The translations under genes and the position numbers were made by a program. 64,000 bases of DNA from Phyto melanocephala. Its lineage: Eukaryota > Arthropoda > Insecta > Diptera > Rhinophoridae. The notes under the pieces are model-generated. The model saw only the letters and a list, made by a program, of their open reading frames with translations. It did no database searches and was not told where the DNA came from. Location: NCBI GenBank assembly GCA_941918925.1, contig OW799237.1, positions 6,181,201 through 6,245,200 of the forward strand, written 5' to 3'. Shown piece after piece: positions 1 to 64,000 of this stretch (position 1 is its first letter; each line of letters starts with the position of its first letter).

Positions 1-78
1 TTGATAAACATCATATGTACTTTTCTACAACATAACTACTGATCGACAACAATAATCATTATCTGGTCACCTTGGTAA

Positions 79-221
79 TTAATACTCTCCCATAAATTAT
101 TGATTATTGATAGAATAGAATTGAATATTAGGGATGCCACTTAAGTCCGATCGGACCTTGATTATTTATACTCTCCCATAAATGATTGATTATAGTTAGA
201 ATAGAATCGAATATTAGGGAA
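79..221 (+). repeat. Short direct duplication, about 55 bp, period about 89 bp
   Basis: Two similar blocks, about 79-133 and 168-221, share ACTCTCCCATAAAT, then a GATTGATTAT-like stretch, GAATAGAAT and GAATATTAGGGA. The second copy has several substitutions. No coding potential is seen. It is probably a piece of a dispersed repeat or a small tandem duplication. Confidence 0.6.
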
Positions 222-1500
222 TATCGAATATCAGGAAAGACCGAAATTGGTAATTTTTTTTAAATTTGTAAAGAACTTGGTAGCTTGATTGGTTTGTTTA
301 AAGTTTTTGGTAGAACATAAATATTTTTAGTTCTAAACCACAAAGTTAAGATAATTTGTCAATAAAAGAGTTATTAAAAATACATATAGTTAAATTATTG
401 TCCTTTCTGTTATACCATATTTTTATATAAAAATATATATTTTTACTTCTTTAACTATTAAATTTATACTAAGAAAGGTTATGTGAGAAATTTTGATGCG
501 TTTTTGAAAAGAAAAATTAGGTAGAAAAATTATTTTAATTGTGGCATCTCTGTTGAATAGAGAACAAATAAAAATATGACAGAATGACAAAAATATAATA
601 TTTATATGAGAAACAACGTATACCTTTTAGCTGATCGTTTTAAGCATGAGAGTAACTACAACTTATAACAACAAACTTGGCTAAGATATTATTGTATGTA
701 TTTTAAAAATCTAACAGTAGTTGTGTTTGACGACGTTAACAAACTTATCCAAAAGTGTTTCGCAGTAAAAAAGTAAAGAAAATAAGCACGCTAACAAATA
801 AGTAAATTCATTTCTCTTTTGATTTTAAGTTATATGGACGAATTGTTTTACCTTTTCACAATGTTTTTCCATTTTTGCTAATTTTTTGGTCGTGTACGAT
901 GATTTTGCTCTTCAAATATTTAGTTGTAAATACTGAACACAACTAATGTTTTTTTGCGATCGAGTTTATTTTTATTTAAATATTTATTATTAAATGGTTT
1001 TATTGCCATTATTTTTTTATTGAAATTGTTTTGTCATCATTATTTGTTTGCCGGTTAATAAAAATGAATGAAAAAACTGGATTGTGAGGTAAGAAAACGA
1101 ATTAGAACAAAAACAAAATTATGTTGTAGTAAATAAACAAACCATAGCAAAAATGACAATTTTGAACACATGCAAAAGTACTTATACATGTATATGATTA
1201 AATCTAAAAACAAACAAAATAAAACAAAAACTCCTGATTATATTGGATGGTATTAAAAAAAGAAAATTGTATGTTCATGTACGAAATTAGTTCGAAAAGT
1301 TTTTTTAAAATTCGGTAAACTTTTTTTAGAGAATTTTTCTCAAATATTTTTAATAAATTTTTTATCTATTTTTGGATTTTAAGAAAAATTTTTTAGAAAC
1401 TTTACATTTCATATCTACAGAAGATTTCTATAAATTTTAAAGTTATCAAAAAACTTCCATAAATTTTTTATTTATGTTAAAATTTGAAAATTGCAGAGGA
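222..1500. other. AT-rich DNA, no gene seen
   Basis: No ORF of note, no splice-consistent exon and no RNA gene was recognised. The stretch is rich in A/T runs. Confidence 0.5.
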
Positions 1501-1610
1501 ACCCGGAGTATTGACCAAATGACGTGCCACGCAATTGAGCATTAATCAGCGGTTTATTCAAAAAATTTTGATAAAAGTCTTAAAAATTTTGCCTTACAAA
1601 AATTATAATA

Positions 1611-2035
1611 AGCGACGTGTCACATTTTCATCTTTGCGGATACGTCAATAATTATCGCTTTCGGGGCACCAAAAATCCGCGTATAATACACAGAGTCATC
1701 ACACTGAAGGCGTCATCGGCCTTTATTTTTTTTTTTAAACACCGTAGTCCAAATAGCGAGCGTTACAAAACTATGCTCAACAACTGCTATCACTATCTTT
1801 ACTGACGAATTGTGGCTGGAGAACATATGGTTCAAACAGGATGGAGCAACGGCCATACTGCACACCTATAACCAAACTTCTAAGGGCTGCATTTCCGGGT
1901 CGCCTTATCTCAAAGAGAATATCTCTCAGGAATGAGAAAACCTATCGTCGAAAATTCTGGCAAAAGTGATCGAAAGTGCCCTATTGTCATCAATTCTGGC
2001 GGGGGCCACTTGGCCGATATTATTTTATCTACTTA
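1611..2035 (+). pseudogene. Degenerate mariner-like (IS630/Tc1/mariner) transposase fragment
   Basis: The reading frame from about 1611 gives HFHLCGYVNNYRF, then KNPRIIHRVITL, then SERYKTMLNN. This is the order of blocks in the catalytic part of a mariner-like transposase family that is common in insects. After frame changes come the IWFKQDGATA block (about 1828-1857) and, near the end, a remnant of the GGGHLADIIF tail (about 2000-2028). Stops and frameshifts interrupt the coding sequence, and the N-terminal DNA-binding part is missing or unrecognisable. No inverted repeats were found around it. It is a dead 3' fragment of a transposase gene. The superfamily call rests on the order of motifs; the exact family is unknown. 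Confidence 0.7.
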
Positions 2036-2790
2036 ATAAAAAAAATATTGTTATAAAATCAACACAATCCAAAAGCAAAACTCAAGTTTCCCATTTACAG
2101 TCAAAGATCATCAAGTGACGACTTTTGCGCCACCTTGTACTAAATATAACAATTATTTATGCAACAATTAATTGTGGTCAGAAAAAATTTGTAAAGTATG
2201 AAATATATTAAACAAAAATTGTCATAAAAAAATGAGATATAAATAAAGAAAAGAAAACAAAAATGATTCTGAAATATTTTTAAATAAAAAATATCGGACT
2301 ACAAAAAAGAACTGAACATTTTACTATTATGAACAAAATAGTGCTCATCATAAAATTTCATACTTTCACAAGACCGATGTTACTAAGATTTATTTTTTTG
2401 TTTGTATGTTTTTTTTTCCTTTGCATTGGATGTGCTAATTATAAAACAAATACAGCACAATATGCAACGAAAAATAATTGGCCTTAAAAAAAGTATATCC
2501 GAAAGTATAAACACATTCTTATGTACATAAATAATCATAGTATATATATACATTTTTAAAAGCCAAATTTTAATTGAAACGGTTATATGTTTTATTTATA
2601 TCTTGTACTTAAAACTAATAAGGATATTCGTTTAATCTACTAAATGCTCCCTTTTAAAACTTGATTACAAAATCAACTAAACTACGTAGTGTGTTCGTTT
2701 AATTTAGTTGCTAAATTTAAGGGTTACTATAAAAAACACTTTAAGAGAATACCCATAATGTACTTTTTAATTATCGTTGGTCACAGGTAG
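2036..2790. other. Intergenic AT-rich DNA
   Basis: No gene was recognised. The right part lies upstream of the BTB gene and may hold its promoter and a non-coding first exon, but no core promoter element could be assigned. Confidence 0.4.
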
Positions 2791-2976
2791 AAAAGCCCTA
2801 ACTGAAATAATTGTTACGTAATAAAAACTGTATTATTATAATGTAATTTCTTTTGGGAAATTGCTTCTAACACTGTTACTTTTGATACAATTGCAGTAAG
2901 TTTTTGTGTTGAGGTGTATTTGTGTGAAATGTATTGGAATCACTGAAGAAGTCAATATCGTAAAAAATTCAAGTTA
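2791..2976 (+). repeat. Left copy of a direct repeat flanking the BTB gene
   Basis: This block of about 185 bp matches 4537-4723 in the same orientation. Both contain ACTGTATTATTATAATGTAA, then TTTTTGTGT, then GAAATGTATTG, then a TCGTAAAAAAT-like stretch and a final AGTTAG or AATTAG. The copies are diverged by substitutions and small indels, so the repeat is not recent. They bracket the BTB coding exon. Confidence 0.75.
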
Positions 2977-3125
2977 GAAGATTAAAAAGATAAGATAAGA
3001 AGATTTAAATTAAAGTACAGATTTAGATATACAAAAAATACATTTAATTTCTTTTGGCTTTTGTTATACATTTTTTAAATAAATTTTAATTCAATTAAAT
3101 AATACTTTCTCTTTTCTTTTTGCAG

Positions 3126-4385
3126 ATGTCGTCGACTTTAACAACATTTAGTTTAAAAAAAGATTTTCTATTTGAAACTTTAAAAAAGTCTTCACAGCAA
3201 CAACTAGCCCTGAGTCACCGCTATGAACAATTGCTAGTCACCGAGAAGTACTACGACTGTATGTTTGTAGTGGGCGTGGCGGGTAAAGTAAAGTGTCATA
3301 AATTAATATTGGCCGCGGCCAGTCCGGTATTTGAGGCCATGTTCTATGGGCCCATTAGTGAAGTCGAAAGTTTTGTAGAGATTTTAGACATGAGCCTGGA
3401 AATTTTTAAACTTATGATTTTGTATATTTACAAAGGATCTATTGACTTTCACAATCTTTCGCTAGAAGAAACCATTGAATTGTATTATGGTGCAGAGAAA
3501 TATTTGCTTAACGACTTAAAAGCGGAATGTTTGGAGAACATACAAATGAAATTGAGATTTTCCAATATTTTGGCCTCTTTAGAATTGAGTATATGTTTAG
3601 ATCTTAATAGTCTGCTTAATATTTGCATGAATTTTTTTACACGCTGCTGTCTCACGGAATCACAGTTTGTGGCCTATTTGAAAAAACATTACTATCATGT
3701 CTCTAAAGATTGTATTAAGGCCATAATAAATCTTTGTAAAGAAGAGATACCCACACAAAATCTTTTATGGTTTATCTACGAATGGTGCCAGCAAGAATGT
3801 GTAGAAATGGGTTTGAAAAGCAGTGAATGCTCAGCTATAATAGAAGATCTTAATTTAACAGATTCTAAGGACACCATAGACATCAAGGACAGTATTAAAC
3901 CTATATACACTCAAAACATAGAAAGATGTTATTACAAGGCCTGTCGACCCTTTAAAATAGATGATGATAATTACGAATGGTTGACTTATATAAAATCAAA
4001 TCGTTATATATCTCTACAAGGTCTTGTACTGCAAAGTCGTTTAACACCCCACCTTACACGTATGCAAGTACCAACTGATTATCTAGAAAACTTGCGTTTA
4101 GAAATTACTACTCCTAATTATGACTCTAACCTGCTATGGTCCTATGAGATCACTAAACAATTAACGAAATATAATTGCGATTTAAGTATTAAATGGCCTA
4201 AAGGTATTGTGTTATCGCCAGATATAGAATATCAAATAAAACTAGTTTGGAGAACAACCCAGTGTCAAGGTGCTGAATATCCTTGTAGTGTGTTATCCTC
4301 TTCAGTTGATGGTATACAATTTAAAGAATGTGATACAAGTAGTGGTAGTTTAATAAAGGGTTTACATTTTGTAAATTTAGTTTAA
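3126..4385 (+). CDS. BTB/POZ-BACK protein with a PHR-like C-terminus
   Basis: A 419-residue reading frame from ATG at 3126 to TAA at 4383-4385. Residues about 25-130 form a BTB/POZ domain (YYDCMFVVG, then CHKLILAAASPVFEAMFYG, then the IYKGSIDF strand, then the AEKYLLNDLK helix). A BACK-like helical region follows (about 130-235). The last 150 residues, with SLQGLVLQSRL and YLENLRLEI, look like a diverged PHR domain, giving the order seen in the BTBD1/2/3/6 group. That family acts as substrate adaptors for cullin-3 ubiquitin ligases; this is family knowledge and is not shown here. CTTTTTGCAG lies directly before the ATG and is a good splice acceptor, so there is probably a non-coding, or short coding, upstream exon. 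The gene has no intron after that point. AATAAA follows at 4475. The orthologue is not identified. Confidence 0.85.
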   Translation: MSSTLTTFSLKKDFLFETLKKSSQQQLALSHRYEQLLVTEKYYDCMFVVGVAGKVKCHKLILAAASPVFEAMFYGPISEVESFVEILDMSLEIFKLMILYIYKGSIDFHNLSLEETIELYYGAEKYLLNDLKAECLENIQMKLRFSNILASLELSICLDLNSLLNICMNFFTRCCLTESQFVAYLKKHYYHVSKDCIKAIINLCKEEIPTQNLLWFIYEWCQQECVEMGLKSSECSAIIEDLNLTDSKDTIDIKDSIKPIYTQNIERCYYKACRPFKIDDDNYEWLTYIKSNRYISLQGLVLQSRLTPHLTRMQVPTDYLENLRLEITTPNYDSNLLWSYEITKQLTKYNCDLSIKWPKGIVLSPDIEYQIKLVWRTTQCQGAEYPCSVLSSSVDGIQFKECDTSSGSLIKGLHFVNLV

Positions 4386-4474
4386 GGCTTTAATTTGTTA
4401 AAGTATTTATTAAAAATAGAGTTAGAACAAAAACAAAATTAATTATTATAGATCAACTAAGAGATACATATGTA

Positions 4475-4480
4475 AATAAA
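4475..4480 (+). terminator. Poly(A) signal AATAAA of the BTB gene
   Basis: Canonical AATAAA, 90 bp after the stop codon. The right flanking repeat starts soon afterwards. Confidence 0.5.
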
Positions 4481-4536
4481 AACAGTTCATTTAATGTTTA
4501 AAGATTTTGTAAGTTACATATCGTTACTTACAAGTA

Positions 4537-4723
4537 AAAAGGCCATAACTCAAATATTTGTAACTTTAAAGGTAAAAACGTAATAGAAACTGTATTATTA
4601 TAATGTAATTTTTTCTGTAAAATTACTTGTAATGCTATTACATTAAATTTTTGTGTCAAGGTGCATTTATATGAAATGTATTGAAATCACCGAAAAACTC
4701 TATTTCGTAAAAAATACGAATTA
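4537..4723 (+). repeat. Right copy of the direct repeat flanking the BTB gene
   Basis: Same orientation as 2791-2976, with the same order of blocks. It starts just after the predicted poly(A) signal of the BTB gene. The spacing of about 1.75 kb between copies spans the whole coding exon. Confidence 0.75.
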
Positions 4724-5912
4724 GGGCCTTTATACTTGTAACCATCGATATGTATGTCTGCTTTCAAGCATTGTTTGTTAATTGTTATTTTTTAACATAA
4801 AATTGTTTTTTTGAATAAAATAAAGGTAATGTTTTGATACATTTGACAAAACTAGAAGGTTTGAAAAAATAATAAATTAAAAATATATATAACAATGAAC
4901 CAGAGGCCTCTAAAAATTACAAAGTACATACAAACTTACAAAGATTTAATTATTAATTTATTTATTTTTTGATATAAAACTTTTTTTTTTCTTCACTAAT
5001 TTTGAACTTCCGCTATCAAACTCCAGTTTTTTGTCAATATATGTAATTAAAATTTTTTGCATGGCATACATTGACTACATACATATTAAAAACTTTTCTA
5101 TCTTCTAAAAACAGAAAATGGAGAACTAAAAAATTTTTTTTTTTTTATTTAACGAATTTATATTTTTCTTAATATCAACGGATTATTCCTTTTTCTATGA
5201 AAACTGTATTGACATGAAATATAACATATTTATATTAAAAAAAATATTTTATTTATCGTATCGTTAAAAAAATTAAAATTATATTAAAAATCCAAAGATC
5301 ACAAAATTAAAATGAATTATTGACCTATAGTGACATTTATGTCTACAAAATGCTTTTACACGGTGTTATTAATAAACAAACATAGCCTTATTGAATACTT
5401 TTAGAGCACAGTATTTAATTCGATTACTTTTAAAGAAATTTATAAATAAAATTATGTTATATATTAAACAAATAAAGTTGTTTTATTATTACATATAATC
5501 ATTATTATATTATTAATAAAATATTAAAAATTTTAGGAAAACTTACCCATTTTACTAATAAACAAACACTAAAAAACAACAAATAAAGCTATTACTATCC
5601 AGTGAATACCTATGGCAACGAATACCATATGTTCAATTCTTGAGTTACCAAATTATAAATGACACTTCCATAATACAGTTGGCAATATTAGTTTATTCAT
5701 TCATTTATACATATTATTTCCTTTTAAAAATTCTTATTGGAAATTCAATATTTACTAACATCCGCTGGAAACAAGTCAAATTTTTCTTTAAGAAATATTT
5801 AATTACTTATTAATGTTATCTAACCGTTAAAAGGATTTAACTGAGCTACTAATTTAATATAATAATTATTTTTCAATTAAAAAGAAAGTGAAAAGGTGTT
5901 AAATAAAACAAA
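4724..5912. other. Intergenic DNA upstream of endophilin B
   Basis: AT-rich, with no ORF or recognisable transposon end. The last few hundred bases should contain the endophilin B promoter and 5' UTR; no core promoter motif could be assigned with confidence. Confidence 0.4.
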
Positions 5913-8900
5913 ATGAATTTTCATGTACCAAATTTTAATATGAAAAATTTAGTTAAAGAAGCAGGTAGTACATTTTCCAGAGTAGTACAGGTAAGTATGT
6001 TATTACGTGCATACATACATACATACATATGAACATAGAAATAAAAATAAAAGCAGCAGACAAGGGATAATTATAAGTTCATAATTTAAATAAAATTTTT
6101 AAAAAATATGTATACAATGTATGTATGTATATGTAAATACATAAAATTAATTTATTTTTATTATATGTTATAATTATTATTTAATTATCCATATAAAAAA
6201 TTCTAAATAATTTTAAGATTGTCAATAAATTATTATCCTTATGCTCATAATCATTTTTAATCAATGTTTTATTGAGCACAATGTTTATATATATATATGT
6301 ATATGTATGTATATACATATAAATATATATTTTAAATAAACTTTTGACAAAATTAAAAATTGATTATAAATACAAATATATTTAAGAGTATTTAATGCAA
6401 ATTCTAAATTTTGTATAAATAAAAGTGTTTTAAAATGTTTTATTTCTTTAAAGTGGGTTGTTACTGAATTATTTACTTAATTACTTAAGTATTACAATAT
6501 ACTATTACTTTTATAATAGCATCCTTGATTGATTTTTCTATACATTGTCTTTTTTTTCGTTTTTCTTTGTTTCTTTGAAGCTTACCGAAGAACGTTTCGG
6601 TACAACCGAACGCACAGAGTATGATTCAGAATTTCAAAATTTGGCCGAACGTGCCGATGTCACTAAAACTTGGACAGAAAAAATCGTAAAGGATGTTGAA
6701 TCTGTTCTCGTACCAAATCCTCAAAATCGTGTAGAGGATTTTATTTTTGAAAAAATTGATAAATCGAAACCACAACGTTTGAGCAACCTTGAGTATTTGG
6801 CTTTAGACATGTTAGAGGCTGGAGCCGATTTTGGTCAAGATTTACCATACGGACAGGCTCTTATAAAGGTGGGTCAGGCTGAACAAAGATTGGGTAAATG
6901 TGAACGGGATTTTATTGCCTCGTCAAGTATATGCTTTACAACACCTTTGCGTAAATTTTTGGAAGGTGAAATGAAAACCATCACCAAAGAAAGGGGTGTT
7001 TTAGAAACAAAGCGGTAAGTTAAAATTTTGTTTTTCTGTAAAAATTTATGCGCTAATTTTTTTTTATTTTTGCGAAATTTTTAGGCTCGATTTGGATGCT
7101 TGTAAAAAACGTGTGACTAAGGCTCGAAGTATGTTGGGACAGCAAGCGGTTAGTTTAATATAAAATATTGTTTTTTATTAAATACGTTATATATTTTTTC
7201 TGCTTTTACAGAAAGACGGTATAACACCGGAAGCCGTTTTGGAACAGGTACAATCTCATTTATCGTTTACTCATACAACGGTTTTTTATCATAAAAATTC
7301 ATACAAAAAAATAAAATTTTTTTTAGAACATATATAGATCTATGAATAACAATTAATTTTAGAATGACTAATTTCTTAAATATATATTTTTTGCTCTATT
7401 TTATTTTGAACTTTTCTAGGCAGAACGTGATTTGCGTGTAGCACAATCTGAATTTGATCGTCAATCGGAAATAACTAAATCATTGTTAGAGGGCATCAGT
7501 ACTTCACAGGCTTCACACTTAAGGCATTTACATGCATTTATTGAAACTCAAGTGCGCTACTATAAACAATGTACTGATGTCATGGATCAATTACAATTGG
7601 ATTTGGCCAAGTAAGTTACATTTTTACTTACTTGTTTTAAAACTCTAGTTCGAAACGTATAATAATCTATTAGATACACTTATCCTAGTAGCAAATAAAC
7701 ACTGTAGAGTTCTAAATTTGTTCTATATTATTTTTAAAAGCACCTTTAATCAAATATGCACTTATAATTACAATATTCCATGTTAATTTTCCATACAAAT
7801 CCAAACAAACAAAATTTCAATTTTAACGCAAAATATACAAAAAACAAAAAATATACCAAACTTGGTTTGCAGACTAAAGCCAGAAAAGCCGCGTCTACGT
7901 ATTAATAGTGAGGATATAGATACAGGGCCTCCCAATGCAAACCAAAACCTAAACATTCAAAATTCAACAATCACCAGTACTAGCGCTAAAACACAATTTA
8001 GCAATACAAAAATTGTACCAGTTGCTGTGGCTGCTAACGAAACTGCCAATACTGCAAAATCTTTAGCCTCATATTGTCAATACGATAGTGTAGATTTAGA
8101 TAATTTAGAGTCCATAGATATAGCAACAAATCCCTTTAGTACGTCAGCAACAACGTCTACCAATACCTCAAAAATTTTAGATGAATGTGATTTAAAGTAT
8201 GATACCACAGCTATAACATCGATATAAATGAAAAAAAAATTTTTTGTTTGTGTAGGAGTTGATTATACATATATATTTTTTTAACTAAAAAAAGAATAAA
8301 TTTTAATCAATTAGTATTTAGTATAGATATTTGGATTTGCATAAAAATTATATGTATAAAAAATTGCACACTGTTTTATAATAATATTTTACTTTTTATC
8401 AAAATTTTAATAACTCTCAAAAATTGTATGTATACTACAGTTAACATTACTTTTCTAACGGTAACTTCTAAGTGAAGTTACAATGTCATTTGCAAAGGTT
8501 GGCAGCACTAAATATATAAAGAATTAGTACTTGCAAGGTTGCAATATTGTTAATATGCTGTAAATACAGTATTAATATAGATAGAAAAAATTTAAACATT
8601 AATAAAAAAAAATAATAAAAATATAATTTATCACTTTTAAAATAATTAAACATACATATTTACAATATTTTTGTGTAATCATTCAAAATCATATAATCAT
8701 CTAAATCAGCTATATTCTCATGATATTTAACTTTACATTTAAAGTTTTTAAATCAAGTCATGTTTTGGCAAATTCGCTGTACAATTATATATAATCGTGT
8801 TCTTTTCACATTGAACTTTTTGCAATTATTCGTTATATAGTATGTTCATACATATAGATCTCGTTAATTATAAGATAAGACAGCATTTGACTTTAAAGTC

Positions 8901-10037
8901 ATTTTTGATATACATATGCCTTGTTTCTGTTAAGACGATTATGTTTATCATCAGATTCACTGTCTTTTTGTGAAAATTGGCAGCACTATAATGAATAAAC
9001 AGTTCTCAAATTTTAATATTTAAAAAGAAAAACTAAAAATCTTAAAGCTTATGATAAAAAAAAATCATTTATCCAAACAGTTTTGCTTATACATACATAT
9101 GTGTATACATTTATTTACTAGTCTAAGAGTAATCTTTTAAGTTTACTTATAAAACAAAATATTAAAAAAACAGTGTGCAAAGCAGCTAAAATTTAAAATA
9201 TCGTTACTGATCTTTTTTCTTAATCTTAACAGTTAAAAGCTATTATTAATTCAACAAAATATTTAACAACTAATATACTATTTACATATAAACTAAAATA
9301 TTTTTAATAGATGCTTTGTTAGTTAATGATTAAATATGGTTAAAACTTAAGAAAAATATAAAACAAAATATATATAGAATCTTGTAAAAAATCAAAAATT
9401 AAAATTAACCCATAAACAATCATTACTTTTTCATACACTCAAAAACTTTCCTCAAAACTAAAACAAAAATTAATAACACAATTAAATCCAAAAAATTAAA
9501 AAAAAACGTTAACAATTAAACACCCTAAATATGAACAAAAAAATAACAATAAAGTTTGGGAGGCCCTACACCTTATAAGCCCATTGAAATGGATGAACAT
9601 CAGGCTGCCGGAGGTATGCAACAGGAAGGAGGAAATCCTTTTGCTAGAGCCAATAATAAAACAAAAATTAATGCAGCCCCAATTAGTATGAGTGCGGATC
9701 AAATGAAAAGGGCACGTGTCTTGTGTGCCTACGATGCCAAAGATCATACGGAATTAACATTAAGCGCCAATGAGGTATAGTAGTAATAAACAAATATATA
9801 TTTGCTTATATAAAGTGAATGCATTTATTAATTTTTTTAAATTTCGTTTGGTAGGTTATTTTAGTGGCAGAGTGTTCACCCATTAATACTGACTATATGT
9901 ATGGCAAGCAGGGCTTGTTAAAAGGCTTGGTGCCACGCGCCTTCCTTGAAATGTTGGATGACGATGATGAGGAGGAGACAGCTAGGGGTGGTGCTGGTGA
10001 TGACGAACAACCCATTAGTGGAGACAGTGATTATTAA
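5913..10037 (+). CDS. EndoB: Endophilin B (N-BAR and SH3 membrane-shaping protein), full gene
   Basis: Coding exons are 5913-5990, 6581-7014, 7085-7148, 7212-7247, 7420-7610, 9555-9774 and 9855-10037. All joins have GT/AG ends and keep frame, giving 401 residues (389 without the fourth exon). The start context is AACAAAATG. The N-terminal amphipathic segment (MNFHVPNFNMKNLVKEAGS) and the N-BAR coiled region (TEYDSEFQNLAERADVTKTW, LRKFLEGEMKTITKERG, VAQSEFDRQSEITKSLLEGI) match endophilin B/SH3GLB and not endophilin A. The family binds and curves membranes in endocytosis, autophagy and mitochondrial dynamics. The SH3 domain (about 325-385; VLCAYDAKDHTEL to LVPRAFLEML) is followed by an acidic tail. 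The usual SH3 surface Trp is replaced by Tyr (NTDYMYGKQ). An NPF motif precedes the SH3. AATAAA lies at 10163. Confidence 0.95.
5991..6580 (+). other. Intron 1 of endophilin B with microsatellites
   Basis: Donor GTAAGT at 5991, acceptor TTTCTTTGAAG at 6580. It contains short CATA runs near 6013-6030, TATG runs near 6117-6132 and TA-rich runs near 6289-6330. No other feature is seen. Confidence 0.7.
7212..7247 (+). CDS. EndoB: Endophilin B 36-bp cassette microexon
   Basis: The acceptor CTTTTACAG ends at 7211 and the donor GTACAA starts at 7248. The exon is exactly 12 codons, phase 0 on both sides, encoding KDGITPEAVLEQ. Skipping it joins GQQA directly to AERDLRV and keeps the frame, so it behaves as a cassette. 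It falls inside the N-BAR coiled region, where an insert would lengthen or kink a helix connection. Vertebrate SH3GLB1 also has neuron-specific inserts in its BAR domain; whether the position is equivalent was not established. The donor is weaker than a GTAAGT consensus, which fits optional use. Confidence 0.75.
7873..8227 (+). CDS. EndoB: Endophilin B alternative 3'-terminal exon lacking SH3
   Basis: The acceptor GGTTTGCAG ends at 7872. The phase (two bases carried over from the exon ending at 7610) fits exactly. It encodes 118 residues starting LKPEKPRLRINSEDID and ends at TAA 8225-8227. AATAAA follows at 8295-8300, so it can serve as a complete terminal exon. The resulting protein is 385 residues and keeps the whole N-BAR region but lacks the SH3 domain. 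The tail is rich in Ser, Thr and Asn and carries DLDNLESIDIATNPFSTS. NPF is the known core of EH-domain ligands; its use here is inferred. Frame, splice site, codon content and poly(A) signal together support a real exon rather than a chance ORF. Confidence 0.75.
8295..8300 (+). terminator. Poly(A) signal of the short endophilin B isoform
   Basis: AATAAA, 68 bp after the stop of the alternative terminal exon. It allows transcript ending before the SH3 exons. Confidence 0.5.
8301..9554 (+). other. Intron before the endophilin B SH3 exons
   Basis: AT-rich DNA between the alternative terminal exon and the SH3 exons. The word TTGGCAGCACTA occurs at about 8500 and again at about 8979; the shorter GGCAGCACT also lies upstream of the MADF-BESS gene. 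No gene is seen. Confidence 0.5.
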
Positions 10038-10162
10038 AATCATCTGCTTGTATGTGTTAAACAAGTCCATATTTTTTAAGTGTTGAATGGTAGTTAAAAG
10101 TAAAATGATCGATTTTTTGTGATATACATATATTCCATTTTCGAAATAATTATTTTAGTTTA

Positions 10163-10168
10163 AATAAA
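10163..10168 (+). terminator. Poly(A) signal of the SH3 isoform of endophilin B
   Basis: AATAAA, 126 bp after the stop at 10035-10037. Confidence 0.5.
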
Positions 10169-13100
10169 AAATTGTCGACAAAATAAAAATTAATAGAAAA
10201 TTTTCGATAAAGTTTTTATTTGATAAAATTAAATTCATTATTTATAACCTTTCAATTTTAATAATTTTTGAAAAATTTATAAAAGGTCTTTATTAAACAA
10301 TTTTTTATAAATTTTTGTTTAACGAAATTGGCAGTTACCTAAAATGTTTGCAAAATAATTTTATCTAGTAATTAAAAAAAAAAACACTTACCAATTATTC
10401 AACCTCAAAAAATAACCAATTAACTGCTAAAATATTATTTAAATAAAACACCAATATTTCAAACAATGATATTAAAAATTGCCCAAAAAAATAAAACAGA
10501 GAAAGTTTTAAACTATTTAAAATAAAAATACCTTATAATGAGTACAATAATTTATCATGTAGAAAAACAAAAAACAACAACAAATTATAGAAAAAAAAAT
10601 CAACAAATTTAGTTTTTAAAATTTAGTAAAACAATGAAATAAAATAAAATATTGATAGCAAATAATTTTTTTAGCATAATTGTTACTAAAAGAAAAAAAT
10701 TGAAATATTATAAAAAAAAGTTATATATTATTTAAATGCTATTTACGCTTTTTTTAGTGCAATTAAGTCAGTCAATTACTTTTTAAGTCAAACACAAATA
10801 TTCCAATTTATAATATTTAAAAAGAAATTCTTGCTTACAACTTAAAATTCTTAAATTAATAAAAATCTTAAAATTGCTCATTTACATATACATTTGTATT
10901 CTAAATCTTGTTTAAATTAAATTTTAATCACAATCTTGTTAATTTAACTAGACCTTAATAAGATTTTGCATCCATAACCATACCATTTAAACAATTTTAG
11001 AATTATGGTAACTTTTAATTTTTGTTTTACATATTAATTTTTTTTCAGTCTATTTTTCTAAGTAACGAGTCATTACTTGAACTTTGACATTAATGGTGGA
11101 ATAAAAAAATTTGTGTCGTTTCCGTTTTATTTACTATCGCTATGTGTGTTTGTGCTCTTGAACATGTAACTTTAATAAAAAGTTTTTACAGTCAAAAATA
11201 TTTCTTGTAAAATAAAGGTGTTTGTTTTGTCAAATTACTTTAACTTTTTTTTTAAACTAAAAATATTAATATTCTACCAAAAAAAAATAAAAAAAAAACA
11301 GAAAAACCAATCCGCCAAATTTGGTATAATCGGACCAAAGTGGCATCCCTGGCGCTTACCTTCGGCAAAAAACAATAGATCTTACCTGTGGCTCAATATT
11401 TACGCACTAGGTTCAGGATAGCACAAAAGCAAAAGCACAGAATATGATTAATAGTCTGTGGCAAAAGTTATTTCGAAATTATTTTATTATACACATTTAC
11501 GTTAAAAGTTTGCGTTAAATTTTTGCGATTTCGCAAGATTAAAATTAAGGGCGTAAATACCTTTATTATATAAACAGTAAAGGCACTTTTACACATTATT
11601 TTTTTACAGTGAGCTTGTCAAATTTCCTACTACAAAATAAATTTGTACATGATGCGTAAAAGCTGATAAAATTTGCTTCTGCTAATTTCAGCCTGCATTT
11701 GCAGTGTAAAAATTTTCAATGAAAGTGTGACGCCAAAAACATAGTGTTTGTGATTCAGTTAAAATACATTAAAATCTATTTATGTATATAAATAAATACA
11801 TACTTACATGCATATACATAATTCAAAAAAAAAATCATTACAAAAAAAGTTATGAGCTATTATAGGTTATGTCAGATGAAACTAGAAGTGTGAAAGCAAA
11901 AATATTAAACCGTCCGTAAATTTGCAATTTAGGCAGACATAGCGATTGCAGATGGATCGTACAACTGATAAAGCCAACAAATTTATTTTACTGTTAAAAG
12001 TAAAATGACAGCATATGAATTGATGTGCAAGCATACCAATATGCATTGTTATCTTTGGCGCAATGAAAATTAAGAACAAAAACAAATTAAACAATAAAAT
12101 TAAAGCTACTGGCGACGATTTAATTTTAAGGCCATGTTTTTTTCGACTAGCTTTTTCAAACTCATTAACATAATCAAAATTTACACTTTTGATATGTAGC
12201 AGCACGATACAAATTTACTTATTCTACCTTAAAATTTGTTACAAAATTCCGAAAAAAAAATAATAAAAATTAAATAAGAGATAAAAATTATAAAACTAAA
12301 CTATTACGAAAAAAAATGTTTTTGTTAAAAAAATTAAGATTTTTATATGTTGTTAATCTCATTCAAACGAGGTTTAAAGTCATATGTGAATGGACTTTAT
12401 ATTAGAAAAAAAAAAATTAAATAACTTATTTCCTAAAACAAACACTTCTTTAAAATTAATAAATTCTATTCCATTTAAAAAAAATTAATTATAAACTTAA
12501 ATTTATTAAACAAAAAATTATTGCAATTAAAAATTCTGTGGCAATAAGGAAAGTATGATTATGTCTTTATTTGTTCGTTTTTCACGATAGCATTTAAAAT
12601 ATTTTATTTTGATAAATTGATCAGTCGTCTTTGTAGTTTATATATAGTTTTTCAGGAAATTACTTTTATATTTTTAAGTTGATTTTTATAAATTTTTTCC
12701 CTTTTAAAATAAATACTATTATATGAATACCGCGCTGTAGAAATAAAAGGTGATACTGATTTTCATATATTTAAGTAGTTAAATTATAATTTTAAATAAG
12801 TAATTATTCCAAATATTATTCATTGAATAAATATAGGCAATAAATTTTTACGCTATAACTTCCTGTAAAGTTGACTAAAATAAAAAATAAATAAATTAAT
12901 AGTGTGATTATCTTAATTTTAGCTTATGTCGACTTAAGCAATTATTCCTTTTTGCCACATACATATATGTTTGTATTAATTTGAGAAAATATAGTTCTTT
13001 GTTAATTAGTAATTTAACTAAAATTTTTTAATGATATTTTTTTGTTTTTTTTTTAACAAAATTGTTAAGTCGACTTAACCAATTACTCCTTTTTGCTGCA

Positions 13101-13321
13101 GAAGTATTATGACAACTTAAAAAAAAGTATAATATTAATCCTCTTCCGTTATAAGGAACAACGAATTATGGTTTGAGCTTTGTATTCGGAAAATATTTAA
13201 TATAATTACTTAAGTATGTATTTGTTTGTTTTACTTTCTATGTTAATTAAAAAAAAATAAAATAAAAAGACATAAATACAATATATAAAAACATAACAAA
13301 AATAAAATCTTTTCTGTTTGA
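10169..13321. other. Long AT-rich stretch, no confident gene
   Basis: No complete gene was recognised. It may hold the still unseen 3' end of the - strand RRM/F-box gene. The only sizeable open frame is at 11882-12205 on the - strand, listed separately. Confidence 0.4.
11882..12205 (-). other. Unassigned open frame, about 107 codons, possible exon or relic
   Basis: The - strand frame includes NFDYVNEFEKASRKKHGLK followed by a hydrophobic stretch (ALILLFNLFLFLIFIAP). The polar start has normal protein composition, while the rest is low complexity. There is no ATG at the start of the open frame and no family was recognised. It could be a transposon relic, a terminal exon of the upstream - strand gene or chance. 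It is listed because it is the longest open frame in this stretch. Confidence 0.2.
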
Positions 13322-13451
13322 GTGAGTAAGAGTGCTATATTCGGCCGTGCCGAATTTTATATACCCTCCACAACGTGTTGTCATGCAATAACAATAGTTT
13401 GTATTACCATTTATCTCATATGAAATACGTACATACATATAAAAAACATAT

Positions 13452-13459
13452 GTACATAC
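13452..13459 (+). repeat. Target site duplication (left) of the hAT-like element
   Basis: GTACATAC here is repeated exactly at 15432-15439, immediately outside the other end of the element. Removing the element and one copy restores sequence similar to the other copies of the outer repeat. Confidence 0.85.
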
Positions 13460-13637
13460 CAAGGTTGGCAACCGAAACGAATAACGGTATCGGTGTCGGT
13501 ATCGGTATGAAGTTTTTTATTATTTCGGTAACGGTATCGGTATCGGTATTTTAATTATAAAGGTATCGGTATACCGGTATCAGTGCTACAAACCGGTATT
13601 GGCTAAAAATAAAAGATTTTGAACATATACATATTTA

Positions 13638-13754
13638 GGGGCGTATTCATAAAAAATATTGTAGGTTTATTAAAGGCTTATTTGACAGATATTGTAGAGA
13701 AATTTGTCAAATAGGCTTTCAATAAACCTAAAATATTTTTTATGAATACGGCCC
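13638..13754. mobile_element. 117-bp hairpin MITE, copy 1
   Basis: Near-palindromic: GCGTATTCATAAAAAATATT on the left and AATATTTTTTATGAATACGG on the right. It is flanked by TTA on both sides (13635-13637 and 13755-13757), a 3-bp duplication like those of PIF/Harbinger elements. A second copy of exactly the same length is at 32298-32414. Confidence 0.8.
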
Positions 13755-13772
13755 TTAGTTTTTATTTATTTA

Positions 13773-14739
13773 CTAGCCAATCCCGGCGCGCGTTGCTACG
13801 CCCCTTAATGAATCGAAATGCATTCTGAATTTTAATTGAATATCAAGTGCAAAAACTTAAAAATTATAATTTTATTTCATGAAAGTGGCATTTCCCACTT
13901 TTCTAATCACGAAATTGTAAAGTCATAACAGCTCAATATGTGTGCAAAGTTTCAGAAGAATTGGACCAGTGCAAGTACCTCAAAATTATAATTGTTTTTA
14001 TGGGCGTGGCCCTGCCCATTTTTCTAATCACGAAATTATAAAGTCATAACAGCTCAATATGTGTGCAAAGTTTCAGAATAATCGGTCCAGTGCAAGTACC
14101 TCAAAATGATACTGCTCACTTTTCTAATCACGGAAATATTTAGTCATGACAGCTCGATATGTGTGCAAAGTTTCAGAAGAATTGGACCAGTGCAAGTACC
14201 TCAAAATTATAATTGTTTTTATGGGCGTGGCCCTGCCCATTTTTCTAATCACGAAATTGTAAAGTCATAACAGCTCAATATGTGTGCAAAGTTTCAGAAT
14301 AATCGGTCTAGTGCAAGTACCTCAAAATGATACCTTTTTTTTATGGGCGTGGTACTGCTCACTTTTCTAATCACGAAATCATTAAGTCATGACAGCTCGA
14401 TATGTGTGCAAAGTTTCAGAAAAATCGGCCTAGTGCAAGTACCTCAAAATTAAAACTTTTTTAGGGGCGTGGCCCCGCCCACTTTTTTTATCACGAAATT
14501 ATTTAGTCATGACAGCTCGATATGTGTGCAAGTTTTCAGAAAAATCGGTCAAGTGCAAGTAGCTAAAACTGATGACTAATTTTTATGGGCGTAGCCCCGC
14601 CCTCTTTTTTACACCCATAAACACTCCCTGGTATGTGTAAAACAACTTGCCAAAGCTTGAGTCTGATCGGTTTTACAGTTTCGGAGTCTATAGCTAACAT
14701 ACATACACACACACAGAGTTTCACTTTTATATATATAGA
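13773..14739 (-). mobile_element. Helitron-like element, 967 bp
   Basis: On the - strand it starts with TCTATATATATAAAAGTG directly after A and ends with GGCTAG directly before T. A GC-rich stretch (GCGTAGCAACGCGCGCCGGG) lies just before the end. Insertion between A and T without target duplication and the CTAG terminus are Helitron hallmarks. The interior is a tandem series of roughly 120-bp units. Each has a near-palindromic GGGCGTGGCCCCGCCC core, ACAGCTCAATATGTGTGCAA, AGTTTCAGAA and GTGCAAGTACCTCAAAAT. No Rep/helicase is encoded. The closest relative in the window is at 59788-60656. Confidence 0.8.
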
Positions 14740-15539
14740 TTTAATTAACAAAAATATTAACTAAACATTAACTTATTTTCTAAATATTATATTTAGTAAA
14801 TAATATTAGGAACACACACATGTTCTTTTTCCTTGACAATGCAGTTGTTAATATTTTTTTAAAAATCAAATTAAAAAATTTTCTGCAAATATTTTCCTTT
14901 GGTCGAGGCATTTTGTTCTTGTTATCATATATGTTTTTTAAATGCTCTTAAATTTAGTTTGATCACTTAAGTTGTGCGCTTCAAAGAAAAGCTTTTTTCA
15001 GTTGTAACAGTACAAATTTATACAGGTGACCTTAGTTATACAACAAATCTTATATGTTTAATTTTTTTGGTGCAAATTTGTTTGCAAGAAACAAAGAACA
15101 GCTGACACACTGCAACCACTGCAAATTCTCCTTGGCCAGTAGCAAAACAATGGCAGTGATGTCATCGTGGTGTATGAAGGTAAAAAAGCTATTTCAACTA
15201 ACACAATAGTGTTGAACATATAGAAATTTGATGCTATTTGCTAAATTGGTATGCATTTTAAATACCGAAACACTGAAATGATGATACCGGTATAATACCG
15301 GTATTAAGGGAAACGGTATTTGAATACCGGTATTTTACGCAAAAAATTATTTCGGTATCGATACCGGTAATCAATTTTAAACGGTATTTAATCGGTATCG
15401 GTATCAATAACGGTATCGGTTGCCAACCTTGGTACATACATAAAAACATCCCATTGTAAAATTATAAATTGAGTTTAAGTATGTGTTTAAAAAAAAAAAA
15501 ATTAATAAAAAAAAAACTTATAAAAAAATATAAATAAAA

Positions 15540-15861
15540 CAGTCGTGTCTGAATATAGTGAACACCTCCATATAGTGAACACCAAAATTTTTGCATGGAG
15601 TACTCTAAATAGTGAAAAACTGTAATAGTGAACAAAATTTTGAAAACAACTTCAACAACAATTCTTTTAATTAACTTAAATACATATGTATATATACATA
15701 TTTCCTTTTTTGTACAAATTGTTTCTAATCAGCTATTGCATTTACATGTACATATGTATTTTTAGTAAATAAAACGAGTTTTTGAACAAAAATTTCAGCC
15801 TTGATATAGATACTATGAATAAGCCTTGCAAAAATTAGTTCACTATATTCAGACACGACTG
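15540..15861. mobile_element. 322-bp pogo-like MITE
   Basis: Perfect inverted ends: CAGTCGTGTCTGAATATAGT on the left, its complement on the right. The CAGT start resembles Tc1/mariner-pogo elements. A TA duplication is visible only on the right (CTG then TATA); the left neighbour is AA, so the target site is not clean. No coding capacity. It interrupts copy A of the outer repeat. Confidence 0.75.
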
Positions 15862-16196
15862 TATATAAAATAAAAATTTTTTTTATTGGCTTTGCTGGGA
15901 TTTGATGCCACGTGATTTTTTGCTCATATCTCAGTTTATGTACCAGTGTTTTTGATTTTCAATACCGATCTAATCCCGAATACATTTGATATTTTAATAC
16001 CGGATCCAGGCGATGTCAGGGGGCATCAAAAAGTTGATTTCAACATACACATGGACAGACGGACAGTCTGACAGAGCTTAATCGACTTCCCTATTTATAA
16101 GCTTTCAGAAAATATATACTTTATGGGGTCGGAAATGAAAATTGTAGAAATTTCATACGGAATGACAAACCCCTTTCACTGTGTCAAGGGTATAAT

Positions 16197-17391
16197 AACC
16201 GATACGATTTTTGAATTCAAAAAATTTATAAAAAAGAAAGCAACAAATAATTAACAGTTTTTGTACTTGATCCTAAAGCTGCATGTTTAAGAAATAAAAT
16301 AAATATTGTTGCATGAAAATCCATGGATAATTTTTTTTTACTCCCGATAAAGTTAAAGTAAAAAATTTTTTTTTTGCAAAATAAGAAAATTTTTTGAATA
16401 AAAAAATGCATACAAATTAGAAAGGAACAAATAATTACAAGTTTTAGTACTTTGTCTTGAAAAATCCATCGATAAATTCGTGTATTATTTTATTTTTACG
16501 ACAAGATGTATGGAGCAGCCTCTTCAGAAATCTTAAATTTTACAAAACACAAAAACTTCCTATTTGTTGCATAGTGTTATTCAAGGTAAGACTGAAACTG
16601 ATATGGGCGACACAAAAAGTACCTTTTCTCATTTTTATGGTACTTTTTGTATATTTTTATGTTTTTAAATATACAAAGAATTCTGAAATTTGATACTATT
16701 AAGCCAAGTCGAGTTTGAAAATTAAAGAGAATTACAAAAACTCATCTGTAAATAGTTCCCGCTATGCCCTCACAGTACTCTTCATTTCTCTAAATAAAAT
16801 TAATTAAACATACAAGTTTTCATAAATTTAATGAAGTTTTTTTCAGCAAAAAAAAAAACTTTTTTTATGAGCTTTGAAAAGCTTAATGCAGTTTTTATCT
16901 ATCTGATCACCTTGTAAACTAGAAGTTTTCACTCTTGGTAGTTATGTAAGTACGCTAGTAGATCTTGTAACAACACTCCACTAACAAAATATATTAAACC
17001 ATAATTTTTATGCTGTGATTGAATATTAAACGGGGTTTCTATTTATATCTCCTCCTATTTGTGAGATTTCTGAAACAAGCTGTACTAAAAAAAACCTTTT
17101 AGAGAAGGAATATACAGAAACATTATTTGAATTCATTAAAAATAGGTAATAAAAATTTATTGTATTTATTTCAATTAATCATATTTGAGATTAACAATTA
17201 TAAACCAAAAAACAAAAATATGAAGCAACAAAAAAAACATCAACACCATTCAAAGAATTCATTAGTGATCAATAAATAAACGAAAGGTTGTGTATAAAAA
17301 ATCCAATTCCGTGAACTATAAGTGTTTTCTAAAAAAAAAGATAAAGTGAATGAATAGTGATAAAAAAAATATTTTATAAAAAAATACTTAC
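16197..17391. other. AT-rich DNA, no gene
   Basis: Two similar blocks around 16226-16330 and 16412-16480 (CAACAAATAATT/GAACAAATAATT, then AAAATCCAT) form a diverged direct repeat. Nothing else is recognised. Confidence 0.4.
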
Positions 17392-17439
17392 AATTGAAAA
17401 ATAGATCATCATGACCATCCCAATTCATATGTATTAAAT
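17392..17439 (-). CDS. Tentative ninth exon of the RRM/F-box gene
   Basis: On the - strand an acceptor ATGTTTCAG precedes 17439 and a donor GTAAGTATT follows 17392. The 48-bp exon enters and leaves in phase 1, as do the two small exons before it. It encodes DLIHMNWDGHDDLFFN, again acidic. It is separated from exon 8 by a 4.5-kb intron full of transposons, so the assignment rests on phase, splice sites and composition only. Confidence 0.5.
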
Positions 17440-20400
17440 CTGAAACATTTTCAATAAGGATAGAATTAAAAAATGAAGTTGCATTTATAATTACAACAAG
17501 TAACAGTGCTATATTCGGCCGTGCCGAATCTTATATACCCTTCACTACGTGTAGTCATGCAATAACAATTGTTTGTATCACCATTCATCCCATATAAAAT
17601 ACGTGCATACGTACACGTTAGAATAAATGTGGCATCGAATCCCAGCTGAGCCAAAAAAATTTTATTTAATTTTATTTAATATATTATTTATATTTTATTA
17701 TTTTTTTTTTATATTTTTTTTAAATTTTTTTAAAAAATTTTTTTAGAAAAATTTTTAAAAAATTTTTTTAAATTTTTTTTTTAAATTTTTTTTAAATTTT
17801 TTTTTTGTAGTTTTTTTTTATTATTTTTTTCTTATTTTTAATATTTTTTTTTTGTAATTTTTTTTGTTTGGTATGTTTTTTACATGTATCTATGTATGTA
17901 TGTTTTTGTTGTAATTGTGAAAAAAAACGAGGTAGTCGTGGTTTTTTGCTCATATCTCAGAAAGTTATGGGGCGATTGTGCTGAATTTCAATAGCGATTC
18001 ATTCCTGGATATTTCCAAGAGATTGATACCATATTCAGATCTGAGGAACATATAGTTGCTTCTAAAAGTTGATTTCAACCAACACACGGACAGACGGGCA
18101 GACGGACAGACGGACAGACGGACAGACGGACAGACGGTCAGGGCTTAATCGACTCCTCTATTCATAAGCTTTCAGAAAATATATACTTTATGAGGTCGGA
18201 AATGAAAATTGTAGAAATTACAAACGGAATGACAAAGCTATATATACCCTTGTGCACCACAGGTGAAGGGTATAAAAAGAAAATATTATGAAAAAAATGG
18301 AGTCAGTGTTAGTTTCTTGCTTATATCTCATTTAATAATTAGCCGTTTGGCTCATTTGTAATACCAGAATTTTCGAAACATTTCAAATATCTGTAGGAAA
18401 GTGTAATAGTGATGAAATTATTTTAGTGCAAACTATAATTGACAAATATATTATCTAATTCAAATTCAAAAATTTAAGAGCGCTACAAACATATGTACTA
18501 GATCTGATACATGTGTAAAGCCTTCACCAAAGTGTATACAATAATTCAGATCTTGTTTCGTTTTTTTATGTATTTTAAATAAGACACTTGCTCCATATTC
18601 ATAATAAATGTTTAAATGTAAAATTTTGAAAAACCTAATTTTTATAAAAAAAAACTAGCGAACCCGGCGAACTTCGCCTCGCCCCAATTTTAAGACAAAC
18701 TTTAGAGTAATAATACAACTCAAATATTTAAATTTTCAATGTGACACCTGTCAGATTGCGCAGTCTAAGTCAAAGTATAACGCCATCTATCGGATTTTGG
18801 CTAAAAACTTTATATTTTTCATTTGAAAAGCCATTAAGAAATAATTTCACACAAAATTTCATACAAAAGCACGATTTTTCCAATTTTCCGACTTTTCCGC
18901 AGGGATTTCTTTTTTACAGAAATCGGCCCAGCCGTTCTCATTTTATTAATTTCTATACATTTTTCACAATATTTTTATATATAGGTATGTATATAGATTC
19001 CTTTTTTTAATTTGATAACGAAAAGACAAATTTAGAAATAAGTGCTATTCTAATTTCATTAAACCGAAACATAAATAGTAGTTTCAAATTACATGAGTCA
19101 TGATAAAGCGTGCTGATGATGAAATCGTAGCTGGCTTCAAAAATGCATTCCATTCGGCTAATATCGTAATAATTTTTTAATATACCTTAATGATAACAAT
19201 TTAATTTAATATATTAAAAGGAAAATAAACTTAAGTCAGAATAAAAATGATTTACAATAAATTTAAAATAAAAAGTTCCAATAAAAATTAATTTATAATT
19301 TTAAAACTTGTTTTTGAATATGGGTGTTAAAATATAAATTAATGTCTTATCTCATTTACATTTTAAAGGTAATTTCATTTAAATGTTAGCCGCGAACAAG
19401 CTGGATCATTCGAAAGATAATATTTTAAATCAGTCATTATTTTTCAAGAAAAAAAAACAAACTGATAATTTTACCAGCTCATGAACCACAATGTACTGCC
19501 GACATTTTTGTAGTTCGCAAATCTATTCGAAATTTTTGTTTATTTAGGTATGCAAAAGCAGTGAATCTTTATTGAGATGTAGCAAAGCATATTAATAATA
19601 TTAAAATAAATTATTTAAATTCATGAACGAGTTGGATTTTGTAGGCCTTTCAATAAAGATGCTGGCATAAAATTATTTGTTTTAAATCATACATAAAGTC
19701 AAATTGGTCACGTTATTTACCCAAACGCTTTACTACAGCCATATTACCGCTCTCACCAAGGGGTGGATGTGACCTATTATATCACGAATCATCAAACAAC
19801 GTACAGTAAGACTTATGCTTGCAGATAGTATTGACAATAGTGGGTTCGTTCTTTTGTTTTAACAGTGACATAACTCAAAAAACATATTCTCGAAATAAAT
19901 TGTTTTCGGACATTTTACTATTCTTTTTAACCCATTAATGGCCATTGTACTCGCACAGGTACAGAAAAACACTCATATTTGAATGGACATAAATCCAATA
20001 ATAAATTATTTTGTTCACTATTTGTTTCGATTTTGTGTTGTGTTCTCTGCTTAATAAAATCAAATCGAAAAAGCTGCGTCAGCGAATAACGGTATTTCGA
20101 ATTTTGATTGATTTTGCTTAACCTTTTCAAGATTTTCCCATTTTGGGTAGGTCAGTGATTGTTTTACTCTGTTAGAAGTGTATAGCATAACAATTAGAAG
20201 AGTTTGCACTTGATTTGCAAATAAAAGCGCTTGTTTTTTTTTATTTTAAAATAAGTTGTTCATAAAAAGTGATATTCCAGGCGATAGGTAAGTTTAAAAA
20301 ACAGTGTACTCGCTTAGGTACAGTGGCTAATAACGTGATTATTTTGATTATTTTTTTTAGTTTTTTTTTCATATCAATATGTCGTTTAAAAGCATCAATC

Positions 20401-23400
20401 TATCAATCTTTTATGGGAGAAGATTTAATAATCTAGAAAGCGCTTTGAATTTTGTGGAAGGGTCTTCAAATAATATTTTTTTTTGATATTGCGTATATTC
20501 CACCAGATGCGGATATCAATACAGATGAGAAGGACGATGATGCTGAGGATCTTTCGCTAACAACATGCCGCAAGATATTTCGGGCGATGTAGAGGATTCT
20601 TGCAGCAGCGATAGCGAAGACGATATACCCCTTCAAGAGCACCGCCGGAGAATCTGGCACTCAACACCAGATCAAAACTCTTCCAAATGGTCAAAAAGGG
20701 AATGTTCCATTGATATGTGAAAAACAACTTCTATTATACACAATAATGAAATGGTATCGAATTTAGGAGGAAATTCATAGCTTGAAGTTTGAAACTTTGT
20801 TTGATTTGGATCAAACTCGCATTTATGCTTCACAGTAAAATGGGCATAATTTTTTATTTGCAGAGAAAGATTTGAAGGTTTTTTGGGAATTCTGTTGTTA
20901 AGTGGTTATCACAATATGTATATCGAGAGAAAAAATTTACTGGGAAATATCTGAAGATACTAGTAATAGACTTACTGGAGTTTCATCTTGCATTCGACCG
21001 GCACTACCTACGAAACTACACCCAACCATCAACATTAGTCGAGTTAGTAGTAGTTGTTCCAAGTGTAGCACTAACTGCTAAAAACCATTTTCCGAAATAA
21101 TTAAAAGAAACTATTACCCTGTCGTCAAGGCCACAACCAAATAAGATGGATTTGTGAACTTTGTGACCTAGCTCTGTGTGTAGAAAAGAAGTGCTTTAAA
21201 ATTTTTCATACAAAAAAATTAGTATATATGAATACATGCATTGAGCCATTGTACCTGCTTGGGTACAGCCCCAAAAACCTTCAAAACACAATTTTTTATT
21301 TTTTTTTTTCATATTTGTTAGGTTCTTAATGTTATTTAAATGAATGCTTAATAAACAGAATAAATGATTTTTAATTTTAAAGACAGTTGGCTTTTAATGG
21401 GTTAATAACTTTCAAAAAATCGCGTATTTAAAAAAATAAAACCGAATTTTGAATTGTGACACTATTGAAGTAAATAAGCGATGTCTTGCATGAAAAACAA
21501 TTTTCACCAAACGCTGATATTCGTTAATCGAAAACAGCAAAATCACTGGGCCAATTCAAAGTTGACTCTCATATTGTACTATATCATATAATTTATATTA
21601 ATATGACTAGTGACTTTGAACACCTTTTGTTAACAACTTATGTATTTAATACAAGAAAGAAGACAAAGAGATGACGCTGTTAAAAATTGTATGTATACAG
21701 GAAAGAAGAAAATAGAAAATATTCTCTCTGAGAGGTGAGAAGCGAAGAAATTCTCTCTGAGAGACAGTATGGTTAAAAGTATAACATAAACAATTTCTTA
21801 TACATAGGAAACAAATGTGTAAAGTCATATTATTTTTTTGTATGGAAATTACTAACAAAAATTTTAAGCATGCATAAAATAATATGAAATAGTACAAATA
21901 CGGCTGATATGCAACCACTTTGAATTGGCCCACTATGTTTCAATAAGATGATATATGTATGTATGTAGTATTTATGTATGGACTTACCTATAAAATCATT
22001 TTCGTAGTCTTCATCATCGGAGTCTACAAAAATAAAAGAAAAATAATAAAAAATATATATGAAATTGAATTTATATAATTTTTATTTTGTATGCAAGTTT
22101 TTTAAAATGGCAATTCATTTACTGCCTGTTCAACGATGTGGAAAGAAAACCCAAGCGAAATTTCATTCGTACAAATACGTTGAAAACAAAAACAAATTTT
22201 TAGTTTTTGCTTCCCTGAAAAAATATTAAAGCAGACATAAATCGTCTTATTGCCACAGAAATAATAAACAATGTATGGTAATGCGTGATCATTCATTAGT
22301 CACGTTACTCACGTAAGCGGTGCTTTTTCTAGTTTATACAACTTAATTTTCAAAATCGCCAAATTGATCTCAACGAAATATTTTGTATTTGTTTTTTTTT
22401 TTTTTTTTTTGTTTACCTTTCATCCAAAAATATAAAAATGTTACTTTTAACGATTTGTTTTTTTTTATGTAAACCCGATATACATACTACAATTTATTAA
22501 GTGGCGTCCAACCGATTTCAATAAAGTTTATCGGTTTACTAAGTAAAAAAAATAGGAAAATTTTAAACCCTGTAAGTAATACTCTTGCCGTGCTTTTTAC
22601 AAATTATTTCTTTTAAGGAAATTCACTTTTATATTTGTTTTTATTTAATTATTTATTTATTTTTTCGAGATTTATGATTCAACGAATTTCCTGAGCAGCC
22701 CGATTTCTCTAGTATAAATAAATACAGAAATACTTACAATCTCTCAAGTAATCATCGAAAGGATAATTGTAATCATCATCGTAGTCATAATAGTCTGTGA
22801 AGAGGTAAGAAAAGAATCTTGTTAGAAGTAGTTTACTTAAATATACATATGTACATAAAAAATTAAAAAATATAAAAAAAAATTTTTAAAAAAAATTTAC
22901 AGAGCATAAAATAATTTCAATCAGGCTGAGGTTCAAAAAGGTTCTAATTAGGAAAGAAATGCATTTTTAAATATTATAATTTACCATCATCATCGTCATC
23001 GGGATAATCGAGAAATACGTGTGGGGTTTCATTATCTTCTAGAGTTACTTTAAGCACATCTGAATTATCTTGCAATTCAATTTCCTAAAACAAGAAAATA
23101 TGCATATTTTTCTTAATAGATTTCACTATACAAATTGTCTTTAGTTAATAGTTTTATACTTACATCAACAGCCATTTGCATAATATGATTCTTAGAGAGT
23201 ATTAGGTTTAGTCTATGGGAACGTTTCGAACGAACACTTTGTTCGCGCAACAATTTAAAAGAATTCCTTATAAGGTCGGGCGTTAAGCTATTACAATATT
23301 TTAAATAGAGACGTGTAAGTTTATGACTATTTTCTAAGAGTTGTAAAATGGCTTTATCGGAAATATCATCGCATCTTATTATTTCTAGATTTTCCAATTC

Positions 23401-25319
23401 GCTTAAATTCTGGAATGTTTTTAAGATTTCATCGTTGATGGCACCGTTATAGGAATGAAAACATTTAAGTTTTTTCAATTTTGCTATCAACGAAGCTTTG
23501 GCAGTATCAAAGAAAAAGGCATTTATAAACTTTAATTCCTCCAACTGTTCGCTTTGATGATTCACTAATAACTGGAAAAACTCAGTTGTCAAAGCTTTAC
23601 CCTCACAAACACTTACTTCTAAACGCTTTAGTTTCGGCAGCTGTGCAAGACAATTGATATTCTCTTTGCTGGTTGTGATTTTTATAGCTTCTAATTGTTG
23701 CAAATGCTGCAGTATGTGTTGAAAATCTTCTGTCTTTAGAAGAGTACAAGATGATATATCTAAGTATTGTAGGTTTTTAAGATTTTGGCAAATTTTTCTA
23801 AAATAAAGTGGTCGAATATTTCGACATTCATTTAGCGATAATTTTTCTAAGCCCGTTAGAATTTCGATATTTTTACCTAATTTAAAAACCAGAGTAGTAA
23901 AATAGAAAGTTCATAATTAAACAACACCGAAATAGCAACGCAATTTTGCACTCACCTGTTATGTCTTCATTATCAGTTATGTCTAAACTTTTTAGGCATT
24001 GTAGTGTTTTTAAATAATATATCAAAGACTCATTTACCTCCACACTATTCATTTTTAACTCCTTGAGTTGTGGCATTTTTTTAATTAATGTTTTTATTTT
24101 CTTTCCGTCTAGAGTACTTGCATCTATCGTTAGATTTTCTACGTTAGTACAAAACAAACCCAAAAAGTTGACATACGTGAGTTCCGCAAAATAACTAAAT
24201 AGACCACAGGAGAAATCGATCATTAGATTTTTAACTTGTGGCCCCACTATTTGAAGAAATATGTGTGTTTGGAACTGTGTCATTGAACTGAAACAGTCAG
24301 TTTTGAGGTTTACATATTTGGCATTAGAAAGCATTTTGAAAACGTCGCAAAAACGTGTACTGGATAGAGCGAAGTTAATTTGGTCGTCGAAATCTAATTT
24401 TCTGCAAATATATTCTAGACAATCATCGTTAAGTGATAAAATATTGGTCTGCTGATGGTCGTCAGTTTGGAATGTACAAAGTAAATCAGCTACGCAATCA
24501 TTTTTAGAGTAATTATTTATTTGATTAATAATACTTCGACCATTTGGTTGGTGCCAGCTCCAACAGGGTTTTACAGAAATGTTGTGATGCATAAAGACAT
24601 GTACGGTAGTTTTTAGGGTTCTATGAAAAAGTAAAAAAAGAAAATATAAATGTCTGTTCATATTACATAGGCATATGTACATGGATATGTATGTAAGTAT
24701 ATATTTTTGATAAATTTTTAACCATTGTAATGACATTTAAAAAAAAGTTTGCTTTCATTTTCATTCATAACAATATACGTAGAATTGATTTAAAAAAAAA
24801 ATAGCTTATCAGTAGACCTTTAACAAAATTTTACATGTTTTAAAAAGATATATGCAAAGGATAAAGTAAATATTCTAACAAATTAAATAAAATGAACCTT
24901 TTAAATAACATCACAACCACATGGTGTTTGCTACAATAAATTTTTAATTTACTTACTTGGCTGCTGCTTTCGGATCAGCAAAATTAACATAACATTTTTT
25001 GCCATTTCTAGCATTGCCTAGAAATCCAAATTTTAAAACTTCACCAAACTTGCTGAAATATTCCAAAACATTTCGTTTGTTTCCCTACAATGTGAACAAC
25101 AAATGAGACATTAAAAAAACTTCATAACACCTGGACTTACTTCTTTAAAGTTACTTACATTTCGAGGTAAATCATAAACGAATATATTATAAATTAATAT
25201 ATTGTCTTCGTTATAGGCAAGATCATTAACTATGGAGTATTTATCCTCTAAAATAAAAAAGTTAATAGCTTCTGGGTTAAACTTGTAAATTTTGTGTACG
25301 TACCATCTTGGTAGCTCAT
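17392..25319 (-). CDS. RRM, F-box and leucine-rich repeat protein with acidic tail (3' end not found)
   Basis: Coding exons on the - strand: 25319-25304, 25247-25159, 25084-24957, 24620-23956, 23876-23164, 23084-22985, 22794-22738, 22023-21988 and, tentatively, 17439-17392. All joins keep phase, giving at least 617 residues. An RRM spans about 26-97 (IYNIFVYDLPRN, VLEYFSKFGEV, GKKCYVNFADPKAAA). An F-box follows at about 138-180 (LSLNDDCLEYICRKLDF). Leucine-rich repeats run from about 195 to 510 (LKSLDITDNEDIT, LEKLSLNECRNI, LTRLYLKYCNSLT). The tail is Asp/Tyr rich. F-box/LRR proteins recruit substrates to SCF ubiquitin ligases; the RRM suggests an RNA-linked substrate, which is inference. The start context is AATCAACATG. 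No orthologue name was recognised and the stop codon was not found. Confidence 0.8.
17500..18277 (+). mobile_element. Outer dispersed repeat, copy B, about 780 bp
   Basis: Begins ACAGTGCTATATTCGGCCGT with the same hairpin and TATATACCCTTCAC. It ends GGTGAAGGGTATAAAAA. The middle has a T-rich tract, then a run of GGACAGACGGACAGAC units at about 18086-18140, then ACTTTATGAGGTCGGAAATG. It is the least interrupted copy and gives the ground plan of the family. It lies in an intron of the RRM/F-box gene. Confidence 0.75.
17655..17880. repeat. T-rich low-complexity tract
   Basis: Alternating runs of T and short A runs inside copy B of the outer repeat. Equivalent tracts lie at 31925-32065, 59680-59787 and 60660-60815 in the other copies. 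Confidence 0.8.
18655..18997 (-). mobile_element. Short Helitron-like element, 343 bp
   Basis: On the - strand it starts TCTATATACATACC after A and ends with the hairpin GGCGAAGTTCGCC followed by GGGTTCGCTAG before T. This is the classic Helitron 3' end: a short hairpin about ten bases from CTAG. The interior is unlike the 120-bp-unit elements. It lies in an intron of the RRM/F-box gene. Confidence 0.85.
19030..19270 (-). repeat. Diverged solitary relative of the 543-bp satellite unit
   Basis: Shares, in order, an AATTTCATT block, AACATAAATAG, GTGCTGATGATGAAATCGTA, AATGCATTCCA, TCGGCTAATATCG, ACAATTTAATTTAAT, AACTTAAG and a final AATAAAAATG-like block with the unit of the big array at 45524-59285. 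It has many substitutions, so it is an old dispersed copy. The orientation is that of the right arm. Confidence 0.8.
19931..21401 (+). mobile_element. Degenerate piggyBac-like element, 1471 bp
   Basis: The ends are inverted (CCCATTAATGGCCA on the left, the complement CCCATTAAAAGCCA on the right) and flanked by TTAA on both sides (19927-19930 and 21402-21405), the piggyBac target. Inside, broken + strand frames resemble piggyBac transposase in order: AYIPPDADIN and an acidic DVEDSCSSDSEDD stretch (about 20490-20625), FLGILLLSGYHNM (about 20883-20920) and a cysteine-rich tail with CELCDLALCVEKKCFKIFH (about 21158-21210). Stops and deletions make it inactive. A GTAC...GGTACAG motif occurs near both ends and inside. 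Confidence 0.85.
21402..21987 (-). other. Intron of the RRM/F-box gene
   Basis: No exon seen here. Two CTCTCTGAGAG words at about 21720-21770 form a small palindromic repeat. The donor GTAAGT of exon 8 is at 21987-21982. Confidence 0.5.
22122..22210. mobile_element. Truncated copy of the CTGCCTGTTC MITE
   Basis: The left end CTGCCTGTTCAACGATGT after TTA matches the complete element at 41388-41546 and continues through AACAAATTTTTAGTTTTTG. The right arm is missing. It lies in an intron of the RRM/F-box gene. Confidence 0.7.
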
Positions 25320-25969
25320 GTTGATTTTTCAAAGAATATTTTTGTGCTGCCGAGTGAAAACTTGATAAATTCGATGAGTTTTTTATTTAACTTCCTTTTA
25401 TTTTCCCAAATGCTCGGTGTATATCCGTAAAATCATTCAGTTTCTTTGTTTTCCTTTTTTTAAACAATAAGACGCGGGTAAGTATTAAAGAATTTGGTTT
25501 GATAGTAGCGCTGTAAAAGTATTGAGTACTTGGGTACTCACAGGCGACTATGTTTGTCATTACTCATTGACAAAGTTTTATTTTAATCTGATATTAAATT
25601 TAAAATTGTTATTTCAAATCAAGGTTTTTGGTCGTATTGTTTCAAGAATACTTACAAAATCCTCCAATACCCATACTCTTAAACCCCTGGGGTCCATTGT
25701 ATATCCCTTTATTGATAGATATACAAAAAATATCGTGTAAAAGATATGTTTAAATAATAAATATGTTTTAATAATAAAAATAAAAGAATTTAAAAATATA
25801 AGAGACTCCAAATTTCCTTGGCCAAACAATCATCATAATATAAATTTTTGTTTGAGTTGACGGAAAAAAGTCTTTGCTTAGTGTAGTAGCATCCCTGTAT
25901 AAGATTTTAATGTCAAAAGTTTCGTTTGCATTTCTCTTCAGCAGCATACTAACAAATAGAAGTATTTCA
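25320..25969. other. Region upstream of the RRM/F-box gene
   Basis: Should contain its promoter and 5' UTR. No core promoter element was assigned, and the open frames on both strands here look like chance. Confidence 0.4.
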
Positions 25970-26099
25970 AACCAAATTACAGCATTCGAACGTGATCGAA
26001 ATTTGAATATTCTTATTAGAATCTCTATACCTAAAGCACAGCGAACTGATCGTTCGAGTAAAATTTCGATCGTGATCGAATGCCGTAATTTGGCCCCTG
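25970..26099. mobile_element. Palindromic MITE of about 130 bp, copy 1
   Basis: Left CAAATTACAGCATTCGAACG, right GATCGAATGCCGTAATTTGG and CCCCTG. Related copies are at 33914-34048 and 39584-39699. The internal GATTCTAATAAGAAT/ATTCTTATTAGAATC word is itself palindromic. No coding capacity. Confidence 0.75.
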
Positions 26100-28288
26100 A
26101 TTTTCAGGTTGCTTTTTGTACACATACTTCTTATGTAAAACTGAAATTCAGACAGAACTGCATACTAGCCTTTATAGTTAAATTTATAGATACAGATTTC
26201 TTTTGTATCTGTAAACCTTATGAAATTCTTATATTGCTGTTGTCTTTTTTGAATTGGAAATACGTTTTGGTGCCGGATGTCGTTGCGCACCTTACCATAG
26301 AATTTGAAATTATGATGATTTTTGCAGTTAGGTGACTTTAGCGGATCAAAAATATTTGGTGGTTATTCTGGGTATTTTTGCTTGTTGCATAGTGTCATCA
26401 AGTGGTGGTGATTCTACAATAAACACAACATAAGAAACGTGTGTTTTTGTTGTTTTAGTTTGCAGATGTGTCAAAAAAAAATAGTTTTTGTTTGTGTATA
26501 TTTTTTAAATTTTGGAGAGAAAAAGCAAATTATGTAAAAATAAATAACTTAATAATCCTGCCCAGGATACATTTATACAGGTTTCTTTATCAATGTTTGT
26601 AAAACTCCATATATAAAAATAAGAGACAAAAATACTATCTCTTTACGCTATCACCTTATGTAATTACACCATGGTTGGAACCTGAATTTTAGGTTGTTTT
26701 TTACACATAAGTACTTCTCACAGAAATAATAAATAAATAAACACGACTGCCTATACCATTACCACACAAAATTAACAGTTTTAGCCCTGGTTCTTTTATT
26801 ATTTCTAGATATAACATGTTCCTAGGTCTGTTCGAAAAAAGTTTTAGACAAATTTGTAACTAATCGAAAAACTTATGTATGAGCAAAAATATTTGAAAAA
26901 ATAATATACATACTATATAATTATTCTAGATAAAAACATACAAATCGTTCTGAAACTGAGATATAAGCACTGAAATACAATTAATTCGGTGTTTTTTCGT
27001 AAACTTACAAACGAAAACATATTTTGTTTAGCTTCTACATAACAGAGCCAAATGAAAGGGCTTGACTAGAATATAAAATGCTATTAAAAGTTTAAAACGT
27101 ATGATGACCTCATCTACAAAATGGCGTATTATAAATTCATGTGGGTCAAATCTAGTTAAATTTACCCGTACAACGCTCTCAATATTGGTATCTAATGGTG
27201 TTTGAAGTAAAATGGCGCATTTGCGAAGTTGTATTTGCACTTCCATCATATCCCACAAAAATAGTTGTTTATGACAAATTATTGCACATTTAAGAAGGCA
27301 TTTGGAATTAATACGTTTGCATTATTGATTTATAAATCCTAAAAATGCAATTTGCTTGCCACTACTTCCAAGCTATTTTTCTGAGATATAAAATTAATCA
27401 GCAGATAAGAAAATCGCCTTGTAATATTTTTTTTGCTCTAAAATAAAATCTGCCCTTTCAAGTTTTTTTTTTATTAGTTTATTTTTATGTGAATAATATT
27501 AATGCTTACGTTTCTTTAGTTTTTTTTTGTTTTCGTTAAACATTTTATTCCATAAAACAAATAATTTGTATTAATAATTTAAAATTAAATTTTTCTTAAA
27601 TTTTTTAAAAAATAAGGAATTTTTTTTATGTATAAGAGATAAAATAGGGAGTACGTTTTGTTTTAAAGTAATGACCAACTAAAGTAAAATTAAAAAAAGT
27701 AGTTAAAAATAAACACTAATTAAACATGTTTGTAGTATATGCATACATAATACAGAATTAATTTATGTATGTAAATGTTAAAAACAATTTGCTAATTACA
27801 TAGCACGATATCTCCACATTTCGGGTTGTATTTTTTTAAATTATTTCATAACACTTAACTACAAAATCCAATTAATAACATAAAAAAATATTAAGGGAAA
27901 AAATTATATATAATGGTTTCGGTTAGAAAGCCAAGAAAAAAAAATAAAAAAACAAAACAAACTTAGCAAATTCCAATTTTTGATTCATGAAATTGTTGTT
28001 TAAATGTTTAGTTTTTTATTTCTTTTGAATATATTGATAATGTAAGAAATTTGGTGATCGAGGAGGGGGTTAAAAATTATTTTGATATTATTATTATTTT
28101 ATTTTAAATATATGTATGTGTGTATGGGCTTCTTTTGCTCAATTTAATAATTAAATTAATATACATTTTAAATCTCATTTTCTTTTTTTTTTTGTTTGGA
28201 AAATTTATGTTACTAAATTATTCTACTTGTTGCTTTAGTTCTTGTTGAATATATTTCCACGGAATTGGGGGCAGGCTTAAGCATGACT
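26100..28288. other. Intergenic DNA and 3' UTR of the SCAF gene
   Basis: The right end carries the 3' UTR of the SCAF gene on the - strand; AATAAA on that strand at 28103-28098 is one possible poly(A) signal. Elsewhere only an unassigned - strand frame (27028-27258) is visible. Confidence 0.4.
27028..27258 (-). other. Unassigned open frame with protein-like composition
   Basis: The - strand frame reads MEVQIQLRKCAILLQTPLD and then VVRVNLTRFDPHEFIIRHF and VDEVIIRF. The composition is more protein-like than most chance frames in this AT-rich DNA. No family was recognised and no matching exon was found beside it. It could be an old transposon or gene relic. Confidence 0.2.
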
Positions 28289-31200
28289 TTAAGCTTCCGC
28301 AGCGGTAGCAGGAGCCGGACTATTAGCGGCAATGTCAAGAGTAGCAGCAGCAGCTTTGTCAGAGTTACTGTCACCGGATGCAGCAGTATTTTCAATACTT
28401 TGAGTACCACATTCTGCTGCTGGTGATGAATGCTGGACAGCGGCCTTAGCAGATGCATCTGCAGCTGCAACTTCTGGTTTGGGCGGTTTCTCAACCAATA
28501 TTGGAGCAACAGGTTTAATCATTTCTACCGGTGTTGCTGTTTCTATAGATGGTGTTGTTTTAAAATCTTCAATTGCTGGCGTTGTTGTTTCTTTAAATGG
28601 GTTATTTGATGTCACGGCCTTTGGTGGCGGTAGCTCATCATAAAGAGGTGTGGCAGATTTAGCATTTTTATCATAATCTTCCATTGGTGTTGCTGTTGAC
28701 GTATTATCAATGTGTGGCTTTTCTGCTTTTGTTTCATAGTCATCTTTATGATCTTTAAATTCTGCTTTTTCGTCGTTTAACAACGGAGTTGCTTTCTCCG
28801 TTTCAACAATCTCATTAGTTGTTGTTTTGTTACTATTACTGCTACTACTTATGTTTTCGCTAGATTTTACCGGCGTTGCTGCCGGCGATTGTTGTTGTTG
28901 TTTCTTATCGCTCTTGGTATCAAAATCTACGAGCTCACGATCCCAATCTTCTTCTGTATCGGTAATGTGTGGCTTTTTTTTGATGATGTTTTCTTCGTGT
29001 GTTATACGAGTGCCGCCGCCACTACCGCTGCCGGCAGATAGACCACGTCCGGCCCGATTATCGCGTTCAATATCGTTGCGATCACGTGGAGGACCAACAG
29101 GAAGACCACGGCGACCGCCTCTATTATTATCACGCATGTTGAACCGATCAGCACTACCTTCGCGATCACGGAAACGATTGCCACCAATACCACCGCCACG
29201 TCTTTTGAATCCACCATCATCACTTTCTTCATCACTCCAGTTACTATTATGAGGACCATCTCGGCCGCCACCAAATCCCCCACCTCGACCACCACGACCT
29301 CCGCCACCCCGTCCACCACCACGACCTCTACCGCCTCTACCACCAAAACCATCGCTAATATCACGATCAAAGGGGTTGTTTCTATTAAAGAATCCTATAA
29401 TTAAGGATAAACATATTGTTATTAAAAAAACTACCAACATTTCAAAATAAACTGAATTACCTGGTCCTTGTTGGCGGCCACCACCTTGACCGCCTCGCAT
29501 AAACATAGGCGGAGCTCCACCGGGACCACCTCTTTGATTAAACGCATTTGGTGGAGGTATACGCATTTGCATTAAATTTGTAGGTTGATTAAAGCGATTT
29601 TGCATATTGGGATGAAAATCACCTCCGCCGCCATTAAAATTAGGACCTCCGCCACGAGGTCCAGGACCGCCACGTTTGTCATATTCTGAAAGAAAGAGAA
29701 CAAAAGAAAATAGTTACCATATAGAAATAGAATCATTAGTTTGTATAAAACACTTTACCATTCATAAAATCAGGTCTATGAGGGGGTCCACCTGAATTAC
29801 GTGGTCCAGCGTCAGAGAAATTTGGTAATGGACCACCATTCTCACGCCATCTACCTTCATTGGCGTCATCATCAGGACCTGCAGTACTACCACGGCCACC
29901 CCATCTAGATGTACCTCCTACACCACCACGATTACGTTCACGTGAAAAGGGTTCTGTATTAGTGGATGCTGAATTATCACCAGCACTACCACCACCACTA
30001 ACAAAAGCTGGAGGGGGCTGTGAAAAATTCATACTATTCGTACTAACTGTTACTGCTGGTGCATTCACCGAAGCCATTGATGTTCCTTCTTCGTCTTCCA
30101 TTTCAATATCCATTTGATCATCACTGGACACATTGGAGGCCATTGCTGAAGATGGTGGTCCTCCGGGTGGTGGTGCGAATTGAGCAGGAGGTGCGCCATG
30201 TGGTCCACCCATTGGAGGCATATGAGGCGGGCCCATAGGAGGAGCTCCCCCCGGGCCGGCCATACCAAAGCCAGGCATCATCATCATAGCATGAGGAGGC
30301 ACTATATTAGGAGGCATATGAATACCCGACATCGGCATACCCATATGGGGAGGTCCAAGCATTCTTGGTGGGCCGCCCATGGGTGGAGCCATTGAGAATT
30401 GACCCGGTACCATTGGTAACATTGGTGGTGGGCCTCCGGTCGGTGGTGGACCCGGCGGTGGCTGTGTTGTATCTATGTTAAACATCATACCCGGATTTCC
30501 ACTAGGTGGCAACGCCGGAGGGGGACCCGACAAACTACCAGCACCAGCCAGTTTTACATGTTCACTTGCACTTTCCTTTAAACTCTTCATCTTGTTTATC
30601 TTATCCTTCATCCATCCGGGCATGGAGTCCTCATCAAACATACCACCTTCTTCGAGTGCATCGAAATCCGTATTCTCATCCAATTTATTCAACGGTATAT
30701 AGGTGACACCCAGCTCCAAATCCCAAAAATCTTTCCATTCCTTGCTCTTTACACCTTTGCCGGCAGCCCATGATATGGTTATGGCTCTGCCTTGTAACTT
30801 ATGATTCTTTAGCCCTTGCATGGCTTTGTAAGCGTCCTGACGGCGATTCATAACAATGAAAGCACAACCACGCGGTACAATTTGATCAATGCTCACAATA
30901 TCACCATATTCACCAAAAGTATCGGATAATTCCTCCTGATAGACAAGTTTTGACAAATGACCCACCCATAGTGTTGTACTACAAACTGGAAAAAATTTAT
31001 ACAAAAATAAACGTACATTAAACGATTTTAATATTTCGTAGGTAATTAAGATAAATGTAGTAAAAGCGTTTGCCAGAATGAATTCTCTTTTGGATATTAA
31101 TTGCCGTGCAGTTGTGAATTAACATAAACAATTGTGTTTATGACTTAAAACGTTCTTGATCACTTTGAGGTTGATAAGTTGTTTCTAAATTATTTGTGTT

Positions 31201-34200
31201 TTTTCTTCTTTCTATTTTTCTTAACAATATCGATGTACATAAGTTTAAATTATCCATTATTTGCTTTCAATAAAATTTTTATTTTAACGCCTTTTCCACA
31301 TTTAACTAAATAAACTTTGTAGTTAATTTTAAAAAGATAAAGAAAAACTTAATTAGGTCACAGGTGCTACTATTGCGAAAATGCAAAGTGACCTAAATTT
31401 AATCGTGTGGGCGATGTTGTAATATTTCTAAGCCAACAGGCTAAAAATCGTGGCTTCCGATCTTTTAACGCCCAAGAGTTGAGCGCTTACATACGGGAAA
31501 TGAAGCTTTTGTGTGTAGTTTAATATTTAATTTATTAATAACAAAAGCAATAGGTTAGAGGTAGTGCAAAGTAAAATCTAGTGCAAATTATTTCATTCAA
31601 ATTTGTTGCTGTAACAAAATGTGGATTTTCGTAAGACTAAAATCGCTAACTTAATTTCAATATAAGGAGCATTTCTTAGTATTTTTATGGATTCGATTTA
31701 TTTGGGACTGAATTTGTTTATACAAAATTCAATTAAACAATTAAATTAAAAATAAGAGTGCTATATTCGGCCGTGCCGAATCTTATATACCCTTCACAAC
31801 GTGTAGTCATGCAATAATAATAGTTTGTATCACCATTCATCTCACATGAAACCGTACATATGTATAAAAAACATACATATATAAAAACATACCATTGTAA
31901 AATTATAAATTTACGTATGTATGTTAAAAAAAAAATAAAAAAATTAAAAAAAAAAAAATAAAAATATAAATAATAAGTATAGGATAAAAAATAATAAAAA
32001 AAAATATTTAAGAATAAAAAATACATAAAATAAAAAATAAAAAAAAATAAAAAAAATTTTTTTTTGACTCAGCTGGGATTCGATGCCTTGTTTACTCTAA
32101 CCAGTATACCTCGTTTGTTTGTATGTTGTTGTTGTGTTAAAAAAACGAGGTAGCCGTGGTTTTTTGCTCAGTTGTTTATGTACTAATGTTTCTGATTTGG
32201 CGATGTCGGAGGCTTCAAGAAGTTGATTTCAACATACACACGGACAGACTGACAGAGCTTAATTGACTCCCCTATTCATAAGCTTTCAGAAAATAAAGGG
32301 CCGTATTCATAAAAAATATTTTAGGATTATTAGAGGCTTATTTGGCAGATGTTGTAGAGAAATTTGTCAAATAAGCCTTCAATAAAACTAAAATATTTTT
32401 TATGAATACGGCCCATATAAGTTATTGGGTCGGAAAAAAAAAATTGTAGAAATTTCACACGGAATGACAAATGATAAAAAAAAAGGTAGATTTTGTTCTT
32501 AAATATCTACACCTTCTAAATGGTAACTGATTCGATTACATTACTAAGATTGACGTTTTAAATCGTAAGACGTTAAAATTTAAAATTTTCTTAAATATTT
32601 ATATGTATGTAAGTAGGAAACAAATTTGCTCAACTATTATAATAACCACATTTTTTTTATTTTACAATAATACAATTGAAATGCACACAACACAATCTTT
32701 AAATAAGATATTTTTTAAAAGCGCACGCACTGACGATTCGAAATAATTCGGATTTATAAGGCGTCCTACTATGTCGTATTGTCATAATTAAAATAAAACA
32801 CTTTTGTATTGTTTATTGTAAGTTTGTCAAACTAAGGCATATTCATGCAACGGCGGATTGATACAACAAAGCAACCTTTAGTGTATGTTTTCTGTCAAGG
32901 CATATTCGTATTTGAGGAATGGTTGTTATGTTATGATCACTTTAGTTTTAAATATAATTTGACAAAAAAAAAGGATAAATATTTGTGATTACTTTGAATT
33001 TAATAAATAAATAAATAAAACCTTGATAAAGGGGGGCATTTGTTATCAAAAAAGTACAAGTGAACTGCTTAATAGCGAAACGAAAATCTCATTTTCCATC
33101 CCTACATAAATAAAAGACATCAAGGCGAATTCCACAAGTTTTCACATAACGCTTCTCGATCAGCTGTCGGGACGAGACCACCTGCGGATGTGTAAAACCA
33201 TTTTGAATTTTAAAAATTATGATAATACGACATGAAAGGACACCTTGAGAAACCATCAACTGTTTTAATAGCTTTTCTGTTTGTAGCAAGGCATATTTAA
33301 TTCATCAGGCTGTTCGTAAGGAATTTTTTTGTTTACATTTTTTATATATGATGTTTGACATTTCAAATATATGAGAGAAGAGCGAGAACTAATTTGTATG
33401 TAATGACTTTGACAAGAAAAGTTTATAATAAGCCAAGAAAAATAATCAGCTGAGGAATCAATACTAACTGATGAATATATTTGTCTTGTGTATAGAAAAC
33501 TTTTAATAACTCAATCTCTCTCTCTCTGTCTTAAAATAACGAGTGTAACGAACGTACACATTTCGTTATATTCTATGGTTTTATAATTTTTTAAAATTAA
33601 ATTTCTTTTCCCTTCATTTCTTTTTCTTTAGTTTTTGTTAAAATTCTAGAGTATTTTAATAAATTTTGTTAGTTTTATTGTAACATTATTTCGATAAATT
33701 GTTTTCTTTTAGAAAACTATTGTTTAATTTCGAAAAATTTACAAAAAAAAGTGGGTTGATAGGAGTTTTTGGATTTAATAAAATTTTGGATTATTTATTT
33801 ATTTTTAATAAATTTTAAATTTTAAGAAAATTTTCAATATATAAACACTTTAAGAGGGGTGTGATGTCATAAAATCCAATTGTTGGAATTGGATTTGAAA
33901 TCAACAAAAAAATCAGGGGCCGAATTACGGCATTCGATCACGATTGAAATTTTACTCAAACGATCGAGATCACTGTGCTTAAGGTATAGAGATTCTAATA
34001 AGAATTTTACAATTTCGATCACGTTCGAATGCCGTAATTTGGGCCCTGTTGTGAATTCTAAAAGTTTATCAAATTAAAATTAGAATTCCAATTAGAAAAT
34101 AAAACTGAAAAATCCCACATTCATATTTTTTGGATTCCATGATTTGTCTGATTATTTAAATTTTGAACGCTTTTGATGAAGAAATAACTGATTCCTTTTT

Positions 34201-37200
34201 TGGCGTTTTTTAAAAACTTTTTTGAGAAATATAGAATATTCTATTTAATGATAAGACAACTAGAACAAAACAAGTTGTTCTATGACAAAAAAAAACGTCA
34301 TAGAAAGTAGTTATGAGATAGATGAGACTGTTTGTTCTGTATTCCGAGTGGAATCAAAATGTTCAAAATTTTTATTAAAATGTTGTTTTTTATAACAAAT
34401 TGCTACTTAGAACGCAGAGCAGGGAAAAAACTGTTTCAATGCTCAAACAAAACTAAACAAATGCAAATCGATAACATTGCATGATGTCGCTGCCGTAAAA
34501 TTAATAAAAGGCCTTGTTTTCTTTGATAGCGCTTTTGCTTGCAGTCGTATTCTGTTTTATAATTTTTTCTCTAGTTATTGGTAAAACCCCTTTAATGAAA
34601 ATTTTTCTTTAAGATTCTTTATAAATTCCATATACAACTTTTTTTTTTTTGTAAATTTTCGGAAATTTTCAACCAATTCTCTTCTTAATTTTTTCACTTA
34701 TGTTCTTTTGAATGCGAAATTATTTATTAAAATTATTTATAGGAAAAAATTTTTTACAGTTATTGAATGTATCGCTAGTAGCTCATCACACATTTGGTAA
34801 AACGGCGGACAAACAACATTTTTTTTTTAATTCTTGTATAAGCTAGAAGACGGTTTCAAATTTTTCTGTCTGCTTTACTTCGATTCAGTTTTCACGTTTC
34901 GAATTTCTGGTTTAAACGAAAAATTTATATACGTTTCTATCATTTATGTTTCTTATCGTCATATATTTTCTTGGGACATTAAAACTAGAAGCACAACATG
35001 CATCAATTAAAAAAATGTGTTTCTTAACACTGAATAATATTTATCGCGTACAAATTTGCTCAATAACTAATTTTCAAATCAAATATCACGTTGTCCCTAT
35101 AAAACTACGAAGCGTGGTTATTGGAAAAAAAAAAACACAAATAATCGTTCAAGTCTCAATAAAACACAACAACCACAAAACACACACGTCAATCCAAAGA
35201 GCCACTCTCTGTGAAAAGAAAAAAAAAGTTAACATTAAAATGTTTGAAATATTTTTTAAAAATGTTTAAATTTTATGGACAATGAATTTTTCTCCAGTTG
35301 AAAATTTCACGTTTCTGTTAGTTTTTTATCTGCAGCTCTAAAGCGATCCCAATTAATGAACCAGCATAGTTCAATTCGCATAATTTACTTTTAAATTAAA
35401 TTAAGTAGCAACGTTCCAATGACTCCACTGACAATAACTTATTGCTGACCGCCGGAAATAAACAGCTAACACATTGGGATATTTGATATCGAACGATTTA
35501 TAAATATGAGTTTCAATCCATAACGAATGTCGCAATTTAGCCCCAGCAGTTTATTGATAATGGAATGAGTTTGTTTGCAGTTTAAAGAGGCATCGAGATG
35601 TTGCTTCAAAATTTAGTTTAAAAATCAAATACAAATATAGGATGTAGCACAGTAGAACGTCATTAAATTTAGCAGAAACGCGGAAATTTCAGCTGGAAAA
35701 AAGAAAAAAAAAAATAGATTAGAAATGTTATTAACTTTTACCTACTGTTCTTATAAAAATATTTATCGTTCGTAAATTCATAATAAAAACAATAAAAATT
35801 TCAAAAATTTCTTGTTGTTTTGATAATAAATTTACGAACGTAATTCTTTTAATTTTTATAAGAACCAAAGGTTAACCTTCGTTTGTTTTATTTGAAAGTT
35901 TTTTTTAAACAATCGAAAAAAAAAACTTTTCAAAGTGTAAAGAAATTTTGAAAATTCATAGATTAAAAAACCCAAATTTTGAACTGAATTAAAACGGAAT
36001 TTTTTATTAGTTTAAACTCGAAAAAAAGGAAATATTAATTAGAAGAACTAGTGGGAAAAAATATAAATTTTTGTAGATGTTTGAATATCGATTTCTTTTT
36101 CTTCAAGAAAGTTTGGGGAAATTATTTCGATTTGATTTCAAATGTCACCAAGGTGAATTTGCCCAAGTGTTCGGAACAACATTTTTATATGTAGTTTGAA
36201 GTCTCTTTACTTAAAAGGGGAACTTTTATTTTGTTCGGCTAAATCTTAGCTGTAATTTTGAACATTTGTTTTGAAAAAGTTTAAATTTTATGAATCGGTT
36301 GCACAAGCTTAGTTTTAGAAATGAAAACGTCCAGAAGACAGTCTAGTATGTTTTGCAAAATTAGTTAAACGTGCAAAAAATTTGTCAGGAACAAATGGGT
36401 GAATCCACCTTAAAAAAATTTAGGGGATTAAAAAATGTCCACTTTCTTTTCAAAATTCAAAAGAACAGACCAGAATCTCTGGAATACAAAAAACTAATGT
36501 TATTTAAAATAAAGGATCATGGAGAATTATAAATTAAAAATACTAAATTTAAAGTTATTTAAGTTTAAATGGTACATCGGATCTAACGTTCGTTACACCT
36601 TAAGTTATGGTCCTTCGAACACATTTATTCTTAATTAAAAAAATATTAAAATTTTTATAATTCTCCAAATCTTTAACTTGAAATTAATATAGACAACTTT
36701 ACCACTGAGATGATCCTTTCTGAGGTCCGGGAGACCCTTTTTACGACGTTCACGTTCGTGTTCACGATCCTTTTCTTTGTCACGATTGCTACGCTCACGA
36801 TCCCTTGAGGTACGGCGGCGATTCGAACGTGGTGAACGACTGCGTGAACGAGAACGGCTGCGTCCTCGACGACCACCACCACGTCCGCCTCGATCACGTG
36901 AACGGGAACGACTACGGCTACGACGTCTCTTATAACGATCACGATCGTGTGAGGGGCTGCGGGAATCATTGCCATCCAAATTGATTACCTATATGTTTTT
37001 AAAGAAAAATTTAAAACAAATTGCAAAAAAAAAACAAAAGGAATAAAAAGAAATAAAAAGATTTTTAAAGTTAAAACTATTATGATGGAGGGATAAAGAG
37101 AAGGTTAAGGATTAGTATAGGGATATTCAGTAGGAAGGATATATTAAAGGATTAAAATGGTAGGGAACTTACTCTATGATTATGGATTTTCAGGGAATTT

Positions 37201-40200
37201 CATGAAGGTGATTTTAAGGCAAGAAAAATGTTTATTTAACTTAACAAACAGAGAGTAGTAAAGTTATGCTCTTTGAAAGACGTTGGAGAGGTGTTGACGT
37301 GTGTGCTTGCTTTCGTTTTATGTACTTTTTCTTTACAATTTTTCCTTTCGCTTTAATATTTACGTTTCTAACTAATTTTTTTTTTTATTTGTTGTGGTCA
37401 TCATAATTTCAAATTTAATTTGTAGGTTTTTATGAAAATTTGAGCAAATTTTTTTGTTTCCCCCTTTTTTCTTTTATTATTTATTTGTTGAAATTTTTAA
37501 CAATTTTAAAAACAATTACTAATTTAAAACTTACCAGCTGTCTACTCAAACGTTGTTATACCTTCAGATCCGTACGGAATTTCTTTTATTCTTTTTAACC
37601 TTACCTTTTGTGGTCGTTTTCTTAAGCGTTTAATTAATATTTTTATGAAATTCCGTCGCCGTTTTGTTATTAAATTAGTTTTTTTTTTTAATTAATAAAT
37701 ATGTGATTTAATCTAAAGACAACATTAAAAATTCTTAGCAAAATTCTCAGGGGTGTTATAACATTTTTTTTCTTCTTTGAGAGATAAAATTTGTTAAACG
37801 TTGAAATTGTGTTCAATTTTATTAAGTTTGAAATTATTTTCATTTAAAAATGGTTCAAATGAGAAAATCTAAAAAAACTGTTTTTTTACGACAATTTCGA
37901 CTATTTTTTTTCCGAAAATTTGTTTATTATACACAGCAATAATGTATTTTGATCAGCTGTGACTAAAACTTAATGTAATTTGTTTTCAAATTAGGCAAAA
38001 AAAATACAAATAAAATCACCGATATGCAACAAAAATTTCGACAGTGTTGCTAACTTGTATTTATTTGTTTAAATTTTTTATTTATTGTCTTTATTGCCGT
38101 TTTCAATACAAAAGCTTATGATAAGGCCAAAAAAGTATTGCGAAAATATTCTACAAATCTTATGAATTTTATATTTGATAGCCAGCTAAGATCAAAAATA
38201 AAAGGACAATATTAATGCTAACATTTTACGGTTAGTTTAAATATAGCACATGCAATTAGTATGTTCACGTAACAATGCAAACAATTTATTTGCAAAAACT
38301 GGGTAAAATCCTTAAAAATCCGCTGCTGTTTGCCAAAATTAATAAAAAATTAAATTTTTTTCGGATCTGAGCTGTAAAATATAAATAAGGTAATGAATTG
38401 TAGTTTTAAAAATATGTATGAATGCATTCGTAATGTATTAAAAATTTTGCAATGCATTATTCAGTTCACAAAAAGATTTAATTCAATTAAAATTTAAATG
38501 AATTTTGTATAAACTAGCAGAACACCGACTGCTTTGCTGGTGCAAACAAAGTTTTTGCATTGTATTCCTTTGGAGAAAGATTTTAATATTATATGGGAAG
38601 TAGCACATCACCCATTTGTCCCATCTAATTATTGAAATGAATTGTTCAATTTTCATTGAAGTGTCTAAAAGACATTTGTTTCTAAAATAAATCATATGAA
38701 TTTTTTGTATGAGAGGTAGCACTTCCGCTGCTCCGATCGTATTGATTTTTAGTTGAAGTAAGACAAATGAGATAAAAGTTAAACACAAAGTTTAATGATT
38801 AAAGCTGTAATATGTTTCTTTACATAATATAAAATGCATTTACTTTACATTGAAAGAACCACACCCATTGTTATTTTCCAGCTTATTTCAATTTCAACTA
38901 TGCAAGTTGTTATAAGCCGACACGAAATTACAAGACTTTAGGTGTTTCAGTACTCTTGGATTTGCGTCAAAAACTGTTGATTTTGCTAGTAAAAGATTTT
39001 CGTAAATTTAGTCTTTCAATGAAGGTGGACGTTAAAGTAGGCGTATCAATAAAGTTTCTGCTAAAAAAATACAACTTAGATATTTCAATATAGTCCTTTA
39101 TTCTTCCAAAATCTTTATTCATAGAGAAATTATATGAATTTGAGATAAAGCGTTATATGGCAGGTGGGCGTAAAAGTGGGCGTGTCACATTTATTTTCCG
39201 TTAGTACAAAGTCTTTGACCAAAAAGCAATGGTTGCAAAATTTCAGAACACAGCATAGGATGGCAAAGAGAAAAAAAAGTATACCATCGCCAGTCTGAGA
39301 GATTTCTATATATAAAATCTAAAAGTTCGATATTTTTATTTTTTAACATATTACAATTCTTCGACTAATAAATCAAATTGAATTCTTATTGGTTTTGTAT
39401 TTTTTTTTTTTTTAAATTACATTTGAACCTTTTCTTTATAAAATTTTCAATTTATTTTAAATTTAGGCTATAATTTCAATGAGATAATGACAGAATATCT
39501 AGGAAAAGTTGGTTATCTGAAACTAGCTGAGTGGAGTGCATTTTCGAAAGCAGCTAAGGTTTTATCATCAGCACTCTTTTGATCAAAACCACGATCGAAA
39601 TTTTACTCGAAAGATTGAGTTCGCTGTGCTTAAGGTATAGAGAATCTAATAAGAATTTTCAAATTTTGATCACGTTCGAATGCCGTAATTTGCCCCCTAT
39701 TTTTCCTGTATTCTTTTTGTTTTTGTTGGTAAAATGAATGCATTGAAGAATTTATATTTATTAAAGAATTCCTATTAATTGAAGAATTTCTATTAATCGA
39801 TGAACACATTACATTTTATTAAATTTTTTTTTTACATTGTGAATGCTTTCATAAATTAACCCAATTCCTTCTTTATAGTGAATTTTATAACAAATATAAA
39901 TCATTGATTTACAGGTCTGAATTGAAAAAACAAACATATGCAAACAAAGCGAATGACAAAGTTTTTTTTAAATAATTTTAAATTTCAACAAGTTAATGCT
40001 AGCTAGATGAAGCCAATTTCGTTAACGCGTCAAAATTGTCGCATTTAAGATTTAGAGAATTACAAAATTTACAAATTTCAAAAAAGGCAATAATTTTAAG
40101 AGAATTTTCGTTTCAATACTTGTTTTTTTACTGCAAATTTTTATAATTAATTTCTGACAGAAATTTGTTCGAAAATATAATCTTAAATATATTTTTGTTT

Positions 40201-43200
40201 TGAGTATGATTTCTTTTGATTCTTTCGATTACGCAATAACTCCACTGGTTATGAAATTCATTATACATATTGATAATAGTTTTGATGTTATAATTTCAGC
40301 AATTTATAAGTTCTTAAGATTTAAGTGAATTAACATATTTAAATAAAATGTGAACACAAAAGCAAACATTTAACACTTTATTTCTTTTAATTATTTTAAT
40401 TGTAGTACATTGACGTTGTAAATAAAGTATATTTTTTCCTTTCATCATTTTTAAATCAATTGTGTATCTTTTATAGGCTTTTTAACAGGCTTGAAAATCT
40501 ATTCAAAGTTTAAACATTATCTTGATTGTAAGCTAAACTTTGCTTAGGGGTGGTTTTCTTCATGTCTTTTATATAATTTTTAATTTATTTTTTCTGTTCT
40601 TTAATGTTCAGCGAGTTTCTCTTTTAAGTAATACTTGTTGTTTGTGAATTTAAACGTATAACAACATAAGGTATTGATGCTGATTTTTTTATTTATTTTA
40701 TTATTAATTTACTTCATTTTTTTATAACAACTGCACGTCAGCACAAATAAATAGAAATTATAAGATTTTTCCTTTTGTTTATAAATTTTTAAACAAGGTT
40801 TGATTTGGTTATTTTTTTAATCTGTAATTGTATCCCATAATTTCTATTTATATTGTGTTAATGAATGATATTTATTACTTCTTTATAATAAACAATTATT
40901 TAAAAATATTAGATGAAAAAAGCAAAAAAAAACAAATTTAACATAGAGAATGCAAAAAAAGTTTGATTTTGTTTTAGTTTTAACGGAGTTAAACCAGTTA
41001 AAAGTTATATCATGAGTTCAGATTTCAAAAAATATTTTTGTTTATTTTAATTTTTTTCGAACATTATTTTTAATGAATTTTTGAAAATTATCTTAATACA
41101 GTTAAAAATCTAATAAAATAAAAGTTTTAACCCTTGCCTCAGAACAGTATTTATTTATATGTATACTTAAAAATGTTTAAAATGATGTTCGAATTTTCGA
41201 ACATTAAAATACATATATATTAAATTTTAATTACAAAGTTTATAAAAAAAATATTTGACAAACGGTTAAATATTTATATAAACTATAATTAAAATTTCTG
41301 TTTTAAAATTCGATAATTTATAAAATTTTTATAAAATATGAAAATTACTATTTTTTTTTTCAAATAAATGTAAATTTTGAAAATTTACTGCCTGTTCAAC
41401 GATGTCGAAAGAAAACCCAATCGAAATTTTATTCGTAAAAATACCTTGAAAACACAAACAAATTTTTAGTTTTTGTTGTTGTTTTCAATATATTTGTACG
41501 AATGAAAATTTCGCTTGCGTTTCTTTCGACATCGTTGAACAGGCAGTTAAACAAAAAGGATAGGGTATTTTTAAATTTATCAACGAATTTTGTTTAAACT
41601 ACGTTATTTTTAATTTAATCGTATAAAAATTCTCTCGTAAAATTTTTTGATGCTTTTTTCGTTCTTAAATAGCAACCAAAAATATAGAAAAAATATTCTT
41701 GTTTTGTAAAAAAAAAATATTAAGTAAAAAAAAGTTTAAAATTTGTACCTCAATTTTTTGCTCCTCTGAAACGAATTCCACTTCTTTATTGAAATCATTA
41801 GTATTTTGATTACCAGAACCAGAGGTTGAATTCTACAAAAAAAGTTCAAAAGAAAAACAGAAAAAAAAAGAGGGGAATGGCAAAAATAAACAGAAAAACA
41901 TTTTATAAATTTTATAAATAAATTTTTATTTTTTAAATATATAAAAAAATTATAAAAAATAAATAGAAAAAAAAATAAGTACATTTCCTACCTTTAAAAC
42001 ATTTTGTACGTGTTTTTCGAAAGCCTCTTCCTGTAAACGTAAATTATGTTGTTTGTCATCTTGTTTAAATTTTGTAAAATTTTGCAATGTTTGTAATTGA
42101 CGTAAAACATTCGGATCATTTAAAAGTTGTTTTAGATTGTTATTCTAGAAAAAGAAAAGTATAAAGAAAAATTAGGAAACGAATAAAAATTAAAAAAAAA
42201 ATAAATAAAAAAAATTAAGACAATATTAATAAAAATATTTTTTCTTCTAATTTTGGACGTTACTTTTTTATTCTGAAAGTAGATCAAGATTATATTAAAC
42301 AACTATTAAAAAAAAATTTAACTCAAATTGTCAATAGTATAATCTGGAAAATAACAGCATTTTTTTATGCAATTCAAGTCCTTTAATGTAATTTGTATGA
42401 AATTATTCAAATTGGATAAATTATTATAAACTTATTATAAGGGCAATTGATGTTTGTTTACTTGAATTTTGCGAGCAGTTGAACGTGATTTGAGCCAGAC
42501 CATATATGACATTTGTTTTGAATTTATGGTAGTACTAGCTTGTGCCCGCGACTTCGTCTGCGTAGTTATCGGGATAAAAGGTAGACTTAGTATTAACACC
42601 AAAATAAAACATAATTTTAAAATATTGTAAAAATATGATATGGCATCTTGTGAATTCAGAAACATACGTTTTTAATCTTAAATTTAAAAAAAAATTCGTT
42701 ATTTTAAATCGTCTGCTACTTTCAGAATAAATACTACTTCCTGGTACTAATGCTAAATTTTTAAATTTGGACCTCAAAGTGTAAGGTAAAAATGAAAAGT
42801 GTAACAACCAAAGATAATAAAATTTTTTACTTCGCATAAACAAAATATGAAGCAAAATTTAAAACCATTAAAATAAAAGAACGAACACTATAATAAAATA
42901 TATAGTAATAACTTTATATTGATTAATTACATCCAAAATATTATTGGAATTCTTAGGCGAAGCACCACATTCATCGCTACTAGCGTCATTGTCAGCAATA
43001 TGGTGACCACCACCATCATCGTAGTCATAATCGTGAGAGCTACGTTGATATTTACTATACGTTTCAGGATGATGAATTTTAATCGATTCCAGCGTTGATT
43101 TTAAAGAATGTTCACGTGGCTTTGAAGTTGAAGCCATATTTGAAGAGGCATTGTTATTTGATCGTTTAGAGTGTGACTTATGTTCTATTTGTCTCAACGA

Positions 43201-44739
43201 GTTATTACTATTGCGTGAACGTTCGTGTGGGCTTATAGACTACAGACAAGGGTGTTACATATAAAAAGGACACAATTATATCCACATATTTCGTAAGCAT
43301 TAAAATTGTGATACAAATTAAAAGAAAGAAAAAAACAAAGAATACAAGACAAAGTGTGTATGATAAATCTTAAGAAATAAGTATGAGTTATAGTTTTAAC
43401 AAGAACAACAATTTAAGCGTATAAATACATTTACATAAAAATATGAAAAAAAAAAACTCACTGATAAGTCAGCTAAACCAGCGACTGGTAGCTTATCTTC
43501 TGCTTGTGATACACCGCCGCCTCCACTCATACTTATATCCATGGAACTACCTGAGGTATTTAGGCCGCCATTAGCCTGAGACGTTGACATATCTGCCAAC
43601 CCGAGACCAGCCGGACCACTGGATCCTGCGGCAGTAGCTGTTACTCCTGGTGGCGGAAGAGAATAAATCGGATGATTTGGGTCGGCTAAATCAAAAATTG
43701 GCTGTATAACATCGGGAGCAAACACATTATTCTTTTGCCACAGATTTAACACTCGTATAATACGGCTTTTATCTTCAGGTGCACAACGAAATAAGTTTGC
43801 AAATGTTTCCTTCATATTTCGGGCAAAACGTGGTGCAAATACATCTTTTTCAGAACCATATTGATGACGAGATTGTCGCACAATCGAGTCTATAACGTAA
43901 AGGCCTGGTACTTTATATTCTGGCTTACATTTAAGTATAAACTTTTCAACACTTTGTACAACGTGTTTGTAGAACTTAATAGCTCTCATGGCAGCTCGAG
44001 TTATGGCAGCCATTTTCGCCTTTGATATGGGCGGTTTACTCTCGTAAAGCCCGGAAAGCTAAAAGAAGTTGAAAAAGTATTTTTTTCAATAAATGTCGTA
44101 AATTTTAAATAATGAAATATTTAAAGGAGTTAGTAAATTATAATAATGATCCACCAAAAGTTCTGTTACCCAAGACAAGTTGTAAGCTTTTTATTTTTTT
44201 TTTTAAATTTTATTTTTATCAAAAATAATACGGCAACACATCTCACTGGCAAAATTTTAGTAGAAAAAATCTTAATATTTGTGGATTGTCAAATTCAATT
44301 TACATATATGATGCGCCCAAACATATACTCCATATACATATATAAAAATAAAATGTGCAATAAATATACAAAGTGGAAAATCGTAATAAACCAAATAGTC
44401 AAACAAAAAAATTGCTTCAATAGTATTTATAAACAAAATTTACAATTTCTACTTTTAAAAAATAATCAGAATCGCCTTTAGAAACTTTTAATAAAAACGA
44501 AAAACAAGAAAGTTTTACTGAGAATGTACGTAAGGTCATCTCTGTAAACACACATACAAACAAACATGGCCTGTTTTAAAGAACTCTACAAATGCCGACT
44601 ACCTTCTAAGCTTTTTAGCAAAAATATTTATGTAATAAACACTTTACTAACAATTCAACTCAAACTTTATTTTGCTAACGACTTTAGTAAATACTAATTA
44701 ACATTTTACCTCATTATTAAACGCCATTACATTTTCCAT
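28289..44739 (-). CDS. SCAF4/SCAF8: SCAF4/SCAF8 homologue (CTD-binding, RS and RRM protein)
   Basis: Nine coding exons on the - strand: 44739-44710, 44058-43462, 43239-42931, 42144-41992, 41832-41749, 36988-36703, 30985-29759, 29685-29461 and 29394-28289. All joins keep phase and give 1338 residues. Residues 1-140 form a CID domain (KPPISKAKM, IKFYKHVVQSVEKFILKC, VPGLYVIDSIVRQSRHQYG, RVLNLWQKNNVF) almost identical to the human proteins. Then come a QLQTLQ-type helical region, VEFVSEEQKIEV, an Arg/Ser domain (about 400-475) and an RRM (about 490-565; TLWVGHLSKLV, RGCAFIVMNRRQDAYKAMQ). The conserved DFWDLELGVTYIP segment, Pro/Met/Gly-rich stretches, an RGG region and an Ala/Thr/Pro-rich tail follow. 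Human SCAF4 and SCAF8 bind the phosphorylated RNA polymerase II tail and prevent premature polyadenylation. Two large introns (4.8 and 5.7 kb) hold most of the transposons. Confidence 0.93.
31754..32480 (+). mobile_element. Outer dispersed repeat, copy C, 3' end lost
   Basis: Begins AGAGTGCTATATTCGGCCGT with TATATACCCTTCAC, then an A-rich tract, CTCAGCTGGGATTCGATGCC, ACGGACAGACTGACAG and TTATTGGGTCGGAAAAA. It stops after CACGGAATGACAAATG without the GGGTATAA terminus. A 117-bp MITE is inserted at 32298. It lies in an intron of the SCAF gene. Confidence 0.7.
32298..32414. mobile_element. 117-bp hairpin MITE, copy 2
   Basis: Same length and same GGGCCGTATTCATAAAAAAT end as the copy at 13638. 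It is inserted inside copy C of the outer repeat, splitting the ATATACTTTATGGGGTC block. A clean 3-bp target duplication is not visible here. Confidence 0.75.
32481..33913. other. SCAF intron DNA, unclassified
   Basis: The word AAGGCATATT recurs at about 32836, 32898 and 33289, suggesting an old repeat. A CT dinucleotide run lies at about 33515-33530. No gene. Confidence 0.35.
33914..34048. mobile_element. Palindromic MITE of about 135 bp, copy 2 (most complete)
   Basis: Ends CAGGGGCCGAATTACGGCAT on the left and ATGCCGTAATTTGGGCCCTG on the right, with TCGATCACG words next to both ends. The middle GAGATTCTAATAAGAATTTT matches the other copies. It lies in an intron of the SCAF gene. Confidence 0.8.
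35747..35867. mobile_element. Hairpin repeat of about 120 bp, probable MITE
   Basis: The arms GTTCTTATAAAAAT and ATTTTTATAAGAAC, then CGTTCGTAAATT and AATTTACGAACG, pair around a centre near 35807. Mismatches show it is old. It lies in an intron of the SCAF gene. Confidence 0.6.
38514..39320 (-). mobile_element. Probable Helitron-like element, 5' end uncertain
   Basis: The - strand 3' end has GCAAAGCAGTCGGTGTTCTG then CTAG before T, resembling Helitron ends, although the hairpin is imperfect. The far end is near ATTTCTATATATAAAATCT (39302-39320). The interior has GTGGGCGTAAAAGTGGGCGT and GGTTGCAAAATTTCAGAACA, which echo the unit motif of the other two elements. It lies in a 4.8-kb intron of the SCAF gene. 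Confidence 0.55.
39478..39583 (+). repeat. Diverged fragment related to the 543-bp satellite unit
   Basis: Contains TAGCTGAGTGGAGTGCATTT, TCGAAAGCAGCTA and TCATCAGCACTCTTT, the most conserved block of the satellite unit, in left-arm orientation. It ends abruptly at the border with a MITE fragment at 39584. Confidence 0.75.
39584..39699. mobile_element. Palindromic MITE, copy 3, left end truncated
   Basis: Matches 33914-34048 from ACGATCGAAATTTTACTCG through GTGCTTAAGGTATAGAGA to GAATGCCGTAATTTGCCCCC. The left GGGGCC end is missing where it abuts the satellite-related fragment. Confidence 0.7.
39700..41387. other. SCAF intron DNA, nothing recognised
   Basis: AT-rich, with no transposon ends or exon signals recognised. 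Confidence 0.4.
41388..41546. mobile_element. 159-bp MITE with TTA target duplication
   Basis: Inverted ends CTGCCTGTTCAACGATGTCG and CGACATCGTTGAACAGGCAG, flanked by TTA on both sides (41385-41387 and 41547-41549). The 3-bp TTA duplication suggests a PIF/Harbinger origin. A truncated copy is at 22122. Confidence 0.85.
42535..42560 (-). mobile_element. Helitron-like 3' terminus
   Basis: On the - strand, GCAGACGAAGTCGCGGGCAC then AAGCTAG before T. GACGAAGTC forms the short hairpin typical of insect Helitron ends. The 5' end of this element was not located; it must lie to the right, within the intron of the SCAF gene. Confidence 0.6.
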
Positions 44740-45509
44740 TTTTGTAAATTTTTTTTGCCTTTAAGATTTCTTGTCGTGTACCACCACAGTCAAGAAAAAT
44801 CTTACAAGCAGCTTCAATTAAGCAAAATTTTTTCTTTGCACACTATTAAAATCAGTCTTGTTTTCTTGCACTTATTTTATTATAATTTTAGCAATATTTA
44901 TATTTATTCAACATATTTTTTATTAAATATACACTTCTCTTTTGGTGTTTTGTGTAGTTAAACAAGTTTCTACTTAATTTTAACAATTTTTTAGAGTAAA
45001 ACTTTTCAAGAAATTTTTTCTTCCAACGTGATTTTTTCTTTTCAAGCACACAGAAAAAGGAAGAGTAAAAAAAGAATAGGCAAAATGGCGATTTTCAACA
45101 GAGTTGTATAGTTGTTATTAAATTGCGGATAGGTCAGAGTACAATGTCAACCGGTTTTAAAGGTAGCCAGCAAAATTGTTGATAGTAACGCCGTTGCTCT
45201 GTGCTATGTCATCGAACAAATTTGACCAAAAATAAAATTTTTAAAAAGATTAGAATAAAAACTGATTCGAATAAAGATATATTGCAAACAAAAAGAAATT
45301 TTATTAATATTACGCCGTTTTATATTGTGGAATTAAAATTATTATATAAATTATATAATAAGCTATTTCCTTTTGGATTGATGTTTTCTTAAAAGGTGAA
45401 CTTTTGAAAGAATTATTCCTATCAAATCATTAATCAAAAAAACATTTAAGCGGTATAAAATAAATATCCGCTAGAATATAAAAATGCTATGTAAACACTT
45501 TAAAATTTC
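44740..45509. other. Upstream region of the SCAF gene
   Basis: Between the SCAF start codon and the giant inverted array. It should hold the SCAF promoter and 5' UTR. No core promoter element was assigned. Confidence 0.45.
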
Positions 45510-45525
45510 AATAAATTTTGTACTT
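45510..45525 (+). repeat. 16-bp direct repeat, left border of the inverted array
   Basis: AATAAATTTTGTACTT, repeated exactly at 59282-59297 on the other side of the array. It is a candidate target site duplication. Confidence 0.75.
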
Positions 45526-48500
45526 ATATATTTATATTTTATTTGAACTTTTTTCTATATATTAAATTTTAATGTGAACCATTTTTTATTTTGGCTTAAG
45601 TTCATTTGTTTATTTATTTAATTTTATAATTCAAATTAAATTAAATTGTAACCATTTTAGGAATATTCTTTCTAAAAATTACTTCCGATATTAGCCGAGT
45701 GGAATGCATTTTCGAAATCAGCTACGATTTCATCATCAGCACTCTTTATCGGTATACTACTATGTAACTTAAAATTCCTATTTATGTTACAATTGAATGA
45801 AATTTGAATTAGTGAATCTTAGTATCATTTTTCATATTTTGTTGAATATTTAATTTCACCTATCAAATGACAATTCATAATTCAACATGTTCATATTCTT
45901 CTTTATTCGTAATACATTTTCGTTATGCTTTCAATATCCATCCTTTGGCTGGAATTATTGAAAACAAGGTTGTATTTACATTTTCATTTATATAAGTCCA
46001 TCTAGGTGATAGACACTGAACAATGAATTCTTGAATGTCATTAACACCGTGCCATGTGTGTTATAATTATATATTTATATTTTATTCGAACTTTTTTCTA
46101 TATATTAAATTTTAATGTGAACCATTTTTTATTTTGGCTTAAGTTCATTTGTTTATTTATTTAATTTTATAATTCAAGTTAAATTAAATTGTAACCATTT
46201 TAGGAATATTCTTTCTAAAAATTACTTCCGATATTAGCCGAGTGGAATGCATTTTCGAAATCAGCTACGATTTCATCATCAGCACTCTTTATCGGTATAC
46301 TACTATGTAACTTAAAATTCCTATTTATGTTACAATTGAATGAAATTTGAATTAGTGAATCTTAGTATCATTTTTCATATTTTGTTGAATATTTAATTTC
46401 ACCTATCAAATGACAATTCATAATTCAACATGTTCATATTCTTCTTTATTCGTAATACATTTTCGTTATGCTTTCAATATCCATCCTTTGGCTGGAATTA
46501 TTGAAAACAAGGTTGTATTTACATTTTCATTTATATAAGTCCATCTAGGTGATAGACACTGAACAATGAATTCTTGAATGTCATTAACACCGTGCCATGT
46601 GTGTTATAATTATATATTTATATTTTATTCGAACTTTTTTCTATATATTAAATTTTAATGTGAACCATTTTTTATTTTGGCTTAAGTTCATTTGTTTATT
46701 TATTTAATTTTATAATTCAAATTAAATTAAATTGTAACCATTTTAGGAATATTCTTTCTAAAAATTACTTCCGATATTAGCCGAGTGGAATGCATTTTCG
46801 AAATCAGCTACGATTTCATCATCAGCACTCTTTATCGGTATACTACTATGTAACTTAAAATTCCTATTTATGTTACAATTGAATGAAATTTGAATTAGTG
46901 AATCTTAGTATCATTTTTCATATTTTGTTGAATATTTAATTTCACCTATCAAATGACAATTCATAATTCAACATGTTCATATTCTTCTTTATTCGTAATA
47001 CATTTTCGTTATGCTTTCAATATCCATCCTTTGGCTGGAATTATTGAAAACAAGGTTGTATTTACATTTTCATTTATATAAGTCCATCTAGGTGATAGAC
47101 ACTGAACAATGAATTCTTGAATGTCATTAACACCGTGCCATGTGTGTTATAATTATATATTTATATTTTATTCGAACTTTTTTCTATATATTAAATTTTA
47201 ATGTGAACCATTTTTTATTTTGGCTTAAGTTCATTTGTTTATTTATTTAATTTTATAATTCAAATTAAATTAAATTGTAACCATTTTAGGAATATTCTTT
47301 CTAAAAATTACTTCCGATATTAGCCGAGTGGAATGCATTTTCGAAATCAGCTACGATTTCATCATCAGCACTCTTTATCGGTATACTACTATGTAACTTA
47401 AAATTCCTATTTATGTTACAATTGAATGAAATTTGAATTAGTGAATCTTAGTATCATTTTTCATATTTTGTTGAATATTTAATTTCACCTATCAAATGAC
47501 AATTCATAATTCAACATGTTCATATTCTTCTTTATTCGTAATACATTTTCGTTATGCTTTCAATATCCATCCTTTGGCTGGAATTATTGAAAACAAGGTT
47601 GTATTTACATTTTCATTTATATAAGTCCATCTAGGTGATAGACACTGAACAATGAATTCTTGAATGTCATTAACACCGTGCCATGTGTGTTATAATTATA
47701 TATTTATATTTTATTCGAACTTTTTTCTATATATTAAATTTTAATGTGAACCATTTTTTATTTTGGCTTAAGTTCATTTGTTTATTTATTTAATTTTATA
47801 ATTCAAATTAAATTAAATTGTAACCATTTTAGGAATATTCTTTCTAAAAATTACTTCCGATATTAGCCGAGTGGAATGCATTTTCGAAATCAGCTACGAT
47901 TTCATCATCAGCACTCTTTATCGGTATACTACTATGTAACTTAAAATTCCTATTTATGTTACAATTGAATGAAATTTGAATTAGTGAATCTTAGTATCAT
48001 TTTTCATATTTTGTTGAATATTTAATTTCACCTATCAAATGACAATTCATAATTCAACATGTTCATATTCTTCTTTATTCGTAATACATTTTCGTTATGC
48101 TTTCAATATCCATCCTTTGGCTGGAATTATTGAAAACAAGGTTGTATTTACATTTTCATTTATATAAGTCCATCTAGGTGATAGACACTGAACAATGAAT
48201 TCTTGAATGTCATTAACACCGTGCCATGTGTGTTATAATTATATATTTATATTTTATTCGAACTTTTTTCTATATATTAAATTTTAATGTGAACCATTTT
48301 TTATTTTGGCTTAAGTTCATTTGTTTATTTATTTAATTTTATAATTCAAATTAAATTAAATTGTAACCATTTTAGGAATATTCTTTCTAAAAATTACTTC
48401 CGATATTAGCCGAGTGGAATGCATTTTCGAAATCAGCTACGATTTCATCATCAGCACTCTTTATCGGTATACTACTATGTAACTTAAAATTCCTATTTAT

Positions 48501-51500
48501 GTTACAATTGAATGAAATTTGAATTAGTGAATCTTAGTATCATTTTTCATATTTTGTTGAATATTTAATTTCACCTATCAAATGACAATTCATAATTCAA
48601 CATGTTCATATTCTTCTTTATTCGTAATACATTTTCGTTATGCTTTCAATATCCATCCTTTGGCTGGAATTATTGAAAACAAGGTTGTATTTACATTTTC
48701 ATTTATATAAGTCCATCTAGGTGATAGACACTGAACAATGAATTCTTGAATGTCATTAACACCGTGCCATGTGTGTTATAATTATATATTTATATTTTAT
48801 TCGAACTTTTTTCTATATATTAAATTTTAATGTGAACCATTTTTTATTTTGGCTTAAGTTCATTTGTTTATTTATTTAATTTTATAATTCAAATTAAATT
48901 AAATTGTAACCATTTTAGGAATATTCTTTCTAAAAATTACTTCCGATATTAGCCGAGTGGAATGCATTTTCGAAATCAGCTACGATTTCATCATCAGCAC
49001 TCTTTATCGGTATACTACTATGTAACTTAAAATTCCTATTTATGTTACAATTGAATGAAATTTGAATTAGTGAATCTTAGTATCATTTTTCATATTTTGT
49101 TGAATATTTAATTTCACCTATCAAATGACAATTCATAATTCAACATGTTCATATTCTTCTTTATTCGTAATACATTTTCGTTATGCTTTCAATATCCATC
49201 CTTTGGCTGGAATTATTGAAAACAAGGTTGTATTTACATTTTCATTTATATAAGTCCATCTAGGTGATAGACACTGAACAATGAATTCTTGAATGTCATT
49301 AACACCGTGCCATGTGTGTTATAATTATATATTTATATTTTATTCGAACTTTTTTCTATATATTAAATTTTAATGTGAACCATTTTTTATTTTGGCTTAA
49401 GTTCATTTGTTTATTTATTTAATTTTATAATTCAAATTAAATTAAATTGTAACCATTTTAGGAATATTCTTTCTAAAAATTACTTCCGATATTAGCCGAG
49501 TGGAATGCATTTTCGAAATCAGCTACGATTTCATCATCAGCACTCTTTATCGGTATACTACTATGTAACTTAAAATTCCTATTTATGTTACAATTGAATG
49601 AAATTTGAATTAGTGAATCTTAGTATCATTTTTCATATTTTGTTGAATATTTAATTTCACCTATCAAATGACAATTCATAATTCAACATGTTCATATTCT
49701 TCTTTATTCGTAATACATTTTCGTTATGCTTTCAATATCCATCCTTTGGCTGGAATTATTGAAAACAAGGTTGTATTTACATTTTCATTTATATAAGTCC
49801 ATCTAGGTGATAGACACTGAACAATGAATTCTTGAATGTCATTAACACCGTGCCATGTGTGTTATAATTATATATTTATATTTTATTCGAACTTTTTTCT
49901 ATATATTAAATTTTAATGTGAACCATTTTTTATTTTGGCTTAAGTTCATTTGTTTATTTATTTAATTTTATAATTCAAATTAAATTAAATTGTAACCATT
50001 TTAGGAATATTCTTTCTAAAAATTACTTCCGATATTAGCCGAGTGGAATGCATTTTCGAAATCAGCTACGATTTCATCATCAGCACTCTTTATCGGTATA
50101 CTACTATGTAACTTAAAATTCCTATTTATGTTACAATTGAATGAAATTTGAATTAGTGAATCTTAGTATCATTTTTCATATTTTGTTGAATATTTAATTT
50201 CACCTATCAAATGACAATTCATAATTCAACATGTTCATATTCTTCTTTATTCGTAATACATTTTCGTTATGCTTTCAATATCCATCCTTTGGCTGGAATT
50301 ATTGAAAACAAGGTTGTATTTACATTTTCATTTATATAAGTCCATCTAGGTGATAGACACTGAACAATGAATTCTTGAATGTCATTAACACCGTGCCATG
50401 TGTGTTATAATTATATATTTATATTTTATTCGAACTTTTTTCTATATATTAAATTTTAATGTGAACCATTTTTTATTTTGGCTTAAGTTCATTTGTTTAT
50501 TTATTTAATTTTATAATTCAAATTAAATTAAATTGTAACCATTTTAGGAATATTCTTTCTAAAAATTACTTCCGATATTAGCCGAGTGGAATGCATTTTC
50601 GAAATCAGCTACGATTTCATCATCAGCACTCTTTATCGGTATACTACTATGTAACTTAAAATTCCTATTTATGTTACAATTGAATGAAATTTGAATTAGT
50701 GAATCTTAGTATCATTTTTCATATTTTGTTGAATATTTAATTTCACCTATCAAATGACAATTCATAATTCAACATGTTCATATTCTTCTTTATTCGTAAT
50801 ACATTTTCGTTATGCTTTCAATATCCATCCTTTGGCTGGAATTATTGAAAACAAGGTTGTATTTACATTTTCATTTATATAAGTCCATCTAGGTGATAGA
50901 CACTGAACAATGAATTCTTGAATGTCATTAACACCGTGCCATGTGTGTTATAATTATATATTTATATTTTATTCGAACTTTTTTCTATATATTAAATTTT
51001 AATGTGAACCATTTTTTATTTTGGCTTAAGTTCATTTGTTTATTTATTTAATTTTATAATTCAAATTAAATTAAATTGTAACCATTTTAGGAATATTCTT
51101 TCTAAAAATTACTTCCGATATTAGCCGAGTGGAATGCATTTTCGAAATCAGCTACGATTTCATCATCAGCACTCTTTATCGGTATACTACTATGTAACTT
51201 AAAATTCCTATTTATGTTACAATTGAATGAAATTTGAATTAGTGAATCTTAGTATCATTTTTCATATTTTGTTGAATATTTAATTTCACCTATCAAATGA
51301 CAATTCATAATTCAACATGTTCATATTCTTCTTTATTCGTAATACATTTTCGTTATGCTTTCAATATCCATCCTTTGGCTGGAATTATTGAAAACAAGGT
51401 TGTATTTACATTTTCATTTATATAAGTCCATCTAGGTGATAGACACTGAACAATGAATTCTTGAATGTCATTAACACCGTGCCATGTGTGTTATAATTAT

Positions 51501-52410
51501 ATATTTATATTTTATTCGAACTTTTTTCTATATATTAAATTTTAATGTGAACCATTTTTTATTTTGGCTTAAGTTCATTTGTTTATTTATTTAATTTTAT
51601 AATTCAAATTAAATTAAATTGTAACCATTTTAGGAATATTCTTTCTAAAAATTACTTCCGATATTAGCCGAGTGGAATGCATTTTCGAAATCAGCTACGA
51701 TTTCATCATCAGCACTCTTTATCGGTATACTACTATGTAACTTAAAATTCCTATTTATGTTACAATTGAATGAAATTTGAATTAGTGAATCTTAGTATCA
51801 TTTTTCATATTTTGTTGAATATTTAATTTCACCTATCAAATGACAATTCATAATTCAACATGTTCATATTCTTCTTTATTCGTAATACATTTTCGTTATG
51901 CTTTCAATATCCATCCTTTGGCTGGAATTATTGAAAACAAGGTTGTATTTACATTTTCATTTATATAAGTCCATCTAGGTGATAGACACTGAACAATGAA
52001 TTCTTGAATGTCATTAACACCGTGCCATGTGTGTTATAATTATATATTTATATTTTATTCGAACTTTTTTCTATATATTAAATTTTAATGTGAACCATTT
52101 TTTATTTTGGCTTAAGTTCATTTGTTTATTTATTTAATTTTATAATTCAAATTAAATTAAATTGTAACCATTTTAGGAATATTCTTTCTAAAAATTACTT
52201 CCGATATTAGCCGAGTGGAATGCATTTTCGAAATCAGCTACGATTTCATCATCAGCACTCTTTATCGGTATACTACTATGTAACTTAAAATTCCTATTTA
52301 TGTTACAATTGAATGAAATTTGAATTAGTGAATCTTAGTATCATTTTTCATATTTTGTTGAATATTTAATTTCACCTATCAAATGACAATTCATAATTCA
52401 ACATGTTCAT
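45524..52410 (+). repeat. Left arm: thirteen head-to-tail copies of a 543-bp satellite unit
   Basis: The TTAGCCGAGTGGAATGCATT landmark starts at 45691, 46234, 46777, 47320 and so on to 52207, always 543 bp apart: thirteen copies. The first unit is cut at its left side and the last is cut after ACATGTTCAT at 52410. Copies are nearly identical; differences seen are TTATTTGAAC instead of TTATTCGAAC in the first and AAGTTAAATT instead of AAATTAAATT in the second. No long open frame or tRNA-like promoter was recognised in the unit. The near-identity implies recent amplification or active homogenisation. Confidence 0.95.
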
Positions 52411-52444
52411 CATGTATTACGAATAAAGAAGAATATGAACATGT
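52401..52444. repeat. Centre of the palindrome, asymmetric 24-nt spacer
   Basis: ACATGTTCAT (52401-52410) pairs with ATGAACATGT (52435-52444). The 24 bases between them are not self-complementary. They consist of one unmatched C and then right-arm unit sequence from ATGTATTACG. Symmetry is exact around 52422.5. Confidence 0.9.
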
Positions 52445-55400
52445 TGAATTATGAATTGTCATTTGATAGGTGAAATTAAATATTCAACAAAATATGAAAA
52501 ATGATACTAAGATTCACTAATTCAAATTTCATTCAATTGTAACATAAATAGGAATTTTAAGTTACATAGTAGTATACCGATAAAGAGTGCTGATGATGAA
52601 ATCGTAGCTGATTTCGAAAATGCATTCCACTCGGCTAATATCGGAAGTAATTTTTAGAAAGAATATTCCTAAAATGGTTACAATTTAATTTAATTTGAAT
52701 TATAAAATTAAATAAATAAACAAATGAACTTAAGCCAAAATAAAAAATGGTTCACATTAAAATTTAATATATAGAAAAAAGTTCGAATAAAATATAAATA
52801 TATAATTATAACACACATGGCACGGTGTTAATGACATTCAAGAATTCATTGTTCAGTGTCTATCACCTAGATGGACTTATATAAATGAAAATGTAAATAC
52901 AACCTTGTTTTCAATAATTCCAGCCAAAGGATGGATATTGAAAGCATAACGAAAATGTATTACGAATAAAGAAGAATATGAACATGTTGAATTATGAATT
53001 GTCATTTGATAGGTGAAATTAAATATTCAACAAAATATGAAAAATGATACTAAGATTCACTAATTCAAATTTCATTCAATTGTAACATAAATAGGAATTT
53101 TAAGTTACATAGTAGTATACCGATAAAGAGTGCTGATGATGAAATCGTAGCTGATTTCGAAAATGCATTCCACTCGGCTAATATCGGAAGTAATTTTTAG
53201 AAAGAATATTCCTAAAATGGTTACAATTTAATTTAATTTGAATTATAAAATTAAATAAATAAACAAATGAACTTAAGCCAAAATAAAAAATGGTTCACAT
53301 TAAAATTTAATATATAGAAAAAAGTTCGAATAAAATATAAATATATAATTATAACACACATGGCACGGTGTTAATGACATTCAAGAATTCATTGTTCAGT
53401 GTCTATCACCTAGATGGACTTATATAAATGAAAATGTAAATACAACCTTGTTTTCAATAATTCCAGCCAAAGGATGGATATTGAAAGCATAACGAAAATG
53501 TATTACGAATAAAGAAGAATATGAACATGTTGAATTATGAATTGTCATTTGATAGGTGAAATTAAATATTCAACAAAATATGAAAAATGATACTAAGATT
53601 CACTAATTCAAATTTCATTCAATTGTAACATAAATAGGAATTTTAAGTTACATAGTAGTATACCGATAAAGAGTGCTGATGATGAAATCGTAGCTGATTT
53701 CGAAAATGCATTCCACTCGGCTAATATCGGAAGTAATTTTTAGAAAGAATATTCCTAAAATGGTTACAATTTAATTTAATTTGAATTATAAAATTAAATA
53801 AATAAACAAATGAACTTAAGCCAAAATAAAAAATGGTTCACATTAAAATTTAATATATAGAAAAAAGTTCGAATAAAATATAAATATATAATTATAACAC
53901 ACATGGCACGGTGTTAATGACATTCAAGAATTCATTGTTCAGTGTCTATCACCTAGATGGACTTATATAAATGAAAATGTAAATACAACCTTGTTTTCAA
54001 TAATTCCAGCCAAAGGATGGATATTGAAAGCATAACGAAAATGTATTACGAATAAAGAAGAATATGAACATGTTGAATTATGAATTGTCATTTGATAGGT
54101 GAAATTAAATATTCAACAAAATATGAAAAATGATACTAAGATTCACTAATTCAAATTTCATTCAATTGTAACATAAATAGGAATTTTAAGTTACATAGTA
54201 GTATACCGATAAAGAGTGCTGATGATGAAATCGTAGCTGATTTCGAAAATGCATTCCACTCGGCTAATATCGGAAGTAATTTTTAGAAAGAATATTCCTA
54301 AAATGGTTACAATTTAATTTAATTTGAATTATAAAATTAAATAAATAAACAAATGAACTTAAGCCAAAATAAAAAATGGTTCACATTAAAATTTAATATA
54401 TAGAAAAAAGTTCGAATAAAATATAAATATATAATTATAACACACATGGCACGGTGTTAATGACATTCAAGAATTCATTGTTCAGTGTCTATCACCTAGA
54501 TGGACTTATATAAATGAAAATGTAAATACAACCTTGTTTTCAATAATTCCAGCCAAAGGATGGATATTGAAAGCATAACGAAAATGTATTACGAATAAAG
54601 AAGAATATGAACATGTTGAATTATGAATTGTCATTTGATAGGTGAAATTAAATATTCAACAAAATATGAAAAATGATACTAAGATTCACTAATTCAAATT
54701 TCATTCAATTGTAACATAAATAGGAATTTTAAGTTACATAGTAGTATACCGATAAAGAGTGCTGATGATGAAATCGTAGCTGATTTCGAAAATGCATTCC
54801 ACTCGGCTAATATCGGAAGTAATTTTTAGAAAGAATATTCCTAAAATGGTTACAATTTAATTTAATTTGAATTATAAAATTAAATAAATAAACAAATGAA
54901 CTTAAGCCAAAATAAAAAATGGTTCACATTAAAATTTAATATATAGAAAAAAGTTCGAATAAAATATAAATATATAATTATAACACACATGGCACGGTGT
55001 TAATGACATTCAAGAATTCATTGTTCAGTGTCTATCACCTAGATGGACTTATATAAATGAAAATGTAAATACAACCTTGTTTTCAATAATTCCAGCCAAA
55101 GGATGGATATTGAAAGCATAACGAAAATGTATTACGAATAAAGAAGAATATGAACATGTTGAATTATGAATTGTCATTTGATAGGTGAAATTAAATATTC
55201 AACAAAATATGAAAAATGATACTAAGATTCACTAATTCAAATTTCATTCAATTGTAACATAAATAGGAATTTTAAGTTACATAGTAGTATACCGATAAAG
55301 AGTGCTGATGATGAAATCGTAGCTGATTTCGAAAATGCATTCCACTCGGCTAATATCGGAAGTAATTTTTAGAAAGAATATTCCTAAAATGGTTACAATT

Positions 55401-58400
55401 TAATTTAATTTGAATTATAAAATTAAATAAATAACCAAATGAACTTAAGCCAAAATAAAAAATGGTTCACATTAAAATTTAATATATAGAAAAAAGTTCG
55501 AATAAAATATAAATATATAATTATAACACACATGGCACGGTGTTAATGACATTCAAGAATTCATTGTTCAGTGTCTATCACCTAGATGGACTTATATAAA
55601 TGAAAATGTAAATACAACCTTGTTTTCAATAATTCCAGCCAAAGGATGGATATTGAAAGCATAACGAAAATGTATTACGAATAAAGAAGAATATGAACAT
55701 GTTGAATTATGAATTGTCATTTGATAGGTGAAATTAAATATTCAACAAAATATGAAAAATGATACTAAGATTCACTAATTCAAATTTCATTCAATTGTAA
55801 CATAAATAGGAATTTTAAGTTACATAGTAGTATACCGATAAAGAGTGCTGATGATGAAATCGTAGCTGATTTCGAAAATGCATTCCACTCGGCTAATATC
55901 GGAAGTAATTTTTAGAAAGAATATTCATAAAATGGTTACAATTTAATTTAATTTGAATTATAAAATTAAATAAATAAACAAATGAACTTAAGCCAAAATA
56001 AAAAATGGTTCACATTAAAATTTAATATATAGAAAAAAGTTCGAATAAAATATAAATATATAATTATAACACACATGGCACGGTGTTAATGACATTCAAG
56101 AATTCATTGTTCAGTGTCTATCACCTAGATGGACTTATATAAATGAAAATGTAAATACAACCTTGTTTTCAATAATTCCAGCCAAAGGATGGATATTGAA
56201 AGCATAACGAAAATGTATTACGAATAAAGAAGAATATGAACATGTTGAATTATGAATTGTCATTTGATAGGTGAAATTAAATATTCAACAAAATATGAAA
56301 AATGATACTAAGATTCACTAATTCAAATTTCATTCAATTGTAACATAAATAGGAATTTTAAGTTACATAGTAGTATACCGATAAAGAGTGCTGATGATGA
56401 AATCGTAGCTGATTTCGAAAATGCATTCCACTCGGCTAATATCGGAAGTAATTTTTAGAAAGAATATTCCTAAAATGGTTACAATTTAATTTAATTTGAA
56501 TTATAAAATTAAATAAATAAACAAATGAACTTAAGCCAAAATAAAAAATGGTTCACATTAAAATTTAATATATAGAAAAAAGTTCGAATAAAATATAAAT
56601 ATATAATTATAACACACATGGCACGGTGTTAATGACATTCAAGAATTCATTGTTCAGTGTCTATCACCTAGATGGACTTATATAAATGAAAATGTAAATA
56701 CAACCTTGTTTTCAATAATTCCAGCCAAAGGATGGATATTGAAAGCATAACGAAAATGTATTACGAATAAAGAAGAATATGAACATGTTGAATTATGAAT
56801 TGTCATTTGATAGGTGAAATTAAATATTCAACAAAATATGAAAAATGATACTAAGATTCACTAATTCAAATTTCATTCAATTGTAACATAAATAGGAATT
56901 TTAAGTTACATAGTAGTATACCGATAAAGAGTGCTGATGATGAAATCGTAGCTGATTTCGAAAATGCATTCCACTCGGCTAATATCGGAAGTAATTTTTA
57001 GAAAGAATATTCCTAAAATGGTTACAATTTAATTTAATTTGAATTATAAAATTAAATAAATAAACAAATGAACTTAAGCCAAAATAAAAAATGGTTCACA
57101 TTAAAATTTAATATATAGAAAAAAGTTCGAATAAAATATAAATATATAATTATAACACACATGGCACGGTGTTAATGACATTCAAGAATTCATTGTTCAG
57201 TGTCTATCACCTAGATGGACTTATATAAATGAAAATGTAAATACAACCTTGTTTTCAATAATTCCAGCCAAAGGATGGATATTGAAAGCATAACGAAAAT
57301 GTATTACGAATAAAGAAGAATATGAACATGTTGAATTATGAATTGTCATTTGATAGGTGAAATTAAATATTCAACAAAATATGAAAAATGATACTAAGAT
57401 TCACTAATTCAAATTTCATTCAATTGTAACATAAATAGGAATTTTAAGTTACATAGTAGTATACCGATAAAGAGTGCTGATGATGAAATCGTAGCTGATT
57501 TCGAAAATGCATTCCACTCGGCTAATATCGGAAGTAATTTTTAGAAAGAATATTCCTAAAATGGTTACAATTTAATTTAATTTGAATTATAAAATTAAAT
57601 AAATAAACAAATGAACTTAAGCCAAAATAAAAAATGGTTCACATTAAAATTTAATATATAGAAAAAAGTTCGAATAAAATATAAATATATAATTATAACA
57701 CACATGGCACGGTGTTAATGAAATTCAAGAATTCATTGTTCAGTGTCTATCACCTAGATGGACTTATATAAATGAAAATGTAAATACAACCTTGTTTTCA
57801 ATAATTCCAGCCAAAGGATGGATATTGAAAGCATAACGAAAATGTATTACGAATAAAGAAGAATATGAACATGTTGAATTATGAATTGTCATTTGATAGG
57901 TGAAATTAAATATTCAACAAAATATGAAAAATGATACTAAGATTCACTAATTCAAATTTCATTCAATTGTAACATAAATAGGAATTTTAAGTTACATAGT
58001 AGTATACCGATAAAGAGTGCTGATGATGAAATCGTAGCTGATTTCGAAAATGCATTCCACTCGGCTAATATCGGAAGTAATTTTTAGAAAGAATATTCCT
58101 AAAATGGTTACAATTTAATTTAATTTGAATTATAAAATTAAATAAATAAACAAATGAACTTAAGCCAAAATAAAAAATGGTTCACATTAAAATTTAATAT
58201 ATAGAAAAAAGTTCGAATAAAATATAAATATATAATTATAACACACATGGCACGGTGTTAATGACATTCAAGAATTCATTGTTCAGTGTCTATCACCTAG
58301 ATGGACTTATATAAATGAAAATGTAAATACAACCTTGTTTTCAATAATTCCAGCCAAAGGATGGATATTGAAAGCATAACGAAAATGTATTACGAATAAA

Positions 58401-59285
58401 GAAGAATATGAACATGTTGAATTATGAATTGTCATTTGATAGGTGAAATTAAATATTCAACAAAATATGAAAAATGATACTAAGATTCACTAATTCAAAT
58501 TTCATTCAATTGTAACATAAATAGGAATTTTAAGTTACATAGTAGTATACCGATAAAGAGTGCTGATGATGAAATCGTAGCTGATTTCGAAAATGCATTC
58601 CACTCGGCTAATATCGGAAGTAATTTTTAGAAAGAATATTCCTAAAATGGTTACAATTTAATTTAATTTGAATTATAAAATTAAATAAATAAACAAATGA
58701 ACTTAAGCCAAAATAAAAAATGGTTCACATTAAAATTTAATATATAGAAAAAAGTTCGAATAAAATATAAATATATAATTATAACACACATGGCACGGTG
58801 TTAATGACATTCAAGAATTCATTGTTCAGTGTCTATCACCTAGATGGACTTATATAAATGAAAATGTAAATACAACCTTGTTTTCAATAATTCCAGCCAA
58901 AGGATGGATATTGAAAGCATAACGAAAATGTATTACGAATAAAGAAGAATATGAACATGTTGAATTATGAATTGTCATTTGATAGGTGAAATTAAATATT
59001 CAACAAAATATGAAAAATGATACTAAGATTCACTAATTCAAATTTCATTCAATTGTAACATAAATAGGAATTTTAAGTTACATAGTAGTATACCGATAAA
59101 GAGTGCTGATGATGAAATCGTAGCTGATTTCGAAAATGCATTCCACTCGGCTAATATCGGAAGTAATTTTTAGAAAGAATATTCCTAAAATGGTTACAAT
59201 TTAATTTAATTTGAATTATAAAATTAAATAAATAAACAAATGAACTTAAGCCAAAATAAAAAATGGTTCACATTAAAATTTAATA
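52412..59285 (-). repeat. Right arm: thirteen copies of the same unit, inverted
   Basis: The complementary landmark CTAA in TCGGCTAATATCGG starts at 52635, 53178 and so on to 59151, again 543 bp apart and thirteen copies. Private variants include AATAACCAAATG near 55431, ATTCATAAAATGG near 55925 and ATGAAATTCAAG near 57720. The arm ends in the middle of a unit at about 59285, 36 bp short of the mirror position of the left border. Confidence 0.95.
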
Positions 59286-59297
59286 AATTTTGTACTT
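59282..59297 (+). repeat. 16-bp direct repeat, right border of the inverted array
   Basis: AATAAATTTTGTACTT, identical to 45510-45525. The first few bases overlap the end of the unit, so the independent duplication could be somewhat shorter. Confidence 0.75.
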
Positions 59298-59517
59298 TTA
59301 AAAAACTTTTACGTATTGAAATTAATTCTGAAGACTTTTATGTGTCTCTAAATATTTTTTTTTTTATTTTTCATATGTAACTTTTATAGCGGGGTCCAAG
59401 CATTGTTGTTATATTTATATTGCATAAGATTTACCTGATGATATAAAAAGTCAAGACTTCTACAACTCTATTTTAATTCCGTGTTAAAATGGCAAGTGCC
59501 ATTTAAAAGAAAAAAAA

Positions 59518-61153
59518 GTAAGAGCGCTATATTCGGCCGTGCCGAATTTTATATACCCTTCACAACGTGTAGTCATGAAATAACAGTAGTTTGTGTCACC
59601 ATTAATCCCATATGAAATACGTTGATACATATATAAAAACATCCCATTGTAAAATTATAAATTCACGTATGTATGTTAAAAAAAGGAAAAAAAAAAATTA
59701 AAAAAAAAAAATTTTAAAAAAATTTAAAAAAAAAATTTAAAAAAAAATTTAAAAAAAAATTTAAAAAAATATTTAAAAAAAAAATTATCTATATATATAA
59801 AAGTGAAACTCTGTGTGTGTGTGTGTGTGTGTGTTAGCTATAGACTCTGAAACTGTAAAACCGATCGGGCTCAAACTTTGGTAAGTTGTTGTACACATAC
59901 CAGGGAGTGTTTATGGATGAAAAAAAGTGGGCGGGGCCACGCCCATAAAAAATTAGTTATCAGTTTTAGCTACTTGCACTTGACCGATTTTTCTGAAACT
60001 TTGCACACATATCGAGCTGTCATGACTAAATAATTTCGTGATAAGAAAAGTGGGCGGGGCCACGCCCCTAAAAAAGTTTTAACTTTGAGGTACTTGCACT
60101 GGACCGATTTTTCTGAAACTTTGCACACATATTAAGCTGTCGTGACTTTATAATTTTAAGATTAAAAAAGTGGGCGGGGCCACGCCCATAAAAAAAGGCT
60201 ATAATTTTGAGGTACTTGCACCAGACTGATTTTCTGAAACTTTGCACACATATTGAGCTGTCATGACTAAATAATTTCGTGATTAGAAAAGTGGGCAGTG
60301 CCACGCCCATAAAAAAAAGGTATCATTTTAAGGTACTTGCACTGGACCGATTATTCTGAAACTTTGCACACATATTGAGCTGTTATGACTTTACAATTTC
60401 GTGATTAGAAAAGTGGGCAGGGCCACGCCCATAAAAACAATTTTAATTTTGAGGTACTTGCACTGGTCCGATTCTTCTGAAACTTTGCACACATATTGAG
60501 CTGTTATGACTTTACAATTTCGTGACTAGAAAAGTGGGCAATGACACGCCCATAAAAAATTATAATTTTTATGTTTTTGCACTTGATATTCAATTAAAAT
60601 TCAGAATGCATTTCGATTCATTAAGGGGCGTAGCAACGCGCGCAGGGTTTGGCTAGTTATATATAATTATAATTATTATATATAAAACAAAAAAAAAATT
60701 AAAAAAAAATAATAATAAAAATATAAAAAATATTTTAAATAAAAAATAAAAAAAAAAAATTAAAAAAAAAAAAAAAAAATTTTAAAAAAATTAAAAAAAA
60801 TTTTTTTGTTGGCTCAGCTGGGATTCGATTCCACGTTTTCTCTAACCAGTATACACGTTTGTATGTATGTATGTTGTTGTAATGTTGTTTTTGTGAAAAA
60901 AAAATCGAAGTGGTCGTGGGTTTTTGCTCATATCTCAGTCTATGTCGGGGGGCTTCAAAAAGTTGATTTCAACATACACACGGACAGACGGTTAGACGGA
61001 CAGACTGACAGACTGACAGGGCTTAATCGACTCCCCTATTCATAAGCTTTCAGAAAAAATATACTTTATGGGGTCGGAAATGAAAATTGTAGAAATTTCA
61101 CACGGAATGACAAACTTATATATCCCTTTTTCACTGTGTGAAGGGTATAAAAA
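59518..61153 (+). mobile_element. Outer dispersed repeat, copy D, with nested Helitron
   Basis: Begins AGAGCGCTATATTCGGCCGT with TATATACCCTTCAC and ends GTGAAGGGTATAAAAAG. The usual blocks are present: CTCAGCTGGGATTCGATTCC, CAGACTGACAGACTGACAGG and ACTTTATGGGGTCGGAAATG. A Helitron-like element (59788-60656) sits in its A-rich tract. Confidence 0.75.
59788..60656 (+). mobile_element. Helitron-like element, 869 bp
   Basis: Starts TCTATATATATAAAAGTG after A and ends GGTTTGGCTAG before T, with the GC-rich GCGTAGCAACGCGCGCAGGG just inside. A GT run follows the start. The interior has about six units of roughly 120 bp, each with a GTGGGCGGGGCCACGCCC-like palindrome, ACTTTGCACACATAT and TGAGGTACTTGCACTGGACC. 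It is the same family as 13773-14739 but in the opposite orientation. No coding capacity. Confidence 0.85.
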
Positions 61154-61852
61154 GCGAAAAATCTACTAAGAAATATTTTTCCTAAAAAGTTTAATTTTTT
61201 TATAAAAATAAAAGGTTAAATGGAAATATAGTTTGCATCAAATATATTCATATTTGTATGCAACATTGTTATTTTTAATAAGAGAGAGAAGTAAAAAAGA
61301 TTAACTGATTTTAAGTCAAAAATAATATCACAAAAAGTTTTAAGAAAATTATCGTAATAAAGAAATTTTGAAAGATTAAAGAAATCCACAATTGTAAACT
61401 ATCATCTGAATTGGGTGTTAGTAATCTCATACAGACGATTGCTTCATTTTATAATGGTCGTATAGCGACTTATTTTACAAAAACTTTTACTTCAATATAT
61501 AACAGATCAGTTTTTTTTCAGTTGGGACATATTCGATCTATAACGTATTTGCATTATCGAAACGCAATTATCCTTATTTTAAACTGTAGAACTAAAAGTT
61601 ATATAAGATTTGTTATATCTTACATATTTACATAACTAGAATTTACTTTCAGATAAGGGTTAATATAAAAAAAATAAACAACTTCACATTCAGATTCTGG
61701 TTAGGTGGCAGCACTTAAACAGAATTTTAACGCCATTTTTTCTAAAGGAATGACGTAAATTTTTTGTTTTTTAAATTAATACGTAAATAAACCATACGAT
61801 ACGTAAAAATTACTGTTTTCTCCAAAAACTTTTGAAAATTATAAAAACCGAT
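61154..61852. other. Upstream region of the MADF-BESS gene
   Basis: No exon seen. GGCAGCACT at about 61707 lies near the expected transcription start and resembles a CA(G/T)CNCT-type fly core promoter word, a weak match. Confidence 0.35.
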
Positions 61853-62918
61853 ATGACGGCCAACCATAGGCCCTTAGAAGAAGGTGACATTGAACTAATT
61901 GACCGAGTACGTGCATCACCTTGTCTGTACGACACAAAAGATCCCGATTTTCGTTTGGTACATAAGAAGGAACAGGAATGGCAGGCAGTTGCTGATAGCT
62001 TGGCCATGTCACATTTCGAGGCGCGTAAACGTTGGACTGTGCTAAGGGATCGTTATGCCCGTGAATTGAAACAGCTAATACTACATCCGGAAAGTAAGCA
62101 GTACGGTAGAAACAATTTTTTCCAGCGGATGGATTTTATAAGAAATTTTGTTAAAAAACGTGAGGTAAAACGAAAACGTTACAACTTTCAGGGTGTGGAA
62201 ATTAAAGAGCCAAGACCTCTAAAGATGTACAAAGTTGATTCAGATGCGTATAATTCCGACTCTGACTACAAACAAATGTCTCCGCCTGAAAAAAACTATA
62301 TAATCGATAACTGCCAGGATTCTTTAACTGGAAAATATAGTTATGTTGAAGTAAAAGCTCAGAATGTACTTGTAAAACAAGTAGATCATGAGAGTATAAA
62401 CAATATAGACGAACACAGTGGCGAACAGGATTATAATGATTATGTCGAAGGTGAGTATATTTTATACGTAAGCGTATACAGTAAAACAGAAATTTTCTGT
62501 CTTATTTTTTTAACTCGTTAAAACCATTTTAGACACTTCTGCTGCTTACGATGATGTAGAGGAACCAAATGGCGACATCGCTCAAGAAAATACAAATTAT
62601 TTGTTATCATCTCCGGTCAGTAACAATGCGAATCTTATAGTAAAACCAGGAAGTAGCAAAATGACGAATAACTTAAACATTACTGCGGAAGATGAAAGGC
62701 TGTCGTCTTTGCCAAGTTTACAACAGCGGCCCTTTCTGCAAAACCCTCTTAGAGAAACTGCATCACCACTCTTATCGCAGGATACCGAAGAATATTTCTC
62801 TAAAACTATAGCCTTGTACTTGAGACAATTGTCTCCACTGTATAAAATTAGAGCCAAAGTAGAAATGATGCAGATAATTGAAAAATTCATAGAATTGGAG
62901 GAAAATAGTAAATCGTGA
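61853..62918 (+). CDS. MADF-BESS domain DNA-binding protein
   Basis: Two exons, 61853-62450 and 62533-62918, joined across an 82-bp intron (GTGAGT/TTTTAG) in phase, giving 327 residues. Residues about 12-100 form a MADF domain, a Myb-related DNA-binding fold: EEGDIELIDRVRASPCLYD, DPDFRLVHKKEQEWQAVAD, then ARKRWTVLRDRYARELKQL. A basic patch (KKREVKRKR) follows, then an acidic and Asn/Ser-rich linker. The last 45 residues form a BESS motif (EEYFSKTIALYLRQLSPLYK, then MMQIIEKFIELEE) used for protein contacts. The family (Adf-1, Dip3 and many paralogues) is expanded in flies, so no one-to-one name is given. An upstream in-frame TTG at 61832 is not used as the start. Confidence 0.9.
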
Positions 62919-63210
62919 CTTGAAGTGCAAAAATTATATTAATTTTTATTAGTTATAAACCTGTATATATGAAAATATTTTATATACCTACCCCTACATG
63001 CAATAGATTAAGAAAAAAAAAAACTACAGATACCTATGTGAGGGAAAGTGTTTGATTTTAAATCATTTTGAAATTGTGTGATAATTTTTTTTTACTTCAT
63101 ACCAATTTAATTTTTTCAAAACGGGAACAGATATTGTAAACGCATAACTTCCGTCTTTAATTTCAAAACGAATCGGTTTCCATCACATAAATACTTAATA
63201 ATTATATGTA

Positions 63211-63216
63211 AATAAA
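63211..63216 (+). terminator. Poly(A) signal of the MADF-BESS gene
   Basis: AATAAA on the + strand, 293 bp after its stop codon and only 24 bp from the LSm1 stop codon. Confidence 0.45.
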
Positions 63217-63218
63217 AG

Positions 63219-63224
63219 TTTAAT
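63219..63224 (-). terminator. Poly(A) signal of LSm1 (ATTAAA variant)
   Basis: ATTAAA on the - strand, 16 nt after the LSm1 stop codon and beside the + strand signal of the neighbour. Confidence 0.4.
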
Positions 63225-63239
63225 ATACATGTGTACATT

Positions 63240-63774
63240 TTAACAAAAATCTTCATTAATAATATCAGTATTAACCGCTAAACCACGTTCTTTTAAAGCC
63301 TTTGATATTAAACGATGTTTTTCTTGGCGCTGTTCCTGTTCTCGACGTTGAGCATCGAGAATTTCGTCTACGGATATTTCTTTTAAGGGCAACTTTGATT
63401 CCTTTTCGCGATCCTAACGAAAAAAATATAACTGGTCATAGCTTAAGTAAAGAAAAAAAATATGACTTACTATTTCTCCCAGCAGTACTACATTTTCACC
63501 ACGTATTATGAAAACACCACGGGGTATGTCACCAAACTCATTGCCAACGTGTATTCGTTCTATGGTGCGATGCAGCACTAAATTAGCAAATTGGTCCACC
63601 GATCTTAAATAACCTATTAATGTACGACCGTCTCTTAGCAAAACCATTAATTTTTCTATTGGTACACAAACAAAAACTAGGTAAAAGTGATTTTCAAATG
63701 TTTAGAGCTCCTCACTTACTATCCACTTCTTCTAAGAGATGAGCGGTTCCAGCTAAAGGATTTAAATCGTCCAT
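63240..63774 (-). CDS. LSm1: LSm1, subunit of the Lsm1-7 mRNA decay complex
   Basis: Three exons on the - strand: 63774-63720, 63655-63471 and 63413-63240, all in phase, giving 137 residues, close to the family length. The start context is GAAAACATGG. The Sm fold is clear: Sm1 motif [19 protein letters not shown] at about residues 26-44 and Sm2 motif [15 protein letters not shown] at about 67-81. The helical tail ([19 protein letters not shown] and a final INEDFC) is typical of LSm1 and distinguishes it from LSm2-8. Lsm1-7 binds the 3' end of oligoadenylated mRNA and stimulates decapping in the cytoplasm; this is established family knowledge. The gene converges on the MADF-BESS gene. Confidence 0.95.
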
Positions 63775-64000
63775 GTTTTCTTCGTTGATTGATACAGAAA
63801 AATAAATTTTTTAATTCTTGAATTTTAAAACATTTTCAGTATAAACAAAGACTACAATGCGAAAACACTAAACAAAACAGAATAATGCCAAAATACGGAA
63901 AAATTAAACATAGATGTATTTTATGGTAGTATTTTTTGACATAAAAAAGCGGTGAGTACACTAAAGTACCCTAGGTAATGGATAAGTTTTTATATTAGAA

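Follow-up and report, generated by a model that had tools for sequence, protein, structure and literature searches.

A 13.8-kb head-to-head array of 543-bp units in Phyto melanocephala as a probable insertion of a retrozyme-like relative of Penelope-like elements

Penelope-like elements (PLEs) carry type-I hammerhead ribozymes with little or no helix III, as set out in the part of PMC7761336 on which we draw. In the non-LTR retrozymes of metazoans, integration from a circular template is advanced as a hypothesis, in which autonomous PLEs are named as a "strong candidate" (Cervera and de la Pena 2020, PMC7229834, in the portion cited here). The activity of a PLE enzyme has been followed in vitro (PMC11167929, 2024, in the sections cited here), where it cuts AT-rich DNA and extends both strands. 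Synthesis starts at two adjacent internal sites, and the interval between them corresponds to the genomic tail. Those sections report no difference in start site between the two strands, find that the ribozyme is not needed for insertion in vitro, and describe the steps after first-strand synthesis as yet to be validated. Earlier work has already described PLE copies that lie head to head and may have a tail on one of their two inverted repeats (PMC3846280, in part). In this article we describe a large palindrome in the fly Phyto melanocephala, together with the dispersed family to which it belongs, and compare both with these systems.

Layout of the palindrome and its surroundings

The window analyzed here is a 64,000-nucleotide stretch of contig OW799237.1 (positions 6,181,201 to 6,245,200). 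Comparison of the window with itself yields an inverted match of 13,733 bp at 99.83% identity and direct matches every 543 bp, and the giant near-perfect palindrome reported in the initial annotation is thus real. It occupies positions 45526-59281, about 13.8 kb, and consists of 12.7 + 12.7 units of 543 bp arranged head to head (Table 1). The 13 + 13 copies originally counted hold as landmarks, with the hammerhead core described below occurring 13 times per strand, but the arms themselves measure 12.7 units each. Similarly, the center first given, 52422.5, is correct as the mirror axis, whereas the junction proper lies at 52411/52412. The outer limits first given, 45510 and 59297, coincide exactly with the outermost bases of a direct repeat, 16 bp long and perfect, that had escaped mention. 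Since the identical 16 bases, AATAAATTTTGTACTT, flank both outer ends, the palindrome is an insertion. The suspected self-contained structure is thus correct in the sense that a separate element has entered the site and duplicated its target.

Only five substitutions, each confined to one unit, break the identity of the units over 13.8 kb. Three are in the right arm, in units 6, 7, and 10 counted from the center outward, and the two of the left arm affect unit 12 and the partial unit at its outer end. So small a number of substitutions, together with the intact duplication, suggests from the sequence that the insertion is young and possibly polymorphic. The number of units in this copy and the near-equality of its arms depend on the assembly.

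Table 1. Features of the palindrome, in window coordinates
Feature	Position	Strand	Remarks
Left copy of 16-bp target-site duplication, AATAAATTTTGTACTT	45510..45525	.	sequence comparison
Left arm, 6885 bp, 12.7 units	45526..52410	- (unit sense)	"long" (tail) end outermost, at unit position 392
Predicted hammerhead, first left-arm unit	52201..52268	-	13 times on minus strand; coordinates by arithmetic
One extra base at head-to-head junction	52411..52411	.	left-arm unit position 24 meets right-arm position 1
Right arm, 6870 bp, 12.7 units	52412..59281	+	"short" end outermost, at unit position 354
Predicted minimal type-I hammerhead, first right-arm unit (unit 166-233)	52577..52644	+	predicted cut after 52627; every 543 bp, 13 times
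"Tail" interval, first right-arm unit (unit 354-392)	52765..52803	+	between the two positions where the family's insertions end
Right copy of 16-bp target-site duplication, AATAAATTTTGTACTT	59282..59297	.	perfect direct repeat of 45510-45525

The insertion lies, as the initial annotation had it, about 0.8 kb upstream of a gene for an RNA polymerase II tail-binding protein. The gene encodes a CID domain (PF04818, E 8e-25) on the minus strand, and its presumed start codon is the ATG at 44739, the first exon having been read by eye. A protein with a MADF DNA-binding domain (PF10545, E 2.6e-18) is encoded on the plus strand at 61871-62518, 2.6 kb past the right end of the insertion. Further away, positions 3162-4385 encode a BTB protein with 69-71% identity to its best named matches, proteins of Haematobia irritans, Stomoxys calcitrans, and Musca autumnalis, and with three further matches at 78-85% identity. 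Taken by itself, this protein would place the host among calyptrate flies near the Muscidae. A repeat of about 121 bp is found on either side of the palindrome, at 13846-14608 and 59921-60559, in opposite orientations, and looks like another dispersed repeat. Runs of the microsatellite ACAGACGG lie at 18082-18141 and 60976-61019, one near each of these stretches.

A dispersed family with two fixed ends and a probable single template per insertion

The fly's own genome assembly (739,753,867 bases in 9 contigs) was searched with parts of the 543-bp unit. In each search the best 40 of 325-444 first-look candidates were scored, and the family is therefore larger than the sample. The sample comprises 26 distinct loci, including the window, and takes in all of the loci listed except an array on contig C4 near 27.06 Mb. 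Two arms are present at 20 of the 26 loci, and in all 20 they are head to head. Three loci (L022, L024, and L027) have one arm only, two more (L029 and L016/L034) are incomplete, and L020, in which a very short second arm is apparent by eye, was left outside the count of 20. Long inverted satellite arrays had been called rarely seen intact, but this same fly genome contains several two-armed examples of multi-kb size. The arms of the 20 two-armed copies range from 57 to 6893 bp, and the window copy is the longest among the 26 loci. In 15 of the 20, the arms differ by more than 20% of the total length.

The outer ends of these insertions are of two kinds. Once the duplications are removed, "short" ends fall at unit positions 350-357, with outliers at 339 (L031) and 364 (L028), and "long" ends fall at 388-395. 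Every one of the 20 two-armed copies has one short and one long end, with a tail of about 38 bp between the two positions. The assignment was automatic in 18 of 19 copies; L028, in which an insertion of 13 A breaks the alignment, was assigned from a separate match to the tail stretch (unit 364-396), and L032, with ends at 388 and 354, was added to these. Across the two-armed copies the interval from short to long end is 33-56 bp, the value for L028 resting on its tail match. The two boundaries, unit positions 354 and 392, are predicted to be a pair of start sites for reverse transcription. Target-site duplications of 13-16 bp, perfect over 16 bp at the window, are likewise present in 20 of 20. 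Some bases counted in these lengths match the end of the element too, and simple AT sequence makes up several of the duplications. That of L032 was matched with a 12-bp word and is 13 bp by reading, and the other 19 are tabulated.

The center of the array, in contrast to these fixed ends, lies at a differing unit position in nearly every two-armed copy. At the junctions found there, the two arms either share 0-3 bases or are separated by extra bases, numbering 1 to about 65. The center of L009 is located inside a self-complementary stretch, and the window and L026 have almost identical center positions with different junctions. Several of the presumed cDNA ends seem to lie near unit positions 525-60, where there might be a preferred stop.

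Variants in the units connect the two arms of each insertion. At unit position 236, G is found in 26 of 26 units of the window whereas A is found in 25 of 25 other loci, and L010, L012, L013, and L015 each have a variant, private to the locus among those sampled, that both arms carry in all of their covered units. Within an insertion the arms differ at 32 of 1276 positions, as compared to 1190 of 24,953 positions between insertions. The four arm differences in L033 stem from alignment placement and fall to zero when one left unit is compared with one right unit. Because the private variants are common to both arms, each insertion appears to have had one template, and in the simplest reading of the sequences a single circular or multimeric template was copied repeatedly to give both arms.

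The unit itself has a GC content of 24.9%. The longest frame is around 49 aa in the doubled unit, with no frame for a reverse transcriptase (RT) or endonuclease, and an attempt to read the unit as a coding remnant gave nothing. An older and abundant relative of the unit (L023:2240-2418 and L035-L051; 17 slices) has 73-80% identity over the main matches, from a search in which the best 40 of 3021 first-look candidates were scored.

The predicted ribozyme and the relationship to PLEs

The 543-bp unit is predicted from its sequence to carry a self-cutting hammerhead ribozyme. By eye, unit positions 166-233 read as a minimal type-I hammerhead on the strand that leads away from the center in each arm. 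The parts are CCGATA and GAGTG (stem I), CTGATGA, an extra T, a 6-bp stem II, and GAA, while stem III is the self-complementary AATGCATT. The matching strands of stem I are present, and there is a C at the predicted cut, unit position 216. Other natural hammerheads also have additional nucleotides following the CUGAUGA core. A descriptor of the motif, which was written after the motif had been seen, has one match in each unit (13 + 13), none in the rest of the window, and none in 100 random sequences of 60 kb. The centroid fold contains stem II and both parts of stem I, and the minimum-energy fold (z -2.2) pairs the outer strand of stem I differently from a hammerhead.

Searches with covariance models did not report the hammerhead. 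Rfam, run over 2.2 kb around the array center, gave 13 weak matches, all of them on the palindrome center and below the gathering scores; nearly all are to microRNA families and one is to a plastid UTR family. A search of the genome with RF00163, in which the best 73 of 57,102 candidates were scored, also left the hammerhead of the unit unreported. An alignment of 18 sequences has 91% paired cells and no compensatory change. With no covariation, the case for the ribozyme rests on the core consensus, the helices, and conservation. The core is found by expression in 11 of the 17 slices of the older related family, and a comparison of the unit with that family in 10-base bins gives 87-97% identity in the ribozyme bins versus 53-76% directly beside them, with four other bins of the unit being as conserved as those of the ribozyme.

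PLEs are present in the same genome. A search with a motif that we take to be that of the PLE endonuclease, in which the best 150 of 1156 candidates were scored, returned PLE-type endonuclease frames with a best E of 4.3e-12, and several copies are in open frames of about 848 aa. Some of these frames are ordered "- - - + +" along the chromosome in steps of 3058-3067 bp. A Pfam search for GIY-YIG did not report the PLEs and gave only one frame, which looks unrelated. As PLE copies also form head-to-head tandem arrays (G000:C3:6154505-6167123 and G000:C4:5247495-5255779; slices L056-L059), a palindromic layout is found outside the 543-bp family as well.

The footprint of PLE insertion resembles that of the unit in one array, L056-L059. 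This array has an RT frame (RVT_1, E 1.2e-9) and, by eye, a GIY-YIG-like sequence and a hammerhead-like stretch, in which stem III is again self-complementary and one nucleotide is likewise added at the corresponding site; a similar stretch is found in a second PLE family (L053-L055). The ends of the array are 41 bp apart by matching, or around 37 bp when the duplication is subtracted, and the duplication is 13 bp long in an A-run. The center of the PLE array, within 480-760 of L058, is a run of N that hides the junction. The tail motif AAAAAGNTCGA is common to the unit and both PLEs, and the 10-base form of it has one background match in 50 kb. Similarity of the unit to PLEs across the wider tail is weak at the level of sequence, since shuffling of the tail region does as well in 81 of 2000 trials against L058, 8 of 1000 against L055, and 196 of 1000 against L053, a slice that may lack the tail.

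As it has no long frame, the unit is not an autonomous PLE, and it could at most depend on PLE machinery as a non-autonomous element, which a PLE protein would mobilize in trans. The two start sites of the PLE enzyme in vitro and its extension of both strands fit the footprint of the family, save in two respects: each insertion of this family uses each of the two sites once, unlike the PLE enzyme in vitro, and that enzyme did not need the ribozyme.

Proposed integration mechanism and comparison with known systems

We consider it likely that the palindrome is one insertion of a non-coding, 543-bp, retrozyme-like relative of PLEs, produced by double-ended target-primed reverse transcription of one RNA circle. 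In this process the tandem units would be transcribed, and self-cleavage by the ribozyme would release 543-nt RNA monomers, to be closed into circles. Supplied in trans, a PLE protein would make staggered cuts, some 12-16 bp apart, in AT-rich DNA. Priming would follow on both strands at the limits of the tail, around unit position 392 on one and around 354 on the other. By going round the circle repeatedly, each reverse transcriptase would produce tandem cDNA, after which the two cDNA ends would be joined head to head, at a unit position that varies between insertions, and the duplication would result when the staggered cut is repaired. Transcription, cleavage, the RNA circle, and the PLE enzyme are inferred, whereas the head-to-head arrays, duplications, fixed outer ends, variable centers, private variants, and ribozyme motif can be seen in the DNA. 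Double-ended priming on one circle is favored because it explains the head-to-head orientation and the two fixed but unlike ends, and because it also explains the variable center, the long tandem arms copied from one template, and the duplication. The three one-armed loci count against the mechanism, and so do the near-equal arms of the window copy, which independent stops do not predict. A hairpin transcript from the palindrome is possible as a by-product, and nothing seen in the sequence points to the replication fork barrier that was also suggested at the outset.

The equality of the window's arms may be due to convoy movement, to chance, or to assembly. In a convoy, two reverse transcriptases would have travelled together round one ribozyme-made RNA circle, starting 38 nt apart and stopping 23 nt apart some 12.7 laps later. 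We put this forward tentatively, as somewhat more doubtful than not. The arm lengths of the 20 two-armed copies have a Spearman correlation of 0.37 (p 0.11, not significant), and the convoy is therefore not established. If it were true, PLE integration in general would be marked by one tail per insertion, and head-to-head satellite arrays would owe their origin to a single event and not to unequal exchange.

The layout could also be real with the number of units, and hence the equality of the arms, being a product of assembly, which we regard as unlikely. The window copy exceeds the 25 other loci in length, and a split this even has a chance of only about 0.14% under a uniform split. However, two different flanks with a matching duplication are impossible from a folded read, single-unit variants are scattered through both arms, and smaller copies have a like layout. 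In addition, the chance of at least one split within 19 bp among 20 copies is 22%, owing mostly to the small copies.

Greater doubt attaches to the same element having acquired its inverted arms by self-priming, in which the cDNA folds back and is itself copied, a route that has been put forward for rotifer PLEs. The part of PMC3846280 that we cite favors such priming, on an antisense template, for head-to-head PLE copies with junction palindromes, and both the nearly equal arms of the window and the L009 center are as this route would have them. It nevertheless predicts equal arms, which most of the two-armed copies clearly lack (15 of the 20, as above), and like outer ends, whereas all 20 have unlike ends about 38 bp apart.

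The two remaining explanations are very improbable and were rejected. A foldback DNA transposon with tandem-unit inverted repeats, such as Tetris of Drosophila virilis or FB/Galileo, would be a dispersed non-coding fly family with inverted tandem-repeat arms, and Tetris is alike in outline (PMC4079207, in part), but the duplications here are 13-16 bp as opposed to 8-10 bp, the termini are unlike, flanking and middle domains are missing, the centers vary among copies, and a hammerhead and a PLE-like tail are present. A local satellite duplicated inversely by fork switching, hairpin capping, or sister fusion would suit the equal arms, the 23-nt offset, and the one extra base at the center, but this origin, and with it the fold-back amplification suggested at the outset, is contradicted by the 16-bp duplication at the outer edges, by identical end positions at unrelated loci, by the private G at 236 in all units, and by 19 other two-armed copies elsewhere that have duplications, unlike ends, and mostly unequal arms.

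The favored mechanism, priming from both ends on one circle, bears upon how retrozymes and PLEs enter chromosomes, as the family provides natural end products that hold only two cDNAs. Its insertions give direct access to the start sites, the stagger, the number of templates, and the joining. It would also give a one-step origin to inverted satellite arrays that might otherwise be mistaken for assembly errors or rearrangements. Among titles and the beginnings of abstracts, a range that leaves most subscription papers outside, we recognized no head-to-head retrozyme arrays and no one-tail rule, coverage that is too limited to prove novelty.

The family resembles the metazoan non-LTR retrozymes in its short, non-coding, low-GC tandem unit with a type-I hammerhead motif, in duplications of more than 4 bp, in the PLEs found in the same genome, and in that no LTR features were noticed (compared with the part of PMC7229834 cited here). 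The unit of 543 bp is longer than the units reported there, given as 150-450 bp and as about 170-400 nt, and that part of the source does not describe the two-armed head-to-head arrays or the fixed tail rule found in this fly. Expression as circular RNA is a further trait of retrozymes, and for the present family such a circle is predicted from the DNA. With Tetris and other foldback elements it shares inverted arms of satellite-like tandem repeats, although Tetris has 8-10-bp duplications as well as flanking and middle domains, and is attributed by its authors to the Mutator superfamily (PMC4079207, in the sections used). It differs from PLEs in that the unit has no RT or endonuclease frame and the arms are arrays of many units, and from rotifer PLEs in its duplications of 13-16 bp, against the 8-10 bp given in the relevant part of PMC3846280. 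In common with PLEs, it has head-to-head copies, partial tandems, a tail of 30-40 bp at one end, a minimal hammerhead, and AT-rich targets (PMC11167929 and PMC3846280, each in part).
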